From assembly GCF_041381155.1 (NCBI RefSeq), contig NC_091135.1, positions 71,018,888-71,082,887 on the forward strand: DNA of 64,000 nt. Reading direction: 5' to 3'. The translations under genes and the position numbers were made by a program. Below the pieces are notes generated by a model. It saw only the letters and a program-made list of their open reading frames with translations. It was not told where the DNA came from and did no database searches. Of this stretch, positions 1-64,000 are shown piece by piece. The stretch comes from Argopecten irradians. Its lineage: Eukaryota > Mollusca > Bivalvia > Pectinida > Pectinidae. Numbering within the stretch: the stretch's first letter is position 1; each line of letters opens with the position of its first letter.

Positions 1-3000
1 TGTATTTGTCCTATCCAGAATACTAACAGATGATAATGATACCGTTATACCATTATAACATATTACCATTGTATTTGTCCTATCCAGAATACTAACAGAT
101 GATATGATACCGTTATACCATTATAACATATTACCATTGTATTTGTCCTATCCAGAATACTAACAGATGATATGATACCGTTATACCATTATAACATATT
201 ACCATTGTATTTGTCCTATCCAGAATACTAACAGATGATATGATACCGTTATACCATTATAACATATTACCATTGTATTTGTCCTATCCAGAATACTAAC
301 AGATGATATGATACCGTTATACCATTATAACATATTACCATTGTATTTATCCTATCCAGAATACTAACAGATGATATGATACCGTTATACCATTATAACA
401 TATTACCATTGTATTTGTCCTATCCAGAATACTAACAGATGATATGATACCGTTATACCATTATAACATATTACCATTGTATTTATCCTATCCAGAATAC
501 TAACAGATGATATGATACCGTTATACCATTATAACATATTACCATTGTATTTGTCCTATCCAGAATACTTACCGATGATATGATACCGTTATACCATTAT
601 AACATATTACCATTGTATTTGTCCTATCCAGAATACTAACAGATGATATGATACCGTTATACCATTATAACATATTACCATTGTATTTGTCCTATCCAGA
701 ATACTAACAGATGATATGATACCGTTATACCATTATAACATATTACCATTGTATTTGTCCTATCCAGAATACTTACCGATGATATGATACCGTTATACCA
801 TTATAACATATTACCATTGTATTTGTCCTATCCAGAATACTTACCGATGATATGATACCGTTATACCATTATAACATATTACCATTGTATTTGTCCTATC
901 CAGAATACTAACAGATGATATGATACCGTTATACCATTATAACATATTACCATTGTATTTGTCCTATCCAGAATACTTACGATGATAATGATACCTATCC
1001 ATTATACCATTATAACGATGTATGATACGTTATACCATATCATATTTGTCCTATCCAGAATACTTACCGATGATATGATACCGTTATACCATTATAACAT
1101 ATTACCATTGTATTTGTCCTATCCAGAATACTTACCGATGATATGATACCGTTATACCATTATAACATATTACCATTGTATTTGTCCTATCCAGAATACT
1201 AACAGATGATATGATACCGTTATACCATTATAACATATTACCATTGTATTTGTCCTATCCAGAATACTAACAGATGATATGATACCGTTATACCATTATA
1301 ACATATTACCATTGTATTTGTCCTATCCAGAATACTAACAGATGATATGATACCGTTATACCATTATAACATATTACCATTGTATTTGTCCTATCCAGAA
1401 TACTTACCGATGATATGATACCGTTATACCATTATAACATATTACCATTGTATTTGTCCTATCCAGAATACTTACCGATGATATGATACCGTTATACCAT
1501 TATAACATATTACCATTGTATTTGTCCTATCCAGAATACTAACAGATGATATGATACCGTTATACCATTATAACATATTACCATTGTATTTGTCCTATCC
1601 AGAATACTAACAGATGATATGATACCGTTATACCATTATAACATATTACCATTGTATTTGTCCTATCCAGAATACTTACCGATGATATGATACCGTTATA
1701 CCATTATAACATATTACCATTGTATTTGTCCTATCCAGAATACTTACCGATGATATGATACCGTTATACCATTATAACATATTACCATTGTATTTGTCCT
1801 ATCCAGAATACTAACAGATGATATGATACCGTTATACCATTATAACATATTACCATTGTATTTGTCCTATCCAGAATACTAACAGATGATATGATACCGT
1901 TATACCATTATAACATATTACCATTGTATTTGTCCTATCCAGAATACTAACAGATGATATGATACCGTTATACCATTATAACATATTACCATTGTATTTG
2001 TCCTATCCAGAATACTAACAGATGATATGATACCGTTATACCATTATAACATATTACCATTGTATTTGTCCTATCCAGAATACTAACAGATGATATGATA
2101 CCGTTATACCATTATAACATATTACCATTGTATTTGTCCTATCCAGAATACTAACAGATGATATGATACCGTTATACCATCATATAACATATTACCATTG
2201 TATTTGTCCTATCCAGAATACTAACAGATGATATGATACCGTTATACCATTATAACATATATTACCATTGTATTTGTCCTATCCAGAATACTAACAGATG
2301 ATATGATACCGTTATACCATTATAACATATTACCATTGTATTTGTCCTATCCAGAATACTACAGATGATATGATACCGTTATACCATTTATAACATATTA
2401 CCATTGTATTTGTCCTATCCAGAATACTAACAGATGATATGATACCGTTATACCATTATAACATATTACCATTGTATTTGTCCTATCCAGAATACTAACA
2501 GATGATATGATACCGTTATACCATTATAACATATTACCATTGTATTTGTCCTATCCAGAATACTAACAGATGATATGATACCGTTATACCATTATAACAT
2601 ATTACCATTGTATTTGTCCTATCCAGAATACTAACAGATGATATGATACCGTTATACCATTATAACATATTACCATTGTATTTGTCCTATCCAGAATACT
2701 TACCGATGATATGATACCGTTATACCATTATAACATATTACCATTGTATTTGTCCTATCCAGAATACTAACAGATGATATGATACCGTTATACCATTATA
2801 ACATATTACCATTGTATTTGTCCTATCCAGAATACTAACAGATGATATGATACCGTTATACCATTATAACATATTACCATTGTATTTGTCCTATCCAGAA
2901 TACTAACAGATGATATGATACCGTTATACCATTATAACATATTACCATTGTATTTGTCCTATCCAGAATACTAACAGATGATATGATACCGTTATACCAT

Positions 3001-6000
3001 TATAACATATTACCATTGTATTTGTCCTATCCAGAATACTAACAGATGATATGATACCGTTATACCATTATAACATATTACCATTGTATTTGTCCTATCC
3101 AGAATACTAACAGATGATATGATACCGTTATACCATTATAACATATTACCATTGTATTTGTCCTATCCAGAATACTAACAGATGATATGATACCGTTATA
3201 CCATTATAACATATTACCATTGTATTTGTCCTATCCAGAATACTAACAGATGATATGATACCGTTATACCATTATAACATATTACCATTGTATTTGTCCT
3301 ATCCAGAATACTAACAGATGATATGATACCGTTATACCATTATAACTATTACCATTTATTTGTCCTATGATACTACGATGATATACCGTTATACCATTAT
3401 AACATATTACCATTGTATTTGTCCTATCCAGAATACTAACAGATGATATGATACCGTTTATACCATTATAACATATTACCATTGTATTTGTCCTATCCAG
3501 AATACTAACAGATGATATGATACCGTTATACCATTATAACATATTACCATTGTATTTGTCCTATCCAGAATACTAACAGATGATATGATACCGTTATACC
3601 ATTATAACATATTACCATTGTATTTGTCCTATCCAGAATACTAACAGATGATATGATACCGTTATACCATTATAACATATTACCATTGTATTTGTCCTAT
3701 CCAGAATACTTACCGATGATATGATACCGTTATACCATTATAACATATTACCATTGTATTTGTCCTATCCAGAATACTAACAGATGATATGATACCGTTA
3801 TACCATTATAACATATTACCATTGTATTTGTCCTATCCAGAATACTTACCGATGATATGATACCGTTATACCATTATAACATATTACCATTGTATTTGTC
3901 CTATCCAGAATACTAACAGATGATATGATACCGTTATACCATTATAACATATTACCATTGTATTTGTCCTATCCAGAATACTAACAGATGATATGATACC
4001 GTTATACCATTATAACATATTACCATTGTATTTGTCCTATCCAGAATACTAACAGATGATATGATACCGTTATACCATTATAACATATTACCATTGTATT
4101 TGTCCTATCCAGAATACTAACAGATGATATGATACCGTTATACCATTATAACATATTACCATTGTATTTGTCCTATCCAGAATACTAACAGATGATATGA
4201 TACCGTTATACCATTATAACATATTACCATTGTATTTGTCCTATCCAGAATACTAACAGATGATATGATACCGTTATACCATTATAACATATTACCATTG
4301 TATTTGTCCTATCCAGAATACTAACAGATGATATGATACCGTTATACCATTATAACATATTACCATTGTATTTGTCCTATCCAGAATACTTACAGATGAT
4401 ATGATACCGTTATACCATTATAACATATTACCATTGTATTTGTCCTATCCAGAATACTAACAGATGATATGATACCGTTATACCATTATAACATATTACC
4501 ATTGTATTTGTCCTATCCAGAATACTAACAGATGATATGATACCGTTATACCATTATAACATATTACCATTGTATTTGTCCTATCCAGAATACTAACAGA
4601 TGATATGATACCGTTATACCATTATAACATATTACCATTGTATTTGTCCTATCCAGAATACTAACAGATGATATGATACCGTTATACCATTATAACATAT
4701 TACCATTGTATTTGTCCTATCCAGAATACTAACAGATGATATGATACCGTTATACCATTATAACATATTACCATTGTATTTGTCCTATCCAGAATACTAA
4801 CAGATGATATGATACCGTTATACCATTATAACATATTACCATTGTATTTGTCCTATCCAGAATACTAACAGATGATATGATACCGTTATACCATTATAAC
4901 ATATTACCATTGTATTTGTCCTATCCAGAATACTAACAGATGATATGATACCGTTATACCATTATAACATATTACCATTGTATTTGTCCTATCCAGAATA
5001 CTAACAGATGATATGATACCGTTATACCATTATAACATATTACCATTGTATTTGTCCTATCCAGAATACTAACAGATGATATGATACCGTTATACCATTA
5101 TAACATATTACCATTGTATTTGTCCTATCCAGAATACTAACAGATGATATGATACCGTTATACCATTATAACATATTACCATTGTATTTGTCCTATCCAG
5201 AATACTAACAGATGATATGATACCGTTATACCATTATAACATATTACCATTGTATTTGTCCTATCCAGAATACTAACAGATGATATGATACCGTTATACC
5301 ATTATAACATATTACCATTGTATTTGTCCTATCCAGAATACTAACAGATGATATGATACCGTTATACCATTATAACATATTACCATTGTATTTGTCCTAT
5401 CCAGAATACTAACAGATGATATGATACCGTTATACCATTATAACATATTACCATTGTATTTGTCCTATCCAGATATACTATTACCATTATTGATCGATAT
5501 GATATGATACCGTTATACCATTATAACATATTACCATTGTATTTGTCCTATCCAGAATACTTACAGATGATATGATACCGTTATACCATTATAACATATT
5601 ACCATTGTATTTGTCCTATCCAGAATACTAACAGATGATATGATACCGTTATACCATTATAACATATTACCATTGTATTTGTCCTATCCAGAATACTAAC
5701 AGATGATATGATACCGTTATACCATTATAACATATTACCATTGTATTTGTCCTATCCAGAATACTAACAGATGATATGATACCGTTATACCATTATAACA
5801 TATTACCATTGTATTTGTCCTATCCAGAATACTAACAGATGATATGATACCGTTATACCATTATAACATATTACCATTGTATTTGTCCTATCCAGAATAC
5901 TAACAGATGATATGATACCGTTATACCATTATAACATATTACCATTGTATTTGTCCTATCCAGAATACTAACAGATGATATGATACCGTTATACCATTAT

Positions 6001-9000
6001 AACATATTACCATTGTATTTGTCCTATCCAGAATACTAACAGATGATATGATACCGTTATACCATTATAACATATTACCATTGTATTTGTCCTATCCAGA
6101 ATACTAACAGATGATATGATACCGTTATACCATTATAACATATTACCATTGTATTTGTCCTATCCAGAATACTAACAGATGATATGATACCGTTATACCA
6201 TTATAACATATTACCATTGTATTTGTCCTATCCAGAATACTAACAGATGATATGATACCGTTATACCATTATAACATATTACCATTGTATTTGTCCTATC
6301 CAGAATACTAACAGATGATATGATACCGTTATACCATTATAACATATTACCATTGTATTTGTCCTATCCAGAATACTTACCGATGATATGATACCGTTAT
6401 ACCATTATAACATATTACCATTGTATTTGTCCTATCCAGAATACTTACCGATGATATGATACCGTTATACCATTATAACATATTACCATTATATTTGTCC
6501 TATCCAGAATACTAACAGATGATATGATACCGTTATACCATTATAACATATTACCATTGTATTTGTCCTATCCAGAATACTTACCGATGATATGATACCG
6601 TTATACCATTATAACATATTACCATTATATTTGTCCTATCCAGAATACTAACAGATGATATGATACCGTTATACCATTATAACATATTACCATTGTATTT
6701 GTCCTATCCAGAATACTAACAGATGATATGATACCGTTATACCATTATAACATATTACCATTGTATTTGTCCTATCCAGAATACTAACAGATGATATGAT
6801 ACCGTTATACCATTATAACATATTACCATTGTATTTGTCCTATCCAGAATACTAACAGATGATATGATACCGTTATACCATTATAACATATTACCATTGT
6901 ATTTGTCCTATCCAGAATACTAACAGATGATATGATACCGTTATACCATTATAACATATTACCATTGTATTTGTCCTATCCAGAATACTAACAGATGATA
7001 TGATACCGTTATACCATTATAACATATTACCATTGTATTTGTCCTATCCAGAATACTAACAGATGATATGATACCGTTATACCATTATAACATATTACCA
7101 TTGTATTTGTCCTATCCAGAATACTAACAGATGATATGATACCGTTATACCATTATAACATATTACCATTGTATTTGTCCTATCCAGAATACTAACAGAT
7201 GATATGATACCGTTATACCATTATAACATATTACCATTGTATTTGTCCTATCCAGAATACTAACAGATGATATGATACCGTTATACCATTATAACATATT
7301 ACCATTGTATTTGTCCTATCCAGAATACTAACAGATGATATGATACCGTTATACCATTATAACATATTACCATTGTATTTGTCCTATCCAGAATACTAAC
7401 AGATGATATGATACCGTTATACCATTATAACATATTACCATTGTATTTGTCCTATCCAGAATACTAACAGATGATATGATACCGTTATACCATTATAACA
7501 TATTACCATTGTATTTGTCCTATCCAGAATACTAACGATGATATGATACCGTTATACCATTATAACATATTACCATTGTATTTGTCCTATCCAGAATACT
7601 AACAGATGATATGATACCGTTATACCATTATAACATATTACCATTGTATTTGTCCTATCCAGAATACTAACAGATGATATGATACCGTTATACCATTATA
7701 ACATATTACCATTGTATTTGTCCTATCCAGAATACTAACAGATGATATGATACCGTTATACCATTATAACATATTACCATTGTATTTGTCCTATCCAGAA
7801 TACTAACAGATGATATGATACCGTTATACCATTATAACATATTACCATTGTATTTGTCCTATCCAGAATACTTACCAGATGATATGATACCGTTATACCA
7901 TTATAACATATTACCATTGTATTTGTCCTATCCAGAATACTAACAGATGATATGATACCGTTATACCATTATAACATATTACCATTATATCTGTCCTATC
8001 CAGAATACTTACCGATGATATGATACCGTTATACCATTATAACATATTACCATTGTATTTGTCCTATCCAGAATACTAACAGATGATATGATACCGTTAT
8101 ACCATTATAACATATTACCATTATATTTGTCCTATCCAGAATACTAACAGATGATATGATACCGTTATACCATTATAACATATTACCATTATATTTGTCC
8201 TATCCAGAATACTAACAGATGATATGATACCGTTATACCATTATAACATATTACCATTATATTTGTCCTATCCAGAATACTAACAGATGATATGATACCG
8301 TTATACCATTATAACATATTACCATTGTATTTGTCCTATCCAGAATACTAACAGATGATATGATACCGTTATACCATTATAACATATTACCATTGTATTT
8401 GTCCTATCCAGAATACTAACAGATGATATGATACCGTTATACCATTATAACATATTACCATTGTATTTGTCCTATCCAGAATACTAACAGATGATATGAT
8501 ACCGTTATACCATTATAACATATTACCATTATATCTGTCCTATCCAGAATACTAACAGATGATATGATACCGTTATACCATTATAACATATTACCATTGT
8601 ATTTGTCCTATCCAGAATACTAACAGATGATATGATACCGTTATACCATTATAACATATTACCATTGTATTTGTCCTATCCAGAATACTAACAGATGATG
8701 ATATGATACCGTTATACCATTATAACATATTACCATTGTATTTGTCCTATCCAGAATACTAACAGATGATATGATACCGTTATACCATTATAACATATTA
8801 CCATTGTATTTGTCCTATCCAGAATACTAACAGATGATATGATACCGTTATACCATTATAACATATTACCATTGTATTTGTCCTATCCAGAATACTAACA
8901 GATGATATGATACCGTTATACCATTATAACATATTACCATTGTATTTGTCCTATCCAGAATACTAACAGATGATATGATACCGTTATACCATTATAACAT

Positions 9001-11830
9001 ATTACCATTGTATTTGTCCTATCCAGAATACTAACAGATGATATGATACCGTTATACCATTATAACATATTACCATTGTATTTTTCCTATCCAGAATACT
9101 AACAGATGATATGATACCGTTATACCATTATAACATATTACCATTGTATTTGTCCTATCCAGAATACTAACAGATGATATGATACCGTTATACCATTATA
9201 ACATATTACCATTGTATTTGTCCTATCCAGAATACTAACAGATGATATGATACCGTTATACCATTATAACATATTACCATTGTATTTGTCCTATCCAGAA
9301 TACTAACAGATGATATGATACCGTTATACCATTATAACATATTACCATTGTATTTGTCCTATCCAGAATACTAACAGATGATATGATACCGTTATACCAT
9401 TATAACATATTACCATTGTATTTGTCCTATCCAGAATACTAACAGATGATATGATACCGTTTATACCATTATAACATATTACCATTGTATTTGTCCTATC
9501 CAGAATACTAACAGATGATATGATACCGTTATACCATTATAACATATTACCATTGTATTTATCCTATCCAGAATACTTACCATGATATGATACCGTTATA
9601 CCATTATAACATATTACCATTGTATTTGTCCTATCCAGAATACTAACAGATGATATGATACCGTTATACCATTATAACATATTACCATTGTATTTGTCCT
9701 ATCCAGAATACTAACAGATGATATGATACCGTTATACCATTATAACATATTACCATTGTATTTGTCCTATCCAGAATACTAACAGATGATATGATACCGT
9801 TATACCATTATAACATATTACCATTGTATTTGTCCTATCCAGAATACTAACAGATGATATGATACCGTTATACCATTATAACATATTACCATTGTATTTG
9901 TCCTATCCAGAATACTAACAGATGATATGATACCGTTATACCATTATAACATATTACCATTGTATATCTGTCCTATCCCAAATACTAAAATGATATGATA
10001 CCGTTATACCATTATAACATATTACCATTGTATTTGTCCTATCCAGAATACTAACAGATGATATGATACCGTTATACCATTATAACATATTACCATTGTA
10101 TTTGTCCTATCCAGAATACTTACCGATGATATGATACCGTTATACCATTATAACATATTACCATTGTATTTGTCCTATCCAGAATACTAACAGATGATAT
10201 GATACCGTTATACCATTATAACATATTACCATTGTATTTGTCCTATCCAGAATACTAACAGATGATATGATACCGTTATACCATTATAACATATTACCAT
10301 TATATTTGTCCTATCCAGAATACTAACAGATGATATGATACCGTTATACCATTATAACATATTACCATTGTATTTGTCCTATCCAGAATACTAACAGATG
10401 ATATGATACCGTTATACCATTATAACATATTACCATTGTATTTGTCCTATCCAGAATACTAACAGATGATATGATACCGTTATACCATTATAACATATTA
10501 CCATTGTATCTGTCCTATCCAGAATACTAACAGATGATATGATACCGTTATACCATTATAACATATTACCATTGTATTTGTCCTATCCAGAATACTAACA
10601 GATGATATGATACCGTTATACCATTATAACATATTACCATTATATTTGTCCTATCCAGAATACTAACAGATGATATGATACCGTTATACCATTATAACAT
10701 ATTACCATTATATTTGTCCTATCCAGAATACTAACAGATGATATGATACCGTTATACCATTATAACATATTACCATTATATCTGTCCTATCCAGAATACT
10801 AACAGATGATATGATACCGTTATACCATTATAACATATTACCATTGTATCTGTCCTATCCAGAATACTAACAGATGATATGATACCGTTATACCATTATA
10901 ACATATTACCATTATATTTGTCCTATCCAGAATACTAACGGATGATATGATACCGTTATACCATTATAACATATTACCATTGTATCTGTCCTATCCAGAA
11001 TACTAACAGATGATATGATACCGTTATACCATTATAACATATTACCATTGTATTTGTCCTATCCAGAATACTAACAGATGATATGATACCGTTATACCAT
11101 TATAACATATTACCATTGTATTTGTCCTATCCAGAATACTTACCGATGATATGATACCGTTATACCATTATAACATATTACCATTATATCTGTCCTATCC
11201 AGAATACTAACAGATGATATGATACCGTTATACCATTATAACATATTACCATTGTATTTGTCCTATCCAGAATACTAACAGATGATATGATACCGTTATA
11301 CCATTATAACATATTACCATTGTATTTGTCCTATCCAGAATACTAACAGATGATATGATACCGTTATACCATTATAACATATTACCATTGTATTTGTCCT
11401 ATCCAGAATACTAACAGATGATATGATACCGTTATACCATTATAACATATTACCATTGTATTTGTCCTATCCAGAATACTAACAGATGATATGATACCGT
11501 TATACCATTATAACATATTACCATTGTATTTGTCCTATCCAGAATACTAACAGATGATATGATACCGTTATACCATTATAACATATTACCATTGTATTTG
11601 TCCTATCCAGAATACTAACAGATGATATGATACCGTTATACCATTATAACATATTACCATTGTATTTGTCCTATCCAGAATACTAACAGATGATATGATA
11701 CCGTTATACCATTATAACATATTACCATTGTATTTGTCCTATCCAGAATACTAACAGATGATATGATACCGTTATACCATTATAACATATTACCATTGTA
11801 TTTGTCCTATCCAGAATACTTACCGATGAT
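1..11830. repeat. 68-bp tandem array (satellite), about 173 copies
   Basis: The unit repeats every 68 bp with very high identity from the first base of the window, so the array probably extends beyond it. Each unit has the order TGTATTTGTCCTATCCAG, AATACTAACAG, ATGATATGATACC, then an AT-rich tail ending in ATTACCAT. Two main variants alternate in blocks: AATACTAACAG and AATACTTACCG. A second polymorphism is TTGTATTT versus TTATATTT or TTATATCT. A few units are degenerate, near 975-1,050, 3,341-3,385, 5,470-5,500 and 9,955-9,990. The array ends where the last AATACTTACCGATGATATG unit runs into unique sequence at 11,833. Most units contain TACTAAC and a TTTGTCCTATCCAG acceptor-like string. The small ORFs inside are by-products of the repeat. 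Confidence 0.97.
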
Positions 11831-11965
11831 ATGGCACCATTACATCAACGTTTGGTTCCTGTTTCACTCTATGCACATCTCAATGGTGTGGCTTGTCGAA
11901 GGTCTTACGAAAGGGATACAAAATTGCTGGATCATGTTGCTGCACCAGAGCTTACTCGAAGATAA
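11815..11965 (+). CDS. putative terminal coding exon of an unrecognised gene
   Basis: After an acceptor-like TTTGTCCTATCCAG ending at 11,814, a reading frame continues to a TAA at 11,963-11,965. The peptide starts ILTDDMAPLHQR and ends HVAAPELTRR, about 49 residues with normal-looking composition. The DNA here is less AT-rich than its flanks. The segment from ATG 11,831 gives 44 residues. An AATAAA lies 385 bp downstream at 12,350-12,355, which suits a last exon with its 3' UTR. No domain is recognised. If this is a real exon, the intron before it contains the whole 68-bp array, and the rest of the gene lies left of the window. It could also be chance openness. Other ORFs over the same bases look less protein-like. 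Confidence 0.4.
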
Positions 11966-12349
11966 AATCCAATAATGATGGCAGTCATGATCTAGAACGG
12001 ATTTGGAAAAAGGAAAAAACACCATCCATTTATATTTTCGACGTATTTGGAACTGGATTTTGTTATTTATATTTTGTGTATCCTGATTTATCATAATTTA
12101 GAATTGAGGTCTTTGAAGAGAATCTAGGGATTGTGTTTGACAATGTGATCGACTTTTAACATGATATTTCTTTTGATTTATTTACAGTGTATTCTTGTGA
12201 ATGGGTAATATGGTATATTTTTACACGCCTTTGTTTGTGTATATTAATTGTTTATAAAAAGACATGTTTAAAACATTGTCTGATTCAATATCTGTGATAG
12301 ACTAGACTGTTTTATAATTATTATTATTATTTTATTATTCTATATAATT

Positions 12350-12355
12350 AATAAA
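12350..12355 (+). terminator. candidate polyadenylation signal AATAAA
   Basis: This AATAAA lies in AT-rich DNA, 385 bp past the stop of the putative terminal exon. It is the first good signal on this strand after the stop. It is supported only by position and motif. Confidence 0.3.
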
Positions 12356-13012
12356 TGATTGTAATATTATTTTCATTGCAAATGTATAACAAATTGAAGA
12401 CCATTACTACAAATTATTATTGAGATAGAAAGTCGATTACCGATATAATGGCTGTATCATTGATTTTATTTCCGGGTATAACCAAAACAATAATCCCCAC
12501 TACCATCTTAAATTAATGTTGATATAGAATTCTGATTCCGTCAGCGATCACGGCATATGATGATTGAAAGCTCTGCCATCTATGTGTACGTATATCGATA
12601 AAACCTAATTGTACGTTGTATATGTAACGTTATCCAGGAATTCCGTGTTGTGGGTGTTTGAGATGGCGTTTATCGTACGTATCGACTAATATATTTATAT
12701 AGAAGTTACAGTACTGGTGTGGTATGTTCTGTGTATCAATTGAGTGATCAAACTTTGCCTTATTGATATTCTGATATGTAAATGTATTTTTTTTTTCATT
12801 GGCAGATCGCAGTTATTTTTTTGCACTTTAACGACGTTAAAAAGAAATAATATTACTAATACGTCATAAACAGTTGTGTTGTGTGTTTTATGTTCCGACA
12901 CCCAATTTAATGTGTGTCTACTAACACCTTAACCCCTTGTCGAGTAGATCAATGAACCCGTAGGTTATATAGAGATTACACAACCACTAGCTACTGCATA
13001 TGGGATTTATTT

Positions 13013-13096
13013 CTCTCGGGTTATTTTTTAAAAGTTACAAAAAATGCCAGCTTTAGCGAGTGTCTTTTGTAACTTTTCAAAAATAATTAACGAGAG
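13013..13096. repeat. long imperfect inverted repeat (hairpin)
   Basis: The left arm begins CTCTCGGGTTATTTTTT and continues AAAAGTTACAAAA. The right arm is TTTTGTAACTTTT followed by an A-rich stretch and AACGAGAG. The arms are about 30 bases each with a loop of about 22 bases. It could be a small foldback element or an RNA hairpin; no function can be assigned. Confidence 0.55.
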
Positions 13097-14700
13097 TAGT
13101 GCGACTTGTTTCTACCACAATATTTTTAGCGATTTTAGAATAATTTGTTGAATGTAAATCTGCTTGCTTTCGTATGCAAAATAGGCATACTGATACGACC
13201 CACATTGCAAAAAGCTGATTAATATTCAAAAACATCATTTATTGTTTAAATTAAGATGAAATGAAAGCATAATGAGTCATTGTTCTTAAGTCCAAAACAA
13301 ACTCAAACGCTCAAACGAAGTGCACTAGGTCACAGTCCAATTTCTCCACCAGTCACTAGTTGAATATCACTATATTTATTCAACACCCAGTACACTTATA
13401 CAATGACCTGAGATTGGAATAACACGACGTATTGTGGTAGAAATGGTGTACTCGGATACTTCGTCGAACGCGTCTATTTCAAGATTTCGTTGTACAGTGT
13501 CTTTTCATACTTATGATAAAGATTAAGATATGACGTAATATCTTGTGTTTGATTAAGGCAGATATGAAAGACGAATTCTCGGTAATTCCTGTATGTATTT
13601 ATAACAGTTCTGTTCTGAGAATTTGTCCGTGTAGTTTTGGTCTAGGACACTGAACATGAGTTGAGGTCCGTGATTTTAAATTAAAGCTAGTCGTGTCTTC
13701 AATTGTCGAAATACAGCTTTATATCACTTTCATCTTTGGGTCAATATATTTTTCAATGTTGCATGCTTGACAAGAACATGCAGCATTAACTTTATCCCTC
13801 TAGAATTATTGATGAAGTTATGACGGGTCTCGTATTGACGGTAAGCTAGTAAGTTTTAGGACTCAATAAAATTATATAATTTGTTTTACTGTTACAATTT
13901 AAAAATTAAAAGTTGTTTCGTTTGCAAAGTTTAAAAGTGATTATGGGTTTAAATTTACCTCAATCATGTACTTATCATATAAAAATTCAAAGATAGTGTA
14001 ACCTGCCGTATCAAAACTATTTGAAATACAGTAGTATTCCTAGATATATTTTGTACGAATATGTACCGAACAGAAGGGGAATCCCCTAACTTGCCCTGTG
14101 TATGCTATTTTCACATATGTGTTGCGACATGAAATAAAGCGATTTCGTCATTTGCATGCGATGAAAACAAGATGATTTTATAATACGTATATGGTAAATG
14201 TAAGTATAAAATTTTATATTAACTACACACTTCGAACTGTAAAGTGAAAATAGGGGTTTGATGCATACGTAAATATGGCATTTCCGGATAATATCGGGGA
14301 AATGATGTTCAAGGTAAATGTCAGTATTCAGGACTTTTCTGAATCAGCATGTGATCTTTTAATTGTGATTTGTCTTGTATAGACATTACATGTACATCAT
14401 TGTTGTGCATAACAACTAGATTGAAAAATAAAATAATAAAACGAAATAAATAACAAACCTGAGCTTTGAGATTAAACATAAGATTTGGTTTGTCACATGT
14501 TGTCAATAAGTTTATTCAGTGACCGACTAGTTAGTATACTTCGCTTTGAAGTGACCTAATTCAATCAGTCGTTCTAAATATATAAATTACGTATCAGCTA
14601 TATATAGAGAGCTAGGTAGGTAGCTGGTGTAATTGGGTATAGGCTGATGTCTTATCTCTCCTTTAATATCGAGCTTAACATTGATTTCATCAGATTGTCG

Positions 14701-14815
14701 CTTAAAGGTGCTCCATCGCCGACAGAGCATAAATGATATTCATTATTTGAACAATAATTGGTGTTTAATCGTGTATATGTATGTCTAATTAACACAAAAA
14801 ATAATATAAAAATAA
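14701..14815 (+). mobile_element. dispersed repeat family copy 1 (SINE- or MITE-like)
   Basis: The sequence running from GGTGCTCCATCGCCGACAGAG through AACAATAATTGGTGTTTAATC to AATTAACACAAAAAA recurs, inverted, at about 16,240-16,340 and 40,415-40,512 with scattered substitutions. Three copies in 64 kb, in unrelated contexts, mark an interspersed element. No coding capacity or clear terminal repeats are visible, so the class is uncertain. Confidence 0.65.
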
Positions 14816-15697
14816 TTTATTTTGCTTTTGGTGCATTCGCAATTTGTACTTTATTCCATATAGGATATAGTGCCACGGAATTTTTTCGGTATTCAATTAA
14901 TTATTTTTCATATTTTCAACTTGAAGTAGAATTAGAACCTCAAACTTTTCAATGGTGGTAATGGTGTAAAGTAAGTAACTTTTGTAACTGCAGAAAATTA
15001 CCAAATCGCCTGCTCCTGTTTTTGGTAGTGAAAACATTTAAGGCAACTAAAAATAACACTAACACGATTTTTCAGCCATTTCAAATTCAATAATAAATAT
15101 TGTTGTTTAAATATCTTAAATCTTCATTATTAGTCAATTAGTTATAAGACAATACAAAGATTTGACTGAAGGTATCATTAATCTAAAAAGAAAGACAGAT
15201 GAATGACGTTATCCATACTATAATGTACTTTGACATACTGTTTTTATAGTTTTCAGATTTCGGGTCATTATTACAAGAAAACATGTTGTTTTCAAACTTG
15301 GTATGATGTCCAATATTATAGAAAGTCCTTAAATAATGTATTTAAAATCTCAATAATTCTTTATGAGCAATTGTTTAAATGATTGTTTACTATATGATGC
15401 AATTTTATGAAAAGTTAAAAAAGGTAAGTTTTTAATTAAATGTATAAAAGTTTCCCTCGGAAAAACGTCTTCCTGAAAGATGTGTGTGTGAATGAATAAT
15501 TCAAAAGCATATTAACGTTCGATCTAGTTATATCGGGCGATTATTTATTGGCCACCGATCAACTAAGATTGTATGTCAAACTCTTGATTTACATCAGGAT
15601 AGTTTCATATTTCTTCACATAGAATGCATAGAATATGCCTTTGGGAAGGTAAACTTTATTGGATCTTTCACGGCCATGATTTTCGTTTTCAGAAACC

Positions 15698-15961
15698 ATG
15701 AATTCAAAACTGTCGCATCCGATTCTGATATATGACCAGGAGAGAGCAGGGAAGGAGTGGAGTAGGTTGTTGAGACAGGATGTTATCGGGGTCAGATTCG
15801 AGTCGGGACCAAATCAGGAAAATCCACCCGGGATGATATTATCACTTATCATCATTAGTGATATCTCAGGTCACGTGATGGTTTTCGATGTCCTTACCAA
15901 TCCAGAAATATTACACAATGTCTGCTTTAAGTCCTTGATGGAGGCCGACAGACCGATAAAG
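15698..15961 (+). CDS. EXD1-like exonuclease-domain protein, exon with likely start codon
   Basis: First visible coding exon (residues 1-88) of a 3'-5' exonuclease-fold protein of the EXD1 type. It follows the acceptor TTTTCGTTTTCAG at 15,691 and ends at the donor AAG|GTACGAG after 15,961, in phase 0. The ATG at 15,698 has A at -3 (AAACCATG), so a start here after a 5' UTR exon is plausible; extension into an upstream exon cannot be excluded. The peptide shows the first beta strands of the fold: VIGVRFES (position of DEDD motif I, where Asp is replaced but Glu kept), then GMILSLIIISDISGHVMVFDV and EADRPIK, matching the family pattern 'G.l..lqi....v.lfDv...(R)iiKV'. In animals EXD1 is a piRNA-pathway RNA-binding partner described as lacking nuclease activity. 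Assignment is by motif order, not alignment. Confidence 0.72.
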
Positions 15962-16239
15962 GTACGAGGGTTCAGTTACAAGTATATTAAAATAACTACC
16001 AACTTAAAGATGCTACACTGCTGACGAATGGTAATTTCATATACACAGGAGCAGATTAATTAGAATTTTGTTTTAGTGTCACAAGTTACTTATTTACACT
16101 ATAACAATCATAGAAAAATTAGAGATTCCTATTTTAATTCAATATAAAAGTATTTAAAATAATCAATTGTATCCCCAAAAAATCCATGACACTACGCCTT
16201 ATACTGATTGGGCAGACAACAAAAGAAAACACAAATTAT

Positions 16240-16340
16240 TCTATATGTAATTTATTAATAAGATATAAATATACACGATTGAACATCAATTATTGTTCAA
16301 ATGATAAATATTATTTATGCTCTGACAGCGGTGGAGAATC
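16240..16340 (-). mobile_element. dispersed repeat family copy 2
   Basis: Inverted copy of the family described at 14,701-14,815, recognisable by TACACGATTGAACATCAATT, ATTGTTCAAATGATAAATAT and TTTATGCTCTGACAGCGGTGG. It lies in the first visible intron of the EXD1-like gene. Confidence 0.62.
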
Positions 16341-16527
16341 TTAATTATAATGTTATTGAATTGTTGTAATCATGTGGAATTATAGCATATAAAAATAAAA
16401 AAAGACCCATATTACGTCTCTCTTGTCATGTACTTTCTATCCCAGTCATGTGTAAACATGTGCACCTATCGGTGTCCGTTATATACACAATATATGTTTG
16501 TATATATAGTTCCCTTTATTATTCCAG

Positions 16528-16608
16528 GTGATGTTTCATCCAGAAAATGAGAGCAAACGTCTTTGGAGTTTGGCCGGTATTCGTGTACATGGTGTTTTTG
16601 ATCCACAG
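16528..16608 (+). CDS. EXD1-like exonuclease-domain protein, second visible exon
   Basis: An 81-bp exon (27 codons, phase 0 at both ends) lies between the acceptor TTTATTATTCCAG and the donor CAG|GTAAAC. It continues '...RPIK' with VMFHPENESKRLW and ends GIRVHGVFDPQ. This matches the family stretch 'KV.HDcr.ds..L...fgi.l.nvFDTQ', which spans DEDD motif II. The usual HD is FH here and the second Asp position is Glu, so metal binding looks lost. The GVFDPQ end corresponds to the conserved vFDTQ. Confidence 0.72.
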
Positions 16609-17378
16609 GTAAACTGTGGCATAGGAAACGGTCACTCTGCAGTATCACATGGTCCATATCTCTGGTACTTTTTCATTAGTCTTCCTTATATGCTTATTAT
16701 TTACATTTTGATCAAATTACCAATTTTGAGCTAATATGTTGGTACGAAATCTTTTAAGGGCTATTGGACTTATGTATGTATGTCAGATGTATACGGGTAT
16801 ATGAGAGGAATCTGTTATCATGAACAATTGACACATGATTGTAGCTGTAACTTACAAAATTCCTACAGATAAAACTGACCGAAATTTTATGTGTAATATG
16901 CCTCTGATTGTGCACTTATGTATTAGGAATGTCCGATTTCAATATCGTTACGTAGCACGAACATAACTTGCCATGTATTCCAATCCAATCACTTGCACAT
17001 GTTATGTATTTTGTTGTAGCATGTCATATAGTCTCAAATTGGACTAAATAATAGTGGCACAACCTCAAGTGGTATCCATACAACATATTTATTATAAAAT
17101 TATGCACAATTATGAAAAAGTTTTGTGGAAAGAAATTTTTGTGAGTTTGGGTTCCAATGATATATTATATGAACATTTTCTGTAAAAGTTATAATGCAGA
17201 GATAAAACACAATATCCTAACATTCATTTTGGTATATAATTATGTATACTTTGTTTGATTTTTCCTTTTTTTCAATTCTTAAACCTTAGCGAGCAAAAAG
17301 TGTCCTGATGCACCTTAAGTATATCATTGACCGCTATAACATATATTGATCAAGTCTATATCTGTATACCTTTGGCAG

Positions 17379-17626
17379 ACTTTGTACATGGTCAAGGAAG
17401 CTATACAGATGAAGTTGCCAACACGAAAATTTGGGAACCAAAGGAAGACCCTTACGGAACTCTGTCAGCTCTACAGTGTTGAATGTGGCTATGATAAGAA
17501 ACAGGTTAAGAGGATGTTACAGGATAACCCGTCACTGTTTATGGAGCGACCGCCGATTGGTGATCTGATGGGGATCTTATACGAGTCTGCCAGGTGTCTG
17601 ATACCGCTGTATGGAGAAATGAGAGG
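17379..17626 (+). CDS. EXD1-like exonuclease-domain protein, third visible exon
   Basis: The exon starts after the acceptor ATACCTTTGGCAG in phase 0. The proposed donor is AGAGG|GTATGG after 17,626, leaving phase 2, which exon four completes exactly. Residues TLYMVKEAIQ, a basic linker (PTRKFGNQRKT), LTELCQLYSVECG and DNPSLFMERPPIGDLMGILYESARCLIPLY follow the C-terminal half of the fold. They match the family signature '...W..RPl...m..yAa.Dv..Ll.Ly'. The motif III Asp aligns with Arg in YESARCLIPLY. Read-through past the donor would stop at a TAG at 17,652-17,654, which would be a shorter alternative C-terminus. Confidence 0.72.
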
Positions 17627-18055
17627 GTATGGCACCAGTGATTCGTCAGTCTAGCCTGTTAGATTACTTGTGATGTAGTATTCTTGAATACAAAGAATAT
17701 AAATTATCCTATATGATCAACTATCAATCGAGTTAAACAAATTTATTGATTGCTTTATTATCGCATCATTCCCAGTTTAATAGGGTGTAACATATAGAGC
17801 CTTGACGTGCTTACACACACAACATAATAATGAACCACGTGCTAGCTTCATCTTTCTGAAAGGACAAAAATGATAATACTTGTGTAGATTTGCCAACACG
17901 CTGAAGTTTTTCAGGTGAATCAGGTCTTGTAAAAAGGGTAAACATTTCTAAAAATGTTATTGATATAATATTTTACTTAATAAAACTCATTTTTCTTTTA
18001 TTTAAAACATCAAAGTATAAGGGACACCTGCTATCATACAACAATATGTTAATTG

Positions 18056-18711
18056 TTAGCTGGCTTATTCGAAGAATAGGGGGAGCAAATGTTGTCACCC
18101 CGGCGTCGGCGTCGGCGTCAGCGTTGGCGTCCCATTTCACGTTAAAGTTTTTGAGCAAGTTTATATTTCGTCAATTGTGTAAGCTTAAGTCAACATAAAT
18201 GTTTATGATTTTATTTTCCTAATGTGTATGGATGCTGAACGTGATAATACAACCAATTTGGGGCCCTTTAGGGGTTTTTGAGTCTGTTAATTTGTCATAT
18301 TTCCATGTTAAAGTTTTTGAGCAAGTTTCTATTTTGTCTATTGTTTAAGCTTAAGTCATCATAAATGTTTATGATTTTATTTTCCTAATGTGTATGGATG
18401 CTGAACGTGATAATACAACCAATTTGGGGCCCTTTAGGGGTTTTTGAGTCTGTTAATTTGTCATATTTCCATGTTAAAGTTTTTGAGCAAGTTTCTATTT
18501 TGTCTATTGTTTAAGCTTAAGTCATCATAAATGTTTATGATTTTATTTTCCTAATGTGTATGGATGCTGAACGTGATAATACAACCAATTTGGGGCCCTT
18601 TAGGGGTTTTTTGAGTCTGTTAATTTGTCATATTTCCATGTTTAAATAGTAAATACTTGAACATCAACTTCTTCTGAATAGGCGAGCTTTGCTGTTCTCC
18701 AACAGCTCTTG
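18056..18711 (-). mobile_element. small Helitron-like/'pearl'-type non-autonomous element
   Basis: Read on the minus strand it begins CAAGAGCTGTTGGAGAACAG, a terminal stem made by GCTGTT/AACAGC. It then has about three core repeats of exactly 166 bp (landmark GTTAAAG at 18,141, 18,307 and 18,473, with a remnant at 18,638), a hexanucleotide microsatellite of the GGCGTC type at 18,101-18,132, and a 3' end with the TATTC/GAATA stem before AGCTAA. Ends (CAAGAG...CTAA), core repeats, microsatellite and 3' hairpin parallel the element at 32,814-34,038. No ORF. It sits in the last intron of the EXD1-like gene. Confidence 0.6.
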
Positions 18712-18744
18712 TTTCCTACCAAATGCTTATTGTTTTATTTTCAG

Positions 18745-18964
18745 TGAATTAGATGTAGCTGTCGTCCAACAGAAATATTCTCAGATTTTGGAGGAATATC
18801 TATACGGTGGTTTGGAAGTTTCGGACAGACGACAATTCGAAAGACAGAAAAGGGATCGGAACTATCAGGAAACAAAACAGTTTCAGAAAGACCATGGACG
18901 TGAGGCTTTGTCTAATGGTGATAAAGAATTACTAAGGAGAGGTCGGCCACACAAGTATAATTAG
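18745..18964 (+). CDS. EXD1-like exonuclease-domain protein, last exon
   Basis: The acceptor TGTTTTATTTTCAG ends at 18,744. The first base T completes the GG left by the third exon, and the frame then reads ELDVAVVQQKYSQILEEYL to a stop after GRPHKYN. The four exons sum to 813 bp, or 271 codons including the stop, which supports the gene model. The tail is highly charged (RRQFERQKRDRNYQETKQ, KELLRRGRPHKY) and looks disordered and basic, which would suit RNA or partner binding (inference). A Helitron-like element ends 33 bp before this exon. Confidence 0.68.
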
Positions 18965-19847
18965 TCTTCACACCAGTATAAGTCGGATAGATGTTTTCTT
19001 CAACGTGATAAAATCACGCAACATTCTTTGAAAACAAAATTCAATACGAAATAACGTTTAGTGATTTTACCAAACTATAGAGATCCCGTAAACCACCCAT
19101 ATGATCGGGCGATCGGAAAGGTGAATATTTTGACATTGTGGCCAATCCCTTCCACAGTTCGTTGAGGTACCCTGGCTGGAATGGTCCCTGGCTGGAATGT
19201 AAGGGGGGGGGGTCATTTGACCCTCGGATAGATTAAACTACACCAAGTGCCACATAGCTTTACTGTTCTTGTTGGTTACATCGTTTCTCTGTAACTGTAT
19301 AGCCACATAGTTTCGCACTTTCTCGGCACATTGCTATTATCGCGAAAACTTTGATCTGTGAAAAATAATCATTAAAAGTCAGAACGCGAAAAGTCAAAAC
19401 TACTGAAATTCAGTTTTAAGGGTTTTTCTTAAAATCGGCAAATATTTGACCCACCGGCTATTCGGTATATTATTTACCATATTTTTTCTCATTCCATTTG
19501 TTTCCTTCATCATTCCAGTACATGAACATAGTTTAACATTCAATTTTACACAGTGTGTCAGAAACATGGTGCGATATGTATTTGTCTTCAAATATAAACA
19601 TATTATATACTAGCTAAGTAATCTTAGTCATACTGCATTATAGAAAAACTCGGATGGTATTTAACTCAATTTATTTTTATATTAATATACAAACCTTATG
19701 AACCTTTAATGCCTATCATTAATGAATTTTACGTTTATACGTCTACTTCCTTTTAAGCTTGATATGATATAATATTTACAAATAGTACATTGTATATACT
19801 TTTCTTTAAATCATCTAAAGATTAATGCTTAGTATTCGTACCATGGC
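18965..19847. other. intergenic stretch between convergent genes
   Basis: The EXD1-like gene (+) and the fucosyltransferase-like gene (-) converge here, so this should hold their 3' UTRs. A short duplicated phrase CCCTGGCTGGAATG with a run of G lies at 19,169-19,210. No coding signal is seen. Confidence 0.6.
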
Positions 19848-19853
19848 TTTATT
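19848..19853 (-). terminator. polyadenylation signal (AATAAA on minus strand)
   Basis: TTTATT on the plus strand reads AATAAA for the minus-strand fucosyltransferase-like gene, about 220 bp beyond its stop codon, in AT-rich DNA. Position and motif fit a normal 3' end. Confidence 0.5.
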
Positions 19854-20075
19854 ATTAATAAAAAGAAAAAAAATTAAAGCGATACCAAGGAAACACCAGT
19901 GCAACAGTTTTTTTTTTATTTTGTTGTGATTTTCTACATTGAACATTAAAATATAGTGTTTTATATTTCTGAGACTCCGATGTCTTTTGTCCAACCAAAT
20001 GAACCCATAAACATGTGTCTATCATTCTGCCTTGTATACTTGTGGTTATTCCCCGAATTTCACAGTGACCATAGG

Positions 20076-21461
20076 TCACTCTGGTGCAAGTACTGGTTTG
20101 GGGTAAAAGTCATGTACTGTGTAACGAGAGCAGGGGACAATACCTACATTTGTCCAGCAGTACAGTCCCGTCGTGAGTGTCCGGAGATAGGCCGCCATCA
20201 TTCCGAACCCACTGTTAGACAACACCAGAACATCACACGTTGTCAGAAACAGGAAGTCCAATAGCTGTTTCTTAAATCCCTCACAAACGTCACCTTGGCG
20301 ATAGCTCGTCTGGTCGATGTGCAGGATGTTGCCCTTGATATCGACACATCTATCTCTATATCTATCTCGTGCGCCATGACGAACAGAATCGTCGTCTGTT
20401 GCTATGAATATATTATAACTACTTGAGTTGAAATTATCTAGAAAAGACCACACTACTTTGAGGGAGTTTTTGTCATTCCGCGCATGGTCATTACGCATGC
20501 TGGGATTGCCACCCATGCGCAAATGCGCGCAAACAGTTTTCTTACTATTAATATTTTCACGAATATCACTCAGGTCTTTAGATATACCCTCCGACGGTTT
20601 GAACAATGTGTTAAAAATCTTGTAGTAAATATCCGAAAATTGTAAGTCTGTGATCCAAGGAGCATATTTCTGGATATTTGGATATCTTCTAAACTTTCTG
20701 GTGAGATCCCAATTCATGCGGACATAGCAGACGTCCGCCTGGAAGTATTTGTGTAAGCCTGTCGGTGTGAGCTCCTTGCCCATCTTATGATACAGACTGT
20801 TGGAAAGGATGTGATACGATGACGATCTGTTAGCGACATCAGACGGCTCCATCGTCCAGTCATAGAGATTTGGTCTGAGGAACTCGGAAAGCATACAGGG
20901 CGAATCAAAATTAATCTTGAATGTCCTATTGGTGAGAGCGGCTAGTACAAGCGTTGAAAGGATCCCAGATAGTCGGTCGGACCAGCCTCCGCAGTTTTCC
21001 TTGTGAGACTTACTGCAGTCGTAAACGAGATACTTCTCTCGCTTTCGGGGATGTAAAACCACAGAATCCGTCACAGTAATGTTAACGTTAGTTTTGAACT
21101 GGATGTTACTCTGGTTGTTAAAAACATCCATAGGAGTTTGATGATTTCCACCAGTCTCTTTGGAATTATTTCCTTGATTAGCCTTCAGCTTTTTATGCAT
21201 GTTTAGGTTGGTCACTTCTTGTCCAAAATATTTTAAGCTTAAAGCATACAAATTCATATGTGACAAATTTCCCTTTATTTTCAAATCTTCCATAAGGTTT
21301 CGTTCTATTGAATCTCTGAGCATTATCTTTTTCTTCACGTTTAACGGTTTTTTCTTCAGGAAAGTTTGACGGATCTCGTTTTCCCATCCGAAAAAAATTA
21401 TGGTCAGAATGATGCAAACCATCAAAAGGACAGAAAATGTCTGTAACACCAATTCCTTCAT
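20076..21461 (-). CDS. Golgi-type fucosyltransferase-superfamily protein (type II membrane protein)
   Basis: An intact 461-residue frame in a single exon. I start it at the ATG at 21,461 because the upstream in-frame ATG (21,488) lies before the acceptor TTTTATCCAG|GTGAAAG, whose exon begins at 21,475. Residues 4-26 are a hydrophobic signal anchor after MKE, giving a short cytosolic tail; a stem with several N-glycosylation sequons follows. The catalytic-type region begins at CGGWSDRLSG (157-166), a donor-loop-like motif. It continues with CAHLRMGG (about 311-318; the H.R.G motif I of alpha1,2-, alpha1,6- and O-fucosyltransferases), FIATDDDS (352-359; motif II) and DFLFLTTCDVLVLSNSGFG (402-420; motif III). 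Predicted role: transfer of fucose, or a related sugar, to secreted glycans in the Golgi. Acceptor and exact family are not deducible. A truncated copy of its head lies at 24,086. Confidence 0.8.
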   Translation of the reverse strand: MKELVLQTFSVLLMVCIILTIIFFGWENEIRQTFLKKKPLNVKKKIMLRDSIERNLMEDLKIKGNLSHMNLYALSLKYFGQEVTNLNMHKKLKANQGNNSKETGGNHQTPMDVFNNQSNIQFKTNVNITVTDSVVLHPRKREKYLVYDCSKSHKENCGGWSDRLSGILSTLVLAALTNRTFKINFDSPCMLSEFLRPNLYDWTMEPSDVANRSSSYHILSNSLYHKMGKELTPTGLHKYFQADVCYVRMNWDLTRKFRRYPNIQKYAPWITDLQFSDIYYKIFNTLFKPSEGISKDLSDIRENINSKKTVCAHLRMGGNPSMRNDHARNDKNSLKVVWSFLDNFNSSSYNIFIATDDDSVRHGARDRYRDRCVDIKGNILHIDQTSYRQGDVCEGFKKQLLDFLFLTTCDVLVLSNSGFGMMAAYLRTLTTGLYCWTNVGIVPCSRYTVHDFYPKPVLAPE

Positions 21462-24085
21462 GGCCACTCTTTCACCTGGATAAAACAAACCAAAAGGGGT
21501 TATTATCTACGATTGCAATGGAGTTGTGATCCACGGGAGGTAACTCACCGTGATTTATTTTGAAAAAGTCTGATGTATGAGAACCGATGTGTTATTAGAC
21601 AGGAAATGTTAAACTTTGAATGGTGGACAACAGGATAGCATAGATATAAATAAAAGTATTTTAATTAAAGTAGACTTATGTCTATAAGGATCCAGTGTTG
21701 TATGATAAACAACCGTTGACCAACAAAAGTATATTAATGACTTATTTAGTAAAAGTAAATTAACATGACTAAACTAATGACTTATTACAGTGGATTGTGG
21801 AAAATCGGCGTGAATTTAGAATATAAATACTTATATGGGAATACTTATGGGGGGGAATTATGGAATTATAACAAATTAATCAATTATATTAAAATTGTTT
21901 AATAATTGCCAGCTATTTTTGATATGTCAACTTATGAGAACCTAATTTTCAAAAAGCTGTTGGTGATCATATTCTATATCACATATAAATGATAATAATT
22001 CAACAGCAGTGTTTAGAAGTCATTTCAGTAGTCAATGTGTACTCCTTAGGAACTGACAAAAATGTTAAAATCAACAAGAGAGATAGTATATTGTGCTATC
22101 TACAACTGCATATAGAGGTACGTATATTTTTCTGATCAATGCTGTTATATTTAACTATTTATCTTCATTTGTTAATAAAAATCAATATAGGAAATATTAC
22201 CCAAATAGAAATGTCTCCCCAATACTACTGATGGACGTTGGTATTGCTTCAGTGTATGCTATTAAGAAATGTCTGTTTTATGATATTTGTAGTGTTAAAC
22301 TTACCTGTTGTATCTCCGAATATTGTAAATTGTTGTCTGTTTTTATTCCTGTGTCGTACATTTGATCACCGATCATGTTCCACCCGTCTGTGTACTAAGA
22401 CATGAGAGCAATTGCCGTTACAGGTCAGCTAGGTTTTACATTGAGTCGATCCCAACATAAAGCGGTGTATTGTTTTAGGACGCTACCAACTGTACAATGA
22501 TTGTTATTATCATTGTGGTGGTTATACACACCTTACTATAGCTTAAGTACAGTGTCTGGTAGAAAACGAGCATAAAACTAGTATTTTATCGATTTCGACA
22601 AAGTTAATAATGTCAGCAATTATCTGAAATTGATCGGTGTAATCAGAGATTTAAATATAATTACTTTTTAAATCGGTGTTATGTATCACAAACATAATTA
22701 GGTAAATGTTCAACCAGTGAAACTTTTAATCACTTTTTAGTTTTAAACGATAAAATTGTTTCTCAGAGTGGCTGAACCATAAACACACTGTAACTGTTCA
22801 TAGCAGAAACACGAAGGACGGAGGTCAATTATGTATTGTCGACAGCTCAACCAGAAAACTACAAACTTTATAAAGGTTAGGATATAACGGGAGGTTCACA
22901 TTACAGATAGGGGAGATTGCCGACAGCCTACCCGAAAACTACACCCTAGGTAAGAAAATAACGAAAGATTTACAATTTTATATCTGATGTTATTGTTTTC
23001 AAAACATATTCTAACTATCGAACGTCACTACAAAGTTATATTTAATCATAAATTCTATATCATATTATACTGTAATATAGCGTGAGCTGTATAACGAATG
23101 ACAGCTTTATAAGTCATGTTTGTTTTAATGTTATGGTAAAACCCAAGTGGAGCAGTCAATAATTTTAGTTTTATTATGGTTAGGGTATTGTGTCATATTT
23201 ATCTAAAACTACTCGAGGCCTCGCTATGGAGGATTGACCAGGTAATGGTTCATACATTTTGTCTGTTTTACCGTTGTTTATAACCATCCGAATAACACCT
23301 GTATGATAATGACTTTATCTATTCGAGAAATGGATTGAAGAGGGACTGAATAAAGACACAGTGGGAGAAACTACGTCACATATATAGTTGCCGTTGCAAT
23401 TTAAATGGCGGAAAATTTTTCGCTTCAAGGTAGAAAATGGCATGCTGTAATAAATTTTGTATGTGTCACCAATAACGACACAATAAGAAAATGAGTGCAC
23501 CGTACCCCGGACATTTCCATGTAACTGTAGCAAGTGTTATTTATGGTATAAATTACTTCGTTTCTTCAAACACTTCAACGCAATTTCAAAATAGTGCCTG
23601 ATATCGTTACACAATCAAGCGTGGTTTTGTAAACAATAAAAATTTCTGCATATTTCCGATGTCGCATGTTGAATACATTGTTATATTACTTTGAAGCGAA
23701 CAATTTTCCGCCATTTAAATTGCAACGGCAATCATGTATGTGACGTAGTTTCTCCCCCGTGACAGACTACAGAAAAATGTAAAGGGAGAACGATTTCTGC
23801 AACGTTAATCACCACAGAAATCTGGTGTGTTCATGAACAAAACAACAATGGACAGGGATTGAGATCACACAATTGTGAGATCGACCGTAAAACGTCCTCG
23901 TATGTCTAGAAACTTATCCATATGAATATTTCAGTATTTCGTATGTTGTTGAATATGTTTTTTTTATATAATGTCTGGTTTTGACACTGATTTCTGTCAA
24001 TTATAATTTTGATGTTTTATCTTTTTTAGATCAATTACAGTTTATCCTGTCGATGTTCTGAATTCTAACTTTCTTTGTTATCTAG
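21462..24085. other. spacer between inverted fucosyltransferase heads
   Basis: This 2.6-kb AT-rich stretch should contain the upstream non-coding exon(s) and promoter of the minus-strand gene, which I cannot place. A foldback-type inverted repeat at 23,361-23,763 is listed separately. The ORF of 90 codons at 22,093-22,365 resembles no family and I do not accept it. Confidence 0.55.
23361..23764. mobile_element. foldback/MITE-like element with about 70-bp inverted repeats
   Basis: The left arm (23,361-23,430) contains GTGGGAGAAACTACGTCACA, GTTGCCGTTGCAATTTAAAT, GGCGG and TTCGCTTCAAG. The right arm (about 23,690-23,763) is its reverse complement with a few mismatches. The spacer of about 260 bp has no ORF. 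No target-site duplication could be fixed by eye, so the exact ends are uncertain. Confidence 0.6.
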
Positions 24086-24342
24086 GTGAAAGAGTGGCCA
24101 TGAAGGAGATAGTGTTACAGACATTTTCTGTCCTTTTGATGGTCTGCATCATTCTGACAATCATTCTTTATCGATGGGAGAGCCAGATCCGTCAAACATT
24201 CCTGGATAGAAAATCGTCAAACATGCAGAAAAAGCCTACACATTTACTTAGAGGTTCAAAATTCGAAAGGAATGATTCATCAAGTACCAGAGTGATAAAG
24301 CTCAACTCCACGACATTGTTACACAAACTACTAACACTTTAA
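24086..24342 (+). pseudogene. truncated paralogue head of the fucosyltransferase-like gene
   Basis: After an acceptor (TTGTTATCTAG) the exon starts GTGAAAGAGTGGCCATGAAG, the same as the start of the minus-strand gene's exon. From ATG 24,100 it encodes MKEIVLQTFSVLLMVCIILT, near-identical to the signal anchor of that gene, then RWESQIRQTFLDRKSSN. It drifts and stops at TAA 24,340-24,342 after 80 codons. No catalytic motif (H.R.G, TDD, SNSGFG) follows in any frame I followed. It is most simply a 5' fragment of an inverted duplication. A short membrane-anchored peptide product cannot be excluded, since the acceptor, start and anchor are all preserved. Confidence 0.65.
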
Positions 24343-25860
24343 CGATACATTCAAATCAGGTTTTAAAGGAACAAAATTACGGACTTGGTTGTCGCAGTTT
24401 ACATATTCCTCATACGCGTTACAAGGATGATTTCCTCTATCTGTACACCCGGCAGTTCTAGTCCTGAAGCTCTGCGTCACGAGTTCGAAAGTCGTGCTGT
24501 GTATTCTGTCTTACATCATCGGATTTCCATCATCACACCAAAGCTTGGCACATGTCATTAATCAACCATATCTGTTAATAGGACGTGAAACAAAACAGGT
24601 GCTCTGACAAGGGCTCAGCGTGGTTGTTGTTTATGTGTGAACATCAAAGGTAAGACCACATCTTAACACCCAAAATTTGGACTTCAAATAGCTCGCAGAA
24701 TGTGTGTTGCTGCAAGGCTTAAAGCTGAACCACATACAGGTATGAATGAATATCGACAACTAATGAACAACGGCTAATATAAGTACATGAAGTGAGAGTA
24801 TACGCCAGAAAAAACAATGAGGAAGACATCCAAACTTGTATCTTGATCAAACGGAGTTTGTCTTAAATCGGGTGAAGATATAGATGCAGGACTATTTTGT
24901 TTACATCTAGCTATGCATCGGATTTATAAACTGTCCAAATATCATGTTGGAAATGAACTTTAGAAAGCTACATGAGAAAACGTCTGGAGGTCTCATTAAT
25001 ATAGTGGATTTTTTTGGCATTTTTGCCCACGGAATTACATAAGCCACCGGACTATATATCCTGATAATTACTTACCTTTCCCTTTGATTTTCAGTTTTAT
25101 CTCAATCGCATCAGTTTGATTGCAGTGAAGTATATAATAATAAAGGGACAGACATTATAATTCCTGATAGTAACGATGCAAGGGACGTAACTCTTTTGAC
25201 CTTATATGTAATGTTAACAATCTTAGCATGTTCTGATTTTCCGGCAGAATGTTATCGCATTAAATATAAATATAGTTTTGAGAATTTTATTTCATCAACA
25301 GTACGACTTACTCTAGTATAGGCATTTTGATAAGAAATTGAGCATATGTAATGCATTTTTCACTGAAATATTTGGTTTTAAGATGAAAATATGGGTTTTT
25401 TCACCCGAGTGAAAATATCAGGATCAGTTTTGATATTTTCACTCAATAATGACCGATCAGAATAAAGAATTTATGTTAAAAATATCGTTTTGACGGAAAC
25501 ACCATTTTTGAAGGATCAAAAAATATTTCGTGCATCTTTCCACTTGTTTTACTTATTGGGTCATGAACATTTTGCATTAAATTATTTTATGTCATTTTCA
25601 TCCCATGTGTGGTACTAAATTAGTAAGTGGTAAATTCTTAATGGGGGAATATGGTCGGTTACCCACGCTGATAAACGGTTTAGACACTCGTACCGAGTTT
25701 CCGAGGGTGCATATGAAAATGTACACTAGTTTCAATAAGCCTAGTCTATACCTAGATTAGAGACTTAGAAAAATGTAATAAAGACAGTATTCTTTGTTTC
25801 TTGATGAACTACAGTTATATTTCATCTCGTGAGGTGGAAACTTTGGTAGTTTTATATCCC
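24343..25860. other. non-coding stretch
   Basis: Unique AT-rich DNA with no supported exon, RNA gene or element. Some of it could be decayed remnants of the duplicated fucosyltransferase gene, but similarity is not visible by eye. Confidence 0.5.
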
Positions 25861-26840
25861 AGTAGAGGCCTAATGACAAACAAGTAGGAGAGAGGCCTAA
25901 TGACAACAGGTATTGTATGATTTTGTCAGTGTATGTAGAATCTAGTAAATAGCACAAACACAACTGGTACAAGTAGGAGAGAGGCCTAATGACTACAGTG
26001 TATTTTGTCAGTGTATGTAGAATCTAGTAAATAGCACAAACACAACTGGTACAAGTAGGAGAGAGGCCTAATGACTACAGGTATGGTATGATTTTGTCAG
26101 TGTATGTAGAATCTAGTATTGTATGATTTTGTCAGTGTATGTAGAATCTAGTATGGTATGATTTTGTCACAGTGTATGTAGAATCTAGAAATAGCACAAA
26201 CACAACTGGTACAAGTAGGAGAGAGGCCTAATGACAACAGGTATTGTATGATTTTGTCAGTGTATGTAGAATCTAGTATTGTATGATTTTGTCAGTGTAT
26301 GTAGAATCTAGTATTGTATGATTATGTCAGTGTATGTAGAATCTAGTATTGTATGATTTTGTCAGTGTATGTAGAATCTAGTATGGTATGATTTTGTCAC
26401 AGTGTGTGTAGAATCTGGTATGGTATGATTTTGTCAGTGTATGTAGAATCTAGTATGGTATGATTTTGTCACAGTGTGTGTAGAATTTGGTATGGTATGA
26501 TTTTGTCAGTGTATGTAGAATCTGGTATGGTATGATTTTGTCACAGTGTATGTAGAATCTGGTATGGTATGATTTTGTCACAGTGTATGTAGAATCTAGT
26601 ATGGTATGATTTTTTCACAGTGTATGTAGAATCTAGTATTGTATGATTTTGTCAGTGTATGTAGAATCTGGTATGGTATGATTTTGTCACAGCGTATGTA
26701 GAATCTAGTATGGTATGGTTTTGTCGGTATATGTAGAATCTAGTATGGTATGATTTTGTCAGTGTATGTAGAATCTAGTATTGTATGATTTTGTCAGTGT
26801 ATGTAGAATCTAGTAAATAGCACAAACACAACAGGTACAT
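25861..26840. repeat. composite minisatellite, about 35-bp unit
   Basis: The main unit is GTATGTAGAATCTAGTAT followed by TGTATGATTTTGTCAGT, 35 bp, with a variant carrying an extra CA (GTCACAGT). A longer module, AGTAGGAGAGAGGCCTAATG plus AATAGCACAAACACAACTGG, alternates in the first 400 bp and recurs at the right edge. There are about 20 short units. No coding role. Confidence 0.93.
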
Positions 26841-28598
26841 GTTATAAGTAACTTTATTGCTTAGCAATATGGACACATAAACATTATAAGGATGTAAACA
26901 GCCGGTTATATTGGTTCTCTGGCAGTTATATAAATAGTAACACAAAGGTCAATAGGTCAACCATTTTGACTTCAAGAATATCAAGGGAGAAATAGCATTT
27001 CTTTTCTTTCCAGAAATGTTTTTTGGTAAAGAATGCTAACTTATCATATTTGGCCGATATTTTTGGTATCAATGCTGGTATTTTTTTTAATGTTATTTGT
27101 AACTTTGAACAATGATGAATATGAAATATATGGACGTTTATGTATAAAACAAATTTTCCCTTGATCAGATGTGTCAGTGATGATGTTTGTAGCCAGACCG
27201 GGATGTTTACTGGTTGATACTGTAGTATATAAGGCAACGTTTTAAATAAAGGCACTTTCTAGTACATGGACAGTGTTAAACGGACCCACTACTGATATAC
27301 AGCTATAGTAGTGGTCCTGCTCTCAAATAACTTTGTAACTCACCATCAGATCGAGTATCTATTATTTGTCGTTAAGCTTAAATATTAAAATATATAATTT
27401 CCATATGTACAAAAAGCATATCATGATACCAAGGTATCAACTTCTCACACCACAGTTCACTCTAATTGTACTGATTCTATTTGATCTGAAGCAGTTTCTA
27501 TTTATTTCAATTTGCAGGTATACAACATCTGAGCAGAACTACAATAGTATTTTGCTGTAGCCTTCGATGGTAATCAGCCATATAAATTTGTACACTGAAC
27601 TGGTTTTGAATGGACAATAGTACTCTATATCCTGTTGTATTAGATCCTCCTTGGTTCCTGGTACGTAGAACAGTGAAGAATTGACGATATCATGTTAAAT
27701 ATTAGGATTTCAAAGCAAATGAACATTATGGTTTGTTTAGATCTTGTCAGTGTTCATAGAACAGAATAACAAACAACAAATAGATGATATAATTGACAAA
27801 TGAGTAAGAGTAGAACCGTGCTGATAACACAATAAATATCTCAATAAATTATTTGGTCGAATCATCTGAAAGATTGTTATGATAAATATGAAAAGAATTA
27901 AATCAAGGCAAATGGTTAATTTTGTAATTCATACTTTTTTTACCTATATACAAGTGTCAGCTTTAAAACCAAAACATTTGTCAATTTCAATATGTAAGAA
28001 ATATCAAGTTTATAATTACTTAAGTTCAATGCTTCACACAAAAGTTTCCCCTAAACATGTTTATAGTGGTGTAACACCACTTAAAATGTTCTCTTTACCT
28101 AATTTCAGTAACTATTTTCATCAACAGAGCTTAACTTATCTAAGTTTTTTACCTCTTTTTTTTTTTAATAAATAAATTTACAATTTGATCTTTTCAAAAA
28201 ATGCAAATTCATTGACTGGTTTACATCAATATCAATATCCAATTAAAACATCTTGAAACAAAACACATTTAAAAAGTAAAATAACAGAATCACAAACTTA
28301 ATAAAAGAATCAGCACTTTGTTGTGGAAATGAGATCGAAGGGGAGAAGAATGCATTGCCTCCCCTTAAACACTTTTCTAGTTGACAACAATCTGTAAGAG
28401 TTATTTCCCTTCAGGCACACTTCACCTCACTATGGTTTAACTGCTTAGTTTCTACCATCATTTGAAACATTGGACGGTTCTCCCTCTTTAACAGATAAAT
28501 TTAATTTTCATCTGTGATGTGGAAAAAGTATACCAAATTTTGAACAACAAGTATGATCATGGCATAAAATAACGAGTGATATTGTATACATGCTGATG
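26841..28598 (-). other. probable 3' UTR/downstream region of the Cas-family gene
   Basis: AT-rich sequence past the Cas stop codon. A minus-strand AATAAA (TTTATT at 26,853-26,858) is one possible polyadenylation site, about 1.74 kb beyond the stop; another lies near 27,501. I cannot choose between them. ORFs here (26,926-27,255, 27,366-27,560, 27,879-28,175) look random. Confidence 0.4.
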
Positions 28599-31127
28599 CT
28601 ATAAGGAGGCGGCCTGAGATATCACATGTTTTAATTCGTACACAGCGTGAGACACATCTGTGACTCGGTCCACCATGTCCTGAACAGCTGGTACAGAAGG
28701 GTACTGAAGGGCAGCAGTCTTAGTTGTAGTCACTGCTGCCTTCAGACAGTTACATAAGTGATTCGCACAGTGCATGATCTTGTTTTTGATCTCATTATTA
28801 ATGAGATTTTTGTGAAGACTGTCACCAATGTAGACAAGTTTGTGAGCTGACACAACCACAAACTTGCTGTGTGAGATGAACACTTTTGGTCCTTGGCATT
28901 TTTCTATACAAGCAAAGAAAGCATCAACAGCGTTCATTAGAAGTGTTGAATGTGTTTCCAACTGTCCAGAGTAGAAGAATAGCACCTGTTTATCATTGGG
29001 GTCAAGCTTAATGGTGGGTGTGACTGTCTGGGTCATTTTCGGACTTTCGTATCGTATATTTACAGGTCCCATCACTTTCTCGGAATCTGACTGTCCTAAC
29101 TCCTGACTAGTCGGTATTATATCCCCTGTGGATCTAGGGTCTGTATTTGACGACGATTTAGCAGGTAAACTAAGATCGCGTTCAGGCATTTCATGAACAT
29201 CACCTCTTATTTCTGAACTATTTTTTCGTTTCATCTGCTCATCTACATCCCTTGCCTCTAGATGAACATAATCATATTCTTCTACAAGGTCCTTCTCCTT
29301 GTTTTCAAGCTGTTTATTCTTTAATTCCATTGAAAGTCGCTTGAATTCAGCAGAATATCTACGGAAATCGTCAGAATTTCGCTGGAATTCACCCGACATG
29401 CGTTTATCTCCTTCGACTAAGGTTTTCTTGTCTGCTGGCGTTGGGGGTAGCGGCCTCTCCTTTGGAGGGGGAGGAGGCAGGGGTCTGTGTTGTAGACTCC
29501 CAGGCTTCCCTGCATTACCAGGCTTAGGTGGCAACTGAGGCTTCGGCTGAAGTGGAGGTTTGGATTCAGCGGAACATGTCTCCACTGAGCTGGACGAGCT
29601 GGATTCAGGTATATATCCAGGAATATCAGATGCCCGCTTGAAAAGTAAAGGTGAATTTCCATGAATTAAAGACACAAGCTTCCTCACATCAACAGTTAAG
29701 TCCTTAGATACAGAGGCGATTGTGCCCAGATCATCATTTTTGGAGGCGTCCTCTGTGACAAGTGTGGCCAGCTGCCAGTTACTGTCCTCCAGATTTTTCA
29801 GACAGGCCTTGACCTGCACCAGTGTCTGTTGTAAAGGGTGAAGGTGTCTGTGCAGTTTATTAATGAGCTTACTATCTGGAAGTCTGGCAGAATTCGCCAA
29901 CGTGCCTTGTGCAAATGCAAGAAACTCATCCAGTGAGTTTTTCACACCATTGGAAGCTAGTTTGATGGCATAGATATTTGGCTCAAGGTTACTTTTGGTT
30001 CTCCAGACGCTGCTGACGAAGCTCGACAGTTTTGTTGTAGCCCGTTGAACATCTTGTTGCAGTTTAACCATAAGATCCATAGCAGCATCCAAATCTAATG
30101 GTAACTCATCATAAATCGGGATATCAGAACTCCTAGAATCAACACTGCATATCGAAAGGCGCTTGTCGTCCATTCCATCCGACGACTCGGACTTGGATGA
30201 CAACATGGAGTCACGCGTTACCTGAGGTGGGATATCATACACACCCGTCGGGTCGACCTTAAGACTCATATCACTGAGGAGAGAGCGGGTCCCCTCCAGC
30301 ATGCCAGTATCCGCTTTTGTTTGAAACGGTATTTTACTCCTGACTGGAGCGTTACTAGGTGGAACATCATACACATCATCTATATCATGTTCCTTGGGAT
30401 TGGGTTTATCACAGAAACTGTTTTTAGAGGTATCATAGACATTTCGTGGCTTTTGACGCTCTAATGTTCGTTCCGTATCTGTAGCACTAATTGACTTAGG
30501 TGTATCGTAATCTGTACGTGGCACATCATAGTCTTGCTGATCAGCAGGCTCGGCCATAGTTCGTACTTTTGGTGGCGAGTCATATAAATCAAGCCCTGAA
30601 TCAGCGGACGGTTGTTTGTTATGATTCAGTGAGGTGTGTCGCCCTTCTTGGTGAGAGGGTGGCACATCGTAGAAGTCCTGTGGTGAAATATCCATACTAG
30701 ATCTGGCCGAATCACACATGCTTGCAGGGTTAGAGTTGTGGTTGTTACTTTTGTTTGAAAAGTTACTACTGCTGTATGTCATTGTGGACTCGTTTGACAG
30801 ATGTGAGAGATTAGACAGAATGCTGGACCGGTTAGACGAAGGCGCGGGGACATCGTACATTTCCCCACCACTAGGGGGCACATCATACATAGAATCCTGT
30901 GGAGAACTGTAAGACTTGTGTGTTGGTGGAGTATCGTATACTGACTGATCAAAACTGGATGTATTTAATCCAGACTCATTCCTGACACTAGGTGGAGTGT
31001 CATAGTTTGTTTGGTCGTTAAAAGAATGATTAAAAGATGAATCGTTTGCATTCCTAGTCGGTGGTACATCGTAGTCCATCGTGTTTGTAGGTCTGATGTT
31101 ATCTGACGTTCTCCGAGGCAATGTGGT
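28599..31127 (-). CDS. Cas-family scaffold protein (p130Cas/BCAR1-NEDD9 type), large 3' exon
   Basis: This exon encodes 842 residues after the acceptor TCTCTCTCATTGCAG; exon base 1 is 31,127, in phase 0 with the SH3 exon. The open frame running upstream to 31,253 is intronic. Cas proteins are non-enzymatic adaptors at focal adhesions that couple FAK/Src to Crk. In order: a substrate domain (about 31,075-30,230) with 11 YDxP motifs (YDVPP, YDTPP, YDSPP, YDVPR, YDTPK, YDIPP) plus YDTS and YDEL, the Crk-SH2 sites; a helical serine-rich bundle beginning LDLDAAMDLMVKLQQDVQRA (about 30,100-29,640); a proline-rich region with RPLPPPPP and RPLPPTP, Src-SH3 ligands; four heptads at 29,405-29,322; EYDYVHLE (near 29,270), the Src-SH2 site conserved across Cas proteins; and a FAT-like C-terminal domain from DPNDKQVLFFYSGQLETHS to the stop. 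All family landmarks are present and nothing is broken. Confidence 0.95.
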   Translation of the reverse strand, partial: TTLPRRTSDNIRPTNTMDYDVPPTRNANDSSFNHSFNDQTNYDTPPSVRNESGLNTSSFDQSVYDTPPTHKSYSSPQDSMYDVPPSGGEMYDVPAPSSNRSSILSNLSHLSNESTMTYSSSNFSNKSNNHNSNPASMCDSARSSMDISPQDFYDVPPSHQEGRHTSLNHNKQPSADSGLDLYDSPPKVRTMAEPADQQDYDVPRTDYDTPKSISATDTERTLERQKPRNVYDTSKNSFCDKPNPKEHDIDDVYDVPPSNAPVRSKIPFQTKADTGMLEGTRSLLSDMSLKVDPTGVYDIPPQVTRDSMLSSKSESSDGMDDKRLSICSVDSRSSDIPIYDELPLDLDAAMDLMVKLQQDVQRATTKLSSFVSSVWRTKSNLEPNIYAIKLASNGVKNSLDEFLAFAQGTLANSARLPDSKLINKLHRHLHPLQQTLVQVKACLKNLEDSNWQLATLVTEDASKNDDLGTIASVSKDLTVDVRKLVSLIHGNSPLLFKRASDIPGYIPESSSSSSVETCSAESKPPLQPKPQLPPKPGNAGKPGSLQHRPLPPPPPKERPLPPTPADKKTLVEGDKRMSGEFQRNSDDFRRYSAEFKRLSMELKNKQLENKEKDLVEEYDYVHLEARDVDEQMKRKNSSEIRGDVHEMPERDLSLPAKSSSNTDPRSTGDIIPTSQELGQSDSEKVMGPVNIRYESPKMTQTVTPTIKLDPNDKQVLFFYSGQLETHSTLLMNAVDAFFACIEKCQGPKVFISHSKFVVVSAHKLVYIGDSLHKNLINNEIKNKIMHCANHLCNCLKAAVTTTKTAALQYPSVPAVQDMVDRVTDVSHAVYELKHVISQAASL

Positions 31128-32550
31128 CTGCAATGAGAGAGAAGAGAGTATTAGAACCATAAGGAGACATGTAACTGTAATCGGCTGATAGGACAAATTT
31201 ATGTGAGAGAAAAAAAAACAGATTAAAAACACCATCCAGACAGACACATGCATCTTTGTTTTGTATTTTCTTTTAAGCTCCTGAGTAACAAAGAAAAGCT
31301 AATTCATGTTACGCAATCGGCCGGCAGCCAAACAAGAGCCAGTTGGGATAATAAATTCTATAGGAAATTCAATTATTAATTTAGGCACCCTTATTCTGTC
31401 TGGTGGGCTCAAATAAAATTCAACTTTGGTAAATGATTTAGACTTTATTGAAGACCAATGTACCAAGTTGCAGACATGAGTTTTGACAAAAACCATTCAG
31501 AGTACATGGATTTATATTGTACTCCATATAGTATATAAGAAGAAATTCCTGAGATATTATCTTTTCTGTTGTATCTGTGATTTGTTCCTTCTATTGATAC
31601 AAAGTTATCCCTGCTAGATTTACCTTCATTAATTACCCCACAAAATCAGAATCATGAACCTGTAGTTCAATACTGACCTTTTAAATTTTGAATTAGGGGG
31701 AGATAATTTTGTATTAGATTAGTGTATATATCAGTACTGGGTTAATTTCCAGCATTACTTTGTCACATTAGAGAAGGATTGTGATATAAATTTAAATGAG
31801 ATATTTTCATTCAGATCTGTTTCTTTTGATTTTGAAATATGAAATAAATGAATTTTTCATAGTGAGTTAGCTGGTGGACATTTTAGAATGATTGACCTTG
31901 ATCAAAACAATTTATTGATACAATCAGTCTCTGTTTTATTGAGAAATCAACGTAACTTGGATTGTTATCAATATAACACATTCGCTCAAAAACATCGCCA
32001 TCATAACACATCTCGAAATTTGTGGACATCTACTACATTGTCAAACACCATTCTACTGGCCATCTGTCTATAACAGCCAAATGATAGCCAACTTTTAATG
32101 ACAAAATATTAATTGGACAATGGAACTGCTTCACATTCTCTGTTGAGTGGAGTCATCAATATCCATTGCATTCTATTATCGTTATTATGAATATTGACAA
32201 AGAAAGTCTCTAATACCGTATCACTCTAATACAGTTGGGCTGTACCCGGAGTCAAATGTCAAAACACATGTAATTTGATCAGGGAAGAAAGCTAATGCAA
32301 TTCTTCTTTATTTACACACAAAGACAAAATCTTTAGATGTTTTTAATAAATCTATCGATATGACTTTGAAAATCTGAACTTTTTAATAAATTAGTAACTT
32401 ATATTACTTTTGCTATAGTCTATCAGTATCTAAAAACAATATTTTGATTTACAGAAATACCTGATGTATTCATGTGGTTTGAAAGTTAACTCATACATGT
32501 ATAAGTGAAGGTAAAGATCACAGATCCAAAACTAAGACATTTGATAACAA
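31128..32550. other. unique intronic sequence
   Basis: No exon, repeat or RNA gene is supported. The open frame 31,128-31,253 is the intronic extension of the Cas exon frame. Confidence 0.5.
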
Positions 32551-34484
32551 CTGTCCAAATACAAACAACTTTATATATAAAAGGTAGAGACTTTATTACT
32601 GATGTGTAAATGTCCAAATACAAACAACTTTATATATAAAAGGTAGAGACTTTATTACTGATGTGTAAATGTCCAAATACAAACAACTTTATATATAAAA
32701 GGTAGAGACTTTATTACTGATGTGTAAATGTCCAAATACAAACAACTTTATATATAAAAGGTAGAGACTTTATTACTGATGTGTAAATGTCCAAATACAA
32801 ACAACTTTATATACAAGAGATCCCAGAGGGATCTTGGCGCCCACCAAAGAACGATCTATGTCTGACATTTGAAAGAGGGATCTTTTCCCTGCTTTTCAAA
32901 CTTTTACTACATACTATATATGAACCTTGAGAAAGATCCTTTCAGTACTTTCTGAGATATGTAGCAGTAACAAACTTCAATTATCAAAATTCAAGATGGC
33001 TACCTGTCGATCATCTTGCTGACCGATCTGTCCCAAAATGCAATATGCACAACTAGGGTCGTAGGGGAACCTACATATGAAATTTGAGAAAGATTCCTTC
33101 AGTACTTTCTGGGAAATAGTGTTAACAAACTTTAACTATCAAAATCCAAGATGGCCGTCAGTCGGTCGGCCATCTTGTTGACTGATTGGTCCCAAAATGC
33201 AATATGCACAACTAGGGCCTAGGAGAACCAAGATATGAAATTTGAGAAAGATCCCTTCAAAACTTTCTGAGAAATAGCGGTAACAAACTTTAACTATCAA
33301 AATCCAAGATGGCCGCCAGTCGGCCATCTTGTTGACCAATTGGTCCCAAAATGCAATATGCACAACTAGGGCCCTAGGAGAACCAACATATGAAATTTGA
33401 GAAAGATCCCTTCAAAACTTTCTGAGAAATAGCGGTAACAAACTTTAACTATCAAAATCCAAGATGGCCGCCAGTCGGCCATCTTGTTGAGCAATTGGTC
33501 CCAAAATGCAATATGCACAACTAAGGCCCTAGGGGAACCTACATGTGAAATTTGAGAAAGATCCCTTAAGTACTTTCTGAGAAATAGCGGTAACAAACTT
33601 TAACTATCAAAATCCAAGATGGCCGCCAGTCGGCCATCTTGTTGACCGATTGGTCCCAAAATGCAATATGCACAACTAGGGCCCTAGGGGAACCTACATG
33701 TGAAATTTGAGAAAGATCCCTTCAAAACTTTCTGAGAAATAGCGGTAACAAACTTTAACTATCAAAATCCAAGATGGCCGCCAGTCGGCCATCTTGTTGA
33801 CCGATTGGTCCCAAAATGCAATATGCACAACTAGGGCCCTAGGGGAACCTACATGTGAAATTTGAGAAAGATCCCTTGTGTACTTTCTGAGAAATAGCGG
33901 TAACAAGAATTGTTAACGGACGGACGGACGGACGGACGGACGGACGGACGGACGGACGGACGACGGACGGACGGACGGACGACGGACCACGGACGAAAGG
34001 CAATTTGAATAGCCCACCATCTGATGATGGTGGGCTAATAAAAGGTAGAGACTTTATTACTGATGTGTAAATGTCCAAATACAAACAACTTTATATATAA
34101 AAGGTAGAGACTTTATTACTGATGTGTAAATGTCCAAATACAAACAACTTTATATATAAAAGGTAGAGACTTTATTACTGATGTGTAAATGTCCAAATAC
34201 AAACAACTTTATATATAAAAGGTAGAGACTTTATTACTGATGTGTAAATGTCTAAATACAAACAACTTTATATATAAAAGGTAGAGACTTTATTACTGAT
34301 GTGTAAATGTCCAAATACAAACAACTTTATATATAAAAGGTAGAGACTTTATTACTGATGTGTAAATGTCTAAATACAAACAACTTTATATATAAAAGGT
34401 AGAGACTTTATTACTGATGTGTAAATGTCTAAATACAAACAACTTTATATATAAAAGGTAGAGACTTTATTACTGATGTGTAAA
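32551..34484. repeat. 59-bp minisatellite split by a transposon
   Basis: The unit is TGTCCAAATACAAACAACTT, TATATATAAAAGGTAGAGAC, TTTATTACTGATGTGTAAA; 59 bp. About 4.5 copies lie at 32,551-32,813 and about 7.5 at 34,039-34,484. Joining the two sides across the element restores the 59-bp register without loss or gain. A TCC/TCT change distinguishes several right-hand units. Confidence 0.95.
32814..34038 (+). mobile_element. Helitron-like/'pearl'-type non-autonomous element inserted in a minisatellite
   Basis: A 1,225-bp insertion. It starts CAAGAGATCCCAGAGGGATC, with a stem AGATCCC/GGGATCT, and carries about six core repeats of 155-158 bp (landmark CAAGATGG at 32,992, 33,147, 33,305, 33,460, 33,615 and 33,770). 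An (ACGG)n microsatellite at 33,915-33,985 follows, then a perfect 3' hairpin AGCCCACCAT/ATGGTGGGCT and the terminus CTAA. The flanking unit reads TTTATATA|TAAAAGG, so insertion was between A and T with no target duplication, and the 3' hairpin plus CTRR end is canonical for Helitrons. The 5' end is not the textbook TC. No Rep/helicase ORF is present, so it is non-autonomous; ORFs in the core repeats are spurious. Confidence 0.8.
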
Positions 34485-37400
34485 ACTTGAGCCTCTGACC
34501 AAGGTCATTATTATAGAACAGTATGATAACTGCTAACACCAAAGATTTAGCTGATATTGCCAGAAGTGGATGATAAACCAATAATCTGTACACAATTCAC
34601 TGCCAATAACACTATAACAACTTTATGACAAATCTTGTGATTCACACACAATTTGTCAGAGCCAATATTGATTTTCGGCTTCACTTAAAAGCTACAGAGT
34701 TCTCTAAGACGGAACCATTATCCTCTTGTACCATAGATTGGTCCTCCTGGAGCGGACCATAGGGAAGGTTTTAGTACCAGGATCCGTATCCAGCTAACAC
34801 AGCTGATCTTTCACCCTGGGTATGACTAATCAAAGCCTTCTTTAGCCAGTAAACAAGACAAACATAATTAGTGTGACAATTTCAGGTCGGGAATTTGTAT
34901 TGTTATCATGGTCGTAGTTTTACATGAGTATGAGAATTGTATAGTGTGCTACTCAAAGTTTCCTTCATTCGATGTAGACAGTGAATTGGCCATTGAAATG
35001 GCTGACATAATTCAGTCCAGGTAATCCTGGGTAATATAACTATACAGTTCTGGAACTACTTGACATAACTACCCACAGCTGTAGATGAAATAAAGATTGA
35101 GTCATTTAAACCAAATTATGAGGATAAATACTGTTGATCACAATAGCCCTGTGGAGTGGTAATTCTCTGATTTACAGTGGTGAACAGGGTTAAAGATCAA
35201 ACTGATTACTGTCAGTACAGGTAAATAGTACATACCAGGGAATTATAGTAGATACCCCCTGTGAATTAAGTGAGAGATTCTCAGCTTTATAGAAATCTAC
35301 AGAGAAAACGAAAATTGGATTGTCATGATGACAATAATGCAGTCTATAAAACTTTGAGGCTCACTATGGAAACTTTCAATCTTCAAATTCTAAATCTGAT
35401 GAACTACAAAACAAATCAATTAAATATGTGGTTTTGCATGTAGGATTTACAAATTGCATACTGCCTGTATTGCATGATCATATGGGATAATTTGTTTTTC
35501 TATTCCTCAATCATTCTTGAGAGCCTTTTGAATTATTCCTTAATAGTAAAAAGCCCCTCTGATAGCATACATCCAACTCTACAACATCTGTCTATGTATG
35601 TATACTCCTGATCAAAACATGTGAAGGGACTAGTATATGACTAGGAGAAATATGACGAGAAATAGTCATCACATGTCCAAAAGCTATTTTATTGACAGTA
35701 AAGGTCACAGAAATTTCTGAATTAATGAGTTAAAAGGCCTGCTTCAGGAATGCAATCAACTCTACTCCACAACCTTATACAATTAATGATATAGATAAGT
35801 GTACAAAGATATATGAAAAGATATGTGTGATTTAATTGAATGCTGTATGATATCAGACACCATCCGATACATGTCATGATGTGTGTGTGGCAGGGCAGAA
35901 TACCTTGTATGGGGTTAATGTTTGTGGGGGGCTAGTGGGACAAAGTCGACCAAGACACACACTATTGTCAAATTAAATGGGGTTGATGATTATCAGAGAT
36001 CCCCTAATACAGGTGATAATTAGACACATTAGCAGGTTTTAAAACAATATCTTCTGATCACCTAAACCCTCTATAGACTGAGTGTGAGCAGGAATAAGCA
36101 ACATACAACGTCTGTAATACTATTATTGTTACTGGACATCCTCAAAATAATCATACTACTTTCAGCATTAGCAGCAGAATAAAATGATCAAAAGAAAAGA
36201 AAGAAAGAAAGAAATGGTTTATAATACAAAATCCCAAGTGGACAGTGATGTTAAATTGTAGCCTAATGTCCCTAACATATAGCTATAATGTTTAACCCAC
36301 AATATGACACCTGGTCAATCCATGACGTCATATTTAAATATGTAAAGATGAGTCTGACCAATCAAATCTGAGAACTGACAACATAATGATAAAACAAATT
36401 AGCTGTCACAAGGTTTACCAGCAGTGTCATTACTTTTACAAAACATGTTAACCTGACATTTGATAATGTGGTAATTAGCAATGGTAATTAACAGGTTATT
36501 AATTTTCATGTAAGACAGAAAATAGTTCACTTAAAGAGACAATTAAGTGAGGCTAATTCTGTCATATAACCACGAGGCAAACTATGGCATAAACATGTTT
36601 TTCTACATTCCTTATGAAACTTGTAACAAAAAAATATTGACAAATTCCGTGTCATTGTTAAGTATTTTAATCGAAACCATTGAGTAAGCAAGGGCCAGGG
36701 TTCTAAATACAAGACGTCCGACCACAATGCGTAATGGCGGACATAGAGGGAGTTTGAACACTTCACACACATTTCACCACCATGGACATTTTTGGCATAT
36801 TACAGTAAAACCGACTGATCTAATTTTAATAAGAACTGGTTTATTTCCGATATATGTACACATGTTGATGTTCTCCTGGACTGAATTGTGCCTTTAAGAT
36901 GTGAAACGTGTAAGTTACTATATATTGACAAGGAATTATCATCAGTAAATGAATTGGCACTATTAGTAAACAAGTCATCTATAAACAAGGAAAGCAGATA
37001 ATGAAGATGATATTTTTACAAACTTATTCATCTTAGTCTCACAAGTCTATCAGAACGATCAGCTTTGATGAATAACACATCAGGCGATTCTAATTATAGC
37101 GTCTGCGTGAGCACGCAGCAGAGAAGTACCTCTATCCCTGATTTATAAACATAATATCTAAGTTAAGGTCGTATCTGCCATCTTCTGTCACTCCTTAATG
37201 GTTAATTCAATCTTTTATCCTTAGATCCTTATGTTATTTGGTACAATACTAAAACAAATAACAAACATTTTATGACATTTTACAGATCTCAGGCTCATAA
37301 ACGGAATATAGCCCTCTCCACAAGGAATGTGGTTTAGAGTTAAAGGATTGTATTTATGAAGTGTTGACTGTTTGGGATTCTAGATTTTCATTATTTTACT

Positions 37401-39837
37401 GATTCAGATAACATAAAGACTGCTGGGAATTCTTCCTAAAACGATTAACTTATTCCTATCACCTGGGAAATCATAAAATCCTATTTCATATCATTATTTT
37501 GTCAAAACACAAAATCCTTCAAAATTTTCTTTTAATGATGTCGTAAGCCAGACTAAGCCATGAATAAATGAAATTATTTCTCCTAATAAATGGTAAAGTA
37601 TCTCCTAAAAAGTCACAAATCCCACGAAAAAAATGTTGATAGCTGCAACCACACAAAAATATTCTATTGTACATAGATACAATGATTAATTTCTTTTTGT
37701 TTTTTCAATGATTTCAACAATGGAATGGGTGTCAAGGCACTGATACATTTAAACCTGTCTATAAAGTCCACCTAAGGGTCAAAAGTGGTCTCTACAGCTA
37801 GGTCCTTTATACAGAGGTGGTTACTTAGCTAGGTCTGTTGGTTTAAAAATTTTGTGCCAGGCCACTGTGATCTGACAAAATTTCAATCTCACTGCAGGTG
37901 GAACCCAACAATAATTTGGAAGTCAGCAGAAGAAATGCAGACATAGATGACATATTCTGTCTAACTATTTGTGGCAGTAGGTAACTAGAGGTCGTGACCT
38001 TGGTAAGGTCAAGGTGTATATTGGTCATTCCTTACCATCTCCATCAGAAGAGATAAAGGATAGAAAACACATAAAAACACCCACAAAGAACCACACATCC
38101 TTTACAGATAAAGTCGACTTCCATAGATACCTACATATCTACACCTCAGGAAGTCTCCCACAGAGATCTCTGTAAGGGCCAGTAACTCAGCTTCCATCCC
38201 TGTCGTCTACATTCAAAAACAATCAGTTAACTGTCATCTGATTGGCTGTTTGCGAGTCTGATTGAGTAAACTGGTATCTGATTGGTTGTTTCCCTAGGTG
38301 ATGTTAGTCACAAAGTGCAGACCTTGATTTTATCTGTACAGTACATAGAAACAATCCCCAGGACAAGATAGTGCTACATATCTCCAAACTGAAGCTAATA
38401 CCTGTAGCTATAATGATAAACCGTTTTTTTCTGCCAGCAGGTATATCCATCATTGAAATAAACCACTCCAATTATACAATTTCTGCACTGTATTCCGTTT
38501 TAAGCATCCCCCCTATGATGTAAAAGACAGATCAAACATGCATGAAATTAGACTTCAAACGAAACATATTCATGTAATATTTTGGTGCTCAGCGCAACCC
38601 ATCGTAACCCATGGTATGGGACTATTATTTGCTGATGGAAAAATTGATAGGGAAAAAATCTAGTAACTAAAAACAAATAGAAGTGATTAAAAGTCCTTTG
38701 AGCTTATAGCTGTTGTCATTAGGGAGATAGATATAGACCAGAGATAAGCCGGTGGTCCATTACCTGGGTAAGACTATTAAATCCCTGGGTGGAAGGAGTG
38801 GAACTGGGAGATTTGTTAAGCTGGATGAAAAAGGCCAAGTCATATTAAATCTATGTTACATAAATTTTATGGCTATAAAGGCCTAGGTCATCCAGTATGA
38901 AATCTATATAACACAGATCTCAAGGCTAATTAGGTCAGGGTTTTGTGAGAATTTAGACAGCATCCAAGGTAAATCAGAAACATCTTAAGATTCCATTCAT
39001 CTCTTTCAGAATCTGTTGTACCTGATCTTAGTTTAATTCATTAGGTTAAGCTGTATAACTCTTCAGGTCATAAAGGTTTGTATTTGTTAAAATTAGTGTT
39101 AGAATAGAAATGGAGTTCAAATCAATCTTAAAATAATATTAATACAGAAGAGTAAAAATGACCACAGAGCTATTGGTAATCTACCAGAGTAAGGGGAGAT
39201 ATTCTAGTATCAGATTTGAGCTGAGAAAAAAGGTATACTACATCAAGTTAATGTTATTGTCTTAATGCTAGAGAAGTATGGTCAAGGTTTACCACAAAGG
39301 CCCTGGCTGACACATAAATAGCTACATGGAGTACATGATGTTTAGGTCTTTGCAATATATGATCTTTAATCCAATCAGGAAGACAGCTTTATGACAGGGG
39401 ATTCATACAATACCCCAAAATGGTCCGACAGAGAAAGTGGTATAAATATGGTTCCTATATCTGATATATGTACATGATGAACACCTGTGACGATAGATAG
39501 TTATAGTTAGCAAGGGAGCCGGATGTTATAGAATACAATGTCTTCCTGAAATATAACCAAAGTACAAATTGTGTACTCTAATCGCCTTACACCCCCTATA
39601 TACAAAGTAAGGTGGGATTCTGGAGCAGTATAAAGGCCATGTTTGTTTATACTTCTCTCCCACAAAGAATGGCCAGGAATTCTGGGGAAGCACTTTAGTA
39701 GATTCAATGTACTTTGATCTCAGTTTCTCATATCTATATACTTCATTAATAATGAAATTTCTGCTAAACACCTTAGTGCCTGGCATGGATCACATTTTAT
39801 TGTTATTGTGAGCTTTTAAAACTAGGGGAAACAATCT
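34485..39837. other. unique intronic sequence
   Basis: About 5.3 kb of AT-rich DNA without supported coding or RNA features. It contains a small (GAAA)n run at 36,195-36,215. Confidence 0.5.
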
Positions 39838-39966
39838 TGTAGGATGATAGGGGAGATAATCCTGTAGTGTGATGGAAAAATATTATTTTAGTGTGATAGG
39901 GGAGATAATCTTGTGGTGTGATAGGGGAGATAATCTTGTGGTGTGATAGGGGAGATAATCTTGTTA
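39838..39966. repeat. short 25-bp tandem repeat
   Basis: GTGTGATAGGGGAGATAATCTTGTG repeats about four to five times. The last three copies are nearly identical and the first ones degenerate. Confidence 0.85.
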
Positions 39967-40411
39967 TAAGACTAAGCTAGGTGACACTTTTCTAACTTCT
40001 ATCTATAGGGGAAGATAATTGTGCAATAACATCAAATAGACTGATTTTGAATTATCAAAACTCCCTTTGAGACTGTATTACAGTAAATATGTAACAAAAA
40101 CTATTTCCACTCTCATAAAACCTGACAAGGTGTCGGATGAGGTGGCAAAGAGACACAACAAGTTGTCACTAATAGAGTCCAGGGGAAGGTTGTCCCATGA
40201 CAGCAGGGGAAAAAGTGGTCAGTTTGCAGGTAATGATTGAAGACGTGTAATAAACCTCACACCAGTCACTAGGGTAAGGTATATATAGACCTACCGGGCA
40301 AACAAGTGATTCCAACGGTGTCAACAAATATATATATATAGACCTACCATACCAATATAAAGACGGACTTTCTGAGGGCTTGCTGGGGACACGATCGATT
40401 CCAAGTTCTCT

Positions 40412-40512
40412 TTTTTGTGTTAATTAGACACATGTATACACGATTAAACACCAATTGTTGTTCAAATGATGGGTATCATTTATGCTCTGTCTGCGGTGGA
40501 GCAACTTGATGT
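40412..40512 (-). mobile_element. dispersed repeat family copy 3
   Basis: Inverted copy of the 14,701 family: GTGTTAATTAGACACATG, TACACGATTAAACACCAATT, TTGTTCAAATGATGGGTATC, TGCTCTGTCTGCGGTGGAGC. It is the best preserved of the three and lies in the Cas intron. Confidence 0.65.
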
Positions 40513-41149
40513 TTCTATCATATCACAGAATTAGTTCTTTCCTATATATACAGTGAATCTGGATAGGCTTCTAACCGTTTTCCAATCCTAAATTGTAGGC
40601 CGTTTATCAATATAAACTGGAATAAAACAGCCAGACAGAGCTTATAAGAGGAGTGTGGGCCAAGGTTGGGGTGTAGAGATATCAGTGTGAATTAAGTTAG
40701 AACAATGGATGATGTACAGGTTGTGGACTGGAACTCATGTACATATGCCATTCACACATAAAAGTCAAGGCTCACAGTCACAAACCACTGCAGTGTATCT
40801 CAGAATCCTCTCAAACATATCAAATATATGGCATGCCAGAATCCCATGGCATGTTAAAATCTACAGACAACAGATTTCAATTCCAAATACAATGCTTCTG
40901 AGAGAAATCTTAGCAATTTGCAACTAGGATTCAACACACCCCACAAGATCACCTTGAAAACGAACATCTGGAGTTAATTAAACTTCAATATGGTAATTAG
41001 CTAATCTGTTTTATTATCAATTAATGAAATTGAACATTTCACTATTCAGCAAACTTAAAATATTAAGATATTCTCCGTCTTTTTAAGTAAGTATATATAT
41101 AACTCTACCATGTGTGAAACAGCTAGAATTCATCAATAGTCGTCTAACA

Positions 41150-41158
41150 GCCAATAAC
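41150..41158. repeat. 9-bp target-site duplication, left copy
   Basis: GCCAATAAC directly precedes the element start CACAGGGACTTG. The same 9 bp follow the right end at 43,527-43,535. Confidence 0.75.
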
Positions 41159-43526
41159 CACAGGGACTTGTAACGTAGGTTGTGAGAAAGTCTGCTGTGT
41201 ATACATGTGTACTATATACTATATAAAAGGACAAGGGAACCAACAACTCGCTTGGAAGAGGTACACCTGCCTCTACAAAAGTCGCCCGTATTCCGTCAAA
41301 CATGGATAAATATGTACATATTTAATACCAATATATTCTTAAATAAATTTTCGACATGGAAAACACAACTTCAAACACGAAATAACATATTAACATACCT
41401 TTATTTCACTATGAACGTGGAAAATGCAGTCAGATATCACCGATGTCGTTTTGCCTGTCCACTGAAATCTAGGTCAAAAGCACTCATACTCCCTTGTAAC
41501 AAATTTTGTATGCATTCATTTCACTTTCTGGTGATATTTTCCCATTGCAAATACAAATAGGCTATATCTGATAACTCTTTCATTAATCCAATCCAAAAGC
41601 TAAGCGAGGAATCACACTTTTTTTATCCAGCACTCGACTCTTGTTCGTATAATCCGCCATATTGTAATTGATGATGGGTACCTTTTTGGTGTACTCGCCC
41701 TTACCCGATACTACACTGAAATTCTGTACTCAGACTCTGTATAAATTAAGTTTCACGGTTTAGGTTCTTAGAAGAACCTTTATTTGAGATGCATATATCA
41801 TTAATTGAAGAATCTAACTTAAATGGAGACTCTAATGTTGTACTTGACCGTTACCACATTGATATTGTAGCTTTTAGTGTACAGACACCGGGTATATGGT
41901 GTTTCCAGTCCGGGTCCGGGTATGGGGTACACAATATCCACACAAACGTGTTTAACCTAGATTTCAGTGGACAGGCAAAACGACATCGGTGATATCTGAC
42001 TGCATTTTCCACGTTCATAGTGAAATAAAGGTATGTTAATATATTATTTCGTGTTTGAAGTTGTGTTTTTCATGTCGAAAATTTATTTAAGAATATATTG
42101 GTATTAAATATGTACATATTTATCCATGTTTGACGGAATACGGGCGACTTTTGTAGAGGCAGGTGTACCTCTTCCAAGCGAGTCGTTGGTTCCCTTGTCC
42201 TTTTATATAGTATATAGTACACATGTATACACAGCAGACTTTCTCACAACCTACGTTACAAGTCCCTGTGTATATAGTACACATGTATACACAGCAGACT
42301 TTCTCACAACCTACGTTACAAGTCCCTGTGTATATAGTACACATGTATACACAGCAGACTTTCTCACAACCTACGTTACAAGTCCCTGTGTATATAGTAC
42401 ACATGTATACACAGCAGACTTTCTCACAACCTACGTTACAAGTCCCTGTGTATATAGTACACATGTATACACAGCAGACTTTCTCACAACCTACGTTACA
42501 AGTCCCTGTGTATATAAGTAACACATGTTACACAGCAGACTTTCTCACAACCTACGTTACAAGTCCCTGTGTATATAGTACACATGTATACACAGCAGAC
42601 TTTCTCACAACCTACGTTACAAGTCCCTGTGTATATAGTACACATGTATACACAACAGACTTTCTCACAACCTACGTTACAAGTCCCTGTGTATATAGTA
42701 CACATGTATACACAGCAGACTTTCTCACAACCTACGTTACAAGTCCCTGTGTATATAGTACACATGTATACACAGCAGACTTTCTCACAACCTACGTTAC
42801 AAGTCCCTGTGTATATAGTACACATGTATACACAGCAGACTTTCTCACAACCTACGTTACAAGTCCCTGTAGTATATAGTACACATGTATACACAGCAGA
42901 CTTTCTCACAACCTACGTTACAAGTCCCTGTGTATATAGTACACATGTATACACAGCTTTCTCACAACCTACGTTACAAGTCCCTGTGTAATGTACACAT
43001 GTATACACAGCAGACTTTCTCACAACCTACGTTACAAGTCCCTGTGTATATAGTACACATGTATACACAGCAGACTTTCTCACAACCTACGTTACAAGTC
43101 CCTGTGTATATAGTACACATGTATACACAGCAGACTTTCTCACAACCTACGTTACAAGTCCCTGTGTATATAGTACACATGTATACACAGCAGACTTTCT
43201 CACAACCTACGTTACAAGTCCCTGTGTATATAGTACACATGTATACACAGCAGACTTTCTCACAACCTACGTTACAAGTCCCTGTGTATATAGTACACAT
43301 GTATACACAGCAGACTTTCTCACAACCTACGTTACAAGTCCCTGTGTATATAGTACACATGTATACACAGCAGACTTTCTCACAACCTACGTTACAAGTC
43401 CCTGTGTATATAGTACACATGTATACACAGCAGACTTTCTCACAACCTACGTTACAAGTCCCTGTGTATATAGTACACATGTATACACAGCAGACTTTCT
43501 CACAACCTACGTTACAAGTCCCTGTG
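41159..43526. mobile_element. non-autonomous long-TIR DNA transposon (Mutator-like by structure)
   Basis: The left TIR (41,159-41,474, 316 bp) is the near-perfect reverse complement of 41,955-42,270 (316 bp). The ends are CACAGGGACTTG and CAAGTCCCTGTG, flanked by the 9-bp duplication GCCAATAAC. Long TIRs with a 9-bp duplication fit Mutator-like elements; a two-base ambiguity also permits a 7-bp CCAATAA duplication with CCACAGGG ends. The 480-bp interior (41,475-41,954) has no transposase. The right side is enlarged by tandem amplification of its last 60 bp (42,211-43,526), while the left end has one copy. Confidence 0.8.
42211..43526. repeat. 60-bp tandem array derived from the right TIR end, about 22 copies
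   Basis: The unit is TATATAGTACACATGTATAC, ACAGCAGACTTTCTCACAAC, CTACGTTACAAGTCCCTGTG, equal to the terminal 60 bp of the TIR. Copies are almost identical; a few carry small indels near 42,515, 42,870, 42,957 and 42,990. Because 60 is divisible by three, long ORFs appear on both strands; these are artefacts. Confidence 0.95.
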
Positions 43527-43535
43527 GCCAATAAC
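43527..43535. repeat. 9-bp target-site duplication, right copy
   Basis: GCCAATAAC immediately follows the last array unit ending CCCTGTG. It matches the left copy at 41,150-41,158. Confidence 0.75.
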
Positions 43536-46117
43536 AAATAACAATAATCAGTGAAATGTACAATCACCAGTTCAGCCCCTGGATTCAAATTTCCTGTTTT
43601 GTTGATATAGCCTAAGTTTTTAACCACTGTTACACGAAAAGCACATTTAGGTAATTAACAAGTCAATTAAAATGTTATATAGAACAGAAGTCAGTTTATA
43701 AAGAGATACACATGGTCTTCAAACGCTGCTCCACTTAGTTGTGGGAGATAATGGTAGTATATCAGGTAGGCTTCATTCTGAATCAAGGAAGCTCTGTCCA
43801 CACTTCAAATAAACATGGTAACAGTGAAGCTGACAAGGAATTTAGGTATTACCTTTCATTAATTACAGTCAGACCTCAGACACATTCCATTTACTATATT
43901 GTCCATGGAAATACTACTTAATCCCAAAGTTTCTTGTAACTTACATTCTGTTTAATTATCAAGTCTGATATTTTCTAAAGGTAAGGATAGTAACCAAGGC
44001 CTGTACTTGGAATGTTGCTGAGAAAAGTGGCCATTTTTTTTTCTGAATTAAAAAAAAAGGCCTTTCTTAATACGTGTGTACTGTATTAATTTTGATAGAC
44101 ACCAGCGACAGTGTGAGAAAATCCTTGATCAGAAATGAAATTGACATTTTAGAACAACCTACTAGAGAAGTGATCCTTGGTGAAAGTAAGAATACAGATA
44201 ACATTTACTTGTCTGACTGACAGAGAGTAAGATGGGGTGAATTACACATAGTGTGGGGGAGGAAAGACAAGCACAACCACCTGTAGACAGCATGGATGTA
44301 ATGAGTTATGAATGATCGGTATGTATGTGTATGGAGGTACATACGGAATGGTTATAGGGATGGGGCAATACATCTGTGACTCTACTGAGATCAGGGTGTG
44401 CAAGGTTACAGGAAAAACAAGTTTAAAGCAGAGTTAGTTCCCCTTTAATTATTGATCTGTTGATTCCTAAACACTCAAGCTTACCATGTCGTAACCTATT
44501 TCTGCATTGATAGAAACTAGTTTTTCAATATTGAGTTTAACAAAGTTTGATGTAGGTTTTAGTACTATGGTAGTTCAGTACCATGGTAAGACAGAGTAGA
44601 TTTGTGTGTTGTTCCAACAGAAGGACAAAGACACTGATAAAACTGAGATGAAATGACAGGGTATAACATCACAAATGTCAAAATACGCTACAGGACTTAG
44701 GCTTGAATATTGTTTGAGCCTTAAAATTTTAATATAATGTTACCAACCCAAACAGGACGGTCAGGTTTTAAAGGGCACTGCGTATAGCCAATCTGTCACA
44801 ACACACCAAATATCACATTTATCAGGAGATCTTAATCAAGTCTGAAAGAAAATTAAATGGATATCTTCTATTATAAAAGGGAAGAAAAAAATGGGTCACA
44901 AAACAGTTGTCATCCAAGGTAGACTTTAACAAGATAAAGGCTGTAACAGAACACTAAACATGTCCTGTCTACCAAGTTAAAAGTCAGACGAGCTCTAGGT
45001 GACTGCTGGGTACAGGACTATAAAATACCTCCTGGAGATTCAGCTTTAAATCAAGTCCACTCATTTTTTACAGAAATTAATTTATTAGACCAATTTTTCA
45101 CAAAAATTTTTTTAGACCAATTATTCTCTAGTTTATGTTTTTGTGTACTGGTTGTTTTGACAAATGATGGAGCTGAAAATCTTACAGCATATATTATAAC
45201 TCAACTGTGACCTTACCAAACAGCTGTGTTAAAGTGTCGATGACCAGCTAGAAAGTTCACATAGAAGAACAAAAAATTGTATCTGAAGGGGCAGTAAGGA
45301 TCACAATTTTATTGAATTTAACTGAAAACATGGATAATGTATACTATATAAGTACTATAAGGCCACCCATTTCATGGTAGCCAGGCATGAAAGTGAACCT
45401 TGTGTTATTTGGAATCCTCTCAGGTAAAATGTCAACAGTTGTTGATGTTTGTCGATGCTCTGCATTATTTATAGGGTAAAAAAGTAGAGAATATCTCAGA
45501 TGTAAACAGGTAGAATTTTTATGTTTGCTGCATCTTCCATATCAATTACTGGTAATAGCAGTCTAGGTTTATATCCTGATCATAAATTAAAACAACATGA
45601 TATACATGTACACCAGTCTGAAGTTTAGAGGTCATATCTCCTGTATTGAGAGGTCAAGCTGAAATAATACTACCTGTCTTCAACACTTCGTCTGGCACTG
45701 TATCATAGTGAGGACTCACCTGTGCCAAAAGGCTTACCTGGTAACCGGCCAAACATCAAAAGTCCACAGGTACAGGGGGCAACATCAAAAGTCTACATCT
45801 CCAGGTACAACATCAAACACCTGTAGTCCGACAAGTACAGGTGAACAAAGCCGACTTAACTTTACTGGTAATGGGTAAGGATACATCTACTGATGGAAGG
45901 ACAGACAAAACCAGGAGAAAAAAAGGAGTCAAATATACTGAAGAAGAGGCTCTATTTGCCTGGTCATGCAGTTGTAAATGGAGCCACATCAAGCTGCACA
46001 CATACATGTGGATATATGGGGATTCTTCTCTAATCAAATTAATGAAGTCTATAGTTCAAATTTGATTAGTATATATTGAGTTGGAAATATTAGTATAGAT
46101 ACAGAGCCTGACAGAGA
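43536..46117. other. unique intronic sequence
   Basis: No supported gene. A short motif, AACATCAAAAGTC followed by an AGGTACA phrase, recurs two to three times at 45,750-45,845. Confidence 0.5.
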
Positions 46118-46857
46118 AAGCCAAAACCAAAGATGTTCATGGAGAAAGCCAAAGATGTTCAAGGAGAAAGCCAAAGATGTTCATGGAGAAAGCCAAAGAT
46201 GTTCATGGAGAAAGCCAAAGATGTTCATGGAGAAAGCCAAAGATCTTCATGGAGAAAGCCAAAGATGTTCATGGAGAAAGCCAAAGATGTTCATGGAGAA
46301 AGCCAAAGATGTTCATGGAGAAAGCCAAAGATGTTCATGGAGAAAGCAAAGATGTTCATGAGAAAGCAAAGAGTTCCAAAGATCTTCATGGAGAAAGCAA
46401 AGATTTCATGGAGAAAGCCAAAGATGTTCATGGAGAAAGCCAAAGATGTTCATGGAGAAAGCCAAAGATGTTCATGGAGAAAGCCAAAGATGTTCATGGA
46501 GAAAGCCAAAGATGTTCATGGAGAAAGCCAGAAAGCCAAAGATGTTCATGGAGAAAGCCAAAGATCTTCATGGAGAAAGCCAAAGATGTTCATGGAGAAA
46601 GCCAAAGATCTTCATGAAAGCCAAAGATGTTCATGGAGAAAGCCAAAGATCTTCATGGAGAAAGCCAAAGATCTTCATGGAGAAAGCCAGAAAGCCAAAG
46701 ATGTTCATGGAGAAAGCCAATGATGTTCATGGAGAAAGCCAAAGATGTTCATGGAGAAAGCCAAAGATGTTCATGGAGAAAAACAAAGATGTTCATGGAA
46801 AAAGCCATGATGTTCAAGCAGAAAGCCAAGATGTCCGTGGAAAAGCCAAGATGTTCG
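46118..46857. repeat. 22-bp minisatellite, about 33 copies
   Basis: The unit is AGATGTTCATGGAGAAAGCCAA, with GATCTTC variants and a few partial units (46,345-46,420; 46,525; 46,612; 46,690). The period is not a multiple of three and the unit has no stop in any plus-strand frame, so three overlapping plus-strand ORFs result. They are not taken as genes. Confidence 0.95.
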
Positions 46858-48378
46858 TGTTTCTTATCAGTATACCTGCATGTCTGAGAGGAAATGAAGC
46901 CAAAAGGATGCGTTTATTGGATACAGGTGTCTGTAAAATCAATGGTAGCCACAGAAAAAATTGCATGTACAGACAACACTATCCAATATTACCTTAAGCC
47001 TGTACCGCCCACAACCAATCAGAAAGCCCTCCTGGGAAATCTGACCAGTCGAAATGAGTGAGAGGAGATGTGAAATATGGAGCACATATCCTGACTGTTA
47101 CAGCCAGCCCGTCATACCTAATGGACAAGTTATGACAAGATACCCAGGACTCTGTTCCAACCACATATCTAGTCCCAGCAGAGCAGCCTCCATGTCTCTC
47201 CCAAAGTCATCTTAGTAGCAATTACCGTATCACTGCTCTGCCATTCTTTTTATTGTTTTAGTTTTTAATATTTGTATGAAAATCAATAAGAACACCGATA
47301 ATTTGTCCTCCCATACTCCATTACCCAATACACAATCCCGTGTCTTTTATTGCCTTGACGATAGCGCACAGCTGTGCATGTTTTCTCGCCACTGTTATTG
47401 ACTCCCATTGCTAACCGACCGTGGTGCTGTTAAAAAACTAATTTTGACAGGAAGTAAAATAGAACTACCACAAAATTAAGCCATGAAATATTACACAGCT
47501 TACTTTTTTATGTTTCTTTGATAAAACTTCGATCTTCCTACAATAAAAAATAATTCATCAATTATTTTTTTATCGCTAACCTCTCCCGCGTTCCCGTCTA
47601 GTTTTGACCTAGTTTTCTATAAAAGATGAGTCAAACCTGATCTTTCTCTACACATTCTCTAGGGAAAAGATGCGCACTTGAAATGTAATTACTGAACTGC
47701 TTTCTTTAAACAATACATGTATTTACATTTGGTTAACGTAGATTTAATAAAGCGTTGATGTATATACATTGATAAAAGCAAATTTACATAATCTATATAA
47801 AGCCAGCAGAGCAGAGCTGTACAATCGTACCTGAATTGTTTCTTTAGACTTATCCCTGAGTTACATAAACAATACTTCTGTCTATTACAGACAGCCAAGA
47901 TAAAATCTTTCAAGTGGAACTTATTGCATCTCAAGAGCCTATCTTCCTGAGTGAAGATTCATTCATTCGGAAATTAACTTCACTGGAGGAAAACCTTGTG
48001 ATTGGCGGGTATATAGAGAGAGGTGTCGTTTGGAGTGTGTTTTATCTAGCAGAACCGATAAAGATCTTGGGAGGTGCTATAGACTAGCTGGCTTGTCAGT
48101 TGGTGAACAGGTGTATGGAGGTGTGTAATGACTTTAGTCAGACGTACCAGATTAGGAAACGATCATTAAAAGTGGAAATGTTTTCTTAAAATTGCTGGTT
48201 AAATATTACTGCCATTAAATATGTATGATGATAATGTTCGGGTTGTTTAGATGTTGTACAGCCTCTCCAGGTAGCTTTGTCATTGAGGTATACTGTAGTT
48301 GTTTCAATTAGCACACAGGTCAGCAACCCAACTGAAAATAGAGGGGGGCTTATTGTAAGGCTTCTTGGATGAGGCTTG
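46858..48378. other. unique intronic sequence
   Basis: No exon, RNA or element recognised. Confidence 0.5.
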
Positions 48379-49324
48379 TTAGGGAGCTAAGGGAGAAGAG
48401 CTCATTCAGGGAAGGATTATTTGATGGTGGTTTGTAGGGAGCTTAGGGAGAAGAGCTCATTGAGGGAAGGATTATTTGATGGTGGTTAGTGGGGACCTTA
48501 GGGAGAAGAGCTCATTGAGGGAAGGATTATTTGATGGTGGTGCGTAGGGAGCTTAGGGAGAAGAGCTCATTGAGGGAAGGATTATTTGATGGTGGTTAGT
48601 AGGGAGCTTAGGGAGAAGAGCTCATTGAGGGAAGGATTATTTGATGGTGGTTAGTGGGGAGCTTAGGGAGAAGAGCTCATTGAGAGAATGATTATTTGAT
48701 GGTGGTTAGTGGGGAGCTTAGGGAGAAGAGCTCATTGAGGGAAGGATTATTTGATGGGGGTTAGTAGGGAGCTTAGGGAGAAGAGCTCATTGAGGGAAGG
48801 ATTATTTGATGGGGGTTAGTAGGGAGCTTAGGGAGAAGAGCTCGTTGAGGGAAGGATTATTTGATGGTGGTTAGTAGGGAGCTGAGGGAGAAGAGCTCAT
48901 TGAGGGAAGGATTATTTGATGGTGGTTAGTAGGGAGCTTAGGGAGAAGAGCTCATTGAGGGAAGGATTATTTGATGGTGGTTAGTAGGGAGCTGAGGGAG
49001 AAGAGCTCATTGAGGGAAGGATTATTTGATGGTGGTTAGTGGGGAGCTTAGGGAGAAGAGCTCATTGAGGGAGGGATTATTTGATGGTGGTTAGTGGGGA
49101 GCTGAGGGAGAAGAGCTCATTGAGGGAAGGATTATTTGATGGTGGTTATTAGGGAGCTTAGGGAGAAGAGCTCATTGAGGGAAGGATTATTTGATGGTGA
49201 TTAGTAGGGAGCTTAGGGAGAAGAGCTCATTGAGAGAATGATTATTTGTTGGGGGTTAGAAGGGAGTTTAGGGAGAAGAGCTCATTGATAAAAGGATTAT
49301 TTGTTGGGGGTTAGAAGGGTGCTT
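48379..49324. repeat. 55-bp minisatellite, about 17 copies
   Basis: The unit is AGGGAGCTTAGGGAGAAGAG, CTCATTGAGGGAAGGATTAT, TTGATGGTGGTTAGT; 55 bp. Substitutions concentrate at TAGTAGGGA/TAGTGGGGA and GGTGG/GGGGG. The last two units on the right are the most diverged. Confidence 0.95.
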
Positions 49325-51136
49325 ATATGTTTTTGGTTGAATATGGTAGATATGTATTGCTAGTACTGTGTATAGATACCAGCACCAGAACCAACTTCTC
49401 TTTTCTGATTGGAGTGACACTAGATGTGATTATAGGCGACACATCCCACACTCTGTACACCACACCATAACATATTCTACACCATCTTAACATGGAGACT
49501 TCATCCATATTCTGTGGTAAAATATCCCAACCTGCACACTAAATCCTGCTGACCACCGAGCTTCCTATATCTAATGCAGTAACCTTGATCCTCTTGCTCT
49601 TGATATGACCTTCACCAAGTATCCTAAGTTTAAAATAAGTTTATTCATTGACACCTTTGATCAGATTTATCCTGAACTTAAACATCTTTTTATTTCACCT
49701 CAAGTAAATGACCTTGACTTATCAATATGACTCTGTGTCTAATCTGAACCTACATAACAACACTTTATCCTCTATCTCTGAGAGATTTTGACAATAAAGG
49801 GCATTATGTACACAGTGCATTAATACAAACACCTCTTAGATGATTCAGAGTTTTGTCAGACATTGAAGAGGAAGCACAACAAAAAACTGTGAAGGCCTCA
49901 GACAGGAAACATCCATTACTGTTCCTGATAAACATGATACAATACCAAATATCAATGGCTTGGCCTTGTTACATCATACAGGCTTCAACTTAAACTAAGA
50001 TCTTTTTTGTAGTAAGACGTTGACACTATTTCTCCATCTTGCCTTCAACTCACTTTAACAGAACTATAGTGAGAATAATGCCATCTAGGTCATTCAAAAG
50101 TATGACCCTGACAACATATTTCATTATCACATTGACAACAATACCACTTTAACAGAAACTTCTCTACACTATCCAGGTGGCCTTTTCATTATGGATGCCA
50201 TTTCTCAACTTTTGTGACCATGAAAATGCTCTTCCAGGTCCTGAACCAGAGAATTTGAGTTCTCTCAGACAGGAATGTAGTGTAGAGAATGAATACTGAC
50301 ATGTTGGGCCATAGATTGTACACAGTTGTGACAGTCTGCTCTTAACAAGTACAAGGTACCATCAGGCATTACCATAAAATAAATGTTCTTTTGACTCCCA
50401 GATAGATATATACAAACATGTGTAAAAACATGACAACATTATCCTCAAAACCTGCCTGAATTTTCCCCTCTTATGCTGACGTAAAATGTCTAGGTAGGTC
50501 TCATATCTGCATAAATTACAGCTGTTAGACTTTCATGCCATCTGTACAAATATTCATATAAATATTGCGTGGGTCTGTTCCAGGTATGATGGTTATCCTA
50601 GTATTGCCATATACGGACGTCAGCGGGAGTGCTATCATAATCAATGGAGATGTAGAAACTGCACCCCTGTCATTTTCAAGAGATAATATTTTTTTGACAG
50701 GGCCTGTGTCTGCCTATAGATGAAATGTACCAGGTATCTACATCTTTACATTTTGTAATTCACCAATCCCATCCAATTGAAATCTTTCTATCCTTAAATC
50801 ACCAAATATTTGGAAAATCTGATCAGGGAATCAAAAGTCCTCTAGGTAAATACATTGGTGTTATCGTAATCTTTCAAGAGGACAATTATGATATGCAATT
50901 ATAATTCTTAATTTAGAATTTTTAAATCAAAATTTATCTAAAAGCAAGCCAACCACTAAATGTGCACATGACATATATCTTGAATACATTTTTTCTATAA
51001 AAACAAAAAATATCTTCTTAAGCAAATTGTACAAAATCAAACAATTCCACTGAATTCCTTATCAGCCAGTAGCTATATGAAAGCTTTTTATTACTTCAAA
51101 CAAAGTATGTTTACCTTGAAAATCCAAAAACCAATG
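49325..51136. other. unique intronic sequence
   Basis: No exon, RNA or element recognised. Confidence 0.5.
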
Positions 51137-52005
51137 TTTATAATTATGATCTATTCCCTGCTAGTTTATAATTATGATCTATTCCCTGCTAGTTTAGGAT
51201 TATGATCTATTCCCAGACAGTTTAGGATTATGATCTATTCCCAGTCAGTTTAGGATTATGATCTATTCCCAGCCAGTTTAGGATTATGATCTATTCCCAG
51301 CCAGTTTAGGATTATGATCTATTCCCAGCCAGTTAAGGATTATGATCTATCCAAAGTCAGTTTAGGATTATGATCTATCCCCAGGCAGTTTAGGATTATG
51401 ATCTATGCCCAGTTAGTTTAGGATTATGATGTATTCCCAGACAGTATAGGATTATGATCTATTCCCTGCCAGTTTAGGATTATGATGTATTCCCAGCCAG
51501 TTTAGGATTATGATCTATTCCCAGACAGTTTAGGATTATGATCTATTCCCAGCCAGTTTAGGATTATGATCTATTCCCAGCCAGTTTAGGATTATGATCT
51601 ATTCTCAGCCAGTTTAGGATTATGATCTATTCCCTGCCAGTTTAGGATTATGATCTATTCCCAGACAGTTTAGGATTATGATCTATTCCCAGACAGTATA
51701 GGATTATGATCTATTCCCAGCCAGTTTAGGATTATGATCTATTCCCAGACAGTTTAGGATTATGATCTATTCCCAGACAGTTTAGGATTATGATGTATTC
51801 CCAGTTAGTTTAGGATTATGATCTATTCTCAGCCAGTTTAGGATTATGATCTATTCCCTGCCAGTTTAGGATTATGATCTATTCCCAGCCAGTTTAGGAT
51901 TATGATCTATTCCCAGCCAGTTTAGGATTATGATCTATTCCCAGCCAGTTTAGGATTATGATCTATCCCCAGCCAGTTTTGGATTATGGTCTATTCTCAG
52001 CCAGT
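51137..52005. repeat. 28-bp minisatellite, about 31 copies
   Basis: The unit is TTTAGGATTATGATCTATTC plus CCAGCCAG. The second half varies (CCTGCCAG, CCAGACAG, CCAGTTAG, CCAGTCAG), and a few copies have GATGTATTC. Confidence 0.95.
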
Positions 52006-53045
52006 TGGGTGCATGAGCTAAGGATTTTCTGGGCACTTAAATCTTGATCCAAAACTTTAACAGCTGAATTCCACCTGTGAATGGTTACACTATCCAATTC
52101 TATTTCCATCTCAGACAGATATCAATTCAAAACTTCAAAACAAGTTCATCAAATTTCCATAGTTTCACACAAATTTAAGCTTGTGTTGCCAAAATGATTA
52201 TTTTTATTTTAGTTTTTTGCCAGAGCTGAACATTTCAATTTTATTTTATCTTTACAGATAAATTTTGTAAAGATGTTGATGTTCTGAAAATTTGAAAACT
52301 CTGATAAAAAATCAAGTTTCATATTTTCATTAACATAGATGAAGACGGAGTATTTGGAGTTTTCTGAAGTAACCTAGGCAGTAAATTCTTGTATCATACA
52401 CGTATAGTCAACAAATTATTTAATTTGACTATGAATGCAATGACTGTGTGTTTCTTGAGCCAGAACCATAGGTTAAACAATGATGATAAATATTTTCAAT
52501 AAGAAACTTTCAGAGTAATTAATGAAGATGATGGTCTCATCAATACTAACACATATCTATTCAACATGATATTGCTAAAGATGTCATAGCTGAGTGCTTG
52601 GTGACCAGTGAGCAAGGAGGCAAACAGATTAGAGGAAAAGACCATCAGAGTGAGACAGATAGACAGGAGTGTAGTCTGGTGGAGAGTCCTGTTTAGGCCG
52701 TAACAGACCTGTTGTAAATATTTTGTGATCCCGAGTGTAGAATATCCTTCATATCCACATATGAAAGAATATTTTTTTCTCTCATACCTCAATGTTTTAT
52801 TGCAATTTTACTACTATGATTTTCCGCCATTGTGAAATAAATTCAAAGAAAACGGGATTGCAAGTAAATTCTCCATGTATGAAAATTGAGTGATATTTTC
52901 AACTCAATTCCTGTTGTTTCTATCATATAAAGTAAATCCAGCGAAGTTTCTGAAAAATATTAGTAAAATTTTACCCAAAAGATAGTAATTTTGTGACGTC
53001 ATGAGGCTTTATTGCATGGGTAGCCATGCAATACAGCCTCAGGCG
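52006..53045. other. unique intronic sequence
   Basis: No supported feature. The 98-codon minus-strand ORF at 52,496-52,792 resembles no known family. Confidence 0.5.
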
Positions 53046-56000
53046 ACACGAGTGTATTGCCCTAGATGAGAGACCAGCAACTATTACAAGTGTAGGTGTC
53101 TATTGCCCTGGACCAGCCAGTATTACACGTTCAGGTATGAGAGACCAGCCACTATTACAAGTGTAGGTGTCTATTGCCCTAGCTAGACCTGCCAGTATTA
53201 CACATTTAGGTATGAGAGACCAGCCACTATTACAAGTGTAGGTGTCTATTGCCCTAGACCAGCCAGTATTACACGTTTAGGTATGAGAGACCAGCCACTA
53301 TTACAAGTGTAGGTGTCTATTGCCCTAGCTAGACCAGCCAGTATTACACGTTTAGGTATGAGAGACCAGCCACTATTACAAGTGTAGGTGTCTATTGCCC
53401 TAGACCAGCCAGTATTACACGTTTAGGTATGAGAGACCAGCCACTATTACAAGTGTAGGTGTCTATTGCCCTAGACCAGCCAGTATTACACGTTTAGGTA
53501 TGAGAGACCAGCCACTATTACAAGTGCCACTATTACAAGTGTAGGTGTCTATTGCCCTAGCTAGACCTGCCAGTATTACACGTTTAGGTATGAGAGACCA
53601 GCCACTATTACAAGTGTAGGTGTCTATTGCCCTAGCTAGACCAGCCAGTATTACACGTTTAGGTATGAGAGACCAGCCACTATTACAAGTGTAGGTGTCT
53701 ATTGCCCTAGACCAGCCAGTATTACCTTTAGGTATGAGACCAGCCACTATTACAAGTGTAGGTGTCTATTGCCCTAGACCAGCCAGTATTACACGTTTAG
53801 GTATGAGAGACCAGCCACTATTACAAGTGTAGGTGTCTATTGCCTAGCTAGACCAGCCAGTATTACACGTTTAGGTATGAGAGACCAGCCACTATTACAA
53901 GTGTAGGTGTCTATTGCCTAGCTAGACCAGCCAGTATTACACGTTTAGGTATGAGAGACCAGCCACTATTACAAGTGTGGTGTCTATTGCCCTAGCTAGA
54001 CCAGCCAGTATTACACGTTTAGGTATGAGAGACCAGCCACTATTACAAGTGTAGGTGTCTATTGCCCTAGACCAGCCAGTATTACACGTTTAGGTATGAG
54101 AGACCAGCCACTATTACAAGTGTAGGTGTCTATTGCCCTAGACCTGCCAGTATTACACGTTTAGGTATGAGAGACCAGCCACTATTACAAGTGTAGGTGT
54201 CTATTGCCCTAGCTAGACCTGCCAGTATTACACGTTTAGGTATGAGAGACCAGCCACTATTACAAGTGTAGGTGTCTATTGCCCTAGCTAGACCAGCCAG
54301 TATTACACGTTTAGGTATGAGAGACCAGCCACTATTACAAGTGTAGGTGTCTATTGCCCTAGACCAGCCAGTATTACACGTTTAGGTATGAGAGACCAGC
54401 CACTATTACAAGTGTAGGTGTCTATTGCCCTAGACCAGCCAGTATTACACGTTTAGGTATGAGAGACCAGCCACTATTACAAGTGTAGGTGTCTATTGCC
54501 TAGCTAGACCAGCCAGTATTACACGTTTAGGTATGAGAGACCAGCCACTATTACAAGTGTAGGTGTCTATTGCCCTAGACCAGCCAGTATTACACGTTTA
54601 GGTATGAGAGACCAGCCACTATTACAAGTGTAGGTGTCTATTGCCCTAGCTAGACCAGCCAGTATTACACGTTTAGGTATGAGAGACCAGCCACTATTAC
54701 AAGTGTAGGTGTCTATTGCCCTATAGACCAGCCAGTATTACACGTTTAGGTATGAGAGACCAGCCACTATTACAAGTGTAGGTGTCTATTGCCCTAGACC
54801 AGCCAGTATTACACGTTTAGGTATGAGAGACCAGCCACTATTACAAGTGTAGGTGTCTATTGCCCTAGACCAGCCAGTATTACACGTTTAGGTATGAGAG
54901 ACCAGCCACTATTACAAGTGTAGGTGTCTATTGCCCTAGCTAGACCAGCCAGTATTACACGTTTAGGTATGAGAGACCAGCCACTATTACAAGTGTAGGT
55001 GTCTATTGCCCTAGACCAGCCAGTATTACACGTTTAGGTATGAGAGACCAGCCACTATTACAAGTGTAGGTGTCTATTGCCCTAGACCAGCCAGTATTAC
55101 ACGTTTAGGTATGAGAGACCAGCCACTATTACAAGTGTAGGTGTCTATTGCCCTAGACCAGCCAGTATTACACGTTTAGGTATGAGAGACCAGCCACTAT
55201 TACAAGTGTAGGTGTCTATTGCCCTAGACCAGCCAGTATTACACGTTTAGGTATGAGAGACCAGCCACTATTACAAGTGTAGGTGTCTATTGCCCTAGAC
55301 CAGCCAGTATTACACGTTTAGGTATGAGAGACCAGCCACTATTACAAGTGTAGGTGTCTATTGCCCTAGACCAGCCAGTATTACACGTTTAGGTATGAGA
55401 GACCAGCCACTATTACAAGTGTAGGTGTCTATTGCCCTAGCTAGACCTGCCAGTATTACACATTTAGGTATGAGAGACCAGCCACTATTACAAGTGTAGG
55501 TGTCTATTGCCCTAGCTAGACCAGCCAGTATTACACATTTAGGTATGAGAGACCAGCCACTATTACAAGTGTAGGTGTCTATTGCCCTAGCTAGACCTGC
55601 CAGTATTACACGTTTAGGTATGAGAGACCAGCCACTATTACAAGTGTAGGTGTCTATTGCCCTAGAGACCAGCCAGTATCTTACACGTTTAGGTATGAGA
55701 GACCAGCCACTATTACAAGTGTAGGTGTCTATTGCCCTAGACCAGCCAGTATTACACGTTTAGGTATGAGAGACCAGCCACTATTACAAGTGTAGGTGTC
55801 TATTGCCCTAGCTAGACCAGCCAGTATTACACGTTTAGGTATGAGAGACCAGCCACTATTACAAGTGTAGGTGTCTATTGCCCTAGCTAGACCAGCCAGT
55901 ATTACACGTTTAGGTATGAGAGACCAGCCACTATTACAAGTGTAGGTGTCTATTGCCCTAGACCAGCCAGTATTACACGTTTAGGTATGAGAGACCAGCC

Positions 56001-58895
56001 ACTATTACAAGTGTAGGTGTCTATTGCCCTAGACCAGCCAGTATTACACGTTTAGGTATGAGAGACCAGCCACTATTACAAGTGTAGGTGTCTATTGCCC
56101 TAGCTAGACCAGCCAGTATTACACGTTTAGGTATGAGAGACCAGCCACTATTACAAGTGTAGGTGTCTATTGCCCTAGACCAGCCAGTATTACACGTTTA
56201 GGTATGAGAGACCAGCCACTATTACAAGTGTAGGTGTCTATTGCCCTAGACCAGCCAGTATTACACGTTTAGGTATGAGAGACCAGCCACTATTACAAGT
56301 GTAGGTGTCTATTGCCCTAGACCAGCCAGTATTACACGTTTAGGTATGAGAGACCAGCCACTATTACAAGTGTAGGTGTCTATTGCCCCTAGACCTGCCA
56401 GTATTACACGTTTGGTATGAGAGACCAGCCACACAAGTTAGTGTCTATTATGCCAGTATTACACTTAGTATGAGAGACCAGCCACTATTACAAGTGTAGG
56501 TGTCTATTGCCCTAGCTAGACCAGCCAGTATTACACATTTAGGTATGAGAGACCAGCCACTATTACAAGTGTAGGTGTCTATTGCCCTAGACCAGCCAGT
56601 ATTACACGTTTAGGTATGAGAGACCAGCCACTATTACAAGTGTAGGTGTCTATTGCCCTAGCTAGACCTGCCAGTATTACACATTTAGGTATGAGAGACC
56701 AGCCACTATTACAAGTGTAGGTGTCTATTGCCCTAGCTAGACCAGCCAGTATTACACGTTTAGGTATGAGAGACCAGCCACTATTACAAGTGTAGGTGTC
56801 TATTGCCCTAGACCAGCCAGTATTACACGTTTAGGTATGAGAGACCAGCCACTATTACAAGTGTAGGTGTCTATTGCCCTAGACCAGCCAGTATTACACG
56901 TTTAGGTATGAGAGACCAGCCACTATTACAAGTGTAGGTGTCTATTGCCCTAGACCAGCCAGTATTACACGTTTAGGTATGAGAGACCAGCCACTATTAC
57001 AAGTGTAGGTGTCTATTGCCCTAGACCAGCCAGTATTACACGTTTAGGTATGAGAGACCAGCCACTATTACAAGTGTAGGTGTCTATTGCCCTAGACCAG
57101 CCAGTATTACACTTTAGGTATGAGAGACCAGCCACTATTACAAGTGTAGGTGTCTATTGCCCGAGACCAGCCAGTATTACACATTTAGATATGAGAGACC
57201 AGCCACTATTACAAGTGTAGATGTCTATTGCCCTAGCTAGACCTGCCAGTATTACACATTTAGGTATGAGAGACCAGCCACTATTACAAGTGTAGGTGTC
57301 TATTGCCCTAGACCAGCCAGTATTACACATTTAGGTATGAGAGACCAGCCACTATTACAAGTGTAGGTGTCTATTGCCCTAGACCAGCCAGTATTACACG
57401 TTTAGGTATGAGAGACCAGCCACTATTACAAGTGTAGGTGTCTATTGCCCTAGACCAGCCAGTATTACACGTTTAGGTATGAGAGACCAGCCACTATTAC
57501 AAGTGTAGGTGTCTATTGCCCTAGACCAGCCAGTATTACACATTTAGGTATGAGAGACCAGCCACTATTACAAGTGTAGGTGTCTATTGCCCTAGACCAG
57601 CCAGTATTACACGTTTAGGTATGAGAGACCAGCCACTATTACAAGTGTAGGTGTCTATTGCCCTAGCTAGACCAGCCAGTATTACAAGTGTAGATGTCTA
57701 TTGCCCTAGCTAGACCAGCCAGTATTACACATTTAGGTATGAGAGACCAGCCACTATTACAAGTGTAGGTGTCTATTGCCCTAGACCAGCCAGTATTACA
57801 CGTTTAGGTATGAGAGACCAGCCACTATTACAAGTGTAGGTGTCTATTGCCCTAGCTAGACCAGCCAGTATTACACATTTAGGTATGAGAGACCAGCCAC
57901 TATTACAAGTGTAGGTGTCTATTGCCCTAGCTAGACCAGCCAGTATTACACGTTTAGGTATGAGAGACCAGCCACTATTACAAGTGTAGGTGTCTATTGC
58001 CCTATTAGAAGTGTAGGTGTCTATTGCCCTAGACCAGCCAGTATTACACGTTTAGGTATGAGAGACCAGCCACTATTACAAGTGTAGGTGTCTATTGCCC
58101 TAGCTAGACCAGCCAGTATTACACGTTTAGGTATGAGAGACCAGCCACTATTACAAGTGTAGGTGTCTATTGCCCTAGACCAGCCAGTATTACACGTTTA
58201 GGTATGAGAGACCAGCCACTATTACAAGTGTAGGTGTCTATTGCCCTAGCTAGACCAGCCAGTATTACATGTTTAGGTATGAGAGACCAGCCACTATTAC
58301 AAGTGTAGGTGTCTATTGCCCTAGACCAGCCAGTATTACACGTTTAGGTATGAGAGACCAGCCACTATTACAAGTGTAGGTGTCTATTGCCCTAGCTAGA
58401 CCAGCCAGTATTACACGTTTAGGTATGAGAGACCAGCCACTATTACAAGTGTAGGTGTCTATTGCCCTAGACCAGCCAGTATTACACGTTTAGGTATGAG
58501 AGACCAGCCACTATTACAAGTGTAGGTGTCTATTGCCCTAGCTAGACCAGCCAGTATTACACGTTTAGGTATGAGAGACCAGCCACTATTACAAGTGTAG
58601 GTGTCTATTGCCCTAGCTAGACCAGCCAGTATTACACGTTTAGGTATGAGAGACCAGCCACTATTACAAGTGTAGGTGTCTATTGCCCTAGACCAGCCAG
58701 TATTACACGTTTAGGTATGAGAGACCAGCCACTATTACAAGTGTAGGTGTCTATTGCCCTAGACCAGCCAGTATTACACGTTTAGGTATGAGAGACCAGC
58801 CACTATTACAAGTGTAGGTGTCTATTGTGACCAGCCTATTACACGTTTAGCTAGACCAGCCACTATTACAGTGTAGGTGTCTATTGCCCTATGTA
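53046..58895. repeat. 5.8-kb tandem array with a two-state unit (71 or 75 bp), about 81 copies
   Basis: The unit is GACCAGCCACTATTACAAGT, GTAGGTGTCTATTGCCCTAG, ACCAGCCAGTATTACACGTT, TAGGTATGAGA; 71 bp. A second form adds CTAG after CCCTAG, making 75 bp. Each unit is itself made of two related halves: ACCAGCCACTATTACAAGTG and ACCAGCCAGTATTACACGTT. Further variation includes ACCTGCC and ACACATTTAGG. Damaged units lie near 53,520, 56,400-56,470, 57,660, 58,000 and at the right edge. Confidence 0.96.
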
Positions 58896-59730
58896 TATAC
58901 AGAAGAAATATAATCCTGTCCTAGTCAGATCAGAGCAGTAAATCAAATAACCCACAAAACACACAAACAAGATAATTTTATTATAATACAAATTGCACAC
59001 AAAGCCAACCTAGCATTAAATTTCTATTTGACTGGCGGTTAGATAAGGGAAATATTCTAACCCACAAGATATAGCTTCCTAATCTAACTACGACACTCTT
59101 GTCGTTGATATCAACAGATTCCAGGCCGTATAGATGTTTGTAGTGAGTGTAGTTGACATAGAGGTGTATTTTGTTGGACTGACTGCCACAATGTGCCATA
59201 TGTATTGTAGATCTCTTCCTCAAGGCTTCAAATTACCCAGCCCATTACGATCCAACACTCAATCACAATGCCCACCCGACACCCGAGCCACAATGTAAGG
59301 TTGATCGGTGGTATCACTCCCTACAGAGAAAATATCACTAAGAATACCTGACCCTTGTCTCTGTTTATCTCACTAAGGCGTAGCCCTGTTGCTTTTTTTT
59401 CAAAATTTGGACAAAATTCAATCTACTCTAGCTTGACAGGCAGTTGGTAAGATAGCACATAGAATAAATCATTCTTTGTCTGATTTGAGCTGGATTTATG
59501 GTCCAATGGTGTTCTCTAAAAGAATATCTGTTACATAACAGGTTTGGGGCCAAAAACCAGTCAAAGAATCTTATTTTGTAGTAGAAGCCTAAGATTGAAA
59601 TGAAATTTGCCTGAAATGGCACTAGCACACACTCATTCTTCAAACTACAAAACTCAGCTGAAAATTGTTCCTTGAGCAGACATTATATTGTTGTGATTTT
59701 AACTTATTTGGTTCCAATAAGCACTAATTA
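58896..59730. other. unique intronic sequence
   Basis: No exon or element recognised; the ORFs of 71-80 codons here look random. Confidence 0.5.
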
Positions 59731-61664
59731 ACCTCATTAGCTTATTAATATAAATGTGATAAATACGCTAACCATACCTCTATCTTATACTGATCAAATT
59801 GATATAAATGTGATAAATACGGTAACCATACCTCTATACTGATCAATGTATCAAAGTGGACACATTATAAATGTGATAAATAAGGTAACCATACCTCTAT
59901 CTTATACTGATCAATGTATCAAAGTGGCCACCTCATTAGCTTATTGATATAAATGTGATAAATACGGTAACCTCTATCTTATACTGATCAATGTATCAAA
60001 GTGGCCACCTCATTAGCTTATTGATATAAATGTGATAAATACGGTAACCATACCTCTATCTTATACTGATCAAATTGATATAAATGTGATAAATACGGTA
60101 ACCATACCTCTATACTGATCAATGTATCAAAGTGGACACTTTATAAATGTGATAAATACGGTAACCATACCTCTATCTTATACTGATCAATGTATCAAAG
60201 TGGCCACCTCATTAGCTTATTGATATAAATGTGATAAATACGGTAACCATACCTCTATACTGATCAATGTATCAAAGTGGCCACCTCATTAGCTTATTGA
60301 TATAAATGTGATAAATACGGTAACCTCTATCTTATACTGATCAATGTATCAAAGTGGCCACCTCATTAGCTTATTGATATAAATGTGATAAATACGGTAA
60401 CCTCTATCTTATACTGATCAATGTATCAAAGTGGCCACCTCATTAGCTTATTGATATAAATGTGATAAATACGGTAACCATACCTCTATACTGATCAATG
60501 TATCAAAGTGGACACCTCATTAGCTTATTGATATAAATGTGATAAATACGGTAACCATACCTCTATACTGATCAATGTATCAAAGTGGCCACCTCATTAG
60601 CTTATTGATATAAATGTGATAAATACGGTAACCTCTATCTTATACTGATCAATGTATCAAAGTGGCCACCTCATTAGCTTATTGATATAAATGTGATAAA
60701 TACGGTAACCATACCTCTATCTTATACTGATCAAATTGATATAAATGTGATAAATACGGTAACCATACCTCTATCTTATACTGATCAAATTGATATAAAT
60801 GTGATAAATACGGTAACCATACCTCTATCTTATACTGATCAAATTGATATAAATGTGATAAATACGGTAACCATACCTCTATCTTATACTGATCAAATTG
60901 ATATAAATGTGATAAATACGGTAACCATACCTCTATCTTATACTGATCAAATTGATATAAATGTGATAAATACGGTAACCATACCTCTATCTTATACTGA
61001 TCAATGTATCAAAGTGGACACATTATAAATGTGATAAATACGGTAACCATACCTCTATCTTATACTGATCAATGTATCAAAGTGGATATAAATGTGATAA
61101 ATACGGTAACCATACCTCTATCTTATACTGATCAAATTGATATAAATGTGATCAATATGGTAACCATACCTCTATCTTATACTGATCAATGTATCAAAGT
61201 GGACACATTATAAATGTGATAAATATGGTAACCATACCTCTATCTTATACTGATCAATGTATCAAAGTGGACACATTATAAATGTGATAAATACGGTAAC
61301 CATACCTCTATCTTATACTGATCAATGTATCAAAGTGGCCACCTCATTAGCTTATTGATATAAATGTGATAAATACGGTAACCATACCTCTATACTGATC
61401 AATGTATCAAAGTGGCCACCTCATTAGCTTATTGATATAAATGTGATCAATATGGTAACCATACCTCTATCTTATACTGATCAATGTATCGAAGTGGCCA
61501 CCTCATTAGCTTATTGATATAAATGTGATCAATATGGTAACCATACCTCTATCTTATACTGATCAATGTATCAAAGTGGCCACCTCATTAGCTTATTGAT
61601 ATAAATGTGATAAATACGGTAACCATACCTCTATACTGATCAATGTATCAAAGTGGACACATCA
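59731..61664. repeat. modular tandem array, 54-bp and about 82-bp units
   Basis: The core module is ATTGATATAAATGTGATAAA, TACGGTAACCATACCTCTAT, CTTATACTGATCAA (54 bp). Many units add TGTATCAAAGTGGCCACCTC plus ATTAGCTT, giving about 82 bp; others delete CATAC or CTTATA or replace the long spacer with GGACACATTATAA. Six pure 54-bp units at 60,693-61,000 give an ORF repeating INTVTIPLSYTDQIDINV, which I treat as an artefact. Confidence 0.95.
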
Positions 61665-63500
61665 AACTGTACTTCAAAATCTCAAAAAGAAAATTTACCT
61701 GTGTGATAAAAAAAACTTTGTTAAACTTATTTATTTCATCTCTACATTTTGAAGCTGCAAGGCATAAGGAAGCCGATTTTAGTGGAGATAAAAAACGAGG
61801 TAAAACTGTAGTGCTGATTTTGTAGATGGCCTGAAGGTTTGATATCAGTGTGTACATCTATCACCAGGTAAAAACACTGACATCTGTACAGTACTAACAC
61901 ACAATGTCCTCAGATGACCTACAACAGCTGTTACCTGAAACACCTTCAAACTCACAGGGACATGATACCTTTTATGGCCTAGAAAGATTTTTTTACCTGA
62001 AGGATTCAATCTTATATTGTAGAATATCAAAGACAATAGCAATCTTTATTTGATATTTTTTCCTTCATTTAATCTGAAGCATAATCCATTAAGACTAGCT
62101 TTGTTTATTACATGTAGAATTTGTCAAGTCCCTGTGCCCAGACCTACTTCACCATGAATCCCTACAACATTTGGTAAATTATATGGAAGCCATAACTACT
62201 GATCCAAAAATATATAGCTTATTTTTCTGATGCAAAAGTGCAGTAAAATAAACTTTAAACCATCGTAAATGAATTTCTTTGTAACTTTACAGATGTTTTT
62301 TAGATTAACGGTTTTTAACAGTGTTGTTATAAGCAGACTGATATCTGTCGTATTCTGTACCTGAGGTTTGTTATCTCGTAATCTGAATCAGTGAAAAGTA
62401 ACAATTTAGGACTATATCATGATCAGTATGAGGTCATAGTTTACCTACATGTTCTACCAATGTATATAAATTCTATCTGACCTTGTATGTCTACAAACAA
62501 ACTTATCTTTTCTGCAATATGATTTTACAAATTTTGTTGCATTCAAACTATGAAAAATTGAATTGTATGTGAAAATAAATACAATTTCTTTGCTGAAGGA
62601 GAAAGATTATTTGCTCTATTCAGCATCGTCCAGAAGCACACAAACTCCTACAGCTTTGACCACTGTGTGACCGCAGGGGAGTTTGTGTAGAGGCACCAGA
62701 AGAAAATACCCGATTATCTGCCCAGGAAACTAATAAATAATCAGCTTATTTGTTGAATTTATTGTATCGATCATGACCACCCTGACACGTTACTAAATCT
62801 GCACAATAATTCAGAAAGGGAATTCTTTAAACAAGACAAATTCACTGTTTATAACTTTTAAATCATTCGAGTCAAACACAAAGAAATACTTCCTCCCCTA
62901 CAGAATGAACTATCTTTAAAAAGAATAGAAATATGTAAAATATTTCCGGATGATAAATTTAGTAACTTACACAAAGAAGACATAAGAAACACTAAATTTC
63001 ACAAAAGTTATGTAATCGATTAAGCCTAAGAAGACACCCACGTCCTATTACAGAACTTTGTAAAGATCCTATTTCCATAGATTTTTCTAAACCATCTGCG
63101 TGTTTATATTGATATGATACTGAATACCTCTAATAAAGACTGAAGTATAAGGATGGGTGTTAAGTAATACGCAGTGTCGACATGTACGTTGTGGGTCTTC
63201 CTTAAGGTGTGTTTAATGACGCACCTGGACTGGACAGGTAAATACACTACAGTATTCACAGCTCTTAACATCTCTCTCTCAGTGTAGTGTGGTTTTATAC
63301 ACCTCCACTGTACAATAAATCTATAAGAACATTTGGTTTGTTTGTAACATGGGTGATGTTTATAGACAGGTTTGTAAGGTGCTGACAGTCACTAGGACCT
63401 GTTCTTCACCACCACAATCTGTCACATACTTAAATAAATACAGCTGATAAAAGATTTAAGAATATGCTACAAATCTAAATATAATATCAAAAATAATTAC
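61665..63500. other. unique intronic sequence next to the SH3 exon
   Basis: No further exon recognised. The donor of the SH3 exon lies at 63,500. Confidence 0.5.
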
Positions 63501-63746
63501 CATTTTGCCCATATCAAAGCTTTCCGACCGACTGCTATCCAGAGTTGTGTCCCCTGAATCATGCATTCCCGTTATTAACTTTAAGCGATTGCCTGGGGCA
63601 ATGCCCTGTTTCCCGCGGAAGGAACAAAGCCACCATCCTTCAAGTCCTCCGGTGTCTTGCTCTAACACCGTTAGGACATCGCCACGACGAAACGCCACCT
63701 CGTCTGGGGTCTCGGCATAGTTGTCGTAAACAGCCTTGGCTAATAT
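63501..63746 (-). CDS. Cas-family scaffold protein, SH3-domain exon
   Basis: An 82-codon exon, phase 0 at both ends, lies between the acceptor TTTTACCTTTCAG and the donor ATG|GTAATT. It starts ILAKAVYDNYAETPDEVAFR and includes LEQDTGGLEGWWLCS and GIAPGNRLKL, a Cas-type SH3 domain: ALYDx motif, WW pair, and PGNRLK where most SH3 domains have PxNY. In Cas proteins this SH3 binds proline-rich partners such as FAK and C3G. A serine-rich tail (DSSRSESFDMGKM) leads to the junction with the 28,599-31,127 exon. The start codon must be in a short upstream exon beyond the right edge, as in vertebrate Cas genes where the SH3 begins a few residues after the initiator Met. Confidence 0.93.
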
Positions 63747-63801
63747 CTGAAAGGTAAAATCAGGGATTAAGTCAAAAAGATGAGTTTTTATGGCAATCTC
63801 A

Positions 63802-63981
63802 AGCAAAAGCACATACAATCATATAAGTATAAAGCAAAAGCACATACAATCATATAAGTATAAAGCAAAAGCACAAATAATCATATAAGTATAAAGCAAA
63901 AGCACATACAATCATATAAGTATAAAGCAAAAGCACATACAATCATATAAGTATAAAGCAAAAGCACAAACAATCATATAA
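63802..63981. repeat. 31-bp minisatellite, about 6 copies
   Basis: The unit is AGCAAAAGCACATACAATCA plus TATAAGTATAA, with an ACAAATAATC variant. It begins 55 bp upstream of the SH3 exon acceptor, in the preceding intron of the Cas-family gene. Confidence 0.93.
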
Positions 63982-64000
63982 AGTGAATTGAGTGAAATGT

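Follow-up and report, generated by a model that had tools for sequence, protein, structure and literature searches.

Tandem arrays in or beside the inverted ends of transposons are a known kind of structure. The closest described cases include the MULE-related Rehavkus elements, which the accounts available report from insects and annelids (PMC6446971, PMC10218199), the Tetris foldback/TIR-220 elements, for which a Mutator affinity was suggested by their authors (PMC4079207), and the Xmix MITE/Xstir pair of Xenopus, for which a review table lists a tandem array derived from the terminal inverted repeat (TIR) of the MITE, alongside further cases of arrays derived from transposable elements (PMC9659126). 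Foldback-type elements have long TIRs with internal tandem repeats, whereas in the element described here the repeats are one-sided and terminal. The origin of satellites from transposons is often blurred by age. At this locus the repeat unit, the junction between units, the single-copy left end that serves as a reference, and the target-site duplication (TSD) are all intact, so that the founding breakpoint can be read directly.

Structure and setting of the element

The element measures 2,368 bp (41159-43526 of the window, the whole 64,000-base stretch of DNA analysed here) and is bounded by perfect 9-bp duplications of GCCAATAAC, at 41150-41158 on the left and 43527-43535 on the right. This 9-mer has three plus-strand occurrences in the window, the third at 34602, and the chance that two given 9-mers are identical is ~8e-6 at the base composition of the window. 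The initial annotation had described two 316-bp inverted repeats defining a long-TIR element, and a 9-bp duplication flanking the whole, array included; both descriptions agree with what we found. The left TIR (41159-41474, plus strand) begins CACAGGGACTTG, the right TIR (41955-42270, minus strand) is its inverted counterpart, and the two arms agree at 313 of 316 positions, the exceptions being arm positions 87, 201 and 228. An ungapped repeat search returned an inverted match of 325 nt at 98%, which is longer than 316 nt because the ungapped extension begins within the TSD; given a match of this length and the flanking nine-base identity, the inverted arms are not a product of chance. The element terminates in CACAGGGACTTGTAACG ends, and without 21 of the repeat units described below it would measure 1,112 bp.

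Between the arms lies an interior of 480 bp (41475-41954). Twenty-three open frames of at least 25 aa, taken from stop to stop, overlap 41400-42000, and the 10 of these that were scanned gave no Pfam match at E 1; the element is apparently non-autonomous and non-coding, and a non-coding copy speaks neither for nor against a MULE transposase. Its perfect 9-bp TSD lies within the 8-11 bp range described for MULEs, and its 316-bp TIR agrees with their long TIRs, commonly hundreds of base pairs (PMC6446971). Long TIRs are also found in other superfamilies (PMC3688188), and judged by TSD and TIR length alone, the element would fit a Mutator-like assignment. When the left TIR and the interior were compared with the rest of the window by blastn, only matches of 12-18 bases were returned; a 21-base end pattern had no exact match in viral contigs, a collection unsuited to an animal element.

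A separate stretch of 184 bp (61953-62136) has inverted ends, CACAGGGACATGA and CACAGGGACTTGA, whose first bases are like the focal terminus. Both of its ends are single and it has no TSD; such a convergent pair appeared in 0 of 100 order-1 Markov sequences, the pattern having been chosen after it was seen. This stretch is possibly an old short relative.

Two frames on the minus strand of the window bear on the setting of the element: an open frame of 899 codons, with CAS_C (E 9e-61) and Serine_rich (E 1e-40) matches, and one at 63.5-63.8 kb that contains an SH3 domain (E 1e-10). Judging by these frames, the element seems to sit inside a long intron of a CAS/BCAR1-type gene, putatively one gene spanning both. 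According to the TRF table, merged by hand, tandem repeats occupy 27,123 of the 64,000 bases (42%), which indicates that repeat expansion is common in the region; 13,973 of these bases lie outside the focal array and a large 68-bp array.

Several other features of the window were recorded. The 68-bp tandem array (1-11833, ~173 copies) reaches the window's left edge, and an array of ~5.8 kb (53066-58891) with periods of 71 and 146 bp suggests higher-order structure. A Helitron-like element of ~1,225 bp (32814-34038), with a 155-bp tandem core, an ACGG microsatellite, a 3′ hairpin and a CTAA end, is inserted between A and T and splits a 59-bp minisatellite into 32552-32813 and 34038-34484; its flanks, read by eye, together restore the 59-bp repeat unit. 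Its ~155-bp core and four-base microsatellite recall the bivalve Pearl/HINE elements, as a hint only (PMC7492417). Finally, an inverted pair of 157 nt (21327-21483 and 24078-24234) is 86% alike, and part of a 476-codon frame on the minus strand (20076-21506), which had no Pfam match at E 0.001, is repeated on the opposite strand, which suggests that a gene fragment was duplicated.

The terminal array and its growth

The left end of the element carries its terminal 60 bp once, and the right end carries them 22 times head-to-tail. The array occupies 42211-43526 (minus strand; TRF gives period 60, 22.0 copies, 42210-43526), its first unit (42211-42270) is the last 60 bp of the right TIR, and nearly all units end in CCCTGTG. 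By a count made by eye, 16 of the 22 units match the terminal 60 bp of the left end exactly; the remaining six are units 6, 8, 11, 12, 13 and 14, units 11 and 12 differing by one inserted A. TRF and unit splitting agree with the initial annotation, which had counted about 22 right-end copies and a single left one, although the exact number is insecure, and the array does lie within the element's ends, stopping exactly at the TSD. The further claim that every unit ends in the transposon's terminus is supported, each unit being the element's terminus, with small changes in the six variants. The proposal of a minisatellite born from a transposon end and still inside its TSD is upheld, since the unit is the element's own terminus and is single in the left arm; the array is derived from the element itself. 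It is also reasonable to regard the units as 22 lined-up, putative transposase-end sites, since in Galileo-G two of the four repeats are described as holding further transposase binding sites (PMC3688188).

The idea that other minisatellites of the window are instances of the same phenomenon was rejected for the 14 other arrays compared (the 68-bp, 155-bp and ACGG arrays being left out): 16-mers sampled at 4-base intervals over roughly the first 81 bases of each had no exact inverted match elsewhere in the window. An exact test of this kind would miss diverged inverted copies.

As a whole, the locus is probably best explained by an insertion, a flush terminal duplication and then growth by unequal exchange or slippage, an account that we hold with reasonable but limited confidence. 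A non-autonomous Mutator-like element with a 9-bp TSD and long TIRs, ~1.1 kb in size, would have inserted in the apparent intron. The terminal 60 bp of its right end would then have been duplicated, with the distal breakpoint at the terminus (as read from the junction, within 1 bp), probably when a transposase-cut end was repaired or when self-insertion was followed by recombination. Identical units would probably then have multiplied from two to many, by replication slippage or unequal exchange among them, and growth of this kind, inside the element, would leave the TSD intact. With 1 substitution in 1,317 bp as compared to 6.3 expected if the arms were equally old (Poisson P(≤1) 0.014, a test that rests on three arm differences and to which recent growth and homogenisation look the same), the array either postdates the divergence of the arms or has been kept uniform; the arm differences may predate insertion, and the test gives no insertion date. 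The initial annotation had allowed both expansion after insertion and mobilisation of the array with the ends; we consider expansion at the present site somewhat likelier than the arrival of an already expanded donor.

The strongest competitor, which we regard as quite possible though not the reading to be expected, is that expansion took place in an earlier copy and the array then moved with the element, its outermost unit serving as the end. With the terminus intact in nearly every unit, a cut at the outermost one would be feasible, and transposition of an expanded element would be expected to leave a TSD outside the array. Moreover, the account of Rehavkus-1_TC in Tribolium describes several copies, ~95% identical, with short arrays in their inverted termini (PMC10218199). 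However, only one copy was seen here, and the few array substitutions relative to the arms lean towards late growth.

It is also possible, if somewhat doubtful, that the copy number, or the central part of the array, is an artefact of assembly or consensus. All of the array's variants lie in units 6-14 (42511-43046), where 10 indel bases and 1 substitution are suspected to be consensus error; that all five variant groups should fall in this part of 22 units has a probability of 0.005 if random, a figure chosen post hoc. The ratio of indel bases to substitutions is 10:1 here and 0:83 in six other arrays (Fisher 1e-12, or 1e-8 counting the indels as 6 events), a comparison that left out the arrays of period 35 (12 indel bases against 20 substitutions) and period 68 (66 against 73); set against all eight other scored arrays, with 78 indel bases to 176 substitutions, P is 9e-5, the contrast covering these eight and not all arrays of the window. 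Clean edges around an indel-rich centre are expected where polishing reads cannot be placed. Against an artefact, the array is clean at its borders with correct unique sequence and the TSD, for five units on the left and for eight on the right, which makes a real multi-unit array likely. Indels by themselves are no proof of error, because other arrays of the window have them: two of the eight scored arrays (periods 35 and 68) and, in the TRF table, unscored ones such as period 22 (8%) and period 146 (5%). The figure of 22 units is the assembly's number and approximate, and the indel pattern suggests consensus error, though the variation may be real.

The founding junction

The junction between units reads CCCTGTG followed directly by TATATAG. 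Homology at the breakpoint is 1 bp to the native sequence inside the arm and 0 bp to the outer flank, and the outer limit of the duplicated segment is the element's last base or the base before it. Between units there is no host DNA, nor is there a TSD, except that TATATAGTA, the 9 bases after the terminus, could be the TSD of a self-insertion. The chance of so flush a phase is 2/60 if breakpoints are taken as uniform over the 60-bp phase, which is an assumption and not a measurement. Because the homology is just 0-1 bp, ordinary microhomology-driven slippage is disfavoured as the founding event; the junction favours a cut transposon end or a self-insertion as the first step.

The native inner sequence at the founding breakpoint (42204-42217) is a double TATATAG, and the breakpoint lies at the start of its second copy.

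Under self-insertion, a second copy would have entered 60 bp inside the right end, with TATATAGTA as its 9-bp TSD, and recombination would have removed one body to leave two tandem right ends. A single normal transposition would in this way account for a junction at the terminus with no host DNA and almost no microhomology. The scheme nevertheless requires an additional recombination step, and the nested left junction that it predicts, TATATAGTA and then CACAGGG, is absent from the window; we judge it unlikely, though well worth weighing. A literature search for MULE self-insertion and nesting together with TIRs and tandem repeats found no paper.

Snap-back priming, in which the 3′ terminal CTGTG would pair with a subterminal CACAG, be extended by TATA and re-anneal at GTATA, with the last 60 bp recopied in each round, is weakly compatible with the junction and in our estimate improbable. 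Of 284 positions tested, 4 offer re-annealing homology of 5 bp or more, the observed start among them, in a test devised after the junction had been seen. But a better site with 8 bp, 45 bp from the end, is unused, and the fold of the unit does not stand out (z -1.35; matched by 18 of 200 shuffles), which also leaves a strong hairpin in the unit unsupported as a driver. Shuffles of the terminal 60 bp score as high as its inner palindrome in 121 of 500 cases, so that the palindrome is not significant. That an unrelated, pre-existing satellite was captured by the element, or inserted beside it, is so improbable that we treat it as ruled out: the window is rich in other arrays, but this unit is the element's terminus, of which the left arm has a single copy, and the TSD encloses the array.

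Insertion followed by flush terminal duplication and later growth is the account that we carry forward. If other copies share the flush breakpoint, transposition chemistry, and not replication slippage, would be implicated in starting arrays. We put forward only tentatively, as rather unlikely, the idea that transposase-made ends may start arrays, self-insertion or a cut at the terminus yielding a flush duplication that is then repeated into a stack of interchangeable right ends; if true, many ends would be open to such an element, and each move could add units or lose them.

Relation to described elements

Set beside Rehavkus by description, the element has a 9-bp TSD, as Rehavkus does, and a TIR length within the 26-400 bp described for it (PMC6446971, PMC10218199). 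In those same accounts the Rehavkus minisatellite sits before the 3′ TIR, whereas here the array, at one end, is the TIR terminus itself; the described Rehavkus elements encode a transposase with a PHD finger, whereas no transposase frame was found among the 10 frames scanned in this copy.

Tetris is alike in being non-autonomous, in its 8-10 bp TSD and in carrying TIR tandem repeats, which there seeded satellite arrays; it differs in that its repeats, of ~220 bp, are described as lying inside the TIR under an outer flanking domain and not at the terminus (PMC4079207). The Tm1 Mutator/Foldback elements, as reported, also have a mostly 9-bp TSD (8-10 bp in 45 of 53 complete elements) and a TIR repeat number that is unequal between the two ends of one element, but their repeated motif of 13-15 bp is internal to terminal motifs, they have many copies, and their transposase is Phantom-like (PMC3169594). 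In Galileo, too, TIR tandem repeats are described as varying independently between the ends; that element belongs to the P superfamily, has a 7-bp TSD and carries its repeats inside the TIR (PMC3573991, PMC3688188). Within the literature searched, this locus stands apart in three respects: its repeats consist of the extreme terminus, expansion is confined to one side, and the founding breakpoint can still be read.
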